From NCBI GenBank assembly GCA_900498135.1, contig LR026961.1:458874-522873 (forward strand): a stretch of 64,000 nt of DNA, written 5' to 3'. A model generated the notes under the pieces. That model was not told the DNA's origin and did no database searches. It saw nothing but the letters and a program-made list of their open reading frames with translations. Both the position numbers and the translations under genes were made by a program. This DNA is from an uncultured Desulfatiglans sp. (lineage in GTDB: Bacteria > Desulfobacterota > DSM-4660 > Desulfatiglandales > Desulfatiglandaceae). Positions 1 through 64,000 of the stretch are shown piece by piece. Position 1 is the first letter of the stretch, and every line of letters begins with the position of its first letter.

Positions 1-567
1 CCGGAGGCGATCAGGGAGCGCTACGAGAAAATGTGCGCATCACTGCACCTGAGCCCGGCACTGTTCAACCTGAGCTTCTTCACGGAGGATTCTCTTCCTG
101 CCATGGGCTTTGAACTCAACCGCTACCAGGTGGACGCCACGATCAAAAGAATGGCAAAAAGCATCCTGGTCACGGACCATCATACGTGGACTGCCGAGGA
201 GATATACTCGGCTTACAGAGATCGGCATCTCATCGAGAACCAGTTCCGGAAGACAAAACATCCTTTTCAAATCGCATTTATGCCCCAATACCATTGGACC
301 GATTCCAAGATAAGGATCCACGCCTTTGTTTGCATTGCCGCTCTGGTCTATCTCACGCTTCTGGAGCACTCGCTTCGCGCCCATGGACTCAAGATGTCCG
401 CCGCAGAGGCCGTGCGCCATCTCCGTGATTTGCGGACGGCCCTCTTCTGGCTTCCCGGCGCGAAGAAACCCGGACGGAGGTTGGAAGAGCCCACATCTCA
501 GCAAATAGCTGTTCTGGATGCTCTCGGCTTCGTGATCCAGGACGGTAGGGTCCTACAAAAGCAGTAG
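1..567 (+). CDS. IS4/IS1634-like transposase, C-terminal part (cut by window edge)
   Basis: The reading frame is open from the first base, so only the C-terminal ~189 residues are present. Residues near AYRDRHLIENQFRKTK form the Y-(2)-R-(3)-E-(6)-K signature that carries the last acidic residue of the DDE catalytic triad in IS4-superfamily transposases. The following hydrophobic stretch (IRIHAFVCIAALVYLTLLE) is the usual tail of the IS1634 group. The enzyme would cut and join transposon ends. The first two catalytic acidic residues lie outside the window, so intactness cannot be judged. Confidence 0.8.
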   Translation, partial: PEAIRERYEKMCASLHLSPALFNLSFFTEDSLPAMGFELNRYQVDATIKRMAKSILVTDHHTWTAEEIYSAYRDRHLIENQFRKTKHPFQIAFMPQYHWTDSKIRIHAFVCIAALVYLTLLEHSLRAHGLKMSAAEAVRHLRDLRTALFWLPGAKKPGRRLEEPTSQQIAVLDALGFVIQDGRVLQKQ

Positions 568-1035
568 CTATTTTTTACTGCGATAACAAAGGCTTGCTTC
601 TTTTTTCAGTTTCTTATTTGTAAACTTAAGTCAAACAGGCAGCCTCACAGACGCGCTACCCAATTCGCGCTGCTGAACACTGCGGTTGAATTGTTTTTGA
701 ACTACTTTTCGAGCGGTACTACTGAAGCCATCAATTATTTCTCTCACAGATGGAAAATCTCTTCCCAAAGCTCAACAGATCACAACGTTATATAAATGGA
801 AATACATTATCCTCCCCGCGATATTTGAAATGACTTGGCCGACGCCCTGCTTCGATTATCCACGCACTCTAGAATGTCCGCACTTCGTCAGACGCCATAC
901 GAACATTTATCATGATTTATTCCACATTTCCATCTATTTACCACCATTTCCAACAACCAACCTCACCGGCAACAATGGAGCACAGCCGAATTTCCGTTTG
1001 GCGTAACCCTTTATTATATCCTCCATACTATCATA
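568..1035. other. AT-rich intergenic stretch, no gene seen
   Basis: No convincing coding frame, RNA gene or attC-like fold was seen in these 468 bases. It separates the transposase remnant from the 3' end of the TauE gene. A terminal inverted repeat of the element could lie here but was not identified. Confidence 0.4.
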
Positions 1036-1842
1036 CTATACGATTCCTTTAGTATGAAGTGCATTAAACACCATAAATAAAGCTGCAAGCCAATTCGTAT
1101 AAGCAAATATTTTCTTAAGATGTGTAGGTTTTGTTTTTAGAGCAAACTTTCCACCTAATATTCCCCCTATAATTGTAACAAAGGCTAACGGAACAGCCCA
1201 AGAAGGGTTAAAATCTCCCTGGATAGCATGTCCAGAAAAACCCATAAATGCAGTTGCTGCTATTAATGTTGATGCCGTTCCGACCGCTGTATGCATTGGA
1301 ACCCCGCAGGCTAACACCATCAGCGGAACCAGAAAAGACCCTCCTGAAACACCAACCATCCCGGAACCAAAACCAGTTAAAATAGTGACAGGAAAAGCGA
1401 TATATAAATTCACCCGATAAACTGCATTGCCGGATTTTATATTTATGATTCCAAAATGTCCTTTTTCAGCAAATTCTTTGTTTTCTGAAACAGGAACCAG
1501 CATCATTAATCCGGCTATAAACAACATAGCAGCAAATATCAGCTTTAATGAAAAACCGCTGAACAAATGAGACAAATATCCTCCTCCAAGTGCTGGCAAG
1601 GCGGTAAATATCCCGATCAGAACAGCCATTACCCATGATACAGACTTGCTTTTTTGAAAAACGATCATTGCCGCAATGGAAGCAGAAAAAAGAATAAACT
1701 GACCAGTTGTCGCGGCCTCGTGCATTGGGATATTGGCAATGGTCAAAATTACAACATAGAAATTCCCTCCACCTTTACCGACCATTGTCATCGCAACAGC
1801 AACGATAAAAATGAGAGAGCTTACTATGACAAGATTTACCAT
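1036..1842 (-). CDS. TauE/SafE family sulfite/anion exporter
   Basis: 268 residues, the usual length of the TauE/SafE permease family. It has about eight hydrophobic segments and the two internal glycine-rich repeats of the family (GKGGGNFYVVILTIANIP near residue 22, and GSGMVGVSGGSFLVPLMVLA near residue 160). The family moves sulfite, sulfonates or other organic anions across the inner membrane. The start lies 14 bases after the end of the rhodanese gene, so the two probably form one operon or one integron cassette and may act together in sulfur handling (inference). Its AT-rich composition contrasts with the GC-rich genes at the right of the window. Confidence 0.85.
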   Translation of the reverse strand: MVNLVIVSSLIFIVAVAMTMVGKGGGNFYVVILTIANIPMHEAATTGQFILFSASIAAMIVFQKSKSVSWVMAVLIGIFTALPALGGGYLSHLFSGFSLKLIFAAMLFIAGLMMLVPVSENKEFAEKGHFGIINIKSGNAVYRVNLYIAFPVTILTGFGSGMVGVSGGSFLVPLMVLACGVPMHTAVGTASTLIAATAFMGFSGHAIQGDFNPSWAVPLAFVTIIGGILGGKFALKTKPTHLKKIFAYTNWLAALFMVFNALHTKGIV

Positions 1843-1856
1843 TTAAAAATCCAGCC

Positions 1857-2267
1857 TCATTTTTTGCTTTTTATGACCTTTAAAATCTGCCCCGGTTTCA
1901 GAGCTTCTGTCAGAGCAAGGTATCCGCCTTCAACAATGCGCACATCCGGAAATCCTTTTGACAGTAAATAGGCATAAACGATAGAAGATCTGACATTTGC
2001 AGGACAAAATACCCCTATGGATTTTGTTTTTGGAATTTCATCTATTCTTTCAGGAATTTCATTAATCGGTATGTTTAAAGATTCCACATTGGTGTGATGC
2101 TCCAATTTTATAAAGATCGAATCTGATTCTTCTTTTGATCGGACATCCAGAAGAAGAGCATTCTCTATATCGAAAAACTTATCTGGAGATATTTTATGTT
2201 TACCATTTCCAAAATAATCTAGCGTAAGATTCCTAAGAACTTGTTCCATATCAATCTTCTTTCTCAT
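1857..2267 (-). CDS. rhodanese-like sulfurtransferase domain protein
   Basis: 136 residues forming a single rhodanese domain. The aspartate of the substrate side is in LLLDVRSKEE (near residue 41). The active-site loop starts with a cysteine in FCPANVRSS, the CX4R pattern of catalytically competent rhodaneses. Such proteins carry sulfane sulfur as a persulfide. It is placed directly upstream of TauE, which suggests paired sulfur transfer and anion export. An attC-like site lies immediately 5' of the start codon, so this gene would be the first of a two-gene cassette. Confidence 0.85.
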   Translation of the reverse strand: MRKKIDMEQVLRNLTLDYFGNGKHKISPDKFFDIENALLLDVRSKEESDSIFIKLEHHTNVESLNIPINEIPERIDEIPKTKSIGVFCPANVRSSIVYAYLLSKGFPDVRIVEGGYLALTEALKPGQILKVIKSKK

Positions 2268-2271
2268 ATAG

Positions 2272-2335
2272 GCATAACGACTGGCTCACCGGGCCGGCTT
2301 TGTTTGCCGGGTCCGAGTGAAGTCGGTGGTTAGCG
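2272..2335 (-). other. attC recombination site (integron cassette boundary)
   Basis: Read on the minus strand it begins CGCTAAC and ends GTTATGC, matching the R'' (RYYYAAC) and R' (GTTRRRY) boxes of attC sites. Between them is an imperfect palindrome (GACTGGCTCACCGGGCCGGC pairs with the other arm) with unpaired bases and a short TTTGTTT loop, the typical folded-strand architecture. It lies exactly between the cupin 3' end and the rhodanese start. Confidence 0.75.
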
Positions 2336-2364
2336 AATTGATGTTCTTATTTTTAATGTCGTTT

Positions 2365-2742
2365 CTATTCTACAATTCTGTATCCTGCTGAGCCTAAAGA
2401 TGGACGAGTATAAATAAATAACATTTCAACTGGCTCTGGAAAGGGATTGTAGAACCAATGAACTTCTCCACGAGGAACGAACATTGTATCGCCTTCTTTC
2501 ATTTCAACTTCTTTATCTTTTAATCCACTAATTCCCTTACCAGTCAGAATATATATCACTTCCTCAGCATTATCGTGGATATGCTTTTTATGTGTTGATG
2601 TTTCTGCTTCAAATTTACAGTAAGCAAAAGTAATATCTTCTGACCCAACTGTGTTTTTATCGGCAAGGATTATTCTTGTTGCATTATCTAGATCTTTTAT
2701 TGGTTCATTTCTTCCATCTTCTAATCCAATTACTAATTTCAT
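2365..2742 (-). CDS. single-domain cupin protein
   Basis: 125 residues, one conserved beta-barrel. Cupin motif 1 is visible as HIHDNAEE (H-x-H-x4-E) followed by the glycine of ILTGKG, and motif 2 as GDTMFVPRGEVHWFYN, giving the usual metal-binding histidines and glutamate. Small cupins bind a metal and act as isomerases, dioxygenases or sugar/effector sensors. The substrate cannot be told from sequence. It is flanked on both sides by attC-like sites, so it is read as a stand-alone integron cassette. Confidence 0.8.
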   Translation of the reverse strand: MKLVIGLEDGRNEPIKDLDNATRIILADKNTVGSEDITFAYCKFEAETSTHKKHIHDNAEEVIYILTGKGISGLKDKEVEMKEGDTMFVPRGEVHWFYNPFPEPVEMLFIYTRPSLGSAGYRIVE

Positions 2743-2768
2743 TTTATTTCCTAGAATTTAATTATAAT

Positions 2769-2832
2769 CGATAACCCGAAGGGGGTAACTTGCGGCAGTT
2801 TTTTAGCAGTCAAATTCACGCACGAGTTAGCG
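2769..2832 (-). other. candidate attC site, degenerate
   Basis: On the minus strand it runs from CGCTAAC to GTTATCG, acceptable R'' and R' boxes at normal distance, and lies just upstream of the cupin gene. Pairing between the two arms is only partial, so this is weaker than the sites at 2272 and 7094. Confidence 0.45.
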
Positions 2833-2889
2833 GTCAATTAGCGCCCGCTAAACAGCAGCAACTTTTTGGAAAGATGCTCGATCTTTGAT

Positions 2890-3172
2890 TCTGGCCCTAA
2901 TGATCTCCGCTCGTTACAGTGTCTCCCGTTCCGCAGCGATTCTTCATCCTCTACAGCCCATACTGGTCTCCGTTTCGTCGCAACCACTCTTCATGGGTTT
3001 CATATTCCGGGGCAGCCCGCCTCAATCGTTCATAAAAGGCCGGGCTGTGGTTGTGTTCGTGAAGATGTCCCAGTCCATGAAGGATCAGATAATCAATCCG
3101 CTCCATTGGCAGAAGGATCAGCCGCCAATGAAACAGAATCTTCCCCTTCTCCGTGCAAGATCCCCCACAGGG
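2890..3172 (-). pseudogene. C-terminal fragment of YgjP-like metallopeptidase gene
   Basis: This stretch is almost base-for-base the same as the 3' part of the intact gene at 11213-11920, including the HELVHLHEHNHSPAF region and the ending ...RRNGDQYGL, but here it carries several substitutions and stops matching abruptly at about 3172. Only about 90 codons of the C-terminal half survive and there is no start. It is a duplicated relic placed among the cassette genes of array 1. The matching end suggests it was copied or left by recombination, not transferred separately. Confidence 0.8.
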
Positions 3173-3494
3173 TCCGTTTCCTCAGCCATGGGCCTTTTCG
3201 GTGCAATTTGGGTTAGTTTCTTCATGGCTCAAAACCTTACCCGCCCTACACTAAATTTTCAAGGGGGCGTGTCTCACCCACATTGACACAGAGGGTTGAC
3301 GAACAAGAATTCCTCATTGATTCTGACCGCTATCCATGCTTCATTGATTCGGAACTGCTCTGGTGTAAGCATAATATTTATCCAATCTATAACACATGAA
3401 TTGTACAACGCTCAACTGCGGGGCGGCGAGGAACGAGCCGCCCACTAACGGCGACATATTCGACTATTGAAACATCGCTCAATTTCCTACGCAG
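3173..3494. other. non-coding stretch with a candidate attC fold
   Basis: No gene was recognised. On the minus strand a hairpin with arms GGGCGGC/GCCGCCC (core 3421-3443) is followed by GTTGAGC, a perfect R' box. The expected R'' box on the other side is degenerate, so this is only a candidate attC of the ankyrin cassette. The bases around 3268-3280 (GGCGTGTCTCACC) recur in reverse complement at about 11023-11035, near the intact metallopeptidase copy. Confidence 0.4.
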
Positions 3495-4061
3495 TCAAAC
3501 CATGGGTTCGCCATCCATTCCACACGGCGGATCGTAGGAGCCATGCCAACCGACCAGCGTACGCCCAAACGAATCCACGAAATATCGCGACCCCTTTGAG
3601 ATCTTGACAACGCCGCCCCCATATCCAACACACATCGCCTCAGAGGCTCGACGTTCCGCAGCTTCTATCCACAGGTTGCTGCTCGGAAGCAAGTTTGGGT
3701 CCTTGGGAGCGCTCCAAAGAGATTCCGGGCCGTGGGAAGCTCGTCGTAGAAGTGATGCCAATGCAGGATACTTGCGTTTCTCCGCCACGTCTGCCGCGCT
3801 TTGCCGTTCGTGCGAAAGCCCTTCGACCGCTGCACCCAAGCGAATCAGCTCGAGACACGCTGCCTCGTGGCCGAAATAGGCCGCCTGATGCAAAAATGTC
3901 CAACCAGAAGATAGCTTTTGGTATCTGCTGCACTGCTGCGCCAGTTGCGCATCCCGTCGCCAATGAGATAGAACGCGCTCCCAGTGCCCATGCTTCGCAT
4001 CTTTATATAAATCTTTTATAATGTCCTGCTTTTCGCGCATAAATATCCCAATTGCAATCAA
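3495..4061 (-). CDS. ankyrin-repeat protein
   Basis: 188 residues. The middle part reads as an ankyrin repeat (SGWTFLHQAAYFGHEAACLE and the following LIRLGAAVEGLSHERQSAAD), with a less regular neighbour on each side. Ankyrin repeats are protein-binding surfaces and have no catalytic role of their own. The C-terminal ~70 residues (from about RRASEAMCVGYGGG) match nothing I recognise. No signal peptide is seen, so it is probably cytoplasmic. It sits between attC-like sites and is interpreted as an integron cassette gene of unknown role. Confidence 0.65.
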   Translation of the reverse strand: MIAIGIFMREKQDIIKDLYKDAKHGHWERVLSHWRRDAQLAQQCSRYQKLSSGWTFLHQAAYFGHEAACLELIRLGAAVEGLSHERQSAADVAEKRKYPALASLLRRASHGPESLWSAPKDPNLLPSSNLWIEAAERRASEAMCVGYGGGVVKISKGSRYFVDSFGRTLVGWHGSYDPPCGMDGEPMV

Positions 4062-4078
4062 CTATGGTCAACGCCCCT

Positions 4079-4149
4079 GCATAACCGGTTGGCAATTCCG
4101 CTGCGCTCCCCTGCCGACCCGAGGTGATGCGGTTCTTGGAAGGTTAGCT
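4079..4149 (-). other. attC recombination site
   Basis: On the minus strand it begins AGCTAAC, overlapping the stop codon of the flavodoxin-like remnant, and ends GTTATGC. The inner arms (AACC..TT..AA.CCGC) pair imperfectly. Overlap of R'' with the stop codon and the position before the ankyrin start are typical of cassette boundaries. Confidence 0.6.
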
Positions 4150-4482
4150 CTGTATGAGCTTTTTCCCCAATCGCTTCGCCTTTCCGGCTAACGATGGAGA
4201 AATCTCATTTGACTTTCTGGTCCCTGGTTTTGTGATTTTTCCCACTATGTTGTACCCTCCGTAGTGTAAAACTTCCCTGACCGCCCGGAGGGCTCCCCTG
4301 CTCTCAGGAAAAATGAAATTGAAAGGCCACGGTGTCGTGCAAGCCGTCACAAAAACGGCCCGATTCCCTTTCTGCCTTGGTTCTGGCATTTCCTTAGGAC
4401 TTTCCCCCATAAATACCGGCACGTTGCGATCGAAAAGAAGCTTTAGCTGTGCGGCACACGGCAGCGTGTCCGCAACAGCCAC
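4144..4482 (-). pseudogene. flavodoxin-family NAD(P)H-dependent FMN reductase, C-terminal half
   Basis: The 112-residue frame contains the C-terminal half of the flavodoxin-like oxidoreductase family: QLKLLFDRN, then VFVTACTTPWPFNFIFPESR, then a helix RGALRAVREVLHYGGYNIVG. The N-terminal FMN-phosphate-binding loop and first ~85 residues expected of the family are missing, and the start region matches nothing. Without the phosphate loop it should not bind FMN. It is a truncated cassette gene that still keeps its attC at the 3' end. Confidence 0.65.
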
Positions 4483-4672
4483 GGTTTGGCCCTTCCTGCA
4501 ACTCCTTTTGCATGGAGCTAAAGAATATCTTGAGTCGGATCACACCAGCATCTCTCCCTGTTCATTCCACCCCTCGGCCAGGACCGGCGGCTTGGCCAAC
4601 CGTTCCAGTACCTCTCGTGACGAATCCATCTCGGTTTTTCCCCACTTTCCGAGTCGCCCGGCAACCCCCAAA

Positions 4673-5434
4673 TCACCGCGTCATCAGCGCGAACACGCCC
4701 CAGCCCAGGTATTCACGCGTGTAAGCGGCGTAGCGCTCGGGTTCCGAGGTCAGCTCGGCTCGGACCTCTTTCGCGAACTCGTCGTCGGGATTGGCTTCAA
4801 GCCAACGGCGCATGGTGAGCCACTTGGCCGCCTCGTATCTGTCCCAGCTGTCTTGGTCTGCCAAGACCATTTCCACGACGTCGTAGCCAAGGCGGCCGAA
4901 AGACGCGAGAAGTTCTGGAAGCAGGAGGAAGTCGGAGATTGAGTGGGCAAGACACCTCTTGGCAACATCTTCTGTCGGCGGTAACTGCCGCCAGTAGGGC
5001 TCGCCAATGAGGATGATCCCTCCGGTGCGCAGGCTCCTCGCCAGAAGCTCAATAGTGCCGACGACTCCCCCGCCGATCCAAGTGGCACCGACACAGGCTG
5101 CCACACCGGCCTTCTCCTCAGAGACATAGCTGGCAGCATCGCCATGGATGAACTTGACTTGATCGGCCACACCGAGTTCTTCAGCGCGGCGTTTCGCTTT
5201 CTCGGTGAATAACGGGCTCATGTCGATACCGGTGCCGATGACTTCGTAATCACGTGCCCAGGTGCACAGCATCTCCCCCGAACCGCTGCCGAGGTCGAGC
5301 ACTCGGGTTCCCGTTTCCAGACGAAGCGCCGCGCCGAGAGTGGCGAGCTTTTCGGGTGTGAGCAGGTTTTGGATGCGGTGAGCACTTTCGGTAATGTTGA
5401 AGATCCGTGGAATATCCAAGGCAGAAAATCTCAT
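4673..5434 (-). CDS. class I SAM-dependent methyltransferase
   Basis: 253 residues, full length for a small Rossmann methyltransferase. Motif I is VLDLGSGSGE (near residue 46), the acidic end of strand 2 is in GTGIDMSP, and the motif II/III region is KFIHGDAASYV. A later GGIILIGEPYW matches the post-motif strand of the UbiE/COQ5-like group. The substrate is unknown. The gene begins right beside a decayed IS4 transposase, so its native upstream region and promoter have probably been replaced. No attC was seen at its 3' side. Confidence 0.8.
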   Translation of the reverse strand: MRFSALDIPRIFNITESAHRIQNLLTPEKLATLGAALRLETGTRVLDLGSGSGEMLCTWARDYEVIGTGIDMSPLFTEKAKRRAEELGVADQVKFIHGDAASYVSEEKAGVAACVGATWIGGGVVGTIELLARSLRTGGIILIGEPYWRQLPPTEDVAKRCLAHSISDFLLLPELLASFGRLGYDVVEMVLADQDSWDRYEAAKWLTMRRWLEANPDDEFAKEVRAELTSEPERYAAYTREYLGWGVFALMTR

Positions 5435-5446
5435 TTGTAGAATGAA

Positions 5447-6086
5447 AAAGGATTAAGTTCTTGTCAAAGAATTCCTCCGCTCCGGAAAGCGCGAGGCTAT
5501 CATGACCCTTAAACCGTCGCTCGCCGCCATAAAATTCTGCCAAGAGAAGAACTTGAGCACCAATCCCCTGAGAGTTCGCGTCCTCCGGTTCACATTGAAA
5601 AACAGGATAAAGGTCGTTCTCTTTAATTCCCTCCTCGACAAGCACCAATTTCCTTTGGCTGAGTTCAAAGAGCTCTACACCAAGCGCTGGTCTGTGGAAA
5701 CCGCTTACAGCCATTTCAAATGCCGCATCGAAATCGAGAAGCTTTCGGAAAAATCTCCCCTCGCCGTCCTCCAAAATTTCCACGCCAGAGTTTTGACAGC
5801 CAACCTGGCTGCCAGGATCGCTCACCCGGTTCAAGATCTTATTGAGGAGCAGGCCAAAAACCATCCCGAACGACTCAGGTACCAGGTCAACTTCACCTAT
5901 GCGCTTTCGTCTATGAAAAGCAACGTCGTGCTCTTCGTTGCTCGGCGACGCATCACAAAAATCCTTCGAAGCCGCCTCTCGCTTCTCGGTAAGTCTTTAT
6001 CGATTATCCGACCAGGCCGGAAGAATCCCAGAAACAGGGGGCCGAAACTGAAAATCGCCGTTATGGCCTACAAGCCCATAGCCTAA
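5447..6086 (+). pseudogene. IS4-family transposase, C-terminal remnant
   Basis: Coding similarity starts upstream of the first ATG (frame reads VKEFLRSGKREAIMTLKPS). The motif LYTKRWSVETAYSHFK supplies the Y-(2)-R-(3)-E-(6)-K signature of IS4 transposases. The N-terminal half with the first two catalytic aspartates is absent, so the element cannot move by itself. It lies in opposite orientation to the neighbouring cassette genes and appears to have landed in array 1. Confidence 0.75.
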
Positions 6087-6100
6087 GTCAATGACATCGA

Positions 6101-6496
6101 GGCAACAGTGAGAAGACCATCGCCGCTTATTCTCGGGCTGTCCGACGAATAAACGACGATTTCGATTGCTGCCCCGATCAATTGACCCTGGAGCAACGTG
6201 AACAGTATTTTTCCGATTTGGCCGAATCCCACTCCTGGAGCACCGTCAAGATCGACCCCAACGGACTGCAATTCTTCTGGAAGCATGTGCTCAAACGCGA
6301 TTGGGAGTGGGTAAACATCGCCAAAGTCCCGAAAGTGACGCCGCTGCCTGATAACCTTGCCCTGAAAGAAGTCGAGCGATTAATCAGCGCCACGCGCAAA
6401 CTGCGCAACAGGGTCTTCCTTTTGACGACCTATTCCATGGGATTGCGTCTCTGCAGCAAAATGTTGGGCTATCAATGCCCTTCATTTTTGAAATAA
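6101..6496 (+). pseudogene. tyrosine recombinase (phage-type integrase) fragment
   Basis: The frame is open from GNSEKTIAAYSRAVRRI, which resembles the SAM-like core-binding domain of tyrosine recombinases, through LPDNLALKEVERLISATRKL and LTTYSMGLRLCS, the start of the catalytic domain around the first arginine box. It then ends in CSKMLGYQCPSFLK where the rest of the catalytic domain (His-x-x-Arg and Tyr) should be. There is no upstream ATG, and 3' truncation falls beside yafQ. It differs from the integron integrases found at 8.1 and 26.1 kb. Confidence 0.6.
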
Positions 6497-6754
6497 GTCA
6501 GAGTGGGCTCCAGTCCGCTCGAAGACAACACGGTCGGAATCAACCAGATAAATCAACAGCCAGTCGGATTCAATGTGGCATTCCCGTCGCCCCTTCCAAT
6601 CGCCAATCAGCTTATGGTCACGATGAATGTCATCAAGCGACTCCCCAGCCACTAAAGAACGGATGATTATTTTCAATTTTTCAAGGTTTTTTCCGTGCTT
6701 TTTCATCCGCTTAGCGTCGCGTTCAAACTGCGTTGTATATGCGGGGGTCAGCAT
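6482..6754 (-). CDS. yafQ: YafQ-family toxin (RelE superfamily mRNA interferase)
   Basis: 90 residues, the normal YafQ size. Typical family sequence is seen throughout: TTQFERDAKRMKKHGKN, the HKLIGDWKGRRECHIESDWL segment and the C-terminal FERTGAHSDLF with the conserved histidine near the end. YafQ toxins cleave mRNA on the ribosome. The start overlaps the stop of the antitoxin gene (TAATG), so the two are translationally coupled. Its 3' end abuts a recombinase fragment, and no attC was found there, so the far boundary of this cassette has been lost. Confidence 0.9.
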   Translation of the reverse strand: MLTPAYTTQFERDAKRMKKHGKNLEKLKIIIRSLVAGESLDDIHRDHKLIGDWKGRRECHIESDWLLIYLVDSDRVVFERTGAHSDLFQK

Positions 6755-7014
6755 TAGATGCCTAACTTTTTGAACATATCGTCGGCGTCATTGCAAATGA
6801 TCAGGTCACGTCCGGCATCCGTATCAGAAAACGTCTTGCGAGTGACCTCATTAGGAATGGCTACGTCAAAAGGCAGCCCTTTTTTTAATTCGACCTGTTT
6901 ATAAAACAAAGTAATCGCTTGGGTTGTAGTCAGCCCAAGCTGCTGAAATATGCTCTCAGCTTTGCCCTTTAAATCGGGTTCAATTCTGGCTCTGATGGTG
7001 GATGATTTACCCAT
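6754..7014 (-). CDS. dinJ: DinJ/RelB-family antitoxin
   Basis: 86 residues. The N-terminus (SSTIRARIEPDLKGKAESIF) is the ribbon-helix-helix DNA-binding part of RelB/DinJ antitoxins, followed by the family signature GLTTTQAITLFYKQV. The C-terminal part should wrap the YafQ toxin. The start is preceded by GGAGG at normal distance. A near-consensus promoter with a palindromic operator lies just upstream, so the pair is autoregulated and carries its own promoter inside the cassette. Confidence 0.9.
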   Translation of the reverse strand: MGKSSTIRARIEPDLKGKAESIFQQLGLTTTQAITLFYKQVELKKGLPFDVAIPNEVTRKTFSDTDAGRDLIICNDADDMFKKLGI

Positions 7015-7040
7015 GGTCTGCCTCCATTTGGTTTTTTATA

Positions 7041-7069
7041 AATGTAGCCCAAATGGGGTACATTGTCAA
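7041..7069 (-). promoter_or_regulatory. promoter and operator of dinJ-yafQ
   Basis: On the minus strand: -35 TTGACA, 17-base spacer, -10 TACATT. The interrupted palindrome TGTACCC-N5-GGGCTACA covers the spacer and the -10, as expected for repression by the antitoxin-toxin complex. A GGAGG ribosome site follows before the dinJ ATG. Confidence 0.75.
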
Positions 7070-7093
7070 GATTTGCATAAAATCGATTAATTT

Positions 7094-7177
7094 GCCCAAC
7101 GCCCGGCGTGAGCAGCGCCGCCTTCGGCCTTCCAATTTAGGCACGATTTTCTCGGCGTCTGCTCCACGCCGTTGTTC
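7094..7177 (-). other. attC recombination site (clearest in array 1)
   Basis: On the minus strand it ends in a perfect R' box GTTGGGC and starts with GAACAAC. The arms GGCGTGGAGCAGACGCCG and CGGCGCTGCTCACGCC pair almost completely, leaving one unpaired G and one unpaired A, which resemble the extrahelical bases used to choose the recombining strand. It begins four bases after the ParE stop codon and ends just before the dinJ promoter. Confidence 0.85.
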
Positions 7178-7180
7178 GCT

Positions 7181-7438
7181 TCAGCGATATACATCCTTCC
7201 GATGGCCGACTTTTACAATCCAAATGGAGAGTTCATCGTCTTGTATTGAGTATAAAATGCGATATCGTCCCTGACGCAAACGGTAGCGCTCTTGGCCGGT
7301 CAATTTTTCACACCCCGGTGGCCGGGGGTCATCCGCAAGGCCTTGTATCCTGTCAAGAAGCTTTTTCAGGTCGTTTTTCAGCATTGCAGAAAGGTCTTTT
7401 TGGACCGACTTTTTGAAGAAAACCCTATATTCGGCCAT
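7181..7438 (-). CDS. RelE/ParE-superfamily toxin
   Basis: 85 residues. The pattern AEYRVFFKKSVQKDLSAM, PRPPGCEKLTGQERYRLRQGRYRILYSI and IVKVGHRKDVYR is standard for the RelE/ParE fold, with the basic residues of RYRLRQGRYR and the final GHRKDVYR tail typical of the RelE side. Likely an mRNA interferase or gyrase poison; sequence alone does not decide. It overlaps the antitoxin gene by 14 bases. It is the first cassette gene pair next to the attI end of array 1. Confidence 0.85.
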   Translation of the reverse strand: MAEYRVFFKKSVQKDLSAMLKNDLKKLLDRIQGLADDPRPPGCEKLTGQERYRLRQGRYRILYSIQDDELSIWIVKVGHRKDVYR

Positions 7439-7658
7439 CTTCTTTCAGCCTCTTGATCATCTCTTCATAGCTGATCAAAGGTTCATCAGCCCGCTCGTCA
7501 AAGGCGTTGAAATCCTCCGCATCCTCTGCGAGGGCTTCCCGGACCGCATCGTTGACGAGATCGGATACAGAACGAGAGGTCTCAACAGACTTGAGCCTCA
7601 GTGCCTTGTGAAGGTCCGGATTGAAATAGACGGTTACCCGTTTGGCTTCGGTCGCCAT
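7425..7658 (-). CDS. ribbon-helix-helix (CopG-type) antitoxin
   Basis: 77 residues. The N-terminal KRVTVYFNPDLHKALRLKS and following SVSDLVNDAVREAL are a ribbon-helix-helix DNA-binding domain. The acidic C-terminus (ALAEDAEDFNAFDERADEP) is the flexible toxin-neutralising part. The start has the strong ribosome site AGGAGGTGA. With the RelE/ParE toxin it forms a complete TA cassette with its own consensus promoter. Confidence 0.85.
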   Translation of the reverse strand: MATEAKRVTVYFNPDLHKALRLKSVETSRSVSDLVNDAVREALAEDAEDFNAFDERADEPLISYEEMIKRLKEDGRI

Positions 7659-7685
7659 AATGTCACCTCCTTTTGTAGCTATGTC

Positions 7686-7714
7686 ATTATAGCGCTATAA
7701 CGTTATCGTGTCAA
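7686..7714 (-). promoter_or_regulatory. consensus promoter and operator of the RHH/ParE TA module
   Basis: On the minus strand: TTGACA, 17-base spacer, TATAAT, a perfect match to the sigma-70 consensus. The self-complementary TATAGCGCTATA overlaps the -10 and is a likely operator for the RHH antitoxin. Confidence 0.8.
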
Positions 7715-7727
7715 TGGTGAGAAAGCG

Positions 7728-8112
7728 AACTTTATATTCGACGTCTCAATCGAAGCCGCGAAAAACCTCGATTTGGCTGCCTATTGGATTTAGGTGGCTG
7801 ATGTGTCGTATAGACCGATCCTGAGGGAATCTAGGCTTCAAATTCGACGCAATTGGATCTTGATATTCACAAATTATAGCTGTATACATAACTGTAAGTT
7901 TTTTGAGCGCGGCAAGATCCAGAGCATTGCCCCCACCTCGGATCGCCATTTCCCGATCGTTCCGCCTTTTCAAGTGCCCCCCCGTCCGCCGCGCCGCCAA
8001 GTTGATCCACTCGGATACGTACGAAGGGTGCCGGGCGTCCGCCACCATCTAAGGCCGCCCTACTGAAAGGCCCTTGTCGGAACCCGCGGGTAGACATCCC
8101 GAGAGAAATGCC
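7728..8112. other. attI-side region of integron 1
   Basis: From 7728 rightwards the sequence is nearly identical to 25732-26116, the region upstream of the second integrase. Left of 7728 the two loci have nothing in common. On the minus strand the shared part ends ...TATAAAGTT, then the cassettes differ, which is what insertion of cassettes at the G/TT of an attI site would leave. No coding frame in it is convincing. Integrase and cassette promoters are expected here but were not assigned. Confidence 0.7.
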
Positions 8113-8428
8113 ATGGAAAAGCCGAAACTCCTCGACCAGGTCCGGGCTGCGCTTCGTGTCCTGCACATGAGCTATCGCACCGAACAGACTTACGTCCATT
8201 GGATCAAGCGGTTCATTTTCTTCCACAACCGGAAGCACCCACTGGAAATGGGAGAAGCCCAGGTCAGCGCTTTCCTGAGCTATCTGGCTGTGGAAAAAAG
8301 GGTGGCGGCCTCCACCCGGAATCAGGCGCTCTGCGCCATCCTGTTTCTTTACCGCAACGTGCTCAAGAAAGACCTCGGCTGGATCGACAACATCGAACGG
8401 GCCAAAAGACCCCGCCGGCTTCCGGTTG
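8113..8428 (+). pseudogene. intI: integron integrase, N-terminal fragment (copy 1)
   Basis: The frame starts MEKPKLLDQVRAALRVLHMS and runs through YRTEQTYVHWIKRFIFFHN, the characteristic N-terminal core-binding domain of IntI integrases, and NVLKKDLGWIDNIERAKRP. At the RLPV segment it switches abruptly into antisense IS91 sequence, so the entire catalytic domain is missing. It closely matches copy 2 at 26117, with scattered differences. The orientation, divergent from the minus-strand cassettes, is that of an integron. Confidence 0.85.
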
Positions 8429-9060
8429 CTCAGGATGCCGTAGTGCCTGATCTTCATGAACCCATCGGGCAGGATGTGCAGCAAAAAGCGTCGGATGAAC
8501 TCAAGGGCATCCAGGGTCATGAGCTTTGTCGCATCATGGTCAGTGCGATCACGATAACGGAAGGTGACCCGGCCATTCTCCAGCACCACCAATTTCTGGT
8601 TCGAGATGGCAACCCGGCGGGTTTAGCGTCCGAGATAATCCACCACCGTTTCTGCGCTCCGGAACGGGGATTTACAGGAAACCACCCACTCGTGTGCATA
8701 GAGATCCTTGAGCAGGACCTTGAAGGTCTCTTTCTCCTTCAACGACGCGATCCTGCCAGGAAATATAAACTTCCCCTTTTCATAGGCCTCTTTGAGGCAG
8801 GCCAGGAACTTCCCCCGGAACAACCGGGAGAGCACCTTTACGGGAAGGAAAAACTTTCCCTTACACAATACCCACCGCTTTCCGTCCCGGGACAACCCTC
8901 CTTCTATGACGATGCGATGAATATGGGGGTGGTCCATGAGGGTCTGCGACCAGGTATGCAGGGTCGCGATGAAGCCCACTTCCGTTCCCGGGTACCTGCT
9001 ATCTTGCATCAACTCCTTGATGGTTTCCGATACCGCCCTGAAAAGAATGCCATAGACCAC
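8429..9060 (-). pseudogene. IS91-family transposase remnant
   Basis: The frame 9060-8623 reads TLMDHPHIHRIVIEGG, a family signature of IS91 (Y2 rolling-circle) transposases, then ends at VVDYLGR. In a shifted frame it continues as VTFRYRDRTDHDATKLMTLD and LHILPDGFMKIRHYGIL, so there is a frameshift near 8620. Both the zinc-binding N-terminus and the C-terminal end are gone. Its boundary at 8428 cuts the integron integrase in the middle. Confidence 0.8.
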
Positions 9061-9182
9061 CCCCTAATAAAAATATTATTGTTTGTTTCAGAAATTGCGG
9101 TAGTCACTCCAGACATTATTGGGCTCAATTCTATACATGCATAGCTTCTTAGTGCCCCCGGACGGTTTCTGTGTTAGACACA

Positions 9183-10712
9183 TCAATGTGTCATTCCTTT
9201 TTGAACGAGTTCAGCCAGAAATCTGTAAAACGGTTCAATATTCTTTCTTACGCTTGCTTCTTCCAGGGCAGCCATGTAGTCATTGCGGGTTTCAAACGGA
9301 ATAACTGTCCATGGATAGCCGCCGCTGGCTAACATTACATTCATCAGGAATTTTCCCATGCGGCCATTCCCATCAACATACGGATGGATATACACAAAGA
9401 AAAAGTGACCCAAAACAGCCCTTACAGCGGGTTCCTTTTCATCTTTTAGAAGAGTGAAGAATGCTGGCATAAGATCGCGCACGGCTTCGTAGCGGGGCGG
9501 TACATGCATTGATTTTCGGATATAGACAGGCTGACTGCGGTAACCGGCAAGGTCAGATGCAGAAATCAGACCCGCGTTTACACTCGTGGCAAATAATTCT
9601 CTGTACCATATGGCATGATCAATACCTGCCACTGTCCCGGAAGAGTCACCATTCAGAACTTTTACCAAGCTTTTCTTTACCGCCTGAAAAGCCTGCCAGT
9701 AACCACGAGCGGCCAAAGCATCTGCGTACTCCTTATCTCTTTTGTTTATTTCCGGCTCCCAACTTCCTGAGCGGACACGTTCAATAAGCGCTTCACTGAC
9801 GCGATATCCTTCTATCGAAAGCGAATGATAGGCGTCGGTCAGATATATATCATCGACTTGTTTAAGATATTCATCCGTGTTCTGGCGAAATTCAGGGGGC
9901 TGCGGAAAGGTTTCCATGACAATACCACGCATATCTGCCCAGTTCATCCGTATCCGGTTGACATATGGAGAAAGCTCACGCTCATTAAAAATGATGGCAA
10001 GTTTTTCATTAAAAGGATCATTTTCTGTAATGCTGTATCCGGCAGATCTCATTGTCTCAATGATATTGTCAGCGATAGCGTTTTTCCCGATATTTCGAAA
10101 AGCTCCTGCAAGTCTTCCGGCTATTGTGCTGTGTCCGCCTTCAAGAAGCCTGTGTAAAATCTCAGATGCATCAGAGATCATGGACAGCACAGCGCGGGCA
10201 TCTACAGCATTATTTAAATAAAATCCGGGAGTACATGCAATCAATGCAGCGGGCATGATCATAATCCGCAGGTTTTCTTTACGTTCTATATCATTCCTGT
10301 CTGGCAATTTCAGGCGAGCGTCCAGTATGGATGTTTGATGGAGAAGGGCTGTCGGTTTATTGCCACCTTTAGGGGTTCGGACAAGTAGCTGTCCGGGGAT
10401 ATTCCAGTTTCCGCTATGAATGCTCAATGATTGTTCAGGGGACAGGTACCACTGATCACCAAACCTTGAGTTAAGATAATCAGCACAAAATCCCCAAAAT
10501 GAGGCATACCAGGCCGTACTCTCTCCGGCTGGTTCTTCTGGGCGGGACGGGACATACCATCCCTTCATCACTTCTATGATGAAACCGCTTTTGACAAGAC
10601 GTTCCCGGTGAGTGCGCGTCATGTTTTTTGTATGAATTGCAACAAGGCCTTCGTCCTGAAGTTTTTTCAGAACGGCAAGAGATTCTGCAAGTTTATCTTG
10701 TGGAGTTGCCAT
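9183..10712 (-). CDS. Fic-domain protein with AbiEi-like N-terminus
   Basis: 509 residues. The Fic core motif HPYVDGNGRMGKF lies at residues 443-455 and fits HxFx(D/E)GNGRxxR apart from Tyr for Phe and Lys for the final Arg. The inhibitory helix motif (S/T)xxxE(G/N) is visible as SLSIEG at 297-302, so activity is probably self-restrained. The first ~150 residues resemble the AbiEi-type antitoxin winged helix plus C-terminal domain. Fic proteins transfer AMP or other phosphate groups to protein hydroxyls. A DNA-binding N-terminus plus the repeats upstream suggests self-regulation (inference). Confidence 0.85.
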   Translation of the reverse strand: MATPQDKLAESLAVLKKLQDEGLVAIHTKNMTRTHRERLVKSGFIIEVMKGWYVPSRPEEPAGESTAWYASFWGFCADYLNSRFGDQWYLSPEQSLSIHSGNWNIPGQLLVRTPKGGNKPTALLHQTSILDARLKLPDRNDIERKENLRIMIMPAALIACTPGFYLNNAVDARAVLSMISDASEILHRLLEGGHSTIAGRLAGAFRNIGKNAIADNIIETMRSAGYSITENDPFNEKLAIIFNERELSPYVNRIRMNWADMRGIVMETFPQPPEFRQNTDEYLKQVDDIYLTDAYHSLSIEGYRVSEALIERVRSGSWEPEINKRDKEYADALAARGYWQAFQAVKKSLVKVLNGDSSGTVAGIDHAIWYRELFATSVNAGLISASDLAGYRSQPVYIRKSMHVPPRYEAVRDLMPAFFTLLKDEKEPAVRAVLGHFFFVYIHPYVDGNGRMGKFLMNVMLASGGYPWTVIPFETRNDYMAALEEASVRKNIEPFYRFLAELVQKGMTH

Positions 10713-10737
10713 TTTTTGACTTGTTGTGTGTACTTGT

Positions 10738-10860
10738 TATTTTTAGGTTATCGAGTTCTACCATATTTAGGTTATCAAGTCACCCGATTTTTAGGTTTTT
10801 GAGCCATATTATATTTCGGTTATTATGTTTTACGATATTCAGGTTTTTGTGTTGTTTTTA
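10738..10860. repeat. five degenerate 24-bp tandem repeats upstream of the Fic gene
   Basis: The element TTTAGGTT or a close variant recurs at 10745, 10769, 10793, 10817 and 10841, exactly 24 bases apart, each followed at a fixed distance by a GT-containing run. The array starts about 25 bases upstream of the Fic start codon. Exact periodicity just over two helical turns suggests an array of operators on one face of the DNA. Confidence 0.7.
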
Positions 10861-11057
10861 TTTCCCCTGGACGGTTTTCAACCTTCGTTCCGGTGTCACG
10901 CCGGAAAACCGATCCGGCCACTGAACCCACACCATGACCTGCGCGGCATTCCGCTCCGGTCATACCGTCTGCTTTTGAAACACAAACCGCAGCTTTTCCG
11001 ACAGCCCTCTATGTCCATGTAGGTGAGACACGCCGGCCGAATGGACACGATCTAACG
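10861..11057. other. intergenic stretch, no gene seen
   Basis: No convincing frame or RNA gene was seen between the repeat array and the terminator. The bases at 11023-11035 (GGTGAGACACGCC) are the reverse complement of 3268-3280. Confidence 0.35.
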
Positions 11058-11092
11058 ATAAAAATCACCGGTCCTATCCGGTGCATTTTTTG
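11058..11092. terminator. bidirectional intrinsic terminator
   Basis: A hairpin with stem CACCGG/CCGGTG and a six-base loop is flanked by an A-run on the left and six T on the right, so it can work on either strand. It lies about 120 bases past the end of the metallopeptidase gene and would close the type I restriction operon. Confidence 0.6.
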
Positions 11093-11212
11093 GGTTGGAC
11101 GGCGTTTCGTCCGATTTTTTCGGCATACCTCGCGCGCCCGCGATTCTTGATCCTGGCCCTAATGAGCTCCGCTCGTTGCAGCCTGTCCCGTTCGGCAGCG
11201 ATTCTTCATCCT

Positions 11213-11920
11213 CTACAGCCCATACTGGTCTCCGTTTCGCCGCAACCACTCTTCATGGGTTTCATATTCCGGGGCAGCCCGCCTCAATCGTTCATAAAAG
11301 GCCGGACTGTGGTTGTGTTCGTGAAGATGTACCAGTTCATGAAGGATCAGATAATCGATCCGCTCCGGTGGCAGAAGGATCAGCCGCCAATGAAACAGAA
11401 TCTTCCCTTTCTCCGTGCAAGATCCCCAGCGGAAACCAAGATCACGAATCTCGATGGATTCCGGCTGTATGCCTACCCGGTCTTGCAGCATATGGACGCG
11501 CTTGGGAATCCACTCGGCAGCACGTTTCCCATACCAATGAATAAACACTTCCCGCCCCCTGGAAGCTACAGCACGGGGCATCAGAAAACGGTTCCCTTGG
11601 AAACGAAGCGCCTCCCCATTCCTGAAGGGCTGCGGTTCATCGAGGATCTTCAGCCGATATTTCCGCCCGCGATAATAGAAGCCTTCGCCGGAAACATACT
11701 CCTTTGCCGGCATCTGGTACAGTTCTTCCTCTTTTCGGCCGAGCTGCCGGTAAATCCAGAGGAGTTTCTCCCGGACCATGGCCTCCAGTTTTTCCTGGTC
11801 CGTCTTATCCGGGGCATAGAGAAGAACACGCCCATCCCGTTCCACGCTCAGTTCAACGGTTTTGCGGCGGGCACTGCGTCTCACCTCGACAGCGATGTCC
11901 TTAATCGCGATTCTTTCCAT
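11213..11920 (-). CDS. YgjP-like (DUF45/M48-type) zinc metallopeptidase
   Basis: 236 residues from the start MERIAIKDIAVEVRR. The zinc motif is HELVHLHEHNH, and the preceding PPERIDYLILHEL and RWGSC segments are hallmarks of the YgjP/SprT-like family, with RDLGFRWGSCTEKG before the active site. The gene starts inside the 3' end of hsdR. Genes of this family are often found directly after hsdR in type I restriction operons, where their role is unsettled. A C-terminal fragment of the same gene lies at 2890-3172. Confidence 0.85.
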   Translation of the reverse strand: MERIAIKDIAVEVRRSARRKTVELSVERDGRVLLYAPDKTDQEKLEAMVREKLLWIYRQLGRKEEELYQMPAKEYVSGEGFYYRGRKYRLKILDEPQPFRNGEALRFQGNRFLMPRAVASRGREVFIHWYGKRAAEWIPKRVHMLQDRVGIQPESIEIRDLGFRWGSCTEKGKILFHWRLILLPPERIDYLILHELVHLHEHNHSPAFYERLRRAAPEYETHEEWLRRNGDQYGL

Positions 11921-14900
11921 TGCCCCACACCAACAGCCGATGAAGGTTTCTGGCCTGGTCAACCACTCGGGTGGCCAGTTCCGCTATTTTGTCCCTGGCA
12001 ATCTTCCCGCTTCGCAAGAGGGACCTGTACACCGACTTTTCCAGGGACCGGCGGCTGTGTTCATCCCGCCAGAAATCTACCAGTCGTATTTTTTCCCGAA
12101 TCTCATCCACCGTGGCCACGGTCAAATCGACCACTTCCTTGAAAACCGGGTCATCACTTTTCAATTCCTGACCTTGCGTTTTTTCGATCGCCTCCTTCAA
12201 TGTCCCGAAAAAGGGGGCATGCAAACGCGGGTCAAGTCCCGGCACGGTCTGCTTTCCTTCCCGTTCCAATTCATCCCGAATGAATTTTCGGAGTGCCTCT
12301 TCCAGGGCCTCCCAGTTATCTTTGAGCTGCTGGATGATTGCCTCCAGCCGTTCGCTCAATTTTTTGTAATGCGCAGGATCTTCATCGTAGCGAAGCCGGA
12401 TCTGATGGCGCAGGGCGTGCTTCATCTCCGACGCCCTGGCCCGGGCGTTCTTCTTGCGCTTGACCTCATCCAGAAAATGAATATCCGTGATCGCCACCGG
12501 TGCAATCCGCGGATCGATACCCTGCGCCGAAACATACTCATCGATCAGCCGCTTCATACGGCGATCAACGCCCTCCAGGTCGAGCTGGCTGTCACGGTAG
12601 AGGTTGGCCGCCACCTTGGCGATAAAGCCCAAAATCTTGGCGTCCCGCACAAAAGGCAAGGCCTCCGGCCGGGGCATGACGATGGCGAGGCTTGCCAGAA
12701 ACGCCCGCACCCGGTTCAAAAATTCCGCCCGGATTTTTTCGTCTTCCAGCAGGTCCACAGAGGGATCGATGGGCATCAGATCCGGGATACCACGGGAGCG
12801 AAAGACATCGAGGGCCTTCTGGTGCCGGTCCCTCAGGCGGGGTATTTCATCCCGCACCCCATCGATGCCCGTTGGCGGGCGGGGGCCTCCCTCGCCGCCT
12901 TCTTCCGATTCCGTCAAGGCCGCCCGCAGTTCCCTGGCAATCCCGATATAATCGATCACGTACCCGCATTCCTTGCCAAGACGTTTCCGGTTGACCCGGG
13001 CGATGGCCTGGAGAAGGTCATGCTCGATCATACGGCGATCAAGGTAGATGGCCTGCTCCACCGGGGCGTCGAATCCGGTCAAGAGCATCCGCATCACACA
13101 GAGGATCGCCAGATTGCTGCGTTTGTCTTTGTCCTTATGCTCGAAGGGTTTCTTGAAGTCGGCGATATGGGTTTCAATGGTGTTGGGGTCGGTCCACCGG
13201 TCCCAATCCGCGCTTTGGTTGTGCCTCTTTGAAATGACGGCGGCAAATTCCAGCGCTTTGACACGTTCCAGGTCCTTACTTGCCGCCACCACGGATCGCT
13301 CGTCCTCGGAGCGCTGAAGCAGTTCCTCTTCGGAAAGGGCCCGCAGGACCGGGTCGATGGCTTCCGCCGCTTGGACCAGCTCGTCACGGGCAGCGCACAG
13401 GGCTTTTTGGTAAAGGACCACCGCCTCCTGGCTGACGGCGACCACCTGGGCCTTGCAGTTCCCGGGCAGAATGTTCCGCACATAATGATGGAGCATGTCC
13501 CTGGCCTTGACCGCAATGAGTTTCGAGGCCTCCATCACCTTCCGTTCGGTGGCGAATTTCTGCATGATGATCTGCTGCTCGGGTTCGGTGAATTCGGAAA
13601 ACCGGACGGGCACCTGGGCATCGAGCCGGGCCCCATTCTTCACCAGCCCCAAGGGCACCCTGCCTTCGTAGAGGATTTTGACGGTCGCCTCGTCCTCCTC
13701 GGCCTGTTTCATAGAATACTTGTCGATGAAGTCATCGAAGATGTTCAAGGTATTGCCGCGATCACGGTTCATGATCGGCGTGCCGGTAAAGCCGATCTTG
13801 GCGGCATTGGGCAGGGCCCGCATCAGGTTGGCATGGAGGCTCAAGGTGTGGGAACGGTGACACTCATCGATCAGAAGCAGGATTTTCTCGGAAGGGTTCA
13901 CCTCAGGATATTCCGTTTCGTTGCGAATCACCTGGCGCAGGGTTTTCGTCATGCCCTGGGCCAATTCAAAACGGGATTTTGCCTCAGCGGCTTCTGGCAC
14001 GTCAAAGTCGTCTGCAACCTGATAATCGACAACATCCCCGGATGCAGCCTTCCGAGGCGGCGGGACCGGCACCTCATATTCCAGGACCACCACCTCGCCT
14101 TCGCGGTCCTGATTCTTCTGGACCATGCAGAAGACCAGATCCGGACCGTCTTCACTGAGTATCCGTTTCACCCGGTCGCTGCCGGACTCTCCGGATCGGA
14201 AGTCGTCCTTATCCGGCCGGACCCGCTCACCCGTCAGTTTGGCGGTCTCCTGGAGCTGCTGCTCCAATGACGTTCGGTCGGTGACGACCACCACCTTGAA
14301 GCCGCAAAGCCCGGGGGTGGTGCGCAGTTTCCGCACCAATTGCACCATGGTGATGCTCTTGCCGGACCCCTGGGTATGCCAGATAATGCCGCCGCGCTCG
14401 TCCCGCCGTTTTTCCGACCGTTCTCTCGTCTTCCCTTCCGCCAGACGCACCATGGCTTTCTGCACCGCCCGGTACTGCTGGTAGCGCGGGCAAAGCTTGG
14501 TGAGCTTGCCTTCCTCGACCTGGAACAGGATAAAATGACGCAGGATGTCGAGCAGATGGGCCGGACGCAGCATGCCGGCCACCAGTTTTTCCTGGCTGCG
14601 AAGACTCTTCCCCGGCCGGCCGATTTCGGCCAGCACCTCGGCTTCGGTGAATGGGGCGGTATCCTTCCATTCCACATAGTGTTTGTAATCGGCGCCAAAG
14701 GTGGCGACGCGTGCCGCGTAGTAGCAGGAGGAGACCATCAGCTGATTCCAGTGGAAGAGATGCTCCACCCCCTCCTCCAGTTCAACCTCCTCGCGTTGAT
14801 TGGAGTAGCGCAGCAACTGGGTGATGCCGGATTCCACGGGTTTCCAGAAACCCCCGTCATCGGTCTCGGCCAGGCTGGGGCTCTTGCATTCGATGATGAC

Positions 14901-15434
14901 GAGGGGAATGCCGTTGACGAACAGGATCACGTCCGGGATCACAAAGCCCACCCGGCCGATGGTATCGATGCGGAACTGATTGATGGCCAGAAACGAGTTA
15001 TTGTCCTGCTCGTCCGGGTCGAAATCGATGAACCGGACCGTCACATTGCGGGAATGGGGGCTGTCGCCGCCGGTGGCCCGCGGCACCGAAACCCCCTTGA
15101 TCAGTTTTTCGGTCAGTTCCCGGTTGCGGTCCATGCCGCCGGGCTTATCGGATCGTTCCAGTTCGCGGATGGCCCGGTCCATGGTGATATCGTCCAGATT
15201 CTCGGCGGCATTGATTTTGCGAATGGCGTTGCACAGCGGCTCCCGCAGCAGCACTTCACGAAAGTTTTCCCGCAAGGTCTTTTGCGGGTAATCCATATCA
15301 CCTTGCAGGTACTCCCAGCCCATGGCAGCCAACTGCTGCAGGAGCGGGCGCTCCACCGTGGTCCACTCGTTGGGGGTTTCCCGCTGCGGGTCCGGGTCGA
15401 GAGCGGGGATGGGTGAACGGTATGGCACACTCAT
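11901..15434 (-). CDS. hsdR: type I restriction enzyme, HsdR subunit
   Basis: 1177 residues. The N-terminal nuclease has the PD-(D/E)xK pattern (PD at 167-168 and ECK at 182-184). The motor domain has Walker A HTQGSGKS at 354-361 and motif II DECH at 523-526, followed by RecA-like domain 2 (RMLLTGFDAP, AIARVNR). It translocates and cuts unmethylated DNA in complex with HsdM and HsdS. The start overlaps the DUF1016 gene by ATGA, showing coupled translation. No frameshift was seen, so the enzyme may be active. Confidence 0.95.
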   Translation of the reverse strand: MSVPYRSPIPALDPDPQRETPNEWTTVERPLLQQLAAMGWEYLQGDMDYPQKTLRENFREVLLREPLCNAIRKINAAENLDDITMDRAIRELERSDKPGGMDRNRELTEKLIKGVSVPRATGGDSPHSRNVTVRFIDFDPDEQDNNSFLAINQFRIDTIGRVGFVIPDVILFVNGIPLVIIECKSPSLAETDDGGFWKPVESGITQLLRYSNQREEVELEEGVEHLFHWNQLMVSSCYYAARVATFGADYKHYVEWKDTAPFTEAEVLAEIGRPGKSLRSQEKLVAGMLRPAHLLDILRHFILFQVEEGKLTKLCPRYQQYRAVQKAMVRLAEGKTRERSEKRRDERGGIIWHTQGSGKSITMVQLVRKLRTTPGLCGFKVVVVTDRTSLEQQLQETAKLTGERVRPDKDDFRSGESGSDRVKRILSEDGPDLVFCMVQKNQDREGEVVVLEYEVPVPPPRKAASGDVVDYQVADDFDVPEAAEAKSRFELAQGMTKTLRQVIRNETEYPEVNPSEKILLLIDECHRSHTLSLHANLMRALPNAAKIGFTGTPIMNRDRGNTLNIFDDFIDKYSMKQAEEDEATVKILYEGRVPLGLVKNGARLDAQVPVRFSEFTEPEQQIIMQKFATERKVMEASKLIAVKARDMLHHYVRNILPGNCKAQVVAVSQEAVVLYQKALCAARDELVQAAEAIDPVLRALSEEELLQRSEDERSVVAASKDLERVKALEFAAVISKRHNQSADWDRWTDPNTIETHIADFKKPFEHKDKDKRSNLAILCVMRMLLTGFDAPVEQAIYLDRRMIEHDLLQAIARVNRKRLGKECGYVIDYIGIARELRAALTESEEGGEGGPRPPTGIDGVRDEIPRLRDRHQKALDVFRSRGIPDLMPIDPSVDLLEDEKIRAEFLNRVRAFLASLAIVMPRPEALPFVRDAKILGFIAKVAANLYRDSQLDLEGVDRRMKRLIDEYVSAQGIDPRIAPVAITDIHFLDEVKRKKNARARASEMKHALRHQIRLRYDEDPAHYKKLSERLEAIIQQLKDNWEALEEALRKFIRDELEREGKQTVPGLDPRLHAPFFGTLKEAIEKTQGQELKSDDPVFKEVVDLTVATVDEIREKIRLVDFWRDEHSRRSLEKSVYRSLLRSGKIARDKIAELATRVVDQARNLHRLLVWGNGKNRD

Positions 15435-16015
15435 GGTACATCTCCGGTTTTTCGCCCCGCCCTTTCATCCAGTAACCGCCGAGTGTTCTCGATCTTCTTT
15501 GACAAGTGGCCCTCATAGGACCAGGAAAGCGGGAGAGCAGCCATCAGGTCATCAAGCGGGAAAATCCGGGTAGCCGTCCCGGATATTTTTTGTTCGGCCA
15601 ATTTCCGAGACACGGCTTGGCACATCGAACCTAGGGAATCGCCAGACACGGTCCGGCGAATCTGCCCGGGTGGATAGACCGTATATAATTGTCGCATATG
15701 TTGCAAATTCTGCAGGGAGAATCCCTTTGCGAATTTTTCGGTCAGATCCCGGGAAAGTCGTTCAATCACTTGAGCGCCATAGTCGGCCCGCTCTCTGCCG
15801 CCCTGTTCAAATTCGACGATTCTTCTGCCAAGTTCGCAGTAGCTGGCAACCAGGACAGGATTGACCGCCCGGACCGCCTGCTTTATGGCCTCTGACTGCA
15901 AGGAGGAGACCTCGCCGAGAAAAACCTGATAGCCGTCCGGAAGCGGCGGCGATGCGGCCGGATCATGAGATCGTTTTGGGGAGGCGGTCATTTGCGTTTT
16001 CTTTTCCTTCCTCAT
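15431..16015 (-). CDS. DUF1016 N-terminal-domain protein
   Basis: 194 residues that match the DUF1016 (YhcG-like) N-terminal domain: ASYCELGRRIVEFEQGG, YGAQVIERLSRDLTEKFAKGFS and LQNLQHMRQLYTVYP. The PD-(D/E)xK nuclease domain that follows in full-length YhcG proteins (~340 residues) is absent. It sits inside the hsd operon with ATGA overlaps on both sides, so it is co-translated with HsdS and HsdR. The family is linked to nucleic-acid binding. Its role in a type I system is unclear; a DNA-binding accessory part is a guess. Confidence 0.8.
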   Translation of the reverse strand: MRKEKKTQMTASPKRSHDPAASPPLPDGYQVFLGEVSSLQSEAIKQAVRAVNPVLVASYCELGRRIVEFEQGGRERADYGAQVIERLSRDLTEKFAKGFSLQNLQHMRQLYTVYPPGQIRRTVSGDSLGSMCQAVSRKLAEQKISGTATRIFPLDDLMAALPLSWSYEGHLSKKIENTRRLLDERAGRKTGDVP

Positions 16016-17259
16016 TCTGCGGCGACCTCTGCTTGGTATTTTTGGAGGATTGATTCTGGCATACGGACACGGCCGGTGAGGAGGTCGTGCATGAGGCCTT
16101 GTTTCAATTGGTGTAACTTTGATGATTTTTTCGACTCTTTTGCCATGATTGCATCAAATGCACCTAATCTATTGGCGATTGATTCTTGTTCGTCGGGAAG
16201 GGGAATTTTGATTTCGATCGAGAGAAAGACTCCTTTTGAAATATTTTTCATGCTACCGCTTGTTCCGGTGGCTATATCCCGAATAAATTTTCTTACTGGT
16301 TCCCAGTTTAGCACATGAGACAACCATTTCACGGAGACTCTTTTTTCTTCTCGCATTACGGCTTGCCATAAACGGTCAGGGAGGTAAATTCCTGGATGTT
16401 CTTCTTTTACATAGCCGCTTTCTCCAACCAGTAAAGGGGTATTCATTCGGCTGATTATGATTGAGTTAGCCCTTACTGGGCAAGAAACACGTGCTTGGTC
16501 TCGTGGTAGAACGGTTTTGTTTTCCTCTGGCAGAAACTTTCCACCAAACACACAGCTGGTTTTCAAAACACCAAAATCTCCTCCGCCAGCAGGTCTATCC
16601 CATGCATTCACACTAGCTCCAGCCTCTAGCTCTTTAATGAGTGACCCAATTGTATTAATTTCCCACCCCTTCGGAATCCTGCCCAACGGTGAATTTTTAA
16701 ACTGTTCGGGGTGGCGGATGGGGTCGCGGAGTTCACCGTTTTCGTTGAGGCCGCAGGTGAGAAGGTCGTGGAGCATCCCCACCTTCACCTGGCGCAGCTT
16801 GGCAATCAAGGCCTCGGTCCGCCGGATTGCCTCGTCCACGGTGTCGAGAATGGTGGCAATGGCGTGTTGTTCATCGGTAGATCGAGGAACAACAGTTGAA
16901 AGATTACCAAGGTTTGTTTGTGTTATGAGAGGCTGAGCATTTATTGTAGCAAGTTTCTCAGGATGAAAAAAAAATAACAGGTGACCGAGGAAAGCTAAAT
17001 CACAGACCGCAGGTTTAGGCTTCACTGTCAAAGTGTTATCAGATGCCCAGCAAGGACTTGAAATATACTTAATTGCTCCTACAGAACCTACACGCCCAAC
17101 AAGATATCCTAATTCGAAATTGGAACGATCAGTGCTTCCTATTTGGCCATTTGCTCCCATAATAGGGAAGGAACCTTTCTGAGATAGTGGAGCTGAACCG
17201 CTACCAATTTCAGACAGACAATTTAATGATCGGACTTGCCACTGGGAAATATCACACAT
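16012..17259 (-). CDS. hsdS: type I restriction enzyme specificity subunit HsdS
   Basis: 415 residues. Two target-recognition halves are each followed by a conserved helical region: EQHAIATILDTVDEAIRRTEALI with LRQVKVGMLHDLLT near the middle, and EQESIANRLGAFDAIMAKE with LHQLKQGLMHDLLTGRVRM at the end. The first half starts with GSAPLSQKGSFPIMGANGQI, the second with IPKGWEINTIGSLIKE. It sets the bipartite DNA sequence recognised. It overlaps hsdM by eight bases. The recognition sequence cannot be read from the protein. Confidence 0.95.
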   Translation of the reverse strand: MCDISQWQVRSLNCLSEIGSGSAPLSQKGSFPIMGANGQIGSTDRSNFELGYLVGRVGSVGAIKYISSPCWASDNTLTVKPKPAVCDLAFLGHLLFFFHPEKLATINAQPLITQTNLGNLSTVVPRSTDEQHAIATILDTVDEAIRRTEALIAKLRQVKVGMLHDLLTCGLNENGELRDPIRHPEQFKNSPLGRIPKGWEINTIGSLIKELEAGASVNAWDRPAGGGDFGVLKTSCVFGGKFLPEENKTVLPRDQARVSCPVRANSIIISRMNTPLLVGESGYVKEEHPGIYLPDRLWQAVMREEKRVSVKWLSHVLNWEPVRKFIRDIATGTSGSMKNISKGVFLSIEIKIPLPDEQESIANRLGAFDAIMAKESKKSSKLHQLKQGLMHDLLTGRVRMPESILQKYQAEVAAE

Positions 17260-19783
17260 ACCCCAACTCCTTCAAAAACCCATCCAACCTTCCAGCCGCC
17301 ACATCCCTCTCCTCCTGAATCACCCGCAAACTCACCCCATACTTATTCCACAAATTTTCCACCGCCGCACGGACCTCCTGCCGATGTTCCTCCACATAGC
17401 GCAACAGCACCCGCTCCAGATCTTCCCTGGAAAGTTCCAGCACCAAGTCGCGGCAAGCATCCCCTGACAACTCCGCCCGTTTCTTTTTCAACACCTTCAG
17501 CAGAGCGTTGCTCAGGTCTTTCAAGGTCTTCTTGGCCTTCCGTAAGGCCGCCAGAATCTCCCGGTAGGGGGTCAGCTTCTCTTCCAGCAACTCCTTTTCG
17601 GTCAGCAGTTCCTGGTCGTCCCTATCCTTCTTGAGTTGCTGCTTCACCTCTTTCAGCCGCGCTTCCAGGGTCCTGGCATAATTGGGCGGGTTCTCTTCCT
17701 CGCCTTCACCTGGAGTTTCTTCATCCTCGTCATCGGACTGCTGTTCAAAGGTCTCTTTTTCGCCTTCCAGTCGGGCGATTTCGGCCCGGCAGTCATCGAT
17801 CTGCCGGAGGTAATCGGGAAGGAGTTTGACCACCAGCTTATGCTCAAAGGGGTCGAAGAGTTCGGTCTTCTTGGTCTCGGTATCCTCGATCACATCCTGG
17901 ATCAGATCCATCCAGCCATCCACCAACTCCTCAAAACCACGGGCGCTGATGGTCTGGATCTCGTCCCGGACACTGTCCCACCAGGTGGCGAGAATTCCGG
18001 TCAGCTTGAAGCGGTCAAGTATCCCGATGGGCAGAAGCGCGGCCTGGAAGGATTGCAGATATTCATCCCGCAGGATCATGGGGTCGGATGTTTGCGGCAG
18101 CCCGGCCAGGCGGGGAGAATGTGCTGCCCACCAGTCGCGGTAGGTCGCCAACATGGTCTGTTCACGGGCCTTGATGCCGGGATCGTTATCCACGGCCTCA
18201 CGGAGTGCGCCATTGCCGGCCGCATCGTGCGCAAAATCAACATAACGTTCATCGCGATCCACAAAAAGACGGGTCACGTCAAGCCCATGTGCCTCAAACA
18301 GCGGCCGGAGCTCGTCCACCTCGGACCTGGGAACCCCGCCAACCAGATGAGCGCGCACGTCCTGGGCTTCCGGCGGCGGCGAGTTGTCGGCATAGCGGCG
18401 GATGTTGAGGTTGAAATCCTCTTCCATAAGCTGCTGCGTGTTGACAACGCTGGAATAACCGGGGATGGTTTCAAAGTGTTGAAAGGTCTGGACGATCTTT
18501 TCGGCATGCTCGGCCCGCAGATAGTTCTGGGCGCGGCCTTCCTCGTAATCCCGGTCGGCATTGATGAAAAGAATCTTTCCTTTGCGCGCGGCGGGCTTAT
18601 CCCCCTGGCGACGCATAACCAGGATGCAAGCTGGAATGCCGGTACCGAAGAAGAGATTGGCCCCCAGGCCGATAACCGCCTCGATGTGGTCTTTTTCGAT
18701 CAGTTTGCGGCGAATCTCGTATTCACCACCGCCCCGGAAGAGGACCCCGTGGGGCATGACCGTGGCCATGATGCCGCCGGGCCGGAGCGAAGCCAGCATG
18801 TGCAGGGCAAAGAGAAAGTCGGCCTTCTTTTTCTCGGGCGGAAACCCATACGCGGAAAATCGTTCCTGATGACTGAGTTGCTTCTTTTCGTAGGGCATGC
18901 TGAAGGGCGGATTGGAGAGGATCCGATCAAAACGCATCAACTCCCCGCCTTCCTGATGCTGGGGGGCGGTGAGGGTATCATCGTTTTCGATGAAGGCCCG
19001 CTCGAAAACTCCATGCAGGATGAGGTTCATCTTGCAGATCGCCCAAGCCGAACCTTCGTTGTCCTGCCCGTACAGGGAGAGGTTGTCGGCATTGCCCCCA
19101 TGTTGGCCCACATGCTGCCGGGCATAGATGAGCATGCCGCCGGAACCGCAGCAGGGGTCATAGATGCGCATGCCTTCCCTGGGATCGACCAGGCGCACCA
19201 TAAGGCTGACCACATCGCGGGGGGTATAGAACTCGCCCCCCTTTTTTCCGGCCGACTCGGCAAACATATAGACCAGGTATTCGTACGCCGAGCCGAGCAG
19301 ATCCCGATGCTCGAAATCCTCATTGCGCATCCGATGCTTGCGGAAATGGGTGATGAGCTGCCGCAGTTTCGGGTCCGCAATCGGTTTCTTGCCGATCAGA
19401 CGGGTGAAATCGATCTGTTCCAGAACGCCGGACAGGACCGGGTTGTTTTCCGAAATGGCGGAGAGCGCCTTGTTCAGGATATCGCCGATATTCTGGTGGG
19501 CCGTTTCGTCCAGGGTGCGGAAGCGGGCCTGGGGCGGCACGAAGAGCCCTTCATAGAGGTTACGGTCCTCGGCCAGCTCTTCGGCCTCCTGTTGGCCGCT
19601 ACCCCTCGCCACCTCTTCACGGATGATCTTTTCCCGCTCTTCCTCAAAAACATCCGAACAGCGCTTGAGAAAAAGCATTCCAAAAATAAAATCCTTGTAT
19701 TGAGAAGCGTCCATCTTGCCGCGCAGGATGTCTGCGGCGGCATAGAGATGGCGCTTGAGTTTCGGCAGCGTCAATCTGGCCAT
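17252..19783 (-). CDS. hsdM: type I restriction enzyme methyltransferase HsdM
   Basis: 843 residues. SAM-binding motif I is DPCCGSGGML (209-218) and the catalytic adenine-methylase motif IV is NPPF (291-294), with the GGEFYTPRDVVSLMV segment conserved in HsdM. It is longer than the usual ~520 residues because of a C-terminal extension with a long charged coiled coil (about residues 640-780). It is the first gene of the hsdM-hsdS-DUF1016-hsdR-peptidase operon. The long-armed form is known in a subgroup of type I systems. Confidence 0.95.
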   Translation of the reverse strand: MARLTLPKLKRHLYAAADILRGKMDASQYKDFIFGMLFLKRCSDVFEEEREKIIREEVARGSGQQEAEELAEDRNLYEGLFVPPQARFRTLDETAHQNIGDILNKALSAISENNPVLSGVLEQIDFTRLIGKKPIADPKLRQLITHFRKHRMRNEDFEHRDLLGSAYEYLVYMFAESAGKKGGEFYTPRDVVSLMVRLVDPREGMRIYDPCCGSGGMLIYARQHVGQHGGNADNLSLYGQDNEGSAWAICKMNLILHGVFERAFIENDDTLTAPQHQEGGELMRFDRILSNPPFSMPYEKKQLSHQERFSAYGFPPEKKKADFLFALHMLASLRPGGIMATVMPHGVLFRGGGEYEIRRKLIEKDHIEAVIGLGANLFFGTGIPACILVMRRQGDKPAARKGKILFINADRDYEEGRAQNYLRAEHAEKIVQTFQHFETIPGYSSVVNTQQLMEEDFNLNIRRYADNSPPPEAQDVRAHLVGGVPRSEVDELRPLFEAHGLDVTRLFVDRDERYVDFAHDAAGNGALREAVDNDPGIKAREQTMLATYRDWWAAHSPRLAGLPQTSDPMILRDEYLQSFQAALLPIGILDRFKLTGILATWWDSVRDEIQTISARGFEELVDGWMDLIQDVIEDTETKKTELFDPFEHKLVVKLLPDYLRQIDDCRAEIARLEGEKETFEQQSDDEDEETPGEGEEENPPNYARTLEARLKEVKQQLKKDRDDQELLTEKELLEEKLTPYREILAALRKAKKTLKDLSNALLKVLKKKRAELSGDACRDLVLELSREDLERVLLRYVEEHRQEVRAAVENLWNKYGVSLRVIQEERDVAAGRLDGFLKELGYV

Positions 19784-19804
19784 ATATGGTCTTTCCTCGT
19801 TGCT

Positions 19805-19949
19805 TATTCCAGGGCTTGAGTTCCATCGCCCATCTCGCCCATCTGTTTTTCAACATACCCCGCATCAAGCCTATGATACAGGCCAACCCTTCGATGCGTA
19901 ACATCACTGTGACAAGGCGCTGTTGGCTGTCAATCACCCAATGCGGCAC
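19805..19949 (-). pseudogene. fragment of a DUF262 (GmrSD-type) protein
   Basis: The minus frame begins MPHWVIDSQQRLVTVMLRIE. The VID(S/G)QQRL pattern is the signature of the DUF262 N-terminal nuclease-associated domain found in GmrSD-like restriction systems. About 50 codons remain before the frame runs into the hsdM start region. No other part of such a gene was found, so it is a relic of a lost restriction gene next to the hsd operon. Confidence 0.45.
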
Positions 19950-20058
19950 TCAGCACGCCGCTCTCGTCTCCACCCTATCGCGACTCCTTAATGCCTATCA
20001 ACCTATTTGCCATCGGTTTGCTTCGATCTCCGCTGCTTTTATCAGCCAACGTTTCGGT

Positions 20059-20187
20059 TCCCAACGCTTGAGCTCAGGGGGGGTTGAGGCCGCGACCGTT
20101 TTTGCGGCAGCAAAATGCGCGACGGGTCAAACGTCAGCTGCAGCGATTTGTGCCGCACCTGCTTGACTTCGCGGCAACGGTGTAACG
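20059..20187 (-). other. candidate long attC site of the protease cassette
   Basis: Long-range pairing is seen: GTTG and GCCGCGA on one side with TCGCGGC and CAAC on the other, and inside them GCGGCA/TGCCGC and AAAT/ATTT. On the minus strand it ends CTCAAGC followed by GTTGGGA, a form close to known attC ends. The R'' box is poor. Length (~129 bp) is that of long, Vibrio-type sites. Confidence 0.5.
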
Positions 20188-20194
20188 TGCGCCA

Positions 20195-21442
20195 CTATTC
20201 AGAGCAAAATATTTTCACCACAAACGTGTTCGCAGCTCGACCAATTTCTTCGTTCCCAACCCTTGAGCCCGCATTATCTTCGAGAATCTGCACGCCGTAG
20301 GCCTTAAGGAAAATCTTGGCAATGTCCCCCTTGATCGCAAAGTTCACGTTCTGAGGAATGTCTCCGGTTACTCTCTGAATAAGGCCAGCATTAAGTTTGC
20401 TAACGACTACACCGATCACTCTGCCCGTCTCATCAATAACAGGAGCCCCACTATTACCTTGTTGAACTGGCGCAGAGATTTGAAAAAATCGAAAATCGTT
20501 GGAGATCCCAGATGTGCCGCTCACTACACCGGTTGTGAGCTGAAGTTGATCAGAGAGCAGCCCAGCAAGGGGAAATCCTGTTACGACAACACCTTGGCCA
20601 AGCTGCGGAGCTCCTGTGCTCGCAAATCTTGCGATCGATGCGGGGCTCTTCTCGGCCTTGAGAAGGGCTAAGTCGTTTTGAGGGTCACTGGCAATGACAT
20701 CGAAAGCGTACCGACGTCCTTGGCAAATTGAATATATTCTTCCGCAGCCACTTATTACATGCTCATTCGTTAGCAGGTGGCCTGATCGAGAGACAAAGAA
20801 ACCAGTCCCCGATGAGCTTGCTCTCGGTGGTTTCTCTGCTCCGTTGTCAGGGGCGGCCTTCGAAGGTGCTTGCCCACGACTGCCAACATATGTTTCAACT
20901 CCTTCTACAAAATCGCAAACTCTTTCTTGTGGAATTGAACTTTTCGAAATAAGCAAACGGGATTTTTCTTTGCCTCCGTTCTCAGCAATGTACCATTCTC
21001 CGTCACCTTGATCGGTCAAGTAGAACCAAATTATGTAATCTGCCCCATTACTAGACGGCGCTCTAGTATCGTATTCCTCATTTTTGGTTACGCTAGTAAA
21101 TATACCTCGCGCATCAATGGCCCTCGCCATCACATTGAGTCCAATCCTCAACACTTCGGCAACATAGTTAATTTGATCGTCCGAGGGATTGCCGGTTTTA
21201 ACAACGCCTGCGGCTCGAATTCGATCAAAATTCGGTGTAACTATTCTGGCTGAACTTCCGAGCACCCCGTTTCTTGGAACGACTGTCAATACGTTCTTAT
21301 CAGCATCCGCTCTCGCCGCCACAAGCGCCGCTGAAGAGGACGGATACATCTGATTGCCATAGCGCCAAGTATTAGGGGCGCAACCGGAAAGGATGGCCAT
21401 AAAAATTATGACTGCAATTCCCGTCTTCAGACAATTAATCAT
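20195..21442 (-). CDS. trypsin-like serine protease, lipoprotein
   Basis: 415 residues from the start MINCLKTGIAVIIFMAILSG, chosen because a GGGAGG ribosome site precedes it. The signal ends in a lipobox (LSGC), so the protein is probably a lipid-anchored periplasmic protein. The last ~220 residues are an S1C/DegP-like protease: His in LLTNEHVISG, Asp in NDLALLKAE and Ser in QGNSGAPVID. The N-terminal part (about 30-190) is not recognised. No PDZ domain was seen. Bounded by attC-like sites on both sides, it is read as an integron cassette gene. Confidence 0.85.
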   Translation of the reverse strand: MINCLKTGIAVIIFMAILSGCAPNTWRYGNQMYPSSSAALVAARADADKNVLTVVPRNGVLGSSARIVTPNFDRIRAAGVVKTGNPSDDQINYVAEVLRIGLNVMARAIDARGIFTSVTKNEEYDTRAPSSNGADYIIWFYLTDQGDGEWYIAENGGKEKSRLLISKSSIPQERVCDFVEGVETYVGSRGQAPSKAAPDNGAEKPPRASSSGTGFFVSRSGHLLTNEHVISGCGRIYSICQGRRYAFDVIASDPQNDLALLKAEKSPASIARFASTGAPQLGQGVVVTGFPLAGLLSDQLQLTTGVVSGTSGISNDFRFFQISAPVQQGNSGAPVIDETGRVIGVVVSKLNAGLIQRVTGDIPQNVNFAIKGDIAKIFLKAYGVQILEDNAGSRVGNEEIGRAANTFVVKIFCSE

Positions 21443-21578
21443 TCTCACAGGATCCCTCCCTAATGTGCCGGCACAGCTGCTGGCTTGTGCTTGTCCGCGA
21501 TTGTGGATGCACCTCATTGCACTTCTCGTTGATCCTGGCTAGTCAGATTATCTACTAGGCAGGTGATTGGGAGCTAGC

Positions 21579-21671
21579 GCCTGACGCTACGCATCACCGG
21601 CAGCAAACAGCAGAGCGACGAGGTACGAGGAGCGGCGCTTTTTGCTGTCCGAGTGCATGCGATTGTTATGC
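21579..21671 (-). other. attC recombination site of the SIR2-HerA cassette
   Basis: On the minus strand it begins GCATAAC, which contains the herA stop codon, and ends GTCAGGC (one change from GTTAGGC). Inner arms GGACAGCAAA and TTTGCTGCCGG pair, as do GCATGCACTC and GTGATGC. Stop codon overlap, boxes and fold all agree with a genuine cassette boundary. Confidence 0.75.
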
Positions 21672-23378
21672 ATCTGTAATCGTTTGGCGACGCCATGCGT
21701 CAAGGACGCTAGCAACGTCTATTTCCTCAGGCTCCTCATTCCATGTGGAGTAAAACGAAGTATCTTCGCTGTGGGGAGTCGGATTCGGCGGTTCAATTCG
21801 AATTCGAGTTGGCATCATCACCGAATCTCCGAGCAATATCCCTTCCCCTCTTCTGAGGGTAGAAAACATGCTCGTGATTCCCCGCACTGAATCGGGTAAA
21901 AGGTTCCTCACGTAACTCTGATCGTCGGGATTGGAAAGTCTCAAACACAAGAACGAATTGCATTGTGAAAGGATTGTGGCAGATACCTCACGCGGTCTTT
22001 GACTAATGACCGTAAAACTAATTCCGTATTTCCGTCCTTCCTTTGCAATGCGCTCGGCAGACTCCCGTGAAGATCTTGCGTCGGAGTCACTATCGTTCAG
22101 GTAGATGTGAGCCTCGTCCGCAAAGACTGCGATTGGGTATGATGTTCCATTTACCCGCCGATACCAGTAAGAGAAATCGAAAAGACATCTGAGAATTAGC
22201 GAGATAACTGAATTTCTAACATCGAAAGGTACAGGGCTCAAATCAATTATCACAATTTTCTTTCTGTCAGCTGAAGTCTCTCCAAGAAGTCGTCGGAAGA
22301 GATCTTCCATGGATGCGCTTGTTGCATATGTCTGAGGGTGGAAAATGAGATCGTAACGACGGTCGTTTAATCTCGAATCGATTCGCATCAATAGGCGAGT
22401 AAACTGCCCGAAAAGTGATCCTTGCCGCTCGCCGCGTTGCCCTGGAACCATTTGGATGTCCAACCTTCTGAACTCATTGAGGATTTCTGCGAAATTGAAG
22501 TATACAGGAGTATCGATCGTGATGCGATCAAGTCCGAGTGCCTGATTCTCTGGATGATTGTCCTTAGCCGCTTGAAGCAGTTCCTTGAATTTTGCTATCT
22601 GGTTGGGAGCTGCGGACTCGCTACGATCAACCATCAATCCGAGGAGTTCCTCGCTGTTCATTAGCCAATACGGAAGCTCGATATCAGTTCCTGAGATGAC
22701 ATCAGCCTCATTGCCGAATGCCGAGGCGTATTCCCCGTGGAGATCGAATAGCACCACCGTTGATTGTGGAAAGGCGGCAATCTTCTGCAGAAATGAGGCG
22801 ACCGTCCAGGATTTACCGCCGCCGGTCTGTCCGAGAATAGCCCCGTGCCGAGCCAAGAAAGCATCCAAGTTGATACTGGCCTGTTGGTCTGGAATTAGTG
22901 ACAAATGGCCAAGAGAGAAATTGCCGTCGGCGTATTGTTGATAAATACTGTCAATAGTCGCCGGTGGTACCGCAAATGCCGACGAGTTTACTGTAGGCAA
23001 TACATCGGTGCCTCTCTCAAAATTTCCGCCTGCATCCAAAGTTCCCACTGGCACGGCTGAAACCAGCCTTTTGTGTTCTTCGATTATCGCATCACCTTCG
23101 GCTTCAGCATTATTAAGCGCTGATTGAAGAGGAGAGCCCTCCTTCATGTCGATAGTCGTGATCATTGCGAGCAGTCGCCCCGACGGCAGACCAACAGAAA
23201 CAAAAGTGCCGGGCTGACCGATGAGTAAAGGGATTGGCCCTGTATCGCTTGGCAAATTCACGATCATGGTTGGAGGCACGCCCGCTTCGGTTTCCTCCAA
23301 GTTTGAGTGATCGGTTAGAGAAATGAAAATGCGTTCGCCAGAAACACCTACGACGCGTCCAATTCTGTAATCATTCAT
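21666..23378 (-). CDS. herA: HerA-type hexameric ATPase, partner of SIR2 protein (anti-phage defence)
   Basis: 570 residues from MNDYRIGRVVG, chosen because AAGGAG lies just upstream and the start is 15 bases after the SIR2 stop. An N-terminal beta-barrel (HAS-barrel-like) is followed by the RecA-like core with Walker A GQTGGGKS (183-190), VVLFDLHGEY just after it, and a Walker B region with IAVFADEAHIYL. The family forms hexameric rings. SIR2 plus HerA pairs are a known anti-phage system in which the complex depletes NAD after infection (established for other members). Both genes together fill one integron cassette. Confidence 0.9.
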   Translation of the reverse strand: MNDYRIGRVVGVSGERIFISLTDHSNLEETEAGVPPTMIVNLPSDTGPIPLLIGQPGTFVSVGLPSGRLLAMITTIDMKEGSPLQSALNNAEAEGDAIIEEHKRLVSAVPVGTLDAGGNFERGTDVLPTVNSSAFAVPPATIDSIYQQYADGNFSLGHLSLIPDQQASINLDAFLARHGAILGQTGGGKSWTVASFLQKIAAFPQSTVVLFDLHGEYASAFGNEADVISGTDIELPYWLMNSEELLGLMVDRSESAAPNQIAKFKELLQAAKDNHPENQALGLDRITIDTPVYFNFAEILNEFRRLDIQMVPGQRGERQGSLFGQFTRLLMRIDSRLNDRRYDLIFHPQTYATSASMEDLFRRLLGETSADRKKIVIIDLSPVPFDVRNSVISLILRCLFDFSYWYRRVNGTSYPIAVFADEAHIYLNDSDSDARSSRESAERIAKEGRKYGISFTVISQRPREVSATILSQCNSFLCLRLSNPDDQSYVRNLLPDSVRGITSMFSTLRRGEGILLGDSVMMPTRIRIEPPNPTPHSEDTSFYSTWNEEPEEIDVASVLDAWRRQTITDA

Positions 23379-23392
23379 ATTTGGTCTTCTCC

Positions 23393-24433
23393 TTAAGGTT
23401 CTATCAGTTGAGCCAGTGCACTGAATTTCCAAAGGCCTGTCCCTGTCCCTGTGTCTTTTTGATCAATGAAACAGTTCGCCGGAAAACCAGCGTGAAATGG
23501 TGGAAATTTTTTCAATTCATCGAGACAGTCAGGCTCTTCACCACACAACGCAGTCAGCCGAATCTTTCCGGCATTAAGTTTCGGGAAAATCAGCTGATCA
23601 TTGATGTGCTTGTCGCCAAAGCTGAATCCACAGGCTACTACAAACTGACAATTCGTGCCGAGTGTTCTAGAAGCCCGAGTGAATAGCCGATCAAATGGTT
23701 CTGAAAGAGTGTCCATGACTTTTCTTCGGCGTGGCAGAACAAGTGCTCTTTCTGGCGTGGCGCTCCGTAGGGCGAGACCGCTTTCAAAAACACGGCCTCC
23801 TTCCTTTAACCAAGAGACTGAACCATGAAGTTTGATGATGTTAACGTGAAGCTCACACCGGTGCGTGAATCTTGTATTTTCGACAGTTCCTCTTGCTAAA
23901 TCAAAAACGGTGGGATCGAACACCCGTCGAAGTGGCCCATCAAATCCTGTCTCAATGCGGATGCCGACCTCGCCGGCCGCTAATTCGAAAAGGACATCGT
24001 AGTTGGTTGTCAGGATTGTGACGGTTGAGGCGGTTCCATGCGCTCTCTTTTTTAATGCTTCGAGGAAGCGAACATGGTGGGAGAGGTCTGGAGTGGTGAT
24101 TGACAAGATCGCGTCAACAATCAGTTTGCGGATCTCAGACTCGAGATCTCCATACTTTGAGTCCTGCGTCGTGACGAAGTATTCAGTGACTAAATCGGAA
24201 AGGATCTCGATATTGGGAGTTCCTGCAACGGGGTCATAGATAAACGCCTTTGCGTCACATATTTCATCCAACGTTGCTTTTAGGGGCGGACGAAGATTCG
24301 AAACGACTGTCTTTGTGAGGTCGCCCATCAAAGGGTAACCCGCCTCCTTAGAAGTCCCGGCACCGAAGAGAAATCCAATCCGGTTTAGACCAGTTTCAAT
24401 TCCTGGGAATAGCTGCGAGAGGGTCAAGCTCAT
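23393..24433 (-). CDS. SIR2-domain NAD-consuming effector, partner of HerA
   Basis: 346 residues. SIR2 features in order: NAD loop GAGTSKEAGYP (24-34), TTNYD with the conserved asparagine (144), and KLHGS with the catalytic histidine (203), then ACGFSFGDKHINDQLI (about 286-301) as in the SIR2_2 group. Such proteins hydrolyse NAD in phage-defence complexes. The catalytic residues are present, so activity is expected. Good ribosome site GAGG before the start. It is translated just ahead of herA, consistent with the SIR2-HerA two-gene defence layout. Confidence 0.85.
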   Translation of the reverse strand: MSLTLSQLFPGIETGLNRIGFLFGAGTSKEAGYPLMGDLTKTVVSNLRPPLKATLDEICDAKAFIYDPVAGTPNIEILSDLVTEYFVTTQDSKYGDLESEIRKLIVDAILSITTPDLSHHVRFLEALKKRAHGTASTVTILTTNYDVLFELAAGEVGIRIETGFDGPLRRVFDPTVFDLARGTVENTRFTHRCELHVNIIKLHGSVSWLKEGGRVFESGLALRSATPERALVLPRRRKVMDTLSEPFDRLFTRASRTLGTNCQFVVACGFSFGDKHINDQLIFPKLNAGKIRLTALCGEEPDCLDELKKFPPFHAGFPANCFIDQKDTGTGTGLWKFSALAQLIEP

Positions 24434-24509
24434 TTATTACCTCTTTATCGCAAGTCCAAAAGCATTTGCTTCTCGCAAGTTTTTGTCATTAAGCGCCACA
24501 TATTTTCCT

Positions 24510-24570
24510 GCATAACGGGCTCTTCAGCGGGCGCGACATTTTGCGCTCCGCTGAAAAAGCAATGTTATCG
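24510..24570 (-). other. attC recombination site of the first cassette in array 2
   Basis: On the minus strand it begins CGATAAC and ends GTTATGC. The inner arms TTCAGCGG-A-GCGC and GCGC-CCGCTGAA pair along 12 bases with one unpaired A and an eight-base loop. It lies 12 bases after the stop of the SIR2-like gene and before the SIR2-HerA genes, a textbook boundary. Confidence 0.85.
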
Positions 24571-24581
24571 TGGTCTTTGGC

Positions 24582-25691
24582 TCATGATGCTTGCATTTCT
24601 GCCCAAAGCTCTCGGACATCTTTCGTCTTGAGCGACTTTGAATGAAACAATCTTTCTGCGTCGGCAGCCTCTTGTTCGTCAAAATAATAAAATGTAATTT
24701 CGGGAATATGGTCATTGTCGAGTATCTGAGCAAAAAGGTGTCCATCGTTGTTTGGGGACAATCCAACAATCTCCAAGGAACCTGTTATTTCCTTAAGCAA
24801 GTTGTGTGGATACTGCTCGCCGTGTTTGAGCTCTGGATGTTTTACTTTCAGTTTTATTGCTTCCTTCAGTCTCTTGACTAATTCATTATTGTCATCCCAT
24901 TCATCTATTTGTTTCCGAATTGAAGGATCGTTTTCATATGCGTCTGCAAATTTTTCCATGCCGGTATTCGCGAGAGATGCTTCAGTCATTGAGCTTAACT
25001 TCAGATCACCGACATAGGACATAAGGCAATTTGAATAAAGATACAGATACTTGGGATCAACCTTTTCACCATCTAGGAGATTATCTTTCAGTTGATTTCT
25101 AAAGCTGTTTGGATCATACGTTTCACTCAAAATGCGGAATGAGCCATGAAGATGAAGCACATCCTTATTGTACACTGCGTCCAAGTTACTATCGTAGTTT
25201 ATCGTAAATAATTGATCGTGTTCATTTAGCCATACTATGAATCGTGGTGGAAAGTACCTGTGAACATTCTCTATTTCCCCGCCACTGTAAATTGCATCAA
25301 GGAACATTCGCTTCAGTACACCGCGATTGTTAAAGCGATCTGGATTTCCAATTTTTTGCTTGCTATGAACAAGTTCAAATAGCAGAAAGTAGTCCTCAAA
25401 TCCAATCTCGTCAACGGAGTAAGAACGCGCAGGCGAGTATCGCCGTTTGAAGTCTTCCAGCGAGGAACGATCGTAGGATGTGTAAACATATTTATCGTAC
25501 TCGCCACGCAAAGCTCGTGCGTGCTCCCCCTGTAGAGCCACCACGAAATCGGCGCATTCCTTCGGATAGAGATGAGTAGGAAAACGCCCGCTGCGGATGT
25601 TTTCAAGAGCTCGATTCACAATACTGGAATTAAGATATGCCGCTCCACCGTACTGTATTATTACGCCATTTCCAATAAGTAGGTTTCGCAT
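24582..25691 (-). CDS. SIR2-like/AbiH-like domain protein, candidate defence gene
   Basis: 369 residues, not assignable to a named family from memory. The layout follows SIR2-type folds: an N-terminal nucleotide loop LLIGNGVIIQYGG, TINYDSNLD (163-171) where SIR2_2 proteins have TTNYD, LHLHGSF (179-185) in the position of the catalytic LHGS, and VGLSPNNDGHLF (about 311-322) like the late GxSxxD motif. The N-terminal loop GNG in place of GAG resembles AbiH-type abortive-infection proteins. It would bind NAD or a related nucleotide (inference). First cassette after attI in array 2, directly before SIR2-HerA. GGAG precedes the start. Confidence 0.6.
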   Translation of the reverse strand: MRNLLIGNGVIIQYGGAAYLNSSIVNRALENIRSGRFPTHLYPKECADFVVALQGEHARALRGEYDKYVYTSYDRSSLEDFKRRYSPARSYSVDEIGFEDYFLLFELVHSKQKIGNPDRFNNRGVLKRMFLDAIYSGGEIENVHRYFPPRFIVWLNEHDQLFTINYDSNLDAVYNKDVLHLHGSFRILSETYDPNSFRNQLKDNLLDGEKVDPKYLYLYSNCLMSYVGDLKLSSMTEASLANTGMEKFADAYENDPSIRKQIDEWDDNNELVKRLKEAIKLKVKHPELKHGEQYPHNLLKEITGSLEIVGLSPNNDGHLFAQILDNDHIPEITFYYFDEQEAADAERLFHSKSLKTKDVRELWAEMQAS

Positions 25692-25731
25692 TTTTAAAGC
25701 TCCAGTCGGTTGTTAAAACTTCTAGCACGAT

Positions 25732-26116
25732 AACTTTATATTCGACGTCTCAATTGAAGCCGCGAAAAACCTCGATTTGGCTGCCTATTGGTTTTAGGTG
25801 ACTGATGTGTCGTATAAACCGATCCTGAGGGGATCTACGCTTCAAATTTGACGCAATTGGATCTTGATATTCACAAATTATAGCTGCATATATAACTGTA
25901 AGTTTTTTGAGCGCGGCAAGATTTAGAGCATTGCCCCCACCTCGGATCGCCATTTCCCGATCGTTCCGCCTTTTCAAGTGCCCCCCCTTCCGCCCCGCCG
26001 CCAAGTTGATCCACTCGGGTACATACGAAGGGTGCCGGACGTCCGGCGCCAACTAAGGCCGCCCTACTGAAAGGCCCTTGTCGGAACCCGCGGGTAAACA
26101 TCCCGGGAGAAATGCC
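25732..26116. other. attI-side region of integron 2
   Basis: Nearly identical to 7728-8112. On the minus strand the shared sequence ends ...TATAAAGTT and continues ATCG here, against CGCT in copy 1, so the point of divergence lies exactly at a GTT as expected for attI. Only about 40 bases separate this point from the start codon of the first cassette gene. No coding frame inside it is credible. Confidence 0.7.
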
Positions 26117-27074
26117 ATGGAAAAGCCGAAACTTCTCGACCAGGTCCGGGCTGCGCTTCGTGTCCGGCACATGAGCTATCGCACCGAACAGACTTACGTC
26201 CATTGGATCAAGCGGTTCATTTTCTTCCATAACCGGAAGCACCCACTGGAAATGGGAGAAGCCCAGGTCAGAGCTTTCCTGAGCTATCTGGCTGTGGAAA
26301 AAAGGGTGGCAGCCTCCACCCAGAATCAGGCGTTCTGCGCCCTCCTGTTCCTTTACCGCAACGTGCTCAAGAAAAACCTCGGCTGGATCGACGACATCGA
26401 ACGGACCAAAAGCCCCCGCCGGCTTCCGGTCGTCTTCACACGGAACGAGGTTAGGGCCATTCTCGCCCGCCTCGACGGAGTCCTTTGGATCATGGCGGCC
26501 CTTCTCTATGGGTCCTGGGTTGCGGTTGATGGAATGCCTCCGACTTAGGGTCAAAGACGTCGACTTCACCTATGGCTAGATCACCGTCCGGGACGGTAAG
26601 GGGCAGAAGGACCGGGTCACCATGCTCCCGGAGCCGGTTGGGAAGCCCCTTCAGCGGCACCTCGAAAAGGTGCGGCTCATCCACGGGACTGACCTCGATA
26701 ACGGTTTTGGAAGGGTCAATCTCCCCTTCGCACTGGCCAGGAAATACCCCAACGCCCCGCGCGAGTGGGGCTGGCAGTATGTGTTTCCAGCCTCCAAACT
26801 GTGCAGAGACCCCAGGACATCCGCTGTCACACGCCATCATCTGCATGAATCTGGCCTGCAGCGCGCTGTCAAAACGGCGATCCGGGAGGCCGGTATCGTT
26901 AAATACGGAAGCCGCCATACGTTCAGGCACAGTTTCGCCACCCACCTGCTCGAAAATGGCTACGCTATTCGAACGGTCCAGGAACTGCTGGGTCACAGAG
27001 ATGTCAGCACAACGATGATCTGTACGCATGTACTCGACAAAGGAGGGAAAGCGGTCAAAAGCCCGTTGGATTGA
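26117..27074 (+). pseudogene. intI: integron integrase, full length but inactivated (copy 2)
   Basis: Starting MEKPKLLDQVRAALRVRHMS it can be followed to the C-terminus, including the IntI-specific insertion [20 protein letters not shown] and box [18 protein letters not shown]...ELLGHRDV. It is broken three ways: a frameshift near 26510 just before the first catalytic arginine (LRLMECLRLRVKD), an in-frame TAG at about 26575, and replacement of the catalytic tyrosine by cysteine (TTMICTHVL where the family has IYTHVL). It cannot catalyse recombination, so array 2 is frozen unless another integrase acts in trans. Confidence 0.9.
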
Positions 27075-27546
27075 AACACGGTGAGTGTGGGGAATTTCCA
27101 CTACCGTCGGGAATGATGTTCCCTCATGTTTCAGCGCACCTTTCTCTGCGCACAACTCCGGCTTGACTACCGATCGGGCAAATCATCGTAAAAGTCAGCC
27201 TGAATGTCAATCTAATTTCGTTTAGATATTGAACAGAAAGAGCGATTTAAGCTTGAAGGGCATTTTGGACGTCTTATGCTGCAAGGGCATGTGCTGGAAT
27301 TGAAGCAGGCGTGGGAAAGGGGAAGCTATCTCGATCAGCCCGTTGGGCTGCGCTTCGCCGGCCCTGGAACTCCGGCGGATATTCCCCGCGTATGCATGCC
27401 CATATGGGCATATACTCGTTGCAGCACATTTCGGTGATGCGGGGGAAGCAGACTCCAAGGCCAGCCGCTCTGATGCACGAGTGAAAAACCGGATATGTTT
27501 TACGTTGATAAATATTGAGGAAGCGGCGCTGCCAACCCGGACCCTA
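27075..27546. other. unassigned stretch between integrase 2 and higA
   Basis: A short + frame around 27220-27435 (FKLEGHFGRLMLQGHVLELK) is open but matches nothing I recognise and has no clear start. The perfect 16-base palindrome ATGCCCATATGGGCAT lies at 27396-27411. No attC or RNA gene was identified. Confidence 0.35.
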
Positions 27547-27894
27547 TCAAGTAACTGGTTCGCAGTTGGGCGATGCATCATGATCATGGAGCATTTCTTG
27601 GGGAAATGGCTTTACCTTTTTCCATTCTTGCGATTCTGTTTCCGCTTGCCAAAGGTCAAAATTTTTCTGCAAGTTAAGCCAAAAGTCCGGAGTGGTATGA
27701 AAGGCACGTGACAAGCGCAAGGCCATCTCCGGTGTGACGGCACCTCTTTCATTTATAATTTTAGATAATGTTTTTCTCGAAACTCCGAGCGATTCAGCCA
27801 TATCCTTGATTGTGATGGATAGAGGCAAGAGATAGTCTTCTTTTATTATGCTGCCCGGATGTGTTGGACATCTCGTCATTCTACGCATTGGCAT
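27547..27894 (-). CDS. higA: HigA-family antitoxin (XRE helix-turn-helix)
   Basis: 115 residues. The opening RCPTHPGSIIKEDYLLPL is the HigA family signature, followed by a helix-turn-helix (KDMAESLGVSRKTLSKIINE) and the conserved HTTPDFWLNLQKNFDLWQAE tail. It neutralises and, with the toxin, represses its own promoter. The ribosome site GAGGG lies between the toxin stop and this start, a clear Shine-Dalgarno in contrast to the toxin gene. Could start two codons later at the second ATG. Confidence 0.9.
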   Translation of the reverse strand: MPMRRMTRCPTHPGSIIKEDYLLPLSITIKDMAESLGVSRKTLSKIINERGAVTPEMALRLSRAFHTTPDFWLNLQKNFDLWQAETESQEWKKVKPFPQEMLHDHDASPNCEPVT

Positions 27895-27899
27895 ACCCT

Positions 27900-28178
27900 C
27901 TAATGGTAATCATCGTAATCTACAACATATGCATCACTATCGATAAATTGAAAAAAAACTCGCCAATTGCCTGATACTTTCACTGCATAAAATCCTTTTT
28001 TATCGCCGCTCAACTGGTGAAGGAATGAGCCAGGGTAATTCATATCCTTAATCTCCCTTGCAGCATTGAGGCGATCGAGGATTCGTTCAGGCCTGTTTGC
28101 ATGTTCAGGCTCAATTCCTTTCTTGACCCCTGTATAAAAAAACTCTTCAAAATTTTCATGTTTAAACGATTTTATCAT
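27900..28178 (-). CDS. higB: HigB-family toxin (RelE superfamily)
   Basis: 92 residues from MIKSFKHENFEEFFYTG. The pattern RPERILDRLNAAREIKDMNYPG...FLHQLSGDKKGFYAVKVSGNWRVFFQF is that of HigB ribosome-dependent mRNA interferases, and the acidic tail YVVDYDDYH is usual. This start is chosen because the family begins here and the predicted transcription start falls one base upstream, so the mRNA would have no leader and no ribosome site. Order toxin-then-antitoxin is normal for higBA. Confidence 0.9.
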   Translation of the reverse strand: MIKSFKHENFEEFFYTGVKKGIEPEHANRPERILDRLNAAREIKDMNYPGSFLHQLSGDKKGFYAVKVSGNWRVFFQFIDSDAYVVDYDDYH

Positions 28179-28185
28179 TGCGTGC

Positions 28186-28214
28186 AATGTAACCTGCAAG
28201 GTTACGCCTCTCAA
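28186..28214 (-). promoter_or_regulatory. promoter and perfect palindromic operator of higBA (first copy)
   Basis: On the minus strand: TTGAGA, 17-base spacer, TACATT. The spacer and -10 contain the perfect palindrome GTAACCTGCAAGGTTAC (28189-28205), a likely HigA operator. Transcription would start about seven bases past the -10, at or next to the higB ATG. Confidence 0.8.
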
Positions 28215-28257
28215 GAGAATATTTCCAGGGAAAGCGGTGAAGGGGGGAGTTTATGCA

Positions 28258-30810
28258 TCAGACGCTTGGGCTGCCGTTCCCGTTCTTATCGATGTTCCGG
28301 TCCAGGGCGTAAATCGCCGGGGGATAGGCGTCGCCCTTTTCGTAGTGGGAGAGAACCCCCTTCAGGAGGCTGAAGAGCTCTTCGAAGACCCCGTCGATCA
28401 CCTCCCCCGGGACGCCGTAGTAGAGAAAATTGATGGGCATGGAATCGCCCAGGAGATAGAGGTGCTTGGCGGGGGCGGCCTCTGACGCTGAGGGGGTTTC
28501 GCCGTCCAGGAAGGTGATTTGCACGTGGTGGCCCTGGAGGACACGGTTCTGGGGGTCCTTGATCGGGTATTTCTCGACGCGCACCGGCCGCCCGTCGATG
28601 GCGGGACGATCCGCGTTCGAGCATTCCTCGATCAGGGCGAGGAGGTCCGTGAACTCGATCGTCTTCGTGGAGCCGCTGGCGAAGAAGAGGTCCCGGGCCG
28701 TCCCCTCGGCGATCAGACGTTCGAAGAAGGGCTTTTTCAATACCGAGACGCCGGTGACGCCCAGGAACAGATCCGTCTGCTTCCAGAGGCCCTCCGGAAG
28801 CGCGGCGGCGTCGGAAAACTCGGAGAAGGTCTCTTCCCGGGCGGTCTGCACCTTCAGGTCCAGTCCGCACACGGACCCGTAGGTGACGCGCTCCTTCAGG
28901 GTCCGGAAGAGGAACCGGCCGATGTTCCCCCTCGAGCCGAGGACGAGGGCGTTTCGGTGCATCATGCACTTTCCGAGGCCGTTGAAGATGGACTCGACCG
29001 CGCTGAGGATGGAGTGGGCGCAGGCCTCCGCCTCGACGATGTTCTTGTATCGCGATGAGGCGATCGTAAAGGCCGGGAGGGCAAGGCCGCCGCACTCGGC
29101 CTCCGTTTCCTGCAGCTGGTAGTAGCCGTTGGCCGTGTGTTCGAAGGTCGCGGGGACGATCGATTTCAGCCAGGCGTCGAGCGGAAGGAAATCAGGGAGG
29201 TCCTCGGGCGCCTCCACCGCATAGGCTTCGAGCGCGGTGGAGGCGGCAAGCCCGGCGCGGCAGAGTCGGTTCAGGACCGGGGCGACGTATCCGCCGTCTT
29301 CGATCAGGAGGAGTTTGCGGCCCTCCTTCCGGGCCGCCACGGCCTCCCGGAAAAAGAGATGGCCGGCCGCAAGGCGCATGGATTCGAGATAGCCTCCGCG
29401 CAGCGTCCGAAGGGCCTGATCGAGCCGTGCCAGCCGATCGAGCGGGGAATACTGCCGGGAGAGGATGTAGGCCCCCGCGACCGAGTCGCGAAGCTCGACC
29501 CGCTGCAGGGCATGGAAGGAAAACCGGCGGTCGGGGAGGCTCAGGATGTCCTCCAGATAATAGTCCGGGACCACCCCTTGATAGTTAATGAAGAGGGTCG
29601 TCACCGATGCGCACTGCGAGGCCTCCAGCGCCCTCACGAAGCCGAGCACCTCCGAGGTGGTGTGGTGAATCAGGAGGATGCGGTAATCCTGGAGCAAATC
29701 GGGGCGGGCGGCCTCCTGGCAGGCGAGGAGGTGCGGCATCCGCAGGAGGTGGGCGTGCATGTCCGGCCGTTTGCGCCGGGCCCCGATGGCGATGTTGAGC
29801 CGCGCCCCCTTCCGGGAGAGATCGATGTAGACATGATCCCGGGCATCGAGCATCTCGATGCAGTGGCCGTCCGACAGGGTCTGCATGACGACATCGTCTT
29901 CGAGCAGCACCAGGACCTTGCACAGAAGCTGGACGAAGGTCGCGCCGCCCGAAAGGAGAAGGCTTTCGGCCGTCTCCTGGCTCCAGCTGAAAGCCGCGTC
30001 CCGGACGGCCGCGAGTCCGGAGGCGATCAGCAACTCGAACAGGGCGGCCTGGCGGCCGGGGATCTCGATGTACTCGTGCTGCTGGTTCTGGCACTCGTGG
30101 TGGATCCCCACAAAGATCTGTTCGGCCATCGCGGCGATGTCCAGGCTGTAGTGCCTTCGGCCGATGTCCGTGACCACCCGGTGGGGGATCCGTTTCAGGA
30201 ACAGGCGCGACTGGGCGCCGTCCTCGACGGTGATGCGCAGAAAACGGCCCTCCCGGTCGTGCTCCACCAGCATGAAATGCCTTTGGCCGGCTTCCTTCGA
30301 GACATGAAAGGGGAAGAGGACTGCGGCCTCGGCTTCCTCCTTTTTTTGGAAGGCGCGCGGGAAGAGCAATCCGCCCCACTGCGGGAGCTGGACGGCGTCG
30401 AAGACGAGCCGGAGATCCCGGACGAACCCCTCCTGGTCCTGGAGGAGATACCCGGCAACGGGGCGGCGGGCATAGACGACGACATGGGTGACGCCGAGGG
30501 CGGCCAGCTCGGCCGTGGTCCCCGGATCGACGATGACCTGGACGAGGACGTCCACCGAGGAATTCCGGGACTGTTCGAGGACCTGCCTGGCCAGGAGGCT
30601 GACGAAGCCCGGGAGCCCGGAAAAGACCCTCACGGCACTCATGTCGATCAGGAATCCGCCGTCGTCCTGCTCGATCAGCGGCACCCCGAAGGACGTCCCC
30701 CGGGGGCCGTGCCGGAGATCGCGCCCTGCCACCGCCTTGCCGAAGCGGGGCGTTCGCATGAGGTTGCTCAGAATCGAATCGATCCGCCGCGTGTCTTTCT
30801 CGTCAGCCAA
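28258..30810 (-). CDS. 850-residue protein with a Rossmann-like C-terminal domain, unknown function
   Basis: No named family is recognised. The C-terminal third looks like an NAD-binding Rossmann unit of the S-adenosylhomocysteinase type: KLLLIEDGGYVAPVLNRL near residue 500, then ALVLGSRGNIGRFLFRTL near 645, followed by DLFLGVTGVSVL and LFFASGSTKTIEF, the steps seen in dehydrogenase-like folds. The N-terminal half lacks recognisable motifs. No signal peptide or membrane segment. It is the last gene of a tight operon after a HAMP membrane protein (15-base gap) and a MinD-like ATPase, which suggests a membrane-associated complex (inference). A small piece of it survives in the relic at 36.0 kb. 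Confidence 0.7.
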   Translation of the reverse strand: MADEKDTRRIDSILSNLMRTPRFGKAVAGRDLRHGPRGTSFGVPLIEQDDGGFLIDMSAVRVFSGLPGFVSLLARQVLEQSRNSSVDVLVQVIVDPGTTAELAALGVTHVVVYARRPVAGYLLQDQEGFVRDLRLVFDAVQLPQWGGLLFPRAFQKKEEAEAAVLFPFHVSKEAGQRHFMLVEHDREGRFLRITVEDGAQSRLFLKRIPHRVVTDIGRRHYSLDIAAMAEQIFVGIHHECQNQQHEYIEIPGRQAALFELLIASGLAAVRDAAFSWSQETAESLLLSGGATFVQLLCKVLVLLEDDVVMQTLSDGHCIEMLDARDHVYIDLSRKGARLNIAIGARRKRPDMHAHLLRMPHLLACQEAARPDLLQDYRILLIHHTTSEVLGFVRALEASQCASVTTLFINYQGVVPDYYLEDILSLPDRRFSFHALQRVELRDSVAGAYILSRQYSPLDRLARLDQALRTLRGGYLESMRLAAGHLFFREAVAARKEGRKLLLIEDGGYVAPVLNRLCRAGLAASTALEAYAVEAPEDLPDFLPLDAWLKSIVPATFEHTANGYYQLQETEAECGGLALPAFTIASSRYKNIVEAEACAHSILSAVESIFNGLGKCMMHRNALVLGSRGNIGRFLFRTLKERVTYGSVCGLDLKVQTAREETFSEFSDAAALPEGLWKQTDLFLGVTGVSVLKKPFFERLIAEGTARDLFFASGSTKTIEFTDLLALIEECSNADRPAIDGRPVRVEKYPIKDPQNRVLQGHHVQITFLDGETPSASEAAPAKHLYLLGDSMPINFLYYGVPGEVIDGVFEELFSLLKGVLSHYEKGDAYPPAIYALDRNIDKNGNGSPSV

Positions 30811-30825
30811 GAGGTCCCTCTCCTC

Positions 30826-31881
30826 TCATCGCTCCGCCGCTCCGGCCTTCTGCCGCAGGTTCCCGGCCTTCGCCTTGAGCATCTTGAAGTAGTCCGATCC
30901 GGTGATCTTCTCGAGATCGGCGCACTGCTTGCCCCGATCGATCTGGATCTTCAGGGTGGTCACCTCGTTGCGCAGATCCTTCTCGCGCTTTTCGACGGCC
31001 TGCAGCATGTCCGTGAAGACCTGGGCCATGGTCCCCAGTTCGTCCTGCCGGCTCGAGATGCTTTTCAGCTCCTCGACATGGGTGTAGTCCCCGTCGGCGA
31101 CCCGCCGGGCGACGCGGGTCAGGCCCAGCATGGGGGCCGTAATCTTCTTGGACAGGACGGCGCAGACCGCCAGCCCCGTGATCAGCACGACCAGCGTGAC
31201 CGCCCCGAGGCCGTAAAGCTCCTCGACCGCGATCCGCTCGCGCATGGTGATGAAGATGCTGCTCAGCCAGGTCGCCATGACCGTGACGATCAGGAGGTAG
31301 TAAACGGCCTGGATCGTGCGTATCTCGACGCGGGCGATCAGGAGGCCGAAGAGCTGCATCAGGGGCGGCACCAGCATGAAAGCCCAGAGGGTGTCGGTGA
31401 TGAAGATCGGCAGGAAGAGGCTGAAGAGCGCGTTATGGAACGCGACGCGCCCGAGTCCGACCTCGACCCCCGTGGACAGGGCGAAGGGCAGGGCCGAAGC
31501 CAGCAGGAGGAGAAGCAGCAGCTTGACGAAGGACAGGATGGAATCGACCGGCCTCGCGCCGAACCGGCCGGCCAGTCCGGGGATGAGCCCCATCAGGCCG
31601 TTGGCGAAGCTCCAGTGCAGGGCGAAGAGCGGGCCCTTGCCCGCGAAGGCGTAGCCGAGCATGTCCCCCGACGCCCCCGTGGCGAAGCCGGCCAGCGGGC
31701 CGTACAGGACCCCGATGAACATGGGCAGAGCGACCTGCGGACGCAGCTCCGCAAAGCTGCAGCCCGGCAGATAGTATTTTCCGGACAGGAAGTTCGCGAG
31801 CCCGTAAACGCACCCCATCGCCACGCAGACAGCGGCGATCCTCAAGCTCGAACGGGGCGGGCGCGGACGGATGGAAGCCAT
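30826..31881 (-). CDS. membrane protein with ECF-S-like N-terminus, HAMP domain and coiled coil
   Basis: 351 residues. The first ~210 hold about six hydrophobic helices. The segment RPQVALPMFIGVLYGPLAGF resembles substrate-binding (S) components of ECF vitamin transporters. A seventh helix leads into a HAMP-like linker (KKITAPMLGLTRVARRVADG, about residues 230-285) and a charged coiled coil ending EKITGSDYFKMLKAKAG. No kinase or methyl-accepting region follows. It may sense a small molecule at the membrane and pass a signal to its operon partners (inference). It is five bases from the MinD-like gene. Confidence 0.75.
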   Translation of the reverse strand: MASIRPRPPRSSLRIAAVCVAMGCVYGLANFLSGKYYLPGCSFAELRPQVALPMFIGVLYGPLAGFATGASGDMLGYAFAGKGPLFALHWSFANGLMGLIPGLAGRFGARPVDSILSFVKLLLLLLLASALPFALSTGVEVGLGRVAFHNALFSLFLPIFITDTLWAFMLVPPLMQLFGLLIARVEIRTIQAVYYLLIVTVMATWLSSIFITMRERIAVEELYGLGAVTLVVLITGLAVCAVLSKKITAPMLGLTRVARRVADGDYTHVEELKSISSRQDELGTMAQVFTDMLQAVEKREKDLRNEVTTLKIQIDRGKQCADLEKITGSDYFKMLKAKAGNLRQKAGAAER

Positions 31882-31885
31882 GGGG

Positions 31886-32641
31886 TCAACCTGAAAGGGC
31901 GTCCGCCATGCGGTTGAACTCGGCGACGACGGGGTGCTCCGGATAGCGGACGACGAAGATCCCCTGGCTGGCGAGGGTCATCATCTCATCCGAGTGCATG
32001 ATGACCCCAGCGACCGGGCAGTTGTAGGTCCGCTCGACCGTGGACCGGATCTGCCCGGCATCGAAGCTTGCCGGCACCTTGTTGATCACGAGCAACATCT
32101 TCGGGACCTCCAGTTCGCGCGCCACCTCCACGGTCAGCGCGGTCCCCTGGTAGTCCTGATAATCCGGACGCATGACGACCAGCAGGGCGCTCGAGACGGC
32201 GATGGAAAGCAGGGTCTCCTCGTTCAGGCCGGGGTGGGTGTCGATGATCAGGACGTCCAGTTCGAGCCCATCGATGAGGGCCCTGAACCCGTCGCTCAGG
32301 AGGTTGATGTCGTAGCCGTCGTGAAGGACGCGGGCGATGTCGGCGACGTTGACGCTCGAAGGGATCAAATAGACGGCCCCCTTGCAGCGCCCTTCGAGGG
32401 AGGCACTCACGTCGCAGGCCGTCTGCTCGATGGAACACCGCCCCCACAGATAGTCGTTCAGGGAGTATGCGATCTCTTCCTCGCCGAGGCCGAAGATGAC
32501 ATGGATGCCGGGCGATTGGATGTCCGTGTCGATCACCCCGACCCTCGCCCCGCGCATGGCATAGACGGCCGCCAGGTTGGCCGAGATGTTCGACTTCCCT
32601 GTTCCGCCTCTGAATGAATGCACCGATATGATCCTGGCCAT
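31886..32641 (-). CDS. MinD/ParA-type ATPase
   Basis: 251 residues. The deviant Walker A motif FRGGTGKSNISANLA (near residue 11) has the signature lysine pattern of the ParA/MinD family, with GVIDTDIQSPG as switch I and VLIIDTHPGL as the Walker B. This family forms ATP-dependent dimers, often membrane- or DNA-bound, that position or load partners. It is the first gene of the operon, whose next member is a HAMP membrane protein. A C-terminal membrane-targeting helix of the MinD kind was not evident, so recruitment by the partner is more likely. Confidence 0.85.
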   Translation of the reverse strand: MARIISVHSFRGGTGKSNISANLAAVYAMRGARVGVIDTDIQSPGIHVIFGLGEEEIAYSLNDYLWGRCSIEQTACDVSASLEGRCKGAVYLIPSSVNVADIARVLHDGYDINLLSDGFRALIDGLELDVLIIDTHPGLNEETLLSIAVSSALLVVMRPDYQDYQGTALTVEVARELEVPKMLLVINKVPASFDAGQIRSTVERTYNCPVAGVIMHSDEMMTLASQGIFVVRYPEHPVVAEFNRMADALSG

Positions 32642-32794
32642 GTCGCTTCCTGAGAGAGTGGATGAAAATCGTCGACGGGGATGGGATCGATCCGGTGCGA
32701 CGACATCGGCCGCACGGCTCTACCGTTCACGCGAACCCAGGCGGATGCCTGCCTCGCCGATCCCGCGGCCATCATAGACGCCCGGCGGCGATAC

Positions 32795-32930
32795 GTCAAT
32801 GAAGATGGCACCGGCGGAGCTGGACATCATCGAAGAGACCTGCGGGCATGTCCGGGAGGAGGGCGGGCTGGAGCGGGAGGTCTTCGAGAGGGCGCACCGC
32901 GGCCGAACGCGGCGGGCGGGTTGGAATGGA
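32795..32930 (+). pseudogene. fragment of the RecQ-like helicase gene
   Basis: The + strand reads ELDIIEETCGHVREEGGLER..EVFE, closely matching DVIEEICGYFREEGGLELEVFEGG of the full-length helicase (about codon 464 at 44340). Only ~40 codons are present, with no start or end of the gene. It lies divergently upstream of the MinD operon, and the same fragment lies beside the shrunken operon copy at 36.36 kb. Confidence 0.75.
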
Positions 32931-33020
32931 GGCTGAATTGGGGAACACGATCATTGCACCTGAAAGCTCGAAACGACCCGTGCATTCAGCCCGTCCGTCT
33001 TGATGCCGTTGTCGATAAAT

Positions 33021-33350
33021 TCAGTACGCAAACATCGATTGCAGCGTCAAAATGACTTCCACCTGAACTTGAGGGTCAATTGTACCAGCTTCCTTTATGA
33101 GCCTGGACTTGTCAATTGTGCGAATCCGGTCCAATACGATTTGACCCTTTCGGCCTTGAAATTCGCAAAACACGCGAGTGGGATAAGCCTTACCGGCTGT
33201 GGTCATAGGTGCCACGATAACAGTTCGTATGTGACGGTTCATCTCGTCAGGTGAAATGACCAGGCAGGGACGAGTTTTCTTTATTTCCGATCCCACTGTA
33301 GGATCGAGGTTGATCAAGTAGACATCAAAACGTCTGACTACCATTGCCAT
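33021..33350 (-). CDS. mazF: MazF/PemK-type toxin (endoribonuclease)
   Basis: 109 residues, the normal size. The opening RRFDVYLINLDPTVGSEIKKTRPCLVISPDEMN is the MazF signature, with the conserved arginine in TRP and the later VIVAPMTTAGKAYPTRV strand, ending LDRIRTIDKSRLIK. It cuts mRNA at short sequences. The gene overlaps mazE by 13 bases. An attC-like site lies upstream of the promoter at 33.7 kb, so the pair fits a cassette, but no attC was seen at its 3' end. Confidence 0.95.
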   Translation of the reverse strand: MAMVVRRFDVYLINLDPTVGSEIKKTRPCLVISPDEMNRHIRTVIVAPMTTAGKAYPTRVFCEFQGRKGQIVLDRIRTIDKSRLIKEAGTIDPQVQVEVILTLQSMFAY

Positions 33351-33592
33351 TCTGTCTCATCCCAAGAATGCGATACCGGTTCCTCGGCATCGACCAGCAG
33401 GTCGTCACCATTTTTGGCCATTTGTTGAAATGCCTGATCCCAACCGGCGCGGGGTGTCGAAATGGGGCGAATAATGATTTTTTCGCCCTCTACAGCAATT
33501 TCGACATCCTCGGCTATACCGGCTTGTTCGATAATCGGCTTTGGCAGCCGAATTCCCTTTGAATTACCGATCTTTACAATACGTGCCCTCAT
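33338..33592 (-). CDS. mazE: MazE-type antitoxin (AbrB fold)
   Basis: 84 residues from MRARIVKIGNSKGIRLPKPI, the standard SpoVT/AbrB DNA-binding start. A longer upstream frame exists but lacks a ribosome site, while AAGGAGAT precedes this ATG. The acidic tail (DAEEPVSHSWDETEWQW) is the MazF-binding part. Repressor of its own promoter. Confidence 0.9.
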   Translation of the reverse strand: MRARIVKIGNSKGIRLPKPIIEQAGIAEDVEIAVEGEKIIIRPISTPRAGWDQAFQQMAKNGDDLLVDAEEPVSHSWDETEWQW

Positions 33593-33622
33593 GAAATATC
33601 TCCTTGAAACATCTGTATGCAC

Positions 33623-33651
33623 ATTGTAATTACCGGAGCGGCCTCTGTCAA
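33623..33651 (-). promoter_or_regulatory. promoter of mazEF
   Basis: On the minus strand: TTGACA, 17-base spacer, TACAAT, followed about 20 bases later by the AAGGAGAT ribosome site of mazE. No strong palindrome was noticed over the -10. Confidence 0.7.
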
Positions 33652-33694
33652 GAAAAACTTGGGAATCGTGAGAGTTATACCCTGATCCGCTTTC

Positions 33695-33762
33695 TGCCAA
33701 CGGCAAGCTCAGCCGAGCAGGCCGCACCGAGGCCTGACGCCGGCTGGAGCGAAGTGTTATCC
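33695..33762 (-). other. attC recombination site upstream of mazEF
   Basis: On the minus strand it begins GGATAAC and ends GTTGGCA. Inner arms GCTC-AGCCG-AGGCC and GGCCT-CGGCT-GAGC pair nearly fully with an eight-base loop and unpaired bases between helices. It would be the attC of a cassette to the right, now replaced by the + strand hicAB module. Confidence 0.7.
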
Positions 33763-33773
33763 GCTGACTTTTT

Positions 33774-33808
33774 TTGACACAGCCTATCATAATGTGTATA
33801 AATACACA
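33774..33808 (+). promoter_or_regulatory. promoter and palindromic operator of hicAB (first copy)
   Basis: TTGACA, 17-base spacer, TATAAA. The perfect palindrome TGTGTATAAATACACA (33793-33808) covers the -10 and is the probable HicB operator. The expected transcription start is two or three bases before the first hicA codon. Confidence 0.75.
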
Positions 33809-33810
33809 TC

Positions 33811-33999
33811 ATAAATAGCCGTACAATTATCAAGATTCTCAAACAAAACGGCTGGAGCGAAGTGGCAAAAGTCTGCTCCCATTCTCAATTTCGGCACCCA
33901 TACAAAAATGGACGGGTTACCGTACCACACCCCAAAAAGGACATGCCGATTGGTACTGTAAAAAGCATCGAGCGCCAATCGGGAATCAAGTTTAGCTGA
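33811..33999 (+). CDS. hicA: HicA-type toxin, with ATA in place of the start codon
   Basis: 62 codons reading NSRTIIKILKQNGWSEVA..., SHSQFRHPYKNGRVTVPHPKKDMPIGTVKSIERQSGIKFS. The family motifs are all visible: the catalytic histidine lies in HSQF (usually SHHQF), and the double-stranded-RNA-binding fold is complete. The codon where the family has ATG is ATA, with an in-frame stop just upstream and no other start, and there is no ribosome site. Either it is translated poorly as a leaderless mRNA or it has been silenced by a start mutation. hicB follows in the usual order. Confidence 0.75.
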   Translation: MNSRTIIKILKQNGWSEVAKVCSHSQFRHPYKNGRVTVPHPKKDMPIGTVKSIERQSGIKFS

Positions 34000-34008
34000 G
34001 GTGTAACC

Positions 34009-34425
34009 ATGGCAAACTACATCGCAATCGTACACAAAGATCCCAAAAGTGACTTTGGCATCTCGTTTCCCGATTTTCCGGGCTGCATCACGGCCGGGAA
34101 AGACATCGACGAAGCTAAGGACATGGCCCAAGAGGCTCTCACCCTCCATATTCAAGGCATGATTGAAGATGGAGAAAAATTGCCCGCCCCATCAAAGCTC
34201 GAAGAGATTATGGCCGATCCCGATTTCGCCGATGCTATGGCCTATCTGGTCGTTGACGTCCCGGATGCCAGGCCCCGAACGGTCAGGGTCAATATTACCG
34301 TTCCCGAAATGACTCTTAAACAAATTGATGCTGCAGCTAGAAAGCGCGGTATGTCACGATCTTCATTTCTTGTTCACGCCGCACAGAATGCTATTCAAGC
34401 AAACCAATCAGAGGCATCTGTTTGA
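34009..34425 (+). CDS. hicB: HicB-type antitoxin
   Basis: 138 residues. The N-terminal MANYIAIVHKDPKSDFGISF and DFPGCITAGKDIDEAKDMAQEAL are the degenerate RNase-H-like HicB domain, and the C-terminal NITVPEMTLKQIDAAARKRGMSRSSFL is a ribbon-helix-helix DNA-binding part. It blocks HicA and represses the operator upstream. A strong GAGGTG ribosome site lies in the end of hicA. Confidence 0.9.
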   Translation: MANYIAIVHKDPKSDFGISFPDFPGCITAGKDIDEAKDMAQEALTLHIQGMIEDGEKLPAPSKLEEIMADPDFADAMAYLVVDVPDARPRTVRVNITVPEMTLKQIDAAARKRGMSRSSFLVHAAQNAIQANQSEASV

Positions 34426-34434
34426 TTCAATTAC

Positions 34435-34606
34435 TTTCCATCCGGAAATGACCTTTTTGACCAATCTCGGCGTCAATCTGCACGTTTGCTTGTGCGGCGA
34501 CCACCAGGTCGTCTCCGCGCAAACGCTTGATTTCCTTGATATTGGCCAAACCGGGACCCGCCGCGAAGCGGTGGGACTGAGCGGCGAAGCGCTGAAGAAA
34601 AATCCT
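34435..34606. repeat. dispersed palindromic repeat, copy A
   Basis: Begins TTTCCATCCGGAAATG, then the core with inner palindrome (CACGTTTGC ... CGCAAACG around GCGACC/GGTCG), then a tail shared with copy C (AAACCGGGACC, GGTGGGACTG). Its right end stops before the second inverted arm seen in copies B and C. It replaces the missing 3' part of a methyltransferase gene. Confidence 0.7.
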
Positions 34607-34891
34607 TGAGATCACGTGCTGCATCAGGGGGAAGCCGGCGCCAAACAGAAGGATTTGGTCGAATCGCTCAGTCAATGCCCTCCGGAATGCTGCATCGACA
34701 TACTTCGTTCGGGCGATAACATACTCATAAACCCCCTTGGGCGCAAGGAAACGGACAAAGAACTTTCTACATAAAGAAGTGTGAATGAGCACCCTGATAA
34801 AGCTTGGGAGAAGACACACGGCAAGATAGTCGTCGCCGTGATAATGGTCTTCTTTTTCCAGAAATGAAGCCGCGCGTGAAAGGCAAGTCAT
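34607..34891 (-). pseudogene. class I SAM methyltransferase (LCMT/PPM-like), N-terminal fragment
   Basis: The minus frame reads CLSRAASFLEKEDHYHGDDY, FIRVLIHTSLCRKFFVRFLAPKG, then VYEYVIARTKYVDAAFRRAL and FDQILLFGAGF, the N-terminal and motif I region of the leucine-carboxyl-methyltransferase-like family (PPM/TIGR00027 type). It ends immediately after motif I, where repeat copy A begins, so only the first ~95 residues remain and the SAM pocket is incomplete. No start with a ribosome site is obvious. Confidence 0.65.
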
Positions 34892-34983
34892 TTGAGCGGT
34901 TCGTGATGTTTTTCTCTCGATTCGTTTATCGATCACTTTCGTTTGCCTCACCGGAGCGACTTGCCAATTTCGCCAGTCGATTG

Positions 34984-35043
34984 ACCCAAAGCCCGAATCA
35001 AGCCGCGCCGCCAAGCGGCGTCGGCTTAAATGAGTTGTTTATG
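34984..35043 (-). other. attC-like relic closely resembling resistance-cassette sites
   Basis: On the minus strand: TAAACAACTCATTTAAGCCG, ACGCCGCTTGGCGGCGCGGC, then TTGATTCGGGC. The central GCCGACGCCGCTT(G)GCGGCGCGGCTT with flanking bases strongly resembles the attC of aadA-type cassettes. The outer R boxes are worn (GTTTATG and TTTGGGT). It has no intact gene on its 5' side now. Confidence 0.65.
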
Positions 35044-35064
35044 TGCCTGTTCCGATCAAACCCC

Positions 35065-35115
35065 TTGACATTTTGGTCAAAATGGTCAAAATGGTCATAA
35101 TGGTCAAAAGAGGAG
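35065..35115 (+). promoter_or_regulatory. promoter/operator with four tandem 9-bp repeats upstream of phd-vapC
   Basis: TTGACA (35065-35070) is followed by four head-to-tail copies of TGGTCAAAA (35074-35109, the third as TGGTCATAA), then the ribosome site AGAGGAG. Tandem operators of this spacing fit cooperative binding of a Phd/VapC complex. Confidence 0.6.
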
Positions 35116-35122
35116 ATTGATA

Positions 35123-35404
35123 ATGGAAAAAAACATATCCGTGGGTGAAGCAAAGGCCACCTTTTCAGAATGCATCCGTAAAGTTGAAGCAGGTTATGCT
35201 GTGCTCATTACCAGGCATGGCAAACCTGTCGCCGCTCTGGTTAGCCCCACTGACCTCGAACATCTAAAGCGTTTGAGAAAAGCAGGGCCAGAGAGTGGCC
35301 TTGCCAGTATTGCTGGCGGCTGGGAAAATAGCGAAGAATTGGCTTCAATTTTGAACGCATCTCCTCGACAGGGACAACGAAATACCCCTGACCTGGAAAA
35401 TTGA
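35123..35404 (+). CDS. Phd/YefM-type antitoxin
   Basis: 93 residues from MEKNISVGEAKATFSECIRK, preceded by AGAGGAG. The N-terminal VGEAKATFSECIRKVEAGYAVLITRHGKPVAAL is the Phd/YefM DNA-binding fold. The C-terminal part is the toxin-binding tail. Its last codons overlap the PIN toxin start by four bases. It should repress the repeat-bearing promoter just upstream. Confidence 0.85.
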   Translation: MEKNISVGEAKATFSECIRKVEAGYAVLITRHGKPVAALVSPTDLEHLKRLRKAGPESGLASIAGGWENSEELASILNASPRQGQRNTPDLEN

Positions 35405-35829
35405 AAATGGCGTTTCTCTTTGACACCGATGCAATTTCAGAACTCCTGCGCCCACGCCCCGCAATAGCCTATGTGAAGTGGATCATGAAAGTTCCTCGTG
35501 AAGAGCAATTTACCAGTGCTGTTGTAATAGGCGAACTGTACAAAGGCGCCTACCGCTCCCAACACCGTGAACGACACCTAACCAATATAGAACAACGGGT
35601 TCTCCCCGCTGTCAGCGTTCTACCTTACGACACAAGCATTGCGAAAGTTTTTGGTAAAATCCGAGCTTACCTTGAAGAAATGGGAACAATCCTTCCCGAT
35701 GCGGATATTCAGATTGCAGCCACGGCTATAAGCCATAATTTGGAGCTTATAACCGGAAACCTTCGTCATTTTAGTAGGATTACCGATTTGAAGGTTAATA
35801 ATATCCTCGCAGATTCACGGAATCAATGA
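35401..35829 (+). CDS. vapC: VapC-type PIN-domain toxin
   Basis: 142 residues. Catalytic acidic residues of the PIN fold are visible: FDTDAISELL near the start, GELYKGAY in the middle, and ILPDADIQIAATAI with LITGNLRHFSRI at the end. PIN toxins cut tRNA or rRNA. The module is on the + strand, unlike most TA modules here, and has no attC beside it. Confidence 0.9.
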   Translation: MKMAFLFDTDAISELLRPRPAIAYVKWIMKVPREEQFTSAVVIGELYKGAYRSQHRERHLTNIEQRVLPAVSVLPYDTSIAKVFGKIRAYLEEMGTILPDADIQIAATAISHNLELITGNLRHFSRITDLKVNNILADSRNQ

Positions 35830-36019
35830 TTTCTGGCCTCTTCTCCGACATAACACCGGGCATCAGGGGCACGACAACCACGCGGGCAAGGGATTTCAAC
35901 GCAACACCACCGGACTGCCCCCGCACAATTTCGTGTCTCCTGGATGCCTTTGTCATGCGGATTTCTTCGACCTAAGGAGGTACGCTGAAGTCTCCCCTCC
36001 TCACGGCGCGACAAGGTTC

Positions 36020-36340
36020 TCCCCCTCGGCGATCAGACGTTCGAAGAAGGGCTTTTTCAAGACCGAGACGCCGAGGGCGGCCAGCTCGGGGATGAGCTCC
36101 ATCAAGCCGTTGGCGAAGCTCCAGTGCAGGGCGAAGAGCGGACCCTTGCCCGCGAAGGCGTAGCCGAGCATGTCCCCCGACGCCCCCGTGGCGAAGCCGG
36201 CCAGCGGGCCGCACAGGACCCCGATGAACATAGGCAGAGCGACCTGCGGCCGCAGCTCCGCAAAGCTGCAGCCCGGCAGATAGTATTTTCCGGACAGGAA
36301 GTTCGCGATCCCGTAAACGCACCCCATCGCCACTCAGACA
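36020..36340 (-). pseudogene. internally deleted second copy of the MinD/HAMP/850-residue operon
   Basis: On the minus strand the frame starts AMGCVYGIANFLSGKYYLPG and matches the N-terminus of the HAMP membrane protein for ~85 codons, then passes into ELAALGV of the 850-residue protein, then into VSVLKKPFFERLIAEG further along the same protein. These three parts keep the order they have in the intact operon (31.8, 30.5 and 28.7 kb), with the DNA between them lost. It is therefore a copy shrunk by deletions. The MinD gene is missing except for its upstream flank. Confidence 0.8.
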
Positions 36341-36354
36341 GCGGCGCCACGTCA

Positions 36355-36475
36355 ATTAAGATGGCACCGGCGGAGCTGGATGTCATCGAAGAGACCTGCG
36401 GGTATGTCCGGGAGGAGGGCGGGCTGGAGCGGGAGGTCTCCGAGGGGGCGCGGGCGCCGAACGTCAAGTTGGCCT
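36355..36475 (+). pseudogene. fragment of the RecQ-like helicase gene
   Basis: Reads LDVIEETCGYVREEGGLERE then VSEGARAPNV, matching about codon 464 onwards of the helicase at 42.95 kb and even more closely the fragment at 32.8 kb, including its non-homologous upstream bases (ATGGCACCGGCGGAGCTGGA). It lies divergently beside the shrunken operon copy, as the other does beside the intact one. Confidence 0.75.
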
Positions 36476-36504
36476 GCCGGGGCCTAGCAGCAAAGCAGCA
36501 CCGG

Positions 36505-36855
36505 TCAGTTTCCAACGCCATGTTCGGCGCTTGAGCTATTTGCTTTAAGACCGCCAAGGGGCAACGGCTTAATATTCTCCAGGGCGTCGAACTCAGATTT
36601 CTTAGCGAAATAAAGATCCCATCTCAGCTGAACATTCATCCAGAAGTCTTCTGACACACCAAAAACCTTTGCAAGCCTTAAGGCCGTACTTGGAGTAATT
36701 CCACGCCGCCCGTTGATAATTTCATTGATGCGTTGATAAGGTACTTTTATCGCATTGGCTAAATCTCGCTGAGTTATGCCCATAGGCTTCAAAAACTCTT
36801 CCAACAGCATCTCGCCAGGATGGGTTGGTGCCCTATGAGTAGGTATCCGTATCAT
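36505..36855 (-). CDS. higA: HigA-family antitoxin (second copy)
   Basis: 116 residues. RAPTHPGEMLLEEFLKPMGI is the family opening, RDLANAIKVPYQRINEIING the helix-turn-helix and EDFWMNVQLRWDLYFAKK the conserved tail. The start has the strong ribosome site GAGGAG, in contrast to its toxin partner upstream. Not closely similar to the first higA, so the two modules are independent. Confidence 0.9.
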   Translation of the reverse strand: MIRIPTHRAPTHPGEMLLEEFLKPMGITQRDLANAIKVPYQRINEIINGRRGITPSTALRLAKVFGVSEDFWMNVQLRWDLYFAKKSEFDALENIKPLPLGGLKANSSSAEHGVGN

Positions 36856-36879
36856 TGCAGCTCCTCATGGTTGTATTTA

Positions 36880-37173
36880 TTAATGATAATCCGCTATTTC
36901 AACATCCATGGGCCCGGCTTCGGTCCAAGTGAAACAAATGCGATATTGATCGTTTATGCGGATGCTGTATCGTCCGTTTCTGTCACCCGACAGCGCCTCC
37001 AATCGATTTCCGGGCGGAACACGCAATTCATCAAGAGTCAGGACAGAATCAAGCCTATCAAGCTTTCTAAACGCGATCGCCCAGAGGCTTTGCGGACAAA
37101 TTTTCCTCGCAGCTTTGGTTGACCGCCCGTTGAAAATCTCCTCCGTCGCTTTGTTTTTGAAGGATTGTATCAT
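36880..37173 (-). CDS. higB: HigB-family toxin (second copy)
   Basis: 97 residues: IQSFKNKATEEIFNGRSTKA at the start, RKLDRLDSVLTLDELRVPPGN in the middle and GRYSIRINDQYRICFTW with the VEIADYH tail, all typical of the HigB group with the catalytic histidine at the end. The start codon coincides with the predicted transcription start, so translation would be leaderless. A 25-base gap precedes higA. Confidence 0.9.
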   Translation of the reverse strand: MIQSFKNKATEEIFNGRSTKAARKICPQSLWAIAFRKLDRLDSVLTLDELRVPPGNRLEALSGDRNGRYSIRINDQYRICFTWTEAGPMDVEIADYH

Positions 37174-37179
37174 GGAATG

Positions 37180-37208
37180 ACAATAGCACGGCTATCATGC
37201 TAATTCAA
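37180..37208 (-). promoter_or_regulatory. promoter and operator of higBA (second copy)
   Basis: On the minus strand: TTGAAT, 17-base spacer, TATTGT. The interrupted repeat TAGCA-N9-TGCTA lies over the spacer and -10. The start of transcription would fall on the higB ATG. Confidence 0.7.
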
Positions 37209-37239
37209 GTCATATCCTCCTGCTAAATTAAGCATACAT

Positions 37240-37430
37240 TCGGAGGCCAACCACCTGACATGAGTACCAGCGAAGCCCCCGCCTCTCCTCCGCTGCGATC
37301 GGCCTCGAAATTTATTCCGGAGAGGACCGCATCCTCTAAATCGGCGCCGGCGCCGCCGACGGGACGCGCACCTTCGCCCGCAGAGGCGAAGGCGGCCTCG
37401 AAAGGGCGGCGGCGGAGTTGGATGTCAGTG
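37240..37430 (+). pseudogene. 5' fragment of the RecQ-like helicase gene with its leader
   Basis: The bases around the start, CCACCTGACATGAG, and the following ~50 codons align with 42.93-43.11 kb (GTSGEAPA.. against MSISVPP.., and the shared GACGGGACGCGCACCTT and GAAAGGGCG segments), but with many changes that destroy the frame. It is the degenerate start of a second copy of the exonuclease domain, breaking off near 37430. Confidence 0.65.
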
Positions 37431-37541
37431 AATCGAATTTTTCCCTATTCATTACTGCAAGAGTTTCGTCGTGATTGAGTGCTCGGATTTCAATTTTGTT
37501 CTTCATGGCCTGCCTCTTTGTCATGCTATGCCGAATGAATC

Positions 37542-37605
37542 GCATAACCTGTGCAGCAACTACGATTGGCAAAACCGCCGGCTTCAATCCGCTTGAGGTT
37601 GATGC
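37542..37605 (-). other. candidate attC site overlapping the HigA-like antitoxin 3' end
   Basis: On the minus strand it runs from GCATCAAC to GTTATGC. The outermost bases GCAT(C)AACCT pair with the other end and a GATTG/CAATC inner helix is possible. It overlaps the last seven codons of the antitoxin, so it is only a candidate. Confidence 0.4.
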
Positions 37606-37922
37606 AAGCGTTCGGCCTTTGAATCTTCAGCAACAGGTTCAGCATGAATTCTCAATCCTAGCGCTCCTATTACTTTGAGGATCGTGTCAAAGGTCGGGGT
37701 CCGTTCCCCGGAAAGCGCCTTGTACAGGCTTTCACGAGATAGGCCAGCATCCTTCGCCACCTGAGACATACCTTTGGCGCGGGCGACATCCCCCAAAGCC
37801 TTGGCGATGAAAGCAGCATCACCGTTGGCCTCCTCAAAACAAGCTTCCAGGTATGCTGCCGTTTCCTCAGGTGTACGGAGGTGCTCGGCAACATCGTAGC
37901 GTGTGGTCTTTGTCTTTGGCAT
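37584..37922 (-). CDS. HigA-like antitoxin (addiction-module XRE type)
   Basis: 112 residues from MPKTKTTRYDVAEHLRTPEE, with TAGGAG before it. YLEACFEEANGDAAFIAKAL and DVARAKGMSQVAKDAGLSRE, then SLYKALSGERTPTFDTILKV, are the signature of the addiction-module antidote family that pairs with RelE-like toxins. It appears intact although its toxin is frameshifted, so the module may survive only as a repressor or as an antidote to related toxins. Confidence 0.85.
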   Translation of the reverse strand: MPKTKTTRYDVAEHLRTPEETAAYLEACFEEANGDAAFIAKALGDVARAKGMSQVAKDAGLSRESLYKALSGERTPTFDTILKVIGALGLRIHAEPVAEDSKAERLHQPQAD

Positions 37923-37930
37923 AATAGCTC

Positions 37931-38220
37931 CTATAGATTGCGAGCGAGTCGCAAGGCAGTCTCGATGTCGCCGGCTTGGGTGCGCTTGTCTCCGCCAGCA
38001 AGCAAGATGACCAATGCTTGACCCCTGTGCGTGTAGTACACACGGTAGCCAGGTCCGTGATCGATCTGCAGCTTTGAGACTCCTTCGCCAACCGGCCTCA
38101 CGTCCCCCGGATTCCCCGTCGTCAGACGCTCGATCCGCACCTGAATGCGAGCCCGGCCCCGGAGATCTCGGAAGCCATCGGGCCACTTAGCAAAGGTCTC
38201 GGTTTGGCGATTTCGATCAT
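37931..38220 (-). pseudogene. RelE-like toxin, frameshifted near its start
   Basis: Reading from the expected ATG gives MIEIAKPRP, whereas removal of one frame step gives (R)QTETFAKWPDGFRDLRGRAR and IQVRIERLTTGNPGDVRPVG, then the normal family ending with GEGVSKLQIDHGPGYRVYYTHRGQ and ALRLARNL. One C is missing about ten bases into the gene, so the protein cannot be made from the ATG. The antitoxin just downstream is intact. This is a toxin inactivated by a single deletion. Confidence 0.8.
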
Positions 38221-38227
38221 AACGAGC

Positions 38228-38257
38228 ATTGTAGCCAATAGGCTACACCCTTAGCAA
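38228..38257 (-). promoter_or_regulatory. promoter and perfect palindromic operator of the RelE-like/HigA-like pair
   Basis: On the minus strand: TTGCTA, 18-base spacer, TACAAT. The perfect palindrome TGTAGCCTATTGGCTACA (38230-38247) covers the spacer and most of the -10. Predicted transcription start is one base from the toxin ATG. Confidence 0.75.
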
Positions 38258-38260
38258 GGT

Positions 38261-39799
38261 CTATTTGGCAGGCCCCGTCTTCACGGGAACAGGCATTTCG
38301 TAGCTGCCATCCACCACCGTCTGATAGGGTCCGTAGAACCTGGCTGTGAAACGGAAGTCGCCTTCCGGTGCGGGCAGCCAGTTTTTGGCTTGGTCCGAAT
38401 CTTCGGGCTTGCTGTGCTGCACATAGAGCACCAGTTTGCCGTCCTCCACCACCAGATCGCCATGCTCCAGCATATAGCTGTTGATCTCGTACCGGTCAAT
38501 CTCGTTGGCCACAAAATAGCCCTGCGCGTTGTAGATGGGAATCGACCAGAATTCGGTGACCGGTGGCAAGTTGTTCATGTCAAAGGTAATCGTATAGTTG
38601 TTGGAGCCGTTCAACGGCTCGCCGTCTGCGTCGGTGAATCGGAACGCCCCGAGATGGGAAATGGCCTTGTCACAAGCGCCCCATCCGGCATCGGCTATCA
38701 CCGCACGATCGATCCAGTTGGTTGCAAAGTCACCCTCCGCCCGGGCCACCTGCCAGCCGTTCATATCGACGAGGCCTGTCGTGAGCGCCTTGCGAACGCC
38801 GTCGAACCCAGCCTGGAATCCGGCCTCCATGGCCGCCTTGGTGTTGCGGCGGAGCGAATCCCAGTCAAAAGCGAGGCCTCGACCGATCCCTATCGACTTG
38901 AGTCGATCGAGCATCTGCATCTCTGCAAGGGAATCTGGCATAGTGGTCATGCTTGGGTCGTTCATGACCATGTTCAGGATCGTATAAAAGTCCTCTGCGG
39001 TCTGTTCGTCGACCTGACCGATGGCGATTTCCGGCATGCGCGGGTACACCGCAAAGTCGCCCTGGACGATCTCGCGTTCGGTTTGCGGTACGCCGGTGTT
39101 GTCGTTGGCCGTCCAGTCGCTCAGGGGCGTCGCCGTGATCTGGTCCTGATATTGATTGATCTGCTTGATTTCTTCGTCGGTCCCGGTCTCCACCGCAATT
39201 CGCACGATCACATAGGCGGTTTCGCTGGGCCAGAAGATGATATCGGTGGCGGGGAAAAGTCCCGGCAGCTTGCCGTCATATCCGGGCGGCACGAAAAGAT
39301 ACTTCCGGCTCCGGCTGCCGTTGAAGGGACTCCCCACAACGGTGTGAAAGATGCCGTATTGATCCATGAGCTGCAGGCTGAAGTAACGATCGGTGATCTC
39401 GGGCATCTCGATCACAACCGGTTCCTCCCGCAGATCGATGAAACCGGAGCCATAGAGCGTGGTGGATTGGGGCGTTACCACATAGAAGTCCGGTGTGATC
39501 TTCTTGCGCACCCAAAAAAACCGATTGATTCCCGAGTATGCACTGTTTCCTGGGTCATCGTTTTGGGTAATGGTCCAGCGCTGGCCATAGTAGATCACCT
39601 GCTGCAGGCCATAGTAGTAAGCTTTCTCGGCAATCTCCCGGACCTGCCACGGCGGCACTCTTTTCGCTGCGGAAGCGCTATCCGCCAACACAATCGCCAC
39701 AACCCCAATCGCGACTGAAGCAAACGCCAATGCTATGCCCATGGTCCGAAGGGCGCCTTTCGGCCATAGGATACTACGGTGCGGCATCCGAGTGCTCAT
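38261..39799 (-). CDS. DUF1254/DUF1214 family exported protein
   Basis: 512 residues. The N-terminus has a charged start and a hydrophobic signal (TMGIALAFASVAIGVVAIVL) with an ADSASA cleavage region, so it is exported. EIAEKAYYYGLQQVIYYGQR and NRFFWVRKKITPDFYVVTPQ belong to DUF1254, and the later WSIPIYNAQGYFVANEIDRY and LVLYVQHSKPEDSDQAKNWL to DUF1214. These domains occur together in many bacteria and their function is not established. The left boundary of the GNAT cassette lies just upstream, but no attC follows this gene. Confidence 0.85.
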   Translation of the reverse strand: MSTRMPHRSILWPKGALRTMGIALAFASVAIGVVAIVLADSASAAKRVPPWQVREIAEKAYYYGLQQVIYYGQRWTITQNDDPGNSAYSGINRFFWVRKKITPDFYVVTPQSTTLYGSGFIDLREEPVVIEMPEITDRYFSLQLMDQYGIFHTVVGSPFNGSRSRKYLFVPPGYDGKLPGLFPATDIIFWPSETAYVIVRIAVETGTDEEIKQINQYQDQITATPLSDWTANDNTGVPQTEREIVQGDFAVYPRMPEIAIGQVDEQTAEDFYTILNMVMNDPSMTTMPDSLAEMQMLDRLKSIGIGRGLAFDWDSLRRNTKAAMEAGFQAGFDGVRKALTTGLVDMNGWQVARAEGDFATNWIDRAVIADAGWGACDKAISHLGAFRFTDADGEPLNGSNNYTITFDMNNLPPVTEFWSIPIYNAQGYFVANEIDRYEINSYMLEHGDLVVEDGKLVLYVQHSKPEDSDQAKNWLPAPEGDFRFTARFYGPYQTVVDGSYEMPVPVKTGPAK

Positions 39800-39869
39800 T
39801 TCATGATCCTCCTATCGATTGTGATTTGGCTGTTGCGCTGCTACGACGATCTGCGTTGTACAAAAGCCT

Positions 39870-39947
39870 GTCTAACCGATCTACCAAAACCAATTGCTCG
39901 AAAAAAAGAAGCACGGAATGACCGTCCGGTGCAGCAGCTTGTCAGGC
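39870..39947 (-). other. attC recombination site of the GNAT cassette
   Basis: On the minus strand it begins GCCTGAC, which contains the GNAT stop codon TGA, and ends GTTAGAC, a perfect R' box. Inner arms GCACCGGA and TCCGTGC pair with one unpaired C. The site and the one at 40465 bound a complete single-gene cassette. Confidence 0.7.
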
Positions 39948-40457
39948 ACACCGCTCAATGGTGTATACCATTCTTTCGCCCCGTTCTTTTATTTCAATAT
40001 TCTTGAGCATTTTCATGCCCAGCTTCAACAATACCTTGTTCGACGCGACGTTGTTTGGATGGGCCAAAGCGAATAAACGGTCAATGTCCAGGTGTTTAAA
40101 GGCGTAGTCTATTTGCGCTCTCCCAATTTCTGTCGCATAACCTTTTCCCCATGAGATGTCCTGGAATGCAAAGCCGAATTCGAATTCTTTTCCAGTATCG
40201 ACGTATTCACACGGTATAATGCCGGCAAAGCCGATAAACTTCTTCTCGTCCAAATCGCAAACAGACCCCAATCCAGTATTGCCATTTTGTTTCATGAAAT
40301 AGTTATCGATAAAAACATCTGCTTCTTCTGATGACATGGGCCTGCCAGCAAATAGATGTTTCATTACAGAGGGATCGCTGAGCATGCTTTTTAATGTAGA
40401 TTTCTCAAAGTCTTTTAAATTTGAGAGCAGGAGTCTTTCAGTTTTTATCGAATACAT
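39942..40457 (-). CDS. GNAT-family N-acetyltransferase (RimJ/RimL type)
   Basis: 171 residues. It opens MYSIKTERLLLSNLKDFEKS, usual for RimJ/RimL-like proteins, and the acetyl-CoA region is FGFAFQDISWGKGYATEIGR with AQIDYAFKHLDIDRLFALAH, then NVASNKVLLKLGMK. It would transfer an acetyl group to an amine of a protein or small molecule. The substrate is unknown. Bounded by well-formed attC sites on both sides, it is a clear integron cassette gene. Confidence 0.9.
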   Translation of the reverse strand: MYSIKTERLLLSNLKDFEKSTLKSMLSDPSVMKHLFAGRPMSSEEADVFIDNYFMKQNGNTGLGSVCDLDEKKFIGFAGIIPCEYVDTGKEFEFGFAFQDISWGKGYATEIGRAQIDYAFKHLDIDRLFALAHPNNVASNKVLLKLGMKMLKNIEIKERGERMVYTIERCA

Positions 40458-40464
40458 TTTATCT

Positions 40465-40526
40465 GCCTAACGTTCCCCTCGCGGCGGCGCGGCGTTTTGC
40501 GGTCCGCTGCAAAAGCATGGTTGGGC
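40465..40526 (-). other. attC recombination site with perfect core boxes
   Basis: On the minus strand it begins GCCCAAC and ends GTTAGGC, both perfect fits to RYYYAAC and GTTRRRY. Inner arms GCTTTTGC and GCAAAACGC pair with one unpaired C. It lies three bases after the ancestral hicA stop and eight before the GNAT start, joining the hicBA and GNAT cassettes. Confidence 0.85.
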
Positions 40527-40528
40527 AA

Positions 40529-40735
40529 TTATGATTCAAATTCACTTCTTGAAAGGCCAGATTGACGGATAATGGATTATAGTGTTCCTGTACGCAATTC
40601 TGAGTGGTTTGGGACCGGTACGGTAATCGTGGTATCAGGAAGTTGCTTCTGCATAGCGATATGACTGCCACGTTGCCGAATTTCTTCGAATCCATGACGC
40701 GAAAGAATAGCGCAAACCTGTTTCCCGGAAAGCAT
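40529..40735 (-). pseudogene. hicA: HicA-type toxin with premature stop
   Basis: Reads MLSGKQVCAILSRHGFEEIR, QRGSHIAMQKQ with the catalytic histidine, and TVPVPNHSELRTGTL, then a TAA (40577-40579) where the family has a glutamine or arginine codon, followed in frame by SIIRQSGLSRSEFES and the true stop. The loss of the last ~15 residues removes the C-terminal helix. The partner hicB is complete. Order hicB then hicA is used here. Confidence 0.8.
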
Positions 40736-40742
40736 ACGAAGC

Positions 40743-40964
40743 TTACCCAATGGCAACCTCCACTTGCGTTACATATACTTCCTCATGAAAGTGGGCACGA
40801 ATTTCTGAGGGTGAGGCTGTTTCAAAAAATAAATGGAGTGCCTCCTGAAGATTATTGCAAGCATCTTCTATTGTATCTCCTTGGCTGGCAATATCTAATT
40901 CCGGGCAGAGCGAAACGTAGCCATTGACTTCACGTTCGATAATTGCGGTAAGTTTTCTTTGTAT
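40743..40964 (-). CDS. hicB: HicB-type antitoxin, starting at ATA
   Basis: 74 codons: ITIQRKLTAIIEREVNGYVS-like start, then LCPELDIASQGDTIEDACNN, LQEALHLFFETASPSEIRAH and the EVYVTQVEVAIG end, typical of the short HicB form without extra DNA-binding domain. The family start codon position is ATA. AGAGGT lies at normal distance before it and no ATG or GTG is available upstream in frame. Either ATA is used weakly or the gene is silenced. The short form would not bind DNA itself. Confidence 0.7.
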   Translation of the reverse strand: MQRKLTAIIEREVNGYVSLCPELDIASQGDTIEDACNNLQEALHLFFETASPSEIRAHFHEEVYVTQVEVAIG

Positions 40965-40993
40965 GGTGAATACCTCTTTAGATTGACTAATTA

Positions 40994-41229
40994 TTATTCC
41001 TTCACTTCGCGCACCAAAGCTTGCTCGGCACGCATGAACCAGTTATCCCTTGTCGCTCCGACGGTCTTGGGACCTACTACGGCAGAAATGGCAATTTTCC
41101 CCCCACTGACCGCCAGCCTTGCCGGATATATTCTTTCACGATTCGGTCAAATTCTTCGAAGGCATCATTGCCTTTTCTGCTCTCTTCACCAACAACGCTC
41201 ATGATTTTATAATTCAGTCTGGATGCCAT
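40994..41229 (-). pseudogene. small DUF1737-like protein, frameshifted in a G-run
   Basis: Begins MASRLNYKIMSVVGEESRKG and NDAFEEFDRIVKEYIRQGWRS. After a run of six G (41099-41104 on the + strand as C) the zero frame ends quickly in PFLP, while the next frame reads IAISAVVGPKTVGATRDNWF and MRAEQALVREVKE to a stop. The joined protein has the DUF1737-like pattern YKI...GW..GG.AIS...QALV. The slip in a homopolymer may be a fixed mutation or a phase-variable switch. Confidence 0.6.
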
Positions 41230-41249
41230 ATCAATCCCTCGTATTGAGG

Positions 41250-41475
41250 TGGACCGCACATTCACCAGCCAGAGCCGCACACTCCGGCGATTCAGAGTCG
41301 TTGGTGAGGACAAACCGGTGCCCTTCAACGCCATATCGAGGATCTCATGGTCTTCTTTTCCGTACCAGCGCTCCTCTTTGACATCAAGAACGTCAAGCCC
41401 TTGGTCCCGCAGGCATTTCACCACCTTTGGCGAGATGTTTTCGTCTGTAAGGATTTGGATGGAGTCGAGCTTCAT
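41250..41475 (-). pseudogene. DUF5615 (PIN-like) toxin, frameshifted
   Basis: Residues IQILTDENISPKVVKCLRDQ, GLDVLDVKEERWYGKEDHEI and LDMALK are the DUF5615 PIN-like start. A frameshift follows, since HRFVLTNDS in the next frame is the expected continuation (with the next acidic residue), and after that the sequence departs from the family. The remaining part is fused in frame to the DUF1737-like protein. The toxin has lost its C-terminal active-site residues. Confidence 0.7.
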
Positions 41476-41723
41476 GGTGCGGCCGTCTCCAGCGCCACAT
41501 AGATCTCATTTTTGCAGGAACGTGCGGCATACCGAAGGCATGCCTGAATATCCTCTCTTGTCAGGTGGGGGTAGTCTTCAAGGATGTCTTTCTCCGACAC
41601 ATCGGAGGCCAGCAGATCGAGAATGAACTCTACCGAGATACGCGTTCCTCGTATAATCGGTTTTCCCCCCAGTATCTTCGGGTTGGCTGTGATGCGCTCG
41701 ATCATGGGACGCCTCCTCTTCAT
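41472..41723 (-). CDS. DUF433 antitoxin
   Basis: 83 residues. ITANPKILGGKPIIRGTRIS, EFILDLLASDVSEKDILEDYP and LTREDIQACLRYAA are the DUF433 winged-helix signature. DUF433 proteins pair with DUF5615 toxins. Here the two genes overlap by four bases. The antitoxin is intact while the toxin is broken. It may start at the second methionine (MIERITANP). Confidence 0.9.
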   Translation of the reverse strand: MKRRRPMIERITANPKILGGKPIIRGTRISVEFILDLLASDVSEKDILEDYPHLTREDIQACLRYAARSCKNEIYVALETAAP

Positions 41724-42184
41724 GGTTCCTGAAAGCCGGTCAATCGCGATTTGCCTTCTTCAACACCGGCTGCCGGAATTGCTTTTGTCGTTTGGCCATC
41801 ATACACCAAATCAACGCACATGTTCATCCCGATTCCGCCTCAATGAAACAGCCGCCCCTGGGTCATTCGGGAGACATCGTAGGCTGCGGATGGTTCGGAT
41901 ACCCGCGCCGATCCGTCCCCCTGAATCTCGGCCAGAAGGGCACGATAATCGGCCCGTTCCAGCGACTCCCGAAAGAGAGTGTGCCAGGGGCCGTCCGGGC
42001 TGGCTGGCTCCAGGGCGAGAAGGCGCATCATGACCGTCCGAACGGCCGTCCCGGTGCAGATTCTGGCGTTCCGCTTCTCTGGGGATTGTCCCTTACCTTT
42101 TTGTATCGTCCCCCACGGGTCAAGACCTCCTCCTTGATTTCTTTGACGCTCCCCGCCCTGGCCGCCAGGAGGTGTTTGCCTCTG
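41724..42184. other. no confident gene
   Basis: A minus frame around 41840-42060 is open (KRNARICTGTAVRTVMMRLL, ALEPASPDGPWHTLFRESLE, RADYRALLAEIQGDGS, ending MTQGRLFH) but is not recognised and has no ribosome site. No attC-like fold was found. Its GC content is higher than that of its neighbours. Confidence 0.35.
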
Positions 42185-42524
42185 CCCAGAGACAAAGGGG
42201 TGGAGATTTATATCTGATAGCGCGATTTAAGATATTTGCATCGTAAGCACACATATTGATGGTTTCCAATAATTTTAAAACATTCGCAAAATCTGGTTAG
42301 ACGCAGCTCAATGGAATCCTCCTGAATATTGATAACCCCTTTTGAGCTTCATTGAGAGTCAATCTGTTTTGCTTAAACATGGCCGAAAATGCGTTACCCA
42401 TTTCCCAGGGGATTGAACCCGGTCTAAATAATGCTTTCGCGACGGTTATTTCTATAATTTTGGCACGTTCCGGCTCATCAACCAAAACGGCAATCAAAGC
42501 GGATGCGTCTATTACAATATCCAT
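42185..42524 (-). pseudogene. vapC: VapC-type PIN toxin with in-frame stop
   Basis: Starts MDIVIDASALIAVLVDEPER with the first catalytic aspartate, then IPWEMGNAFSAMFKQ with the conserved glutamate. A TAA after FRRIPLSCV interrupts the frame, and the same frame continues PDFANVLKLLETINMCAYDA and NILNRAIRYKSPPLCL, recognisably the PIN C-terminus (AYDA). The dispersed repeat copy B lies where the antitoxin gene should be, so both partners are lost. Confidence 0.8.
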
Positions 42525-42564
42525 GGCAAATCTTTAAAATGGATTTTTGGGCAATTGCATAACA

Positions 42565-42740
42565 GTTTCCATCCGGAAATAATTTCCCGGCAGAACCCCG
42601 TTTCCAATCCGGAAATGAGGATTTTTGGCCAATATCAAGGAAATCAAGCGTTTGCGCGGAGGCGACCTGCAGGTCGCCGCACAAGCAAACGTGCAGATTG
42701 ACGCCGAGATTGGCCAAAAAGACCATTTCCGGATGGAAAC
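42565..42740. repeat. dispersed palindromic repeat, copy B
   Basis: Begins GTTTCCATCCGGAAAT and ends ATTTCCGGATGGAAAC, exact inverse complements. A second arm CGTTTCCAATCCGGAAATGAG lies just inside the left end. The core holds GCGTTTGC...GGCGACC-TGCA-GGTCGCC...GCAAACG, a long fold. Inverted relative to copies A and C and shorter, lacking their AAACCGGGACC tail. Confidence 0.8.
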
Positions 42741-42951
42741 CAACTATGGTGTTTGTCAAGTGACAGGAGGCGGAACGAGAAGCGAGCCGGCACCTTTTCA
42801 AGAGGCTTCGGCATCGGCTTTCCGGACCGGTTATCGGAGAACTTGAATCTTCGGGACGGGTGATGTATGGTTATAATTTTTGGGAGGTTTTCCTGACCGA
42901 ACGCCCCGGGCGCCGGCAGAATCCTGAACGATCGGAGACCGACCACCTGAC

Positions 42952-45900
42952 ATGAGCATCAGCGTGCCCCCCCGCTTCTCCTTCGTTGCGATCGACCTCG
43001 AAATCCACCCCGGCGAAGACCGGATCCTCCAGATCGGCGCCGTCAACGCCGACGGGACGCGCACCTTTGCCCGCAGAGGCGGAGGCAGCCTCGAAAGGGC
43101 GCTGGCGGAACTGGACGCCTTCTGCGAGGGAGCCGATTTTCTGCTGGGGCACAACCTCGCCGGACACGACATCCCCTATCTGCGGCGGCGCCACCCGGAC
43201 CTGCGGCTGCTGCAATCGCCCCTGCTCGACACCCTCCTGCTCTCGCCGCTCGCCTTTCCGCAAAACCCCTATCACCGCCTGGTCAAGGACTACAAGATCA
43301 TCCGGGAATCCGCCAACGACCCGGTGGGAGACGCCGCCTGTACGGCCTCCCTCTTCGCCGACCAGGTCGAGGCCTTCGGCCGGATGGCGCCGCGGACCCT
43401 CGGGCTTTTCGGCGGCCTGCTGGACCGGACCTTCCCGGCGGACTTCTACGCGCGGTTCTTCGCGGCGCTCTGCGGCGCGCCGCCTTTGGAGGAGGCCGCG
43501 CTCAAGGAGGCGTGGATGGAGAACGCAGCCGGCAGGGTCTGCCTCCGGCGGGGCGAAGCGGCCTTCGAACAGCTCTTCCGCGACCCTCAGACGGCGGCCG
43601 CCCTGGCCTACATCACCGCCTGGCTCGGGGTGGCGGGCGGCAACTCCGTGCTGCCGCCCTGGGTGCGGCGCCGGTTCCCCGTGATCCCGATGCACCTGGA
43701 CGACCTGCGGGCGTCAGGCTGCGGCGATCCCGGCTGCGCCTACTGCGCCGAACATCACCACGCCGGGAAGGCCCTGCAGCGCTTCTTCGGCTTCGAGCGC
43801 TTCCTGCCCGTGCGGGGCGAGGACCCGCCGCTCCAGCAGCAGGTGGTGGAGCGCATCCTGGCGGGCCGTAGCTGCCTCACGGTCATGCCCACAGGCTCCG
43901 GGAAATCCCTCTGTTTTCAGCTGCCCGCCCTCATGCGGGCCCGTCAGCGCAGTCGGCTGACGCTGATCCTCTCCCCGCTCCAATCCCTCATGAAGGACCA
44001 GGTGGACAGCCTCAGGCGGCGCGGCATCGCCAACGTGGGGACCGTAAACGGCCTCCTGACCATGCTCGAGCGCGCCCGGACCCTGGAAGGCATCCGCCTC
44101 GGCGACATCGATCTGGTCTGGATCGCCCCCGAGCAGATGCGCAACACGACCGTCAAATCCATCCTCAAGCAGCGTGAAATCGGGCTGGTCGTCATCGACG
44201 AGGCCCACTGCCTCAGCAAGTGGGGGCATGACTTCCGCCCGGACTATCTCTTCATCGTCAAGTTTTTGAGGGAACTCCTCCCGGAGGGGGCGGCGGACCT
44301 GCCCCAGATCGTCTGCTTCACCGCCACCGCCAAGAAGGATGTCATCGAAGAGATCTGCGGGTACTTCCGGGAGGAAGGCGGGCTGGAGCTGGAGGTCTTC
44401 GAGGGGGGGCACGAGCGGCCGAACCTCCGGTTCAGCGTCGAGGCGGCCTCCGAAAACGAGAAGATCGAGATGGTGGACCAGCTCCTGCGCGAGATCTTCC
44501 AGGCGAGCGGACCGCGGGACGGGTGCATCGTCTTCACGGCCACGCGGAGTGCCGCCGAGCGGGTGGCGGAGGGGCTGCGGGAGCGCTCGTGGCTGGCGGA
44601 CTACTTCCACGGCGGGCGCAGCCCCGAAGACAAGCGGAGCGTGCAGGAGCGCTTCCTGGAGGGCGAACTGCAGGTGATCGCCGCCACCAACGCCTTCGGC
44701 ATGGGGGTGGACAAGCCCGAGGTGCGGGCCGTCATCCACTACAGCGTGCCGGGCTCCCTCGAGAATTACCTCCAGGAGGCGGGCCGGGCCGGGCGGGACA
44801 AGAAGCCGGCCGTCTGCTGTCTGCTCTTCACCCCCGAAGACCTCGAAACCCAGTTCCGGCTGAGCGCCCAGAGCTGGCTCGAGTGGCGCGACGTATCGGG
44901 CCTCCTGACCGGGCTCAAGCACCTGGCCGAGCGGCACCCGGAGCGGACGATCGTGGTCACGGCCGGCGAACTCCTCGGGAGCGAGGCCGTGGAGGAGCAA
45001 GGGCTCGAGAACCTGACGCTCGAAGACCCCTCCTACGACATCCGCACCCGGACGGCCCTCGCCTGGCTCGAGCGGCAGGGAAAGCTCGAACGGGGCGACA
45101 ACCGCACGAGCGTCATCCAGGGCCAGGTCCTGGTGCGGAGCCTGGCGGAGGCCGAGCGGCGGATGGCCGCCCTGGGTTTGTCGGAGAACCGGAAGGCGGC
45201 CTGGCGGGCCCTCCTGCAGGTGCTTCTCGAAAGCGACCCCAAGGAACTCCTCAACACCGACCGGTTGAGCCAGGCCACGGGCCTCGAGCCCAGGAGCCTC
45301 GTCGCCACCCTGAGGTCCATGCGCGAAGCGGGGCTCCTGAACCACGACCTCAACCTGACCGCCTACGTGCACGTGGGTGTGGTGAACGACTCCAGGCGGC
45401 GGCTCGAAGGGTTCCTGCACCTCGAAAAGGCCCTCCTCTCCCTGATGGAGGAGGAAGAACCGGACATCGGCGGCGACACCCCCTATATCCTCGGGGTGCG
45501 CCGCATGTCGCAGACCCTCAAGGAAAGGGGGATCGAAGAGGCGCGGCCCGACCGCCTGATGCGGGTGCTGGACGTGCTCATCCAGGACAGGCTGGCGAGG
45601 CGCTGGCAGATCAGCCAGGACACCTGCGGACTCGCCTTCAAGACGGACTGGGAGACGCTGCGGAGGCAGGTCGCGGAGCGCGGGGCCGTCTGCGGCGTCA
45701 TCCTGGAGGCGCTCATCCGCAAACTCCCCACCAACGCCCGCGGCAAGGACCTTCTGGCCGCCTTCCGGAGCGGGGAGCTGATCGCCGCCCTCAAGAACAA
45801 CCTCACGACCAGCTACCTGAAGGATCTGAACCAGCACATGGAACACGGCCTGCTGGCGCTGCACGCCATCCAGGCCATCGCCCTGCAGAGCGGCCTGACG

Positions 45901-48087
45901 GTCTTCCGCCCGGCGCTCACGATTCGCGTCCTGGCCGGCAAGGAAGACCGTTTCTACAAGGAGGAACTGCTGCCGCTCGAGGATCACTACAAGGAGCGGA
46001 TCGCCCAGATCCACATCATGGACCGCTACGTGGCCCTGGCCCTCGACTCGGTCAAAGAAGCCGGGAGATTCGTGGCCGACTACTTCAACCTGCTGCGGGA
46101 ACCCTTCAAGCAGCTCTATTTCAAGGGCCAGTACAAGCAGCTCGAAATCCCCACGACGCCCGAATCGTGGCGCCGGATCGTCGCGGACCTCCAGAACCCC
46201 GTGCAGGAAAAGGCCGTGGCGGCGGCCAAAGGGCGCAACATCCTCGTCGTGGCGGGACCCGGCTCCGGCAAGACGCGCCTGATCGTCCACCGCATCGCCT
46301 ACCTCGTGCGGATCCACCGCATCCAGCCCCAGCGCATCCTGGCCCTCGCCTTCAACCGCAACGCGGTCACCCAGCTCAAATTGCGGCTGCGGGAACTCCT
46401 CGGCCCCGAGGGCGCCTGGGTGCGCGTGCGCACCTACCACAGCCTGGCCATGTTCCTCACGGGGCGCCTCTTCGACCCGGGCCCGGTTCAGGGGACGGAA
46501 GACCCCGAAGCCGGGTACTTCAAGGATGTGCTCCAGGAGGCGGTGCAGATGCTCGAGGCGGCCGCGCGGGACGACAGCGGCCTCAGGCCCTGGCGGGACA
46601 CCTTTCTGCCCGGCCTGCGCCACATCCTGGTGGACGAATACCAGGACATCAACGAGCTCGAGTACCGGCTCGTCTCCCTCCTGGCCGGGAGGCAGGAGAG
46701 CGACGCGGACCGCAGGCCCGTCCTGACCGCGGTCGGCGACGACGACCAGAACATTTACAGCTGGCAGGGGTCCAACGTCCGGTTCATCCGCCGCTTCCAG
46801 GAGGATTACGGCGCCGAGACCCTGGAGCTCTCCCGGAACTACCGGTCGAGCCCGGCCATCGTAGCGGCCGCCAACGCCCTGATCGCCTGCAACCGGGACC
46901 GGATCAAGTCGGCCCCGATCGGCTGCGCCGAGAACGGGCCGAACCGCGCCGTTCCTCACCGGGTGGGCCTCGTGGGCGCCCCCGACCAGCTGAGCTGCCT
47001 CAAAGGCGCGATCCTGGAGGCCCAAAGGCTGCTCTCCGAGGACCCGGAGCTCGCCCCGGGGGATGTGAGCATCCTCTGCCGCACCAACCGCGAGCTGGAC
47101 ACCCTCCTCATGCTGGCGCGGCGGCTGGGGCTCCCTCTCCGCGGTCTGAGAGGCCGCCGGTTGCCGCTGACGTCGGTCCGGGAGTTCCGGCTGTTCCTGG
47201 ACACGCTGAACGATTGCCGCAAAGAGGTGATGAGCGCGGCCGCCCTGCGGGGCCTGGTCGAGGACCTGGCGTCCGAAAGCGGCTACTCCCCGCAGAACAT
47301 GTGGGTCGGGATGTTCCGCTCGATCCTCGAAAACCATCTGCATGAAACCATGGAAAGAGACCTGCCGGTCGCCGATTTCATCGATTATGTCTACGACGCC
47401 TCGCGCGACGTCCGCCAGCTGTATCAGACGGACCGGGGAAGCGTTCTGGCGGCCACCCTGCACACCGCCAAGGGGCTCGAGTTCCCGGCCGTCATCATCG
47501 CCGGGCAGCCCGTCCGGAACAAGGCGGGGCACGAGGAGGAACGCCGCCTCTTTTACGTGGCGGTGACCCGCGCCATGCGGCACCTGACGGTCTTTTACGA
47601 GCGCCGGGACCCGCACCCCTTCGTCCCCGAACTGGCCGGAGCCGGGCCCGAAGCCGTCGTCTACCGGGAGGCGGACCCGCCCCTCGACGCCGAAGACCAG
47701 AGGGACTACCACACGCGCCTCTGGGACCTGGATCTGCGCGACGTGGTCATCTCGTTCCCGTCTCTTCCCGGCTTCATCAAGCAGGCCCAGCCGATCCTGC
47801 GCCGGATCGAGCCGGGGGCCGCCGAGACCCTCACACTGGTCAAACCCGGCCGCTACTATCTCATCAGCTACGACCTGACCCCCATCGCGAGGCTTTCGGC
47901 CCGCGGCGAGGCCCGGTACGAGGGCATCCTCGCCCAGGGGCTGCGGCTGCGCAGGCTGCGCTTCCTGGCCGCCGTCGCCCGCCGGGAAAAGGACGCCCCG
48001 CGCATTCCGATCCCGGGCGCCCGCTCCGCCCCCTGGTACACCGGCCTCTTCCAACTCGCCTTCGAACCGGCACGACCCGCCGTTTAA
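42952..48087 (+). CDS. DEDD exonuclease-RecQ helicase-UvrD helicase fusion
   Basis: 1711 residues. Residues 1-170 are a DEDD 3'-5' exonuclease (FVAIDLEIHPGEDRILQIGA, LLGHNLAGHDIPYL, ANDPVGDAACTASLF). About 290-650 is a RecQ core with Walker A MPTGSGKSLCFQL (~312) and DEAHCLSKWGHDFRPDY (~415). About 1085-1570 is a UvrD/PcrA-type core with GPGSGKTRLI (~1101), DEYQDINELEYR (~1227), GDDDQNIYSWQGS, and TAKGLEFPAVIIAG (~1504). Three DNA-processing engines in one chain would resect or unwind damaged or foreign DNA. Three decayed fragments of the same gene lie at 32.8, 36.4 and 37.3 kb. High GC, no sign of damage. Confidence 0.9.
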   Translation: MSISVPPRFSFVAIDLEIHPGEDRILQIGAVNADGTRTFARRGGGSLERALAELDAFCEGADFLLGHNLAGHDIPYLRRRHPDLRLLQSPLLDTLLLSPLAFPQNPYHRLVKDYKIIRESANDPVGDAACTASLFADQVEAFGRMAPRTLGLFGGLLDRTFPADFYARFFAALCGAPPLEEAALKEAWMENAAGRVCLRRGEAAFEQLFRDPQTAAALAYITAWLGVAGGNSVLPPWVRRRFPVIPMHLDDLRASGCGDPGCAYCAEHHHAGKALQRFFGFERFLPVRGEDPPLQQQVVERILAGRSCLTVMPTGSGKSLCFQLPALMRARQRSRLTLILSPLQSLMKDQVDSLRRRGIANVGTVNGLLTMLERARTLEGIRLGDIDLVWIAPEQMRNTTVKSILKQREIGLVVIDEAHCLSKWGHDFRPDYLFIVKFLRELLPEGAADLPQIVCFTATAKKDVIEEICGYFREEGGLELEVFEGGHERPNLRFSVEAASENEKIEMVDQLLREIFQASGPRDGCIVFTATRSAAERVAEGLRERSWLADYFHGGRSPEDKRSVQERFLEGELQVIAATNAFGMGVDKPEVRAVIHYSVPGSLENYLQEAGRAGRDKKPAVCCLLFTPEDLETQFRLSAQSWLEWRDVSGLLTGLKHLAERHPERTIVVTAGELLGSEAVEEQGLENLTLEDPSYDIRTRTALAWLERQGKLERGDNRTSVIQGQVLVRSLAEAERRMAALGLSENRKAAWRALLQVLLESDPKELLNTDRLSQATGLEPRSLVATLRSMREAGLLNHDLNLTAYVHVGVVNDSRRRLEGFLHLEKALLSLMEEEEPDIGGDTPYILGVRRMSQTLKERGIEEARPDRLMRVLDVLIQDRLARRWQISQDTCGLAFKTDWETLRRQVAERGAVCGVILEALIRKLPTNARGKDLLAAFRSGELIAALKNNLTTSYLKDLNQHMEHGLLALHAIQAIALQSGLTVFRPALTIRVLAGKEDRFYKEELLPLEDHYKERIAQIHIMDRYVALALDSVKEAGRFVADYFNLLREPFKQLYFKGQYKQLEIPTTPESWRRIVADLQNPVQEKAVAAAKGRNILVVAGPGSGKTRLIVHRIAYLVRIHRIQPQRILALAFNRNAVTQLKLRLRELLGPEGAWVRVRTYHSLAMFLTGRLFDPGPVQGTEDPEAGYFKDVLQEAVQMLEAAARDDSGLRPWRDTFLPGLRHILVDEYQDINELEYRLVSLLAGRQESDADRRPVLTAVGDDDQNIYSWQGSNVRFIRRFQEDYGAETLELSRNYRSSPAIVAAANALIACNRDRIKSAPIGCAENGPNRAVPHRVGLVGAPDQLSCLKGAILEAQRLLSEDPELAPGDVSILCRTNRELDTLLMLARRLGLPLRGLRGRRLPLTSVREFRLFLDTLNDCRKEVMSAAALRGLVEDLASESGYSPQNMWVGMFRSILENHLHETMERDLPVADFIDYVYDASRDVRQLYQTDRGSVLAATLHTAKGLEFPAVIIAGQPVRNKAGHEEERRLFYVAVTRAMRHLTVFYERRDPHPFVPELAGAGPEAVVYREADPPLDAEDQRDYHTRLWDLDLRDVVISFPSLPGFIKQAQPILRRIEPGAAETLTLVKPGRYYLISYDLTPIARLSARGEARYEGILAQGLRLRRLRFLAAVARREKDAPRIPIPGARSAPWYTGLFQLAFEPARPAV

Positions 48088-48188
48088 TCTTCAACCCGGA
48101 AACGCTTCTTTTTTCCCCTCCCGGCCGATCCTCCATGAAACCGCCGCCGCACTCTCGCAATACAGACGAGAAAAAAACTTGACGATGA

Positions 48189-48203
48189 ATTCCATAATGG
48201 AAT
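48189..48203. promoter_or_regulatory. palindromic operator ATTCCA-N3-TGGAAT (site 1)
   Basis: Perfect inverted repeat ATTCCATAATGGAAT about 75 bases upstream of the substrate-binding-protein remnant and the transport operon. The same pattern lies upstream of the TonB receptor at 55618, and a variant lies upstream of the methylase gene at 60213. Confidence 0.7.
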
Positions 48204-48275
48204 AGTCTATTTTGAAATAAGAGACCCACCCCTTTTCTTCAATTCGCCGCGCACGTAATCGAAAGGATCCAGCGC

Positions 48276-48605
48276 ATGCCTTATCCGACCCCCACCAAGA
48301 CGCGCCCAAGCCGCAAGGGGCTGCGATGCTTCACCGTCGTCTTCTGTTTTATCCTGATCGTTATACCCATCAATGCCATTTGTCTTGCCGAATCCCCCAC
48401 CAGGACCGTCGTCGACACTTTCGGACGACCGGTCGTCATCCCGAAACAGATCGATCGAGTGCTTTCAACCTATCCACCCATCACCAACATCGTTTATATG
48501 CTGGCGCCCAAAAAGCTGCTGGGATGGAACTTCAAACCGGATGGGCTTTATATGCCAGCGCAGTACGCCGAGCTTCCCGTGGTGGGGGGGGGTGGTTCGG
48601 TCTCC
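48276..48605 (+). pseudogene. TroA-type metal/siderophore-binding protein, N-terminal part
   Basis: The frame starts with a signal peptide (LRCFTVVFCFILIVIPINAI) and the mature start TRTVVDTFGRPVVIPKQIDR, followed by VLSTYPPITNIVYMLAPKKL, LGWNFKP, the family pattern of periplasmic Fe/B12-binding proteins. It stops at about 110 residues (of ~330) where the sequence passes into a methyltransferase. The C-terminal lobe is lost, so it cannot close on a ligand. It is first in the operon, behind the palindromic operator. Confidence 0.75.
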
Positions 48606-49069
48606 AGATGATCTTGATGGACGCCGCAGTGCCTATGCACGTAAAGGCCAGACGGCATATCGCCGCATCGCCGTTTCCGCACCGCTTCACCCTCCTTTGC
48701 GGCGACGTCCATCATATGCCTCTGAATGACGCCTGCGTCGACCTGATCGTAAGCCGTGGATCCGTTTTTTTCTGGGAACGGCTTGAAGACGCCTTCAAAG
48801 AAATCGGTCGGGTCCTGGCGCCGAAGGGTAGGGCCTACATCGGTGGGGGTTTCGGCAACGCCGACCTGAGGGATCGCATCTGTGAAAAGATGATGTCCTT
48901 GCAGCCTGATTGGCGTTCGTTCCGCGACCGGAATCTCGGTGAAGACACGCGGATAAAATTCCTGTCGGCCCTGAATGCCTCCGGTGTTCTCTTCGACACG
49001 ATCAAAGATGACTCCGGATTCTGGATGATCATCAGAAAGGAGAACGACCTTGAAATGCGGAATCTGTGA
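48602..49069 (+). pseudogene. class I SAM methyltransferase, C-terminal part
   Basis: Begins in the middle of the fold: ILMDAAVPMHVKARRHIAAS (motif II region), LCGDVHHMPLNDACVDLIVS (motif III/IV), EIGRVLAPKGRAYIGGGFGN (post-motif), ending with a full C-terminus. Motif I (the SAM loop) is missing. The other half must have been lost in a deletion that fused it to the binding-protein remnant at about 48600. Its stop lies inside the radical SAM start, so translational coupling was native. Confidence 0.75.
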
Positions 49070-50846
49070 AATCGGGTGCAGGCTGGGCCCCGGCCTTTCC
49101 GGCTCGTGCGGCATGTACCAAAACCGCGAGGGTGTCCTGGAGGAGCGTTTCCCCTTTTCTTACATAGCGGCCCTCCCCGTCTCGATCGAGACCATTCCCA
49201 TGACCCACTTCCACCCCAGGGCAAAATTCCTCCAACTCGGAGGGATCGGCTGCAATTTCTCGTGCATGGGCTGTGTTTCGGATCTGTTTACCCACCACAT
49301 CGATCTCTTTGCCCCCGCCCTGACCCGATTCGCCCCACAGCACCTCGTGCGACAGGCCAAGGCCATGGGCTGCGAAGGAATCGTCTGGTGCATGAACGAT
49401 CCGACGGTCTGCCACCCGTCCTTTCTCTCGCTTGCCGCAGCAGGCAGGTCCGAAGGGCTTCTGGTGGGGTGCTCCTCCAATGTGTATCACACCTCTCAAA
49501 CGCTCGCGCAGCTGGCCGAGGCCGTGGATTTCGTCAACTGCGGACTGAAAGGCGCAACGGACCAGGCGTATCGCCTGTGCGGCGTCGCCTCGGCGGATCC
49601 TGTTTTCCGGAACATCCGTTTTCTACACGATGCCGGCATCCACATCGAAATCTCGATCATGTATGCCAAGGGAAACGAATCGGAGGTCCTGCTGGCGGCT
49701 GAAAAACTGGCGCAGATTTCAGAGAGCATCCCCATGCAGATCATGCGCTTTCTGCCTTTCGGGGAGGCTCCCATCCACCAGGAGCCCACCGTCCTGGAGG
49801 CGGAGGCCCTGTGCAGGCAGGTGCGGACCCTATTGCCCTACACCTACCTCTTCAACACGCCGGGGACCTCCTGCCTGCACACCCACTGTCCTCAGTGCGG
49901 CAGCCTGCTCGTCTACCGGCAGTTTTACGGCCCCATGGGCTGCCGATTGATCTCCTATCCCCCGGATGGCCGTTGCCGATGCGGCCACAAGCTGCCTTTG
50001 ATCGGACCTGTCCGCGACACGGCCTTTGAAGAATTCGGGATGAGCGGCGGCTACCGCTTCACCCGGGGCCTCGAAATCATCCGCGCCCTCTGCGGGATCC
50101 TTGGGATCACGACGCAGGAAGAGGTCTCCCGCGTGTGGCACAGCGCCATCGCGCACAACGATATCGACCAACTCCACGACAAGATCAACCGCATCGACAC
50201 CTATCTGGACCTGATCACCGAAATGGGTTGCAGGTTCCACCGGAGAGACAACGCGTCGATCCTCCGAAGCTATATGGAGGGGCGCTGCAGCAAGGTTGCC
50301 CGAGCCGTCCGCGATGGGAAGAAACCCCGCGTCTACTATGCCATGAGCACCCCCTTCTTCGCCCTCAACGAAGACCGTCTGGAGGTTCAGCTCGTCACCT
50401 TTGCCGGCGGAGACTGCGTCAACAAACGCATTCAGCGATCCGGCAAACCAGGGGTCAACCTCTCCCGAGAGGAACTGCTGCATCTGAATCCGGAACACAT
50501 CTTCGTCTCCGGTCTACTCTCTTCAACCGCCGACGAATTCCGCAATATGTGCGAGGCCGACGGCATTTGGGTCGATGCGGTGCGCCACGGGCGGATCCAT
50601 GTCATCCGACCGGGGTGGGACTTCGGAAACCCGCGATGGATCCTCGGGCTCATGCAGATCGCCAATGCGCTTCACCCTGACCGATGCGACTTCGACCTCG
50701 ATGATGAAGCCGACCACTTCTACCGCACCTTTTATCAGGCACCCCCCGAGCAGTTCGTTACCAATCGATCCTTTTACCAGGAGACGTCGATCGTCCACAT
50801 GGGCGCCGCCTCGGATTCTGATTGGAACGGCGAACTGTACAGATGA
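49050..50846 (+). CDS. radical SAM enzyme fused to a TroA-like binding domain
   Basis: 598 residues, TTG start with AAGGAG seven bases upstream. The N-terminus holds a cysteine cluster (MKCGICEIGCRLGPG), then the radical SAM cluster motif CNFSCMGC (CX3CX2C, about 68-75), then a partial TIM-barrel (GLKGATDQAYRLC, HDAGIHIEISIMYAKGN) resembling pyruvate-formate-lyase activase-like enzymes, and two more CxxC pairs (CPQCGSL, CRCGHKL). Residues ~420-590 resemble one lobe of a periplasmic metal-binding protein (LEVQLVTFAGGDCVNKR, LNPEHIFVSGLLSS, GRIHVIRPGWDFGNPRW), yet no signal peptide precedes it. Cytoplasmic and intact. Substrate unknown. Confidence 0.8.
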   Translation: MKCGICEIGCRLGPGLSGSCGMYQNREGVLEERFPFSYIAALPVSIETIPMTHFHPRAKFLQLGGIGCNFSCMGCVSDLFTHHIDLFAPALTRFAPQHLVRQAKAMGCEGIVWCMNDPTVCHPSFLSLAAAGRSEGLLVGCSSNVYHTSQTLAQLAEAVDFVNCGLKGATDQAYRLCGVASADPVFRNIRFLHDAGIHIEISIMYAKGNESEVLLAAEKLAQISESIPMQIMRFLPFGEAPIHQEPTVLEAEALCRQVRTLLPYTYLFNTPGTSCLHTHCPQCGSLLVYRQFYGPMGCRLISYPPDGRCRCGHKLPLIGPVRDTAFEEFGMSGGYRFTRGLEIIRALCGILGITTQEEVSRVWHSAIAHNDIDQLHDKINRIDTYLDLITEMGCRFHRRDNASILRSYMEGRCSKVARAVRDGKKPRVYYAMSTPFFALNEDRLEVQLVTFAGGDCVNKRIQRSGKPGVNLSREELLHLNPEHIFVSGLLSSTADEFRNMCEADGIWVDAVRHGRIHVIRPGWDFGNPRWILGLMQIANALHPDRCDFDLDDEADHFYRTFYQAPPEQFVTNRSFYQETSIVHMGAASDSDWNGELYR

Positions 50847-51880
50847 AGAAACCCGGACTCACCTTCTGGTCGGGGCTGATCGGTGTCACGGCCTGCCTTC
50901 TCCTGACGTCTCTCTTCGTCGGGCGCTACCCGATGACACCCGGTGACGTGTGCACCGCGTTTTTCCTGTGGGCATCCGATTTGTGGAACCAGTGGGTACT
51001 CGGGGCTACCGCCCCATCCGCCCCGACCATTCACCACACGGTCATCTTCGGGATCCGGCTGCCTCGCATCCTGGCCGCCGCCCTGATCGGCGCGGGCATG
51101 TCCGTAGCCGGAACCAGCTTTCAGGGGCTTTTCAAAAACCCGCTCGTTTCGCCAGAAATCCTGGGAGTGGCCTCAGGGGCCGGCTTTGGAGCAGCCATCG
51201 GCATCCTCATTTCCGCCCCTCCAGCACTCGTCCAGGGGTTGGCTTTTCTCTTCGGGATCGGCGCCGTCGGCATGGCCTACACCATGAGCCGCATGATTCG
51301 ATCCGGGCCCGTTCTGGTACTCGTGCTTTCAGGAATCATCGTCGGCGCACTCTTCTCGGCCCTGGTGGGGCTGCTCAAGTATGTCGCCGATCCCTACGAC
51401 ACCCTTCCAGCCATCGTCTTCTGGTTGATGGGAAGCCTCTCATCCGTCTCCATGACAGACGTCGGAATGGCGGCCCCCCCCGTAGCGGCATCCTGCCTCG
51501 TTCTCTTCATCATCCGCTGGAGGATGAATCTCCTGACGATGAGCGACGACGAAGCCAAGGCGCTCGGCGTCAACACGAAATGGATGACCAGGATCATCCT
51601 CATCTGCGCCACGCTGATCACCGCCTCCGCTGTCTGCATCAGCGGGATCATCGGATGGATCGGACTGGTTGTGCCGCATATCGGCCGGATGCTGGTCGGC
51701 CCCGACTTCCGCAAACTGCTGCCTGCCTCGGCCTTGATCGGTGCTGTCTTCCTCCTGCTGGTCGACAGCCTGTCCCGAACCATCTTTCCCACAGAGATCC
51801 CGCTGGGCATCCTGACCGCCATGATCGGAGCGCCGGTCTTCGCCTGGCTGATGATGAGGAGACAGGTTGGATGGCTGTAA
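50843..51880 (+). CDS. FecCD-type ABC transporter permease
   Basis: 345 residues from MKKPGLTFWSGLIGVTACLL, overlapping the radical SAM gene by ATGA. About ten hydrophobic helices. The family signature RLPRILAAALIGAGMSVAGTSFQGLFKNPLVSP is clear, as is GIIGWIGLVVPHIGRMLVGPDFRKLLPAS. These permeases import iron siderophores, heme or vitamin B12 with a BtuD/FepC ATPase, which follows directly. No damage seen. Confidence 0.95.
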   Translation: MKKPGLTFWSGLIGVTACLLLTSLFVGRYPMTPGDVCTAFFLWASDLWNQWVLGATAPSAPTIHHTVIFGIRLPRILAAALIGAGMSVAGTSFQGLFKNPLVSPEILGVASGAGFGAAIGILISAPPALVQGLAFLFGIGAVGMAYTMSRMIRSGPVLVLVLSGIIVGALFSALVGLLKYVADPYDTLPAIVFWLMGSLSSVSMTDVGMAAPPVAASCLVLFIIRWRMNLLTMSDDEAKALGVNTKWMTRIILICATLITASAVCISGIIGWIGLVVPHIGRMLVGPDFRKLLPASALIGAVFLLLVDSLSRTIFPTEIPLGILTAMIGAPVFAWLMMRRQVGWL

Positions 51881-52722
51881 TACTCGAGGTCAAAAACGCC
51901 GCCTTCTCCTATAATGGACGAACTCCGGTGTTTCGCGACATCTCGTTCAAGATCGCGGAGGGGGAGATTTTTTCCATTCTGGGCGGCAACGGGGCCGGCA
52001 AATCCACCTTGATCAAATCCATGCTCAATCTCATGCCGTTGTCCGAAGGATCCGTTCTGCTGTCCGGGAAGGACATTTCACGTCTGCCCTTGACGGCTGT
52101 CGCCGCCGCGACAGGTTACGTTCCCCAAACAAGCCAAACCGCGTTTCCTTTTTCCGTCTTCGAGTTCGTGCTCATGGGGCGCGCCCCTCACATCTCCATC
52201 TTCAGGATGCCTGGACGCTCGGACATCCGCATGACGCATCAGACACTCGAGAAGACGGGAATAGCGCATCTTGCGGAGAAGAGCGTCTCCGAGATCAGCG
52301 GCGGCGAAAGGCAGATGGTTATGCTCGCCAGGGCCGTCAATCAGCGTCCGCGGCTTCTCTTCCTGGACGAACCGACTTCTCATCTCGATATAGCCAACCA
52401 GATCAAAGTGCTTTCGATGCTCCAATGGTTGTCGAAAGAGGGGATATCCGTCATCATGACCACGCATTTTCCGGATCACGGCTTCCTGCTCTCCCAGCGG
52501 ATCGCACTGATCTACGGAGGTCGTCTCCTCGCTGTGGGAGAAGCCGGAAGCGTCATCAGCCCTGGAAACCTCTTCAAGGCCTACGGCGTGCCTATCGACG
52601 TGTGTTATGTCTCCCAGGCGGGCAGAAACGTTTGCATCCCGAGATTCGAGCCCGCTCGTCACCGTCAAGCCGATGATCCCGCCGCGGGCGGCGAGGCTGC
52701 CTTCGCCGTCCGCTTGGCATAA
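51871..52722 (+). CDS. FepC/BtuD-type ABC transporter ATPase
   Basis: 283 residues from MAVILEVKNAAFSYNGRTPV, starting ten bases before the permease stop. Walker A GGNGAGKSTLIKSML, signature SEISGGERQMVMLARAVNQR, Walker B LLFLDEPTSHLD and the switch histidine in TTHFPDHG are all present. It powers the adjacent FecCD permease. The last 40 residues are a Pro/Ala-rich tail typical of nothing special. With the binding protein truncated, the fused domain of the radical SAM protein may serve instead (guess). Confidence 0.95.
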   Translation: MAVILEVKNAAFSYNGRTPVFRDISFKIAEGEIFSILGGNGAGKSTLIKSMLNLMPLSEGSVLLSGKDISRLPLTAVAAATGYVPQTSQTAFPFSVFEFVLMGRAPHISIFRMPGRSDIRMTHQTLEKTGIAHLAEKSVSEISGGERQMVMLARAVNQRPRLLFLDEPTSHLDIANQIKVLSMLQWLSKEGISVIMTTHFPDHGFLLSQRIALIYGGRLLAVGEAGSVISPGNLFKAYGVPIDVCYVSQAGRNVCIPRFEPARHRQADDPAAGGEAAFAVRLA

Positions 52723-52790
52723 ATGCAGCCTCCCTTTCATCGCAACCTCAACGATTTCGAGAAGGCGAGCCAGCATAAGGACCCGATCTA

Positions 52791-53020
52791 GTTTCCATCC
52801 GGAAATGGTCTTTTTGGCCAATCTGGGTGTCAATCCACACGTTTGCTCGCGCGACGACAACCACCAGGTCGCCTCCGCGAAAGCGCTTCGGTTCCTCGAT
52901 ATCGGCAAACCGGGACCTGCCCCGAAGGGGTGGGACTGGGCACCGGAAGGGTGTGAAAAAAACCCTCATTTCCGGATTGGAAACCGGGTCGTGCTGGATG
53001 AATCATTTCCGGATGGAAAC
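52791..53020. repeat. dispersed palindromic repeat, copy C (longest)
   Basis: Begins GTTTCCATCCGGAAATG and ends CATTTCCGGATGGAAAC, exact inverse complements, with an inner second arm CATTTCCGGATTGGAAACC about 40 bases from the right end. Contains the core (CACGTTTGC...AAAGCG) and the tail AAACCGGGACCTGCC, GGTGGGACTGGG. Lies between the ATPase gene and the convergent TonB receptor gene. Confidence 0.8.
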
Positions 53021-53031
53021 GATCCATCCAT

Positions 53032-55272
53032 TCAAAAATGAACGGCGGCAGAAAGGAAGACAGTAAAAGGGGCACCGGGCTGATACGTGGAGCCAAGCGT
53101 CTGATAATCGGAGGTATTGATAATGCTGATATATTCCTTATCCATCAGGTTGTAGAACGACAGAGAAACATCCAGTTCGCGGACATTTATTTTCGGGATC
53201 GATGTCGTATACGTCATATCGAAATCGACTATCAAGGCATCGTCGACTTTTTCGGTCTGCAAGATGTCTCCGTACCTGCTCGAGGTGTATCTCATGATTG
53301 GAGACAATGAAAAATTGCCGATTCTGTAGCTCAGCAGCGCTTTGGCCAGAAATTCCGGGGCGTCAGGCACCTGATTCCCGTCGATCGACACGACGGATCC
53401 TGCCTGATTATAGATATTCTGAGAAAAATAGAACCGGTTGTAAGAGAAGGATGCATACAGAGACAGATTCCTGGTAGGAACGGCTCCTGCTTCCAGTTCG
53501 AATCCGTACCCTTCCGCATCGAAAATGGTGGCAGGAAAACTGACTCCGAGCGAGTCGTCATAATAAGTGGCGGCCTTGTTTTTGTGCCTGGCATAATAGA
53601 TCGTTGGAACAACATAGAGCTTTTCCGAGATATATCTCAAGCCGAGATCGAAATTATCGGCTATTTCGAGTTCCTGTTTATTCCATAGATCTTGCAGTGT
53701 TATTCCCTGTTTGTAAAATTCGCTTTTCTGAGAAATATAATAAGGATAAAGAGCGACGCTCATGCCGAAATTTCTGCCGTAAGAAAAATAGGCACTCAAA
53801 GAATCTTTCAATTTGTAGTTCAAACCAAAATTGGGAAGAATCTTATCAAAATCCTTCGAAGCCGCACTCGCCTTCGATTCGATGGACGTCGTCAAATTGA
53901 GCGCTTCCTCATAGCTTACATCCGGAATGCCGGTTGCATCGTAGGTGGTGATGTCCGGCATCGAATAGCGCAGATATTTGACACCCCCTTCCAGCGTCAA
54001 TCGACCGTAAGAATATTTCCCTGACGCAATCGGAGCATGCTGACGATGTTTTGAGGAATTGGAAAGAATTTGCCACTTGTCGAAAACCAGTTCTCCGGAA
54101 TCGAGTTTATACAATTTCCATGATGTCGGTGGGCCCGGCTTTTCCTGTTCGAGATAGAAATAACCTATCGTATAATCGAATGATCGGATTTTCTGAGTAT
54201 ACTCCGCCAGAACGCCTACGATATCATGATCTGTATCCCATCTTCTGATTCTGTTTTGTCCATTTTTCATGGTGATTGTTTCAGAGTAATATCCATTATC
54301 ATTCCAGTAGAATGGTTTTACACTTATTTTAGCATCATTTGAAATATGATATTTTGCATTTAGAAAAAAATTGAAATCAACGAAATCATTCTTGTTATAA
54401 TCATAATAAAAGTAATCATTTCTGTCATTTGTGTATTCTAAATTGTAGTTTTTATCCAGAGAAGACGCCTGCTTATAATTGAGCGGCCTGTATGTGTTTA
54501 CCTTTGCATTGTCATAGATGGAGAATGCTTCGATTTCGAATTTTTCGCCTAGTTTTTGTGTCAAACCAGCCATAGCATTGTTCCTGCCCGAATGTCCTTC
54601 TCCTTTCCACTTGTCTGCATTCGTGTTGGAATACGACAAAAATGCGCCGGTATCGGAAGGCAGCAATCCCGTATCGAGGCGAAGGAAACTTCTTCTTGCG
54701 TCATGGCTTCCCAACGCCTGCCTGAAATCGAAGCTGAATTCTTCCGAAGGCCTCTTGACCTCCAGATCGATTTTCCCGCCGATGCTTGTCAAACCGAAAG
54801 CCTTATCTGCAGGAAGTCCTCCCTTGTAGATCGATACGCTTTTGAAGTTTTCCATATCGTAGATGTTGGCTCCCCCCCCGGGCCTCCCGCTGACAGGGAT
54901 GTTTTCCACATTGACAGGGGAGGCGGGGTTGCCTCCGCCGGTTGCCTCCACCCCTCTGAATCTGAATGATTCATGATAGTTGCTGATATCCCCCAAGCCT
55001 AGGGGATCCACGCTCTGTTGATTCACCGAGGGCATGAGATTGATGGTTTTCTGCACGGACATCGTGGATCCTGTCCCGAGGACATCCATCGCTTTTTCCG
55101 TGATTTTTGTTTTGGTGTTGGTTTCTGTAAACATCGGCCCCACAAAATCGTCCTCTTCGAACTCGCCCTGTACGATGATATCAGGCAGGTAAATAACCTC
55201 TTCCGCTGAAAACGCCCAACCGTTCAACAACATACAACCCATCGAAAGCGCAGCCAGGAACAACCGTCTCAT
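53032..55272 (-). CDS. TonB-dependent outer-membrane receptor
   Basis: 746 residues with a signal peptide (LFLAALSMGCMLLNGWAFSA). The plug domain has VLGTGSTMSVQKTINLMPSV, the ESFRFRGVEATGGGNPASPV and IYDMENFKSVSIYKGGLPAD segments, and the rest is an aromatic-rich beta-barrel ending in FTVFLSAAVHF, the usual final aromatic residue. It imports a large metal complex at the cost of TonB energy. Convergent with the FecCD/ATPase genes and sharing their operator, it is the likely outer-membrane entry of the same route. Confidence 0.95.
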   Translation of the reverse strand: MRRLFLAALSMGCMLLNGWAFSAEEVIYLPDIIVQGEFEEDDFVGPMFTETNTKTKITEKAMDVLGTGSTMSVQKTINLMPSVNQQSVDPLGLGDISNYHESFRFRGVEATGGGNPASPVNVENIPVSGRPGGGANIYDMENFKSVSIYKGGLPADKAFGLTSIGGKIDLEVKRPSEEFSFDFRQALGSHDARRSFLRLDTGLLPSDTGAFLSYSNTNADKWKGEGHSGRNNAMAGLTQKLGEKFEIEAFSIYDNAKVNTYRPLNYKQASSLDKNYNLEYTNDRNDYFYYDYNKNDFVDFNFFLNAKYHISNDAKISVKPFYWNDNGYYSETITMKNGQNRIRRWDTDHDIVGVLAEYTQKIRSFDYTIGYFYLEQEKPGPPTSWKLYKLDSGELVFDKWQILSNSSKHRQHAPIASGKYSYGRLTLEGGVKYLRYSMPDITTYDATGIPDVSYEEALNLTTSIESKASAASKDFDKILPNFGLNYKLKDSLSAYFSYGRNFGMSVALYPYYISQKSEFYKQGITLQDLWNKQELEIADNFDLGLRYISEKLYVVPTIYYARHKNKAATYYDDSLGVSFPATIFDAEGYGFELEAGAVPTRNLSLYASFSYNRFYFSQNIYNQAGSVVSIDGNQVPDAPEFLAKALLSYRIGNFSLSPIMRYTSSRYGDILQTEKVDDALIVDFDMTYTTSIPKINVRELDVSLSFYNLMDKEYISIINTSDYQTLGSTYQPGAPFTVFLSAAVHF

Positions 55273-55617
55273 TTCGAATCTCCTTTCAGGTCGTCTCGTT
55301 CAAGATATGCAAAGCCATAAAGATTTCGATGTTTCTTTTCCGCTCACAAAGATGGCGCCGTAGAGCGTCGAATGCCTGGAAAGGCTTCGTATCCATCCGG
55401 AAATGATCAACTGGGGATGACGACGTTTTCAGTCGAGGAGGAAGGATTTTTGTCTCATATCCGGCAAAAACCTTTTCCCCGCGTGGAAACGGGCTCATTC
55501 GGCGCCATACGCCTGTTCCGCATCCGCAAGGCAGGCGTGACCAGGGTCCTCTTCTGTCCCACAATGGGGAATCTGCAAAGAACCGAGGCACTACGGCCTT
55601 TTAATGCATTATGTATT
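55273..55617. other. upstream region of the TonB receptor with a weak relic of the dispersed repeat
   Basis: No gene. At 55390-55493 the ends ATCCATCCGGAAATG and CGCGTGGAAAC resemble the arms of the dispersed repeat, but the core does not match, so this is a possible degenerate copy only. The distance between the operator at 55618 and the receptor start (~350 bases) is unusually long. Confidence 0.35.
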
Positions 55618-55632
55618 ATTCCAATATGGAAT
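55618..55632. promoter_or_regulatory. palindromic operator ATTCCA-N3-TGGAAT (site 2)
   Basis: Perfect inverted repeat ATTCCAATATGGAAT, same arms as site 1 at 48189. It lies about 350 bases upstream of the TonB receptor start and about 85 bases from the end of the IS66-type element, whose arrival may have altered the spacing. Confidence 0.65.
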
Positions 55633-55738
55633 AGCTCGTCAAGAAAAAACTCTGTTCCATTTCGGAGGGGTCTACCCGCTCCACTGACTCCCTCCCGAAC
55701 AGAGTCATCGGGAAAGGTAATCGATCACAGGATCTGGA

Positions 55739-57139
55739 TCAGGCGGTGGGGTGAGCAATCCAGGCGAGGTCGGGTTCCTGACCCCGGAAGTAGGCGCGCA
55801 GGGCATCAACAAGGATGGGGAAGGTTGTTTTTTTCTGCAGGCGGCAAGTCTGCCTGAGCGAGAGGATACGCTCCACCCAGCGATTGCCTTTTTCACTGGA
55901 CGTACCCTGGCTGGACTTGCGCCACAGCACGGCGAATCGAAGCATCCGCTCAGCATGATTGTTCGTGGGATCCACCCCCTGCTCCGAGAGGAACGTCCAA
56001 AGGCTTTCGATCTCCCTGCGAAGACGGCGTGCAAATCTGCCGGCATCATCCTTGCGCTTCTCATGAAGGGTGATCAAGCGGATCAAACGAGCATAAAAGG
56101 CCTGCCACTCTCCGACGGAGGGGGGATCCTTGGCCATATGACATAGTCGTTGGAGTTCATGGGTTGCCCACAGACCGAACCGTTTTATGTCCGGGTCTTT
56201 CCTTTCGGAGAGTTCCTTGGCCTTGCGGATCAGATGAGCAAGGCAGGTCTGCCGCAGTCCGACCCATTTGCGGTACACGCCGTATCCGTCCGAGACCAGG
56301 ATGCCGGTCCAGTCCTTGATCAATGCTTCGAAGGCTTCCTTCGAGCGGTTGGAATGGATCATGAAGAAAGCCACTGCCGGCCCCGCCATGACCCACAGCC
56401 ATTGCAGGAGGCCGTTGAGGCGATGGCTGGTCTCGTCGATGTGGTTGACCGGCGCCTGCCTGGCTGCCTGGCCGATCGTTTCATAGTGGGGTTGGATCGC
56501 GGCACAAGCCCGAACGATGATCTTCTGGATGGCGCTCAGGCTGATATGGAACCCAAGCACCGAAGCGCAGAAGGTTTGAATCGTTGACCGGCTGTCTGCC
56601 TGGGTGCCCGCCATCTCGGCGATCATGGCTGAAAGCCTGGGACCGTAGCCTGTCCGATGTTCCCTGGGGACGGTGGCCTTTTGCATCTTGCCGCAGACCG
56701 GGCACCTGCCTCGGTGTAGCTCGAAGTGGATGACCTCGAGTTCGATCGGCGGCAGTTCGATGACTTGGTGCGTATAATACGGTTCGGTTTCGGGGAACTC
56801 GCGGTTGCCGCAGGTGCAGATTTCCGGAAGGATGACTCGGGTTTCCTTCGGCGGGAGCATCTCCTGCCGGTGCCCCGGATGGCTCAGTTTCCGTCGATCG
56901 GTGCCTTTCTTTTTCTTACCGGATTTTTTCTTTTTGAAGGGCGGATCCGAGGACGGCGGCCGATCCGAGTTGGAGGAATCCTTGTTCAGACGCGCTTCGA
57001 GTTGTTCGATCCGTTTTCGGAGTTCGCGGTTTTCCTCCACAAGGGCGAGGATGATCTGGATGAGCACGGAGCGCGGCACATCCTGCAGCCCCTCTTCGGT
57101 CAAGGCGATGCCTTCGGGAAAAAGAGGCGTTTCAGGCAT
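55739..57139 (-). CDS. tnpC: IS66-family transposase TnpC
   Basis: 466 residues from MPETPLFPEGIALTEEGLQD. A coiled coil (residues 30-60), a basic KKKKSGKKKKG linker, a zinc-binding region (CTCGN.., CPVCGKM) and the catalytic domain with aspartate in VNHIDETSHRLNG, aspartate in ILVSDGYGVYRKW and glutamate in DPTNNHAERMLRFAVLWRKS. All catalytic residues are present, so the enzyme may be active. It overlaps the DruA-like gene by eight bases. Confidence 0.9.
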   Translation of the reverse strand: MPETPLFPEGIALTEEGLQDVPRSVLIQIILALVEENRELRKRIEQLEARLNKDSSNSDRPPSSDPPFKKKKSGKKKKGTDRRKLSHPGHRQEMLPPKETRVILPEICTCGNREFPETEPYYTHQVIELPPIELEVIHFELHRGRCPVCGKMQKATVPREHRTGYGPRLSAMIAEMAGTQADSRSTIQTFCASVLGFHISLSAIQKIIVRACAAIQPHYETIGQAARQAPVNHIDETSHRLNGLLQWLWVMAGPAVAFFMIHSNRSKEAFEALIKDWTGILVSDGYGVYRKWVGLRQTCLAHLIRKAKELSERKDPDIKRFGLWATHELQRLCHMAKDPPSVGEWQAFYARLIRLITLHEKRKDDAGRFARRLRREIESLWTFLSEQGVDPTNNHAERMLRFAVLWRKSSQGTSSEKGNRWVERILSLRQTCRLQKKTTFPILVDALRAYFRGQEPDLAWIAHPTA

Positions 57140-58007
57140 GGAGCGCCTCCCGGAAACGCTTGCCAAGCGGGTAGAGGTAGACCGCCTTGACCGGTTCCAT
57201 GCAGCGGTTATAGCGGTCGTAGCGTCCACGCCCCTTGGTCAGTCCTGCATAGACCCAGTTGGCTGCCCGGTAGCAGGTGCCCTGGAACCGGGTGGTGTCC
57301 ACGAAGGTTTCGAGCAAGGCAACGGGATGGCGGTAAAACGCCTGCCAGTCCCCGGGAAGCATCCGGATGTTGGCGCTCAGAAGCTTCGAGGCCAAGTGTT
57401 CCACCGAAACCCAGCCCGGAATCAGGAACCGGACGTTATTGACGACCTTGTAGAGGTTCGCTTCCCTGGTACGGGGCTCCCAACCGATGAACCGGTCGCG
57501 GCACTCCACCTTCCAGGCCGCTGAGCCCCAACCGAGGCAAGCCACCAGGTGTCCATCCAGGTAGGCCAGGTACTTCAAGTATGCACCGACGATTCGGGGG
57601 CGCCCCAGGTAATGGTACTTATCGACCAGGTGATCCCACAGGCCTTCATCCGGGGTGCGCCGGACCATCTCGATTTTCAAAGAGCCAAACTCGGAGACCG
57701 TTCCGTGAATCTCCGAGGTGTCGTAGTTATAGCTGCGTCGAACAGCCTTGCGGGGCTTCCGATGATTCGTTGTGGACAAAGGCGGGGGGAGATTAACAAC
57801 CTGCTTTTCTTGGAGCTTGAGCAGCAGCGCACGGCAGGCCATCCCTTTGAGTTGCCCGTTCGGCTGCCGCCAGTCCCAGTGCTCACACAGCACTCGGGAG
57901 ATGGCGGTTCGACCGCGTTCCCAATGCCGGGAGATGGTATCGCGGATAACCGAGAGGTCTTCCTCTCTGATTTGACGGCCACGAATTTGATACAGGGTCT
58001 CTGCCAA
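57132..58007 (-). CDS. DUF4338 (DruA-like) protein carried by the IS66-type element
   Basis: 291 residues from a TTG start preceded by AGGAGG. HLVDKYHYLGRPRIVGAYLK, LACLGWGSAAWKVECRDRF and IGWEPRTREANLYKVVNNVR, then LLETFVDTTRFQGTCYRAAN and WVYAGLTKGRGRYDR, are the DUF4338 signature shared with DruA of the Druantia phage-defence system. Here it lies in a transposable element without other Druantia genes, as is common for DUF4338 copies linked to IS66-like transposases. Its role in the element is unknown. Confidence 0.85.
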   Translation of the reverse strand: MAETLYQIRGRQIREEDLSVIRDTISRHWERGRTAISRVLCEHWDWRQPNGQLKGMACRALLLKLQEKQVVNLPPPLSTTNHRKPRKAVRRSYNYDTSEIHGTVSEFGSLKIEMVRRTPDEGLWDHLVDKYHYLGRPRIVGAYLKYLAYLDGHLVACLGWGSAAWKVECRDRFIGWEPRTREANLYKVVNNVRFLIPGWVSVEHLASKLLSANIRMLPGDWQAFYRHPVALLETFVDTTRFQGTCYRAANWVYAGLTKGRGRYDRYNRCMEPVKAVYLYPLGKRFREALHA

Positions 58008-58230
58008 GGTGCTGTTTCCTCCTGGCAAAGCACCCTAGCAAAATTTAGGCTCGGACGCCAGGGAAAAATGCACCCCCTGTGATCAAATACCGGGAAAGTC
58101 CTCTTTTCGCTTTTCTTTCGGAGTTTTGCTCCGGCAAAGCATCGCGGCGAAGATCCGCCAACCCTTTACCGGGAGGCGGTAAAACCCGCCCGGCGCGCTT
58201 CGTGCCCCGGGGGCGCTCCGCTCGCTGTCT

Positions 58231-60018
58231 TCAGAGGGGGCACTCGCTCCGCTCGTCGCCCTTGAGGCAGGGACCAACATAGATCAGACCGAGGTACTGC
58301 TCCTTCTGTCGACGGGCGGTTTCAGCGAGCTTTTCGAGGGTGGTCGGTACGACCTGCTCCTCCTCTGCGTAACCGGCCTTGTACACCAGCCTGGCCGGGG
58401 TCCCTGCCTGGTAACCTCGCAGAAGGACCGGGGTCAGATCATCGAGGGACGAAAGCCCCATAAAGATGCAGATGGTGACTCCCGCCGCACCCGCCGATTC
58501 GACGACGGAGGGGTTCTGCAGCAGCATCCAGGGGGCGGCGACAAGGATGCCGCCGTTGCAGGCGACATCCGTCCGGATCAAGGCGTTGGACGTATTGAAG
58601 GAACTCAGGCCGGGAATGATCTTCAGCTCGCCCGGATCGACATAGTCGCGCACCCAGCTCCATCCGCTCCAAATCGTCGGGTCGCCGTATTCCACGATGC
58701 CGACATTCCTGCCGACGTCCAGCGCCTGCCGGATCAACTCGGCCGCGCCCCTCTGCTTTTCAACCAGCAGCGCCTTCTGATCGGCTTTCGAAAGCTCCGG
58801 ATGCGCCTTTCTGACGACAGGAGGCACATAGCTGTAGATATCGAAAAGCACGGGCTTATCCCCCATATACCCGGCGTATTCTTTGTGGAGGTCCGGCGGG
58901 CAGACATAGACATCCGCTTCGGCGAAGGCCGCGACCGCCTGATGCGTCAAGAGGTGCGAGTCGCCGCTCCCCGTGCCGATCACGAAGAGGCGCCCCCCGT
59001 CCGGGAGGCCGACCCGTTCGATCCTTGCGACGGCCTTGACCCACCGCTCCCCTAGACGATCATCCGGAGCGACCAGGAAAAACCGGCCGCCCTCTTCGAT
59101 CGGCCTCCCGTCGCGCCTGTCGGCAAGCAGTATGCGCCCGCCCATGCGCCCGAGGAAGATCTCGCCGGCCGAAAACAGCGCCTGATAGCCGTCCGGAGCC
59201 GACACCACGAATCCGCTCCGAAGGTCGGGCTCCATCCCAGAAGCGGAAAGGAGGTCCTTCATCGAAACCCCTTCCATAGCCACGGTGCCCTGAAAAACCC
59301 CGTCACTCCCCACTTGATCCACGCTCAGGGTCCGCCGGGGATATGGACTCAGATCTTCGAACCGCCGGCCGGACCCTTTCCCGGCGATCAACTCGAAGGA
59401 TTCGCTGTGAAGCGGATCCACCTTTGCACGCGGAGGATCGGGGCACACATCGACGACCCGGATCAGGCAAACACCTTCAACGAAGCGATCCGACCTCCGG
59501 TCGCTTGAAACCACCAGTTTGGGGAAGGCCGGACCCCCTGCAAGCGGCTCGGGCCCTCGGCTGGAAAGCGCGGGGTCCGTGCAGGGGCCTGGCTCTTTCA
59601 GCGGCATGACGGGCTCGGCAGCGTAGGCGATCAGGAAATCGCCGGGGCTCCCGTAGAGGATCTCGCCCCAGGACAGAAGCACCGCTTCGCCGCTGGAATT
59701 GCGCACCATGACGGCGAGGTCCCCCTGTCCACCGAAAACGCTTTCCTCTTTGGCGATATGGGCGGCCTCGAGCAGGAAACGCAACGGGACACCGCGGTAG
59801 CGCAAAACGCCGTCAGACGCCCCGCCGGAAGAAATCTCCATGATTTGGGCCTCGGCGGGCTGCATCCGTCCGAGATCCTGCAGCGTCAGAGTCAAGGGTT
59901 GACGCACCAGCCCCGCGATGCAGAGCGGATTCGCTTCGCGGATCCCGGCATCAGCGGGCCATGCCGCCAGGAGACTGAACAAAAAGGCGAACATCACGCA
60001 GGGACGGATTCGTTTCAT
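58231..60018 (-). CDS. exported fusion of molybdopterin-type fold and tetrapyrrole methylase
   Basis: 595 residues from MKRIRPCVMFAFLFSLLAAW (signal peptide ending PADA), chosen over a longer upstream frame. The N-terminal part carries two units resembling the sulfite-oxidase molybdopterin fold (QPLTLTLQDLGRMQPAE, YRGVPLRFLLEAAHI; then RRTLSVDQVGSDGVFQGTVA, MEGVSMKDLLSASGM). From about residue 340 a tetrapyrrole methylase (CobI/CbiL-like) follows: VIGTGSGDSHLLT, VEYGDPTIWSGW, LIPG-type KIIPGLSSF, and LIYVGPC. SAM would have to be available outside the cytoplasm for catalysis, so binding or a non-methylating role is possible. Linked to the uptake cluster by operator site 3. Confidence 0.75.
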   Translation of the reverse strand: MKRIRPCVMFAFLFSLLAAWPADAGIREANPLCIAGLVRQPLTLTLQDLGRMQPAEAQIMEISSGGASDGVLRYRGVPLRFLLEAAHIAKEESVFGGQGDLAVMVRNSSGEAVLLSWGEILYGSPGDFLIAYAAEPVMPLKEPGPCTDPALSSRGPEPLAGGPAFPKLVVSSDRRSDRFVEGVCLIRVVDVCPDPPRAKVDPLHSESFELIAGKGSGRRFEDLSPYPRRTLSVDQVGSDGVFQGTVAMEGVSMKDLLSASGMEPDLRSGFVVSAPDGYQALFSAGEIFLGRMGGRILLADRRDGRPIEEGGRFFLVAPDDRLGERWVKAVARIERVGLPDGGRLFVIGTGSGDSHLLTHQAVAAFAEADVYVCPPDLHKEYAGYMGDKPVLFDIYSYVPPVVRKAHPELSKADQKALLVEKQRGAAELIRQALDVGRNVGIVEYGDPTIWSGWSWVRDYVDPGELKIIPGLSSFNTSNALIRTDVACNGGILVAAPWMLLQNPSVVESAGAAGVTICIFMGLSSLDDLTPVLLRGYQAGTPARLVYKAGYAEEEQVVPTTLEKLAETARRQKEQYLGLIYVGPCLKGDERSECPL

Positions 60019-60212
60019 TGCGCTCTTCTCCATTTTTCGGCCGCTGATCACCCTCAGCCGATCTCGTTTCTCGCACACACGCCACACCTTCATCTCCATC
60101 CGAAAGGACGGCGATTTCCCCTGGGGGCTGCACAATCCATGGCCGCCTCCTTGACGCGTGATCAAACCGGCAGCGGCCGCCTTCAAAAGGGCTGTTGTGT
60201 CGCAAATGATAT

Positions 60213-60234
60213 ATTCCATAATGTACTATGGAGT
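60213..60234. promoter_or_regulatory. palindromic operator, variant of ATTCCA/TGGAAT (site 3)
   Basis: ATTCCATAATGTACTATGGA followed by GT: arms ATTCCATA and TATGGAGT pair at 7 of 8 bases around a six-base centre, so the half-sites match sites 1 and 2 but are spaced wider. It lies about 195 bases upstream of the exported methylase fusion. Confidence 0.5.
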
Positions 60235-60405
60235 CAAACGGTTTCTATCCCCGGTTCCGCTTCCCCTGATCAAACATGCGGCATCCTTTTTCAGCTTCTA
60301 CCATCATCGAGGGATCGAGGCGCCTCGCCGTTCCAGCCCTTCATAGCGCGCTGGCTCGCAGGACGGCCGCGGGTCATCGATGTCCGGGTCTGGCGCCCGA
60401 TCCGT
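60235..60405. other. intergenic stretch, no gene seen
   Basis: No frame or RNA gene is supported between operator site 3 and the end of the SWIM gene. Confidence 0.4.
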
Positions 60406-61593
60406 TTACTTGTTTGTCAGAGCGGCCAGGATGCGAAGGGCCTGCAGGCTGCGGTCCTTCAGTTTGAGGCGGCCGGTGGTGGACTCCCAGCGGTAGACGG
60501 TGGCGGTTGTCACCCCGAGCCGCTCAGCGAACTCGGCGGGGGTCATCTTCAGGGCCCGGCGCAGGCGGGCGACCGACTGACCGGACGGGCGGAGCCGCGG
60601 AAGAACGGGGGCCGGAGGGTTGCGCAGAGGCGCTTTCGTGGGAGACGGCACCCGCACCTGCCTGGACTTCGCGGTGGGGACGGGACGTTGAACGGCAGGG
60701 GGGGCTGAGGGGGGCTTCAGCGGAGTCTTTGTGGAGGGCGTGGTCCGGGGAGATCGACCGGCGGGTTTTGGGCGCCGCGCCTTCCTGCCCGTAGCAGCGG
60801 GACGAGCCGGGGCGCCGCCCTTCCTGGTACCCCGGCTTTCAGAGGCCGGGGATCGAAGCTCCGGCAGGGAAGCATCCAGCTCGATACCGAAAATGTCTCC
60901 CAGATCCTCCTCGGCAATGAATTCATCTTCCCCTTCAGCTGCGGCAGGCGTCAGCGCGACTCCGGCGCCGATCAAACCCTCGGGATCGACTCCGCGGAGC
61001 AGAAAAAGGAGTTCGGGCCGTTCGTCGAGCCGGTTCCCGACACCGTAGAGGACTGCGGCCACATGTTTGCACATGACCGCCCAATCCGGACAGCTGCAGT
61101 GGAACGCGATCTCCCTGGGACCGGGAAAAAGGCCCTTTTCTCTATCCGTCACGATCCGCATGACCTCATTCGAGAGTTTTCCCTGCAGCAGTTCGAGCAT
61201 GGATCCGATCTGCCCCGCACATCGGGTCTTGATCTCCTTCCAGGCCCGGGCCGGCAATTCCCGGATCGAGATCGAAACGGAGTAGAGGGAGCTTCCGCTC
61301 ACCAAGGCATCGATGCGCCCGGGGAGGATCTCGAGATGGCATACAGAGCCGTTCCGGACATAGCTCCGTCCCCGTGGCAGGCGGTTGCTGTAGTCGGAAA
61401 ACGATTCCAGGTGCTCACACCAGCCGTTGCCCCAGAAACTGCGTGTAATGGTGCGCCCCTCGATCTCGACGGGATCGATCCGCGTCCCTTTCTTCATCAG
61501 CTTCTGCGCCTGCCGGGCCGCCCTGGCCCGCTTTTCGGCGACCGGTACGTAGGGCGGCCAGTAGCTGTTATGCCTTCTTCCTCGTCTCGCCAT
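60406..61593 (-). CDS. SWIM zinc-finger protein with C-terminal helix-turn-helix
   Basis: 395 residues from MARRGRRHNSYWPPYVPVAE; AGGAGG lies upstream of this start. The SWIM motif CSCPDWAVMCKH (CxCxnCxH) lies near residue 185 and GNGWCEHLESFSDYSNRLPR precedes it, as in SWIM proteins that accompany SNF2 helicases. A long Pro/Arg/Ala-rich linker (about 265-335) leads to an XRE-type helix-turn-helix (MTPAEFAERLGVTTATVYRW). This tail is not usual for the family. The SNF2 gene lies directly upstream, separated by a repeat. Confidence 0.85.
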   Translation of the reverse strand: MARRGRRHNSYWPPYVPVAEKRARAARQAQKLMKKGTRIDPVEIEGRTITRSFWGNGWCEHLESFSDYSNRLPRGRSYVRNGSVCHLEILPGRIDALVSGSSLYSVSISIRELPARAWKEIKTRCAGQIGSMLELLQGKLSNEVMRIVTDREKGLFPGPREIAFHCSCPDWAVMCKHVAAVLYGVGNRLDERPELLFLLRGVDPEGLIGAGVALTPAAAEGEDEFIAEEDLGDIFGIELDASLPELRSPASESRGTRKGGAPARPAATGRKARRPKPAGRSPRTTPSTKTPLKPPSAPPAVQRPVPTAKSRQVRVPSPTKAPLRNPPAPVLPRLRPSGQSVARLRRALKMTPAEFAERLGVTTATVYRWESTTGRLKLKDRSLQALRILAALTNK

Positions 61594-61664
61594 CGGGAAT
61601 CCCGTCCTCCTGACCATTATATTGAACGCTCCGCGCGTCCATGCAGCTGTAAATGCAAGCTTGG

Positions 61665-61755
61665 TGTCCGTCCGGAAATCGTCTTTTTTGCAGATCTCGA
61701 CGTCAATCTGCGCGTTTGCCTGTGCGACGACCTATAGGTCGCCTCCACACGAACG
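61665..61755. repeat. dispersed palindromic repeat, copy D (partial)
   Basis: Shares GTCCGGAAATCGTCTTTTTT, GTCAATCTGCGCGTTTGCCT and GCGACGACCTATAGGTCGCC with copies A-C, i.e. left arm and core, but lacks the right arm. It sits between the SNF2 and SWIM genes. Confidence 0.65.
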
Positions 61756-61771
61756 ACCTCCCTTTCAATCC

Positions 61772-64000
61772 TCAGGCAGCCGCCCGGCTGATATCCAACC
61801 GGACCAGTTCGATCAGGGCATCGTCGGAGAGCTCGGTCAGGTTCACCTCACCCTCCGAGGAAAGGACCTCTTCGGCCAGCTGCCGCTTTTCAGCGATCAA
61901 GGCGTCGATGCGCTCCTCCACCGTGCCGCGCGTGATGAACTTGTGCACGAGGACATTGCACGATTGACCGATGCGGAAGGCCCGATCGGTGGCCTGATTC
62001 TCCACCGCCGGATTCCACCAGCGGTCGAAGTGCACCACATGGGAGGCGGCCGTCAAGTTGAGCCCCGTCCCGCCCGCCTTGAGCGACAGGATGAAAAACG
62101 GGGGACCGTCTTCGTCCTGGAACTGCGCCACCAGGCCTTTGCGATGCTTGATGGGCGTTCCGCCGTGCAGGACCAGCCCTGGCCGCCCGAAAACCGCCGC
62201 AAGCACATCCGCCAACGCCGGGATGATTTCCCGGAACTGCGTAAAAATCAAGGCCTTTTCCTGCCGCTCGGCGACCTCCCCGGCGATCTCGGAAAGTCGT
62301 ACGAACTTCCCGCTACGCTCCGCCCGATAATCGCCGTCGGCGGTGACCTGGCTCGGATGGTTGCAGATCTGCTTCAAACGAAGGAGCGTTTGAAGGACCA
62401 GCCCACGGCGGGCTATCCCCTCCACCAGGTTCAACGCCCCCCTCAGGTCCTGGACCGTCTTCTCATAGAGGGCGACCTGGTGCCGGGTCAAGGTGCAATA
62501 GCATGACATTTCGGTCTTTTCTGGGAGATCGGCGATCACGCGCCGGTCGGTCTTGAGGCGGCGCAGGATGTATGGCCCTACCAGCCGGCGGAGCGGCTCG
62601 AACGGGTTCTCGGGGCGCGCCTCCAGACCCTTGACAAAGCTCCGGAAGACCCCCGCGGACCCCAGGAGGCCCGGATTCAGAAAATCGAAGAGCGACCAGA
62701 GGTCCGCCAACCGGTTCTCGATCGGCGTCCCGGTCAGGGCGATGCGCGCATCGGCCGAAAGCCTGCGGACCGCCCGGCTCTGAAGCGTTGCGGGGTTTTT
62801 GACCATCTGGGCCTCGTCCAGGATCACCAGATGCCAATGCCGATCGGCCAGCCACGGCTGCCGGTGCACCATGGCGTAGGTCGTCACCACCAGGTCGGCG
62901 TCGGCGAGGCATGCCGGCTCGCGGGCGATCCGGTCGAGCGTGCGGCGGTCGGTCTCGGCCGGGTGCACAAAAACGAGCCGGAGATCAGGCGTAAAACGCG
63001 CCGCCTCCTGCCGCCAGTTCCCGAGGAGCGAAGAGGGCACCACGAGCAGCGCAGGACGCCGCCCCGCACCGGCAGGCTCCTGTGCCGTACAGATCAGCAA
63101 GGCCAGGACCTGGATCGTTTTTCCGAGCCCCATATCGTCCGCCAGGCAGGCCCCCAATCCGAGTCCGCTCAGAAACCGCAGCCAGCTCAGCCCCTCCCGC
63201 TGGTAAGGCCGCAGATCGGCTTTCAACGCCCCGCCCGTATCCACAGGAGCCAACCGGCCTGGATCCCGAAGGCCCGCCAGGATGTCCTGCAGGGCGTCGC
63301 CGGCGACGACCTCCGACCACGGCCGATGCCGCTCCGCCTCCTCCTCGTGCTTCAGATCCGCCGAGGCCCCCGCGAGGAGGCGCATTCCTTCGATGAAAGA
63401 GACCCCATCCTCTCCGGCGGATCTCCGGACCTTTTCCCAATGGGCCATGGCTTCCCGGAGCCTCTCCCGGTCCACTTCCACCCATTGGCCCTTGATGAAG
63501 ACCAATCCGTCGGCACCCTCGAGAACCGCCTTCAGCTCCTCGGGCGACAGCGTTCGGTCCCCGAGTGCGACCTCGAGGTCAAAATCGAGCAGCGCCCGCA
63601 TCCCGAGCGTCGTTCGGGTTTCGCCGATCTTCACGCTCACGCGGGGGCGGGCACGCTTCTTCCACCAGTTGGGCAGCCGGACCGAAAGCCCGGCATCCTC
63701 CAGCAGCGGCACGCTTTGGAGCATGGTGTAGGCCTGCTCCGCGGACCAGGCCATCGGCTGATAGATCCGCCGGGACGCCGTCAGTTCCTGCACCCAGGCA
63801 CAGGTTTCCGCCGCCCGGTGCACCGGGGCCAGCAGCTTGATGAGGGCCGGCCGGTTTCCGGCCCCGGCATACTGTTCGAGGGCCTTTCCAAGCGCCAGGT
63901 GTTTCAGTTGTCCGGCGGCCCCGAAACCCGTGGAAAAGCTCGCCATGAAAGCGAAAGGGCGCCGCTCGTCCTGTCTGTTTTCGGCCAGATGGAAGCAGAC
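61772..64000 (-). CDS. SNF2-family DEAD/DEAH helicase (cut by window edge)
   Basis: The frame is open to the right edge, so the N-terminus is missing; at least 742 residues are present. CLADDMGLGKTIQVLALLIC (motif I), VILDEAQMVKNP (motif II), SLKAGGTGLNLTAASHVVHF and DRAFRIGQSCNVLVHKFITR (motifs V-VI) are those of SNF2/HepA-type translocases. The upstream part (VCFHLAENR..., PFAFMASFSTGFGAAGQLKH) is the N-terminal extension typical of bacterial SNF2 proteins encoded beside SWIM proteins. Catalytic motifs intact. Confidence 0.9.
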   Translation of the reverse strand, partial: VCFHLAENRQDERRPFAFMASFSTGFGAAGQLKHLALGKALEQYAGAGNRPALIKLLAPVHRAAETCAWVQELTASRRIYQPMAWSAEQAYTMLQSVPLLEDAGLSVRLPNWWKKRARPRVSVKIGETRTTLGMRALLDFDLEVALGDRTLSPEELKAVLEGADGLVFIKGQWVEVDRERLREAMAHWEKVRRSAGEDGVSFIEGMRLLAGASADLKHEEEAERHRPWSEVVAGDALQDILAGLRDPGRLAPVDTGGALKADLRPYQREGLSWLRFLSGLGLGACLADDMGLGKTIQVLALLICTAQEPAGAGRRPALLVVPSSLLGNWRQEAARFTPDLRLVFVHPAETDRRTLDRIAREPACLADADLVVTTYAMVHRQPWLADRHWHLVILDEAQMVKNPATLQSRAVRRLSADARIALTGTPIENRLADLWSLFDFLNPGLLGSAGVFRSFVKGLEARPENPFEPLRRLVGPYILRRLKTDRRVIADLPEKTEMSCYCTLTRHQVALYEKTVQDLRGALNLVEGIARRGLVLQTLLRLKQICNHPSQVTADGDYRAERSGKFVRLSEIAGEVAERQEKALIFTQFREIIPALADVLAAVFGRPGLVLHGGTPIKHRKGLVAQFQDEDGPPFFILSLKAGGTGLNLTAASHVVHFDRWWNPAVENQATDRAFRIGQSCNVLVHKFITRGTVEERIDALIAEKRQLAEEVLSSEGEVNLTELSDDALIELVRLDISRAAA

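Follow-up and report, generated by a model that had tools for sequence, protein, structure and literature searches.

Organization and distribution of the operon

What could a ParA/MinD-type ATPase, a membrane sensor lacking a kinase and a large soluble protein accomplish together in one operon? The question is posed by three consecutive intact open reading frames on the minus strand at positions 28258–32641 of the window, the 64,000-nucleotide stretch of DNA from an uncultured Desulfatiglans sp. that was analysed here. Gene 1 (31886..32641) encodes a 251-residue ATPase of the MinD/ParA superfamily (Pfam, PDB match, operon relatives), gene 2 (30826..31881) a receptor-like membrane protein of 351 residues (Pfam, hydropathy, operon conservation), and gene 3 (28258..30810; TTG start with AGAGGAG upstream) an 850-residue protein with a putative new N-terminal domain and a predicted SAHH-superfamily domain. 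The ORF check of the window and the gene order conserved in relatives bear out the three-gene unit proposed in an earlier, sequence-only reading. Its spacing of 15 bases between genes 2 and 3 holds; the gap between genes 1 and 2, given there as 5 bases, is 4 bp on recounting. The ratios of synonymous to non-synonymous changes relative to a same-genus genome (11:5, 9:4 and 37:18 for genes 1, 2 and 3) look like purifying selection on all three genes. The same reading's statement that the operon matches no known pathway is supported; the open-access literature contained nothing relevant on a MinD/HAMP/SpoIIE or MinD/ECF/SAHH system, an absence that is weak evidence. The operon lies here in an island rich in defence and toxin-antitoxin genes, the window including Type I R-M, SIR2-HerA and many small toxin-antitoxin-like genes.

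The order MinD, ECF-S/HAMP protein, SAHH-like protein is conserved in 14 genomes that belong to five of the phylum's families. A zinc alcohol dehydrogenase (MDR) gene lies between the membrane gene and the SAHH-like gene in nine of the 14, and a cupin gene comes after the operon in three; neither adjoins the window's operon, the cupin being 50 kb off. In relatives the operon's surroundings include genes for cytochrome bd oxidase, SDR and ThDP enzymes. Scattering of the three genes had been named beforehand as the observation that would speak against a unit, and it did not occur. Across a sample of 297 phylum genomes, the MinD protein, the membrane protein and its C-terminal tail were each found in seven, the identical seven, all with the large protein (two additional matches in the membrane-protein search, spanning the HAMP region alone, were left out). 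Throughout the phylum samples the MinD and membrane families occurred only inside the operon and never apart, and the tail in operon genomes only. The SAHH-like protein was present without MinD and receptor in three genomes (G124, G159 and G174) and therefore can work without them; in G085 its gene sits at a contig end, with the upstream side outside the contig. None of 72,556 plasmids carried a copy of the 850-residue protein.

An SAHH-like protein with an altered substrate pocket

No Pfam family matched the 850-residue protein, and PF05221 (AdoHcyase), absent from the window protein, matched three of 11 homologues (best E 3.5e-6). The structure predicted from 11 sequences (pLDDT 82), which replaced an earlier model (seven sequences, pLDDT 61), was aligned to SAHH by VIA-align (3x2f, Z 28.4, 363 of 406 residues, rmsd 3.2) and by Foldseek (E 1.4e-14), and the hhalign profile comparison with SAHH gave E 2.9e-4 against 0.2–0.75 for shuffled controls. 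On this modelling, the C-terminal ~500 residues (346–845; 28276..29775, minus strand) are an SAHH-superfamily domain with the full two-domain fold. They include a dinucleotide-binding loop, GSRGNIG (residues 625–631; 28918..28938, minus strand), whose glycines G625, G628 and G631 are conserved alongside the acidic D651. The sequence-only reading had seen an NAD-type C-terminus: the fold stands, and rather than a lone NAD-binding unit the protein appears to combine an SAHH-superfamily part with a new N-terminal domain. This N-terminal domain (residues 35–345; 29776..30708, minus strand) has invariant residues among the aligned homologues and no PDB relative by sequence, and the structure matches span residues 333–843 only; judged by sequence, it is conserved and new. 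Its derivation from a duplicated SAHH half was considered and rejected (hhalign E 0.22 and 0.38, similar to the shuffled controls).

Comparison with SAHH/AHCY (PF05221) showed which parts of the active site are shared. In common are the two-domain fold, an acidic residue following the second NAD-fold strand and six active-site residues: H383, T385, E387, D505, T559 and K589, invariant in the alignment of 11 homologues, are equivalent to SAHH His55, Thr57, Glu59, Asp131, Thr157 and Lys186 (residue roles in SAHH from PMC4647836). The set for 3'-oxidation and 5' acid-base chemistry (His55, Asp131, Thr157, Lys186) is thereby kept as H383, D505, T559 and K589. In contrast, the residues that contact the 2'-OH are changed, Glu156 to His (H558, invariant) and Asp190 to Glu (E593). 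The homocysteine gate Gly300-His301-Phe302 was not found, all homologues that reach this point having GST (713–715), with Ser for His301. The loop reads GxxGxIG instead of GxGxxG, ~345 residues are added at the N-terminus, and the C-terminal tail with Lys426 and Tyr430, which clamps the NAD of the next subunit, is absent; the structural alignment reaches residue 377 of 406 in the SAHH chain, at a point five residues short of the end of the 850-residue protein. A canonical SAHH, with which the 850-residue protein coexists, is encoded elsewhere in 11 of 11 genomes tested.

Because Glu156, Asp190 and His301 are replaced and the Lys426/Tyr430 tail is missing, the 850-residue protein may be inactive. 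It could then be a catalytically dead sensor of NAD(H) or nucleosides resembling AHCYL1/IRBIT, through which the operon would inform a partner in the membrane of the redox or methylation state. AHCYL1 and AHCYL2, which act as regulators of membrane proteins, are SAHH paralogues that have an extended N-terminus and are inactive (PMC12955632); the long N-terminal addition, the loss of His301 and of the NAD-clamping tail, the change of Glu156 to His, the canonical SAHH in the same genomes and a possible regulatory link to a membrane protein would all fit such a likeness. However, the AHCYL proteins have another N-terminus and no such operon partners, and the 850-residue protein keeps most catalytic residues. 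The equivalents of His55, Asp131, Thr157 and Lys186 are invariant among homologues that share only ~30% identity, which a dead enzyme would not need, and the dehydrogenase gene adjoins in nine operons (it is more distant in G174). We regard a dead regulator as unlikely, while giving it appreciable weight.

A kinase-less receptor paired with a distinct MinD clade

Gene 1 matches AAA_31 at 62 bits (cut-off 27), and its AAA_31, ParA and CbiA matches are all above the Pfam cut-offs, in agreement with the ParA/MinD-type ATPase first proposed; identity across operon relatives is 55–98%. The product shares the fold and a deviant Walker A motif with MinD/ParA/FlhG ATPases, the nearest solved chain being archaeal MinD-1 (1hyq, E 1e-17). 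It differs from them in having a HAMP receptor as partner and RGGTGK where they have KGGxGK. The motif FRGGTGKS (32591..32614, minus strand) has F-R-G-G-T-G-K invariant among aligned gene 1 relatives, with Arg replacing the usual signature Lys; the KGGxGK signature lysine of cell-division MinD was not found in gene 1, and the MinD equivalog score (59.4 bits) is far below the cut-off of 212.9. We assign gene 1 on these features to a distinct RGGTGK[ST] clade of MinD/ParA-superfamily ATPases.

Gene 2, kept in every operon genome, consists of an ECF-S domain of the riboflavin-type S component (residues 17–175; 31357..31833, minus strand; PF07155, E 2.3e-8, 34.6 bits against a cut-off of 26.7, and 44 bits in a homologue), additional transmembrane segments seen by hydropathy, a HAMP domain (residues 243–297; 30991..31155, minus strand; PF00672, E 1.6e-8, 35.1 bits against 25) and a C-terminal coiled-coil tail, IDRxKQxxDLEKITxSDYFKxLKxKAxxLR (30844..31014, minus strand; alignment of relatives), which we propose as a candidate MinD-partner motif. 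Pfam and the alignment revealed no kinase or ATPase output domain, the protein finishing in HAMP and tail, as expected of the kinase-less, sensor-like ECF-S/HAMP protein originally described. Receptors with S-component folds have precedent in 'transceptors' and 5TMR sensor kinases (PMC11109136), in which an S-component-type membrane domain likewise senses for a cytoplasmic output; the 5TMR type has PF07694 rather than PF07155, and gene 2 differs in carrying HAMP and tail without kinase or cyclase, its partner being a MinD ATPase.

Outside the phylum, the RGGTGK MinD clade adjoins other HAMP receptors (e.g. Cache) with the same ~45-residue tail, and a matching tail was found beside this clade in Cyanobacteria, Deinococcus and Rhizobium. 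A HAMP receptor with a DYFxxLKxKA-type tail lies near an RGGTGK MinD in all operon genomes and at five of nine plasmid loci, where the tail is in MinD-neighbour proteins. An independent scan of the 72,556 plasmids for the tail returned five records, all within the 13 that carry the MinD clade. The sensors on the tail-bearing receptors include dCache, CHASE2 and HAMP. Members of the same clade (40–60% identity) also stand beside SpoIIE/STAS/GlgX or NHLP/Nif11 peptide clusters in Cyanobacteria, Deinococcus and Streptomyces; at several of these loci a HAMP receptor carries this tail too, but the loci lack the ECF-S sensor and the SAHH-like protein. These results show that the tail is associated with the RGGTGK MinD clade across several phyla, with a sensor (ECF-S, dCache, CHASE2) that varies. 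Since HAMP receptors of several kinds occur beside this MinD clade in other phyla, the signalling half of the earlier suggestion of a 'signalling or surface-positioning complex' fits better, and surface positioning less.

The PF07155 match could instead mark a solitary S-component transporter that takes up a nucleoside- or vitamin-like molecule for the SAHH-like enzyme, with dehydrogenase and exported cupin neighbours joining in the processing and MinD serving only to organise. We find uptake or salvage improbable: HAMP and the conserved tail are parts of signalling proteins and are also found next to this MinD clade in receptors whose sensors (Cache, CHASE2) are not transporters, and the operon contains no ECF-T or EcfA gene, its recurring neighbours being only MinD, MDR, SAHH-like and cupin. 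Less probable still is a Min/Par-like cell-division or partition system that positions some structure through the SAHH-like protein as cargo adaptor. MinD-type proteins commonly position things and gene 1 has the MinD/ParA fold, but its score falls short of the MinD equivalog, its partner has a variable sensor and is a receptor rather than MinC, MinE or ParB, and the distribution of the operon is rare and patchy.

Remnants and genomic context

The second, shrunken copy taken at first as a sign of duplication proved to be no working duplicate. By blastn, it is mosaic, deleted debris of ~430 bp (36022..36451, minus strand) with pieces of the upstream region, gene 2 and gene 3 that are 92–95% identical; the MinD gene is gone, and the joints show 6- and 16-bp overlaps. 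Decayed operon copies lie close to recombinase genes. That the operon is mobile anti-phage or toxin-antitoxin-type cargo, as these recombinase genes and the defence genes of the window might suggest, is scarcely credible: PADLOC gave generic ATPase matches alone for gene 1 and no match for gene 2 or gene 3, and the operons of relatives sit among other genes, such as those for cytochrome bd oxidase. A phage origin was also rejected, with no PHROG for gene 3 and the others matching by HAMP region and ParA type alone.

A proposed receptor-MinD unit acting on a nucleoside-type enzyme

We give about an even chance to the explanation that the operon is a kinase-less receptor-MinD signalling unit, one that localises an NAD-dependent enzyme of nucleoside type to the membrane or gates it there. 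In this scheme the ECF-S part would bind a small ligand from outside the cell and thereby shift the HAMP coiled coil, upon which the gene 2 tail would recruit or release the MinD ATPase, and the ATP-dependent MinD dimer would bring the 850-residue protein to the membrane or switch it. That protein appears to keep the residues for adenosine-like substrate binding, NAD-dependent 3'-oxidation and 5' acid-base chemistry. Because these catalytic residues are kept while the 2' pocket is changed and the homocysteine gate is missing, its substrate is probably a nucleoside-like molecule different from SAH, on which it would carry out an oxidation or an elimination; the zinc alcohol dehydrogenase encoded alongside in nine genomes would join this chemistry. 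Recurrence of the sensor-MinD half with other sensors suggests a little-known coupling of membrane signals to cytoplasmic enzymes. More tentatively, and with some doubt, the operon may exemplify a cross-phylum kind of kinase-less signalling in which receptors whose sensors can be exchanged (ECF-S, Cache, CHASE2) control a dedicated MinD-type ATPase through the tail; the output here would be a new branch of the SAHH superfamily, NAD-dependent and acting on a nucleoside-like molecule.

The known outputs of bacterial transmembrane receptors are kinases, cyclases, phosphatases, chemotaxis domains and transcription factors. If HAMP receptors recurrently pair with a MinD-type ATPase dedicated to them, this would be a further route, and the conserved tail is a candidate interaction motif open to testing. 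The SAHH family is, to our knowledge, otherwise almost single-function. In the SAHH-like protein it would have a prokaryotic branch that has apparently retained the chemistry but altered the substrate pocket. Which substrate this branch uses is a clearly posed question, and the AHCYL proteins, themselves poorly understood, could be compared with a bacterial counterpart.

The three-gene operon and its debris

Three consecutive minus-strand open reading frames occupy 28258–32641, as the sequence-only reading had placed them: a MinD-like ATPase gene (gene 1, 31886–32641; AAA_31/ParA by Pfam), a membrane protein gene (gene 2, 30826–31881; ECF-S plus HAMP by Pfam) and an 850-codon gene with a TTG start (gene 3, 28258–30810), for which no family match was found in Pfam or NCBIfam. 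The intergenic gaps are 4 and 15 bp, the first having been read as 5. Differences from a same-genus genome are mostly synonymous in all three genes, indicating that the operon is maintained. A second, shrunken copy had been taken as a sign of duplication. At 36022–36451 lies a mosaic in which four fragments from the operon region are joined with short overlaps; past duplication and decay are borne out, a second system is not. Debris of this kind is also present at other places in this genome (G000) and in G001, another genome of the same family; across the two, loci L037, L038, L009 and L062 hold decayed bits of the gene 3 3' end or of the membrane gene; at the L038 junction the HigBA region of the window is absent.

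A tyrosine recombinase gene (integron-integrase-like), split into two frames, lies at 26078–27074. Its 5' part (25802–26430) is 95% identical to 7798–8426, a repeat adjoining another recombinase-sized ORF (8074–9144), and in G001 related copies lie at the edges of operon debris. Small putative toxin-antitoxin-like pairs (HigBA-, MazEF-, HicB- and VapC-like, judged from translations) run through 27547–28214 and 33021–38186. Defence genes called by PADLOC span 11901–24433: a type I restriction system (11901–19783), an RT-protease-like match (20195–21517) and a SIR2-HerA pair (21666–24433). Directly upstream of the SIR2 gene, a 369-residue protein (24582–25691) had no match in Pfam or PADLOC. A 1711-codon frame at 42952–48087 has long overlapping frames on the opposite strand.

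Gene 3 encodes a divergent SAHH-superfamily protein

Gene 3 homologues were gathered from whole genomes and GTDB contigs. A PDB search with their profile brought up adenosylhomocysteinases (S-adenosylhomocysteine hydrolases, SAHHs) as a faint, collinear match. In an AlphaFold model built with 11 homologues (mean pLDDT 82), residues ~346 to 845 matched SAHH structures (Foldseek E 1.4e-14; VIA-align Z 28.4, 363 residues, rmsd 3.2). Profile-profile comparison with canonical SAHHs of the same genomes gave E 2.9e-4 over nearly the full length, against E 0.2–0.75 and short alignments for column-shuffled controls (n = 5), and 3 of the 11 homologues matched the AdoHcyase Pfam model directly (best E 3.5e-6). 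We therefore assign the C-terminal ~500 residues of the protein to the SAHH superfamily. Since all 11 genomes tested also carry a canonical SAHH, the gene 3 product is an extra protein. Residues 35–345 form a conserved domain for which sequence comparison, including the PDB, found no known relatives.

The active site was mapped from the alignment of the gene 3 and canonical SAHH profiles and a homologue conservation table, with residue functions taken from PMC4647836. His55, Thr57, Glu59, Asp131, Thr157 and Lys186 are retained as H383, T385, E387, D505, T559 and K589, all invariant. Glu156 is replaced by His558, Asp190 by Glu593 and the homocysteine gate Gly-His-Phe by Gly-Ser-Thr, and the C-terminal tail bearing Lys426/Tyr430 is missing. 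By this pattern of kept and replaced residues, the protein could recognise adenine and carry out 3'-oxidation and 5' acid-base chemistry; the 2' pocket and homocysteine exit do not look like those of SAHH. The protein may act on a different nucleoside-like substrate, or may be a regulatory NAD/nucleoside-binding protein akin to AHCYL1/IRBIT, a regulatory SAHH relative (PMC12955632).

Conservation of the operon in the phylum

The order MinD, membrane protein, SAHH-like protein is kept, with the genes neighbouring, in 14 genomes of five families, the conserved neighbourhood that the sequence-only reading had proposed searching for. They comprise four genomes of the window's family (G000, G001, G010, G021), a 'Deltaproteobacteria' MAG (G334, also DAOVTG010000154.1), in which a contig end splits the MinD gene, and G150, G306, G477, G523, G575, G578, G580, G583 and G586. 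In 9/14, the membrane and SAHH-like genes are separated by a zinc-binding medium-chain dehydrogenase (MDR) gene. Downstream of the operon, G010, G021 and G334 (3/14) carry a Cupin_5 gene whose translated product has a lipoprotein-like start. The Cupin_5 gene of G000 (L092, contig 436276–436869) lies on the same strand 50 kb off, outside the window; a defence and mobile region separates it from the operon.

Searched for one by one, the MinD subfamily, the membrane protein (two HAMP-only matches left out) and the conserved coiled-coil tail of gene 2 picked out the same 7 among 297 genomes of the phylum, each of which also has the SAHH-like gene. That gene also occurs without MinD and membrane protein in G124, G159 and G174, the last having a distant MDR dehydrogenase upstream of it, so the enzyme pair may be older than its receptor link.

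The receptor tail accompanies a MinD clade on plasmids

The same MinD clade (40–60% identical) is present on 13 of 72,556 plasmid records, from Nostoc, Kovacikia, Pseudanabaena, Deinococcus, Rhizobium and Streptomyces. Of 9 loci examined, 5 encode, near MinD, proteins that carry the tail (EIxxTDYFxxLKxKAxxLR) at their C-terminal end; the sensor parts of these proteins are dCache-HAMP, Nif11-dCache-HAMP, HAMP alone, or short. An independent tail-only scan of all 72,556 plasmids matched five records, all of which are in the MinD-bearing set of 13; one of the matching proteins, a CHASE2 protein, is encoded 21 kb away from MinD. The tail is thus linked with this clade of MinD, and sensor parts are exchangeable, in a plasmid sample that is small and partly related. 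Other genes at these loci are SpoIIE/STAS/GlgX/AGE or Nif11/NHLP peptide genes, none SAHH-like.

In the Nostoc locus L078, a Cache-HAMP-tail receptor and the MinD gene flank the gene of an 864-residue protein (3385–5979) for which Pfam gave no match; this protein is close in size to the SAHH-like protein, and profile comparison shows no relationship. In the Deinococcus locus L079 (8389–9156), a second, divergent MinD-like gene (motif MRGTGKS) directly follows the tail-bearing protein.

A proposed receptor system with a new output

Beyond the demonstrated anatomy, conservation, co-occurrence and fold, a signalling path may be proposed. The ECF-S domain would bind a ligand, HAMP would relay the signal, and the tail would control the MinD ATPase, on which placement of the SAHH-like protein at the membrane, or its switching, would depend. 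S-component folds have a precedent as receptors (PMC11109136, whose text mentions neither HAMP nor MinD). Competing readings give the operon a role in regulation only, uptake, division or defence. The individual building blocks are of known kinds; no description of how they are combined here, of the divergent SAHH branch or of the pairing of receptor tail with MinD was found in the open-access papers searched. We therefore file the system as a variant of the S-component-type receptor systems, with a new output.
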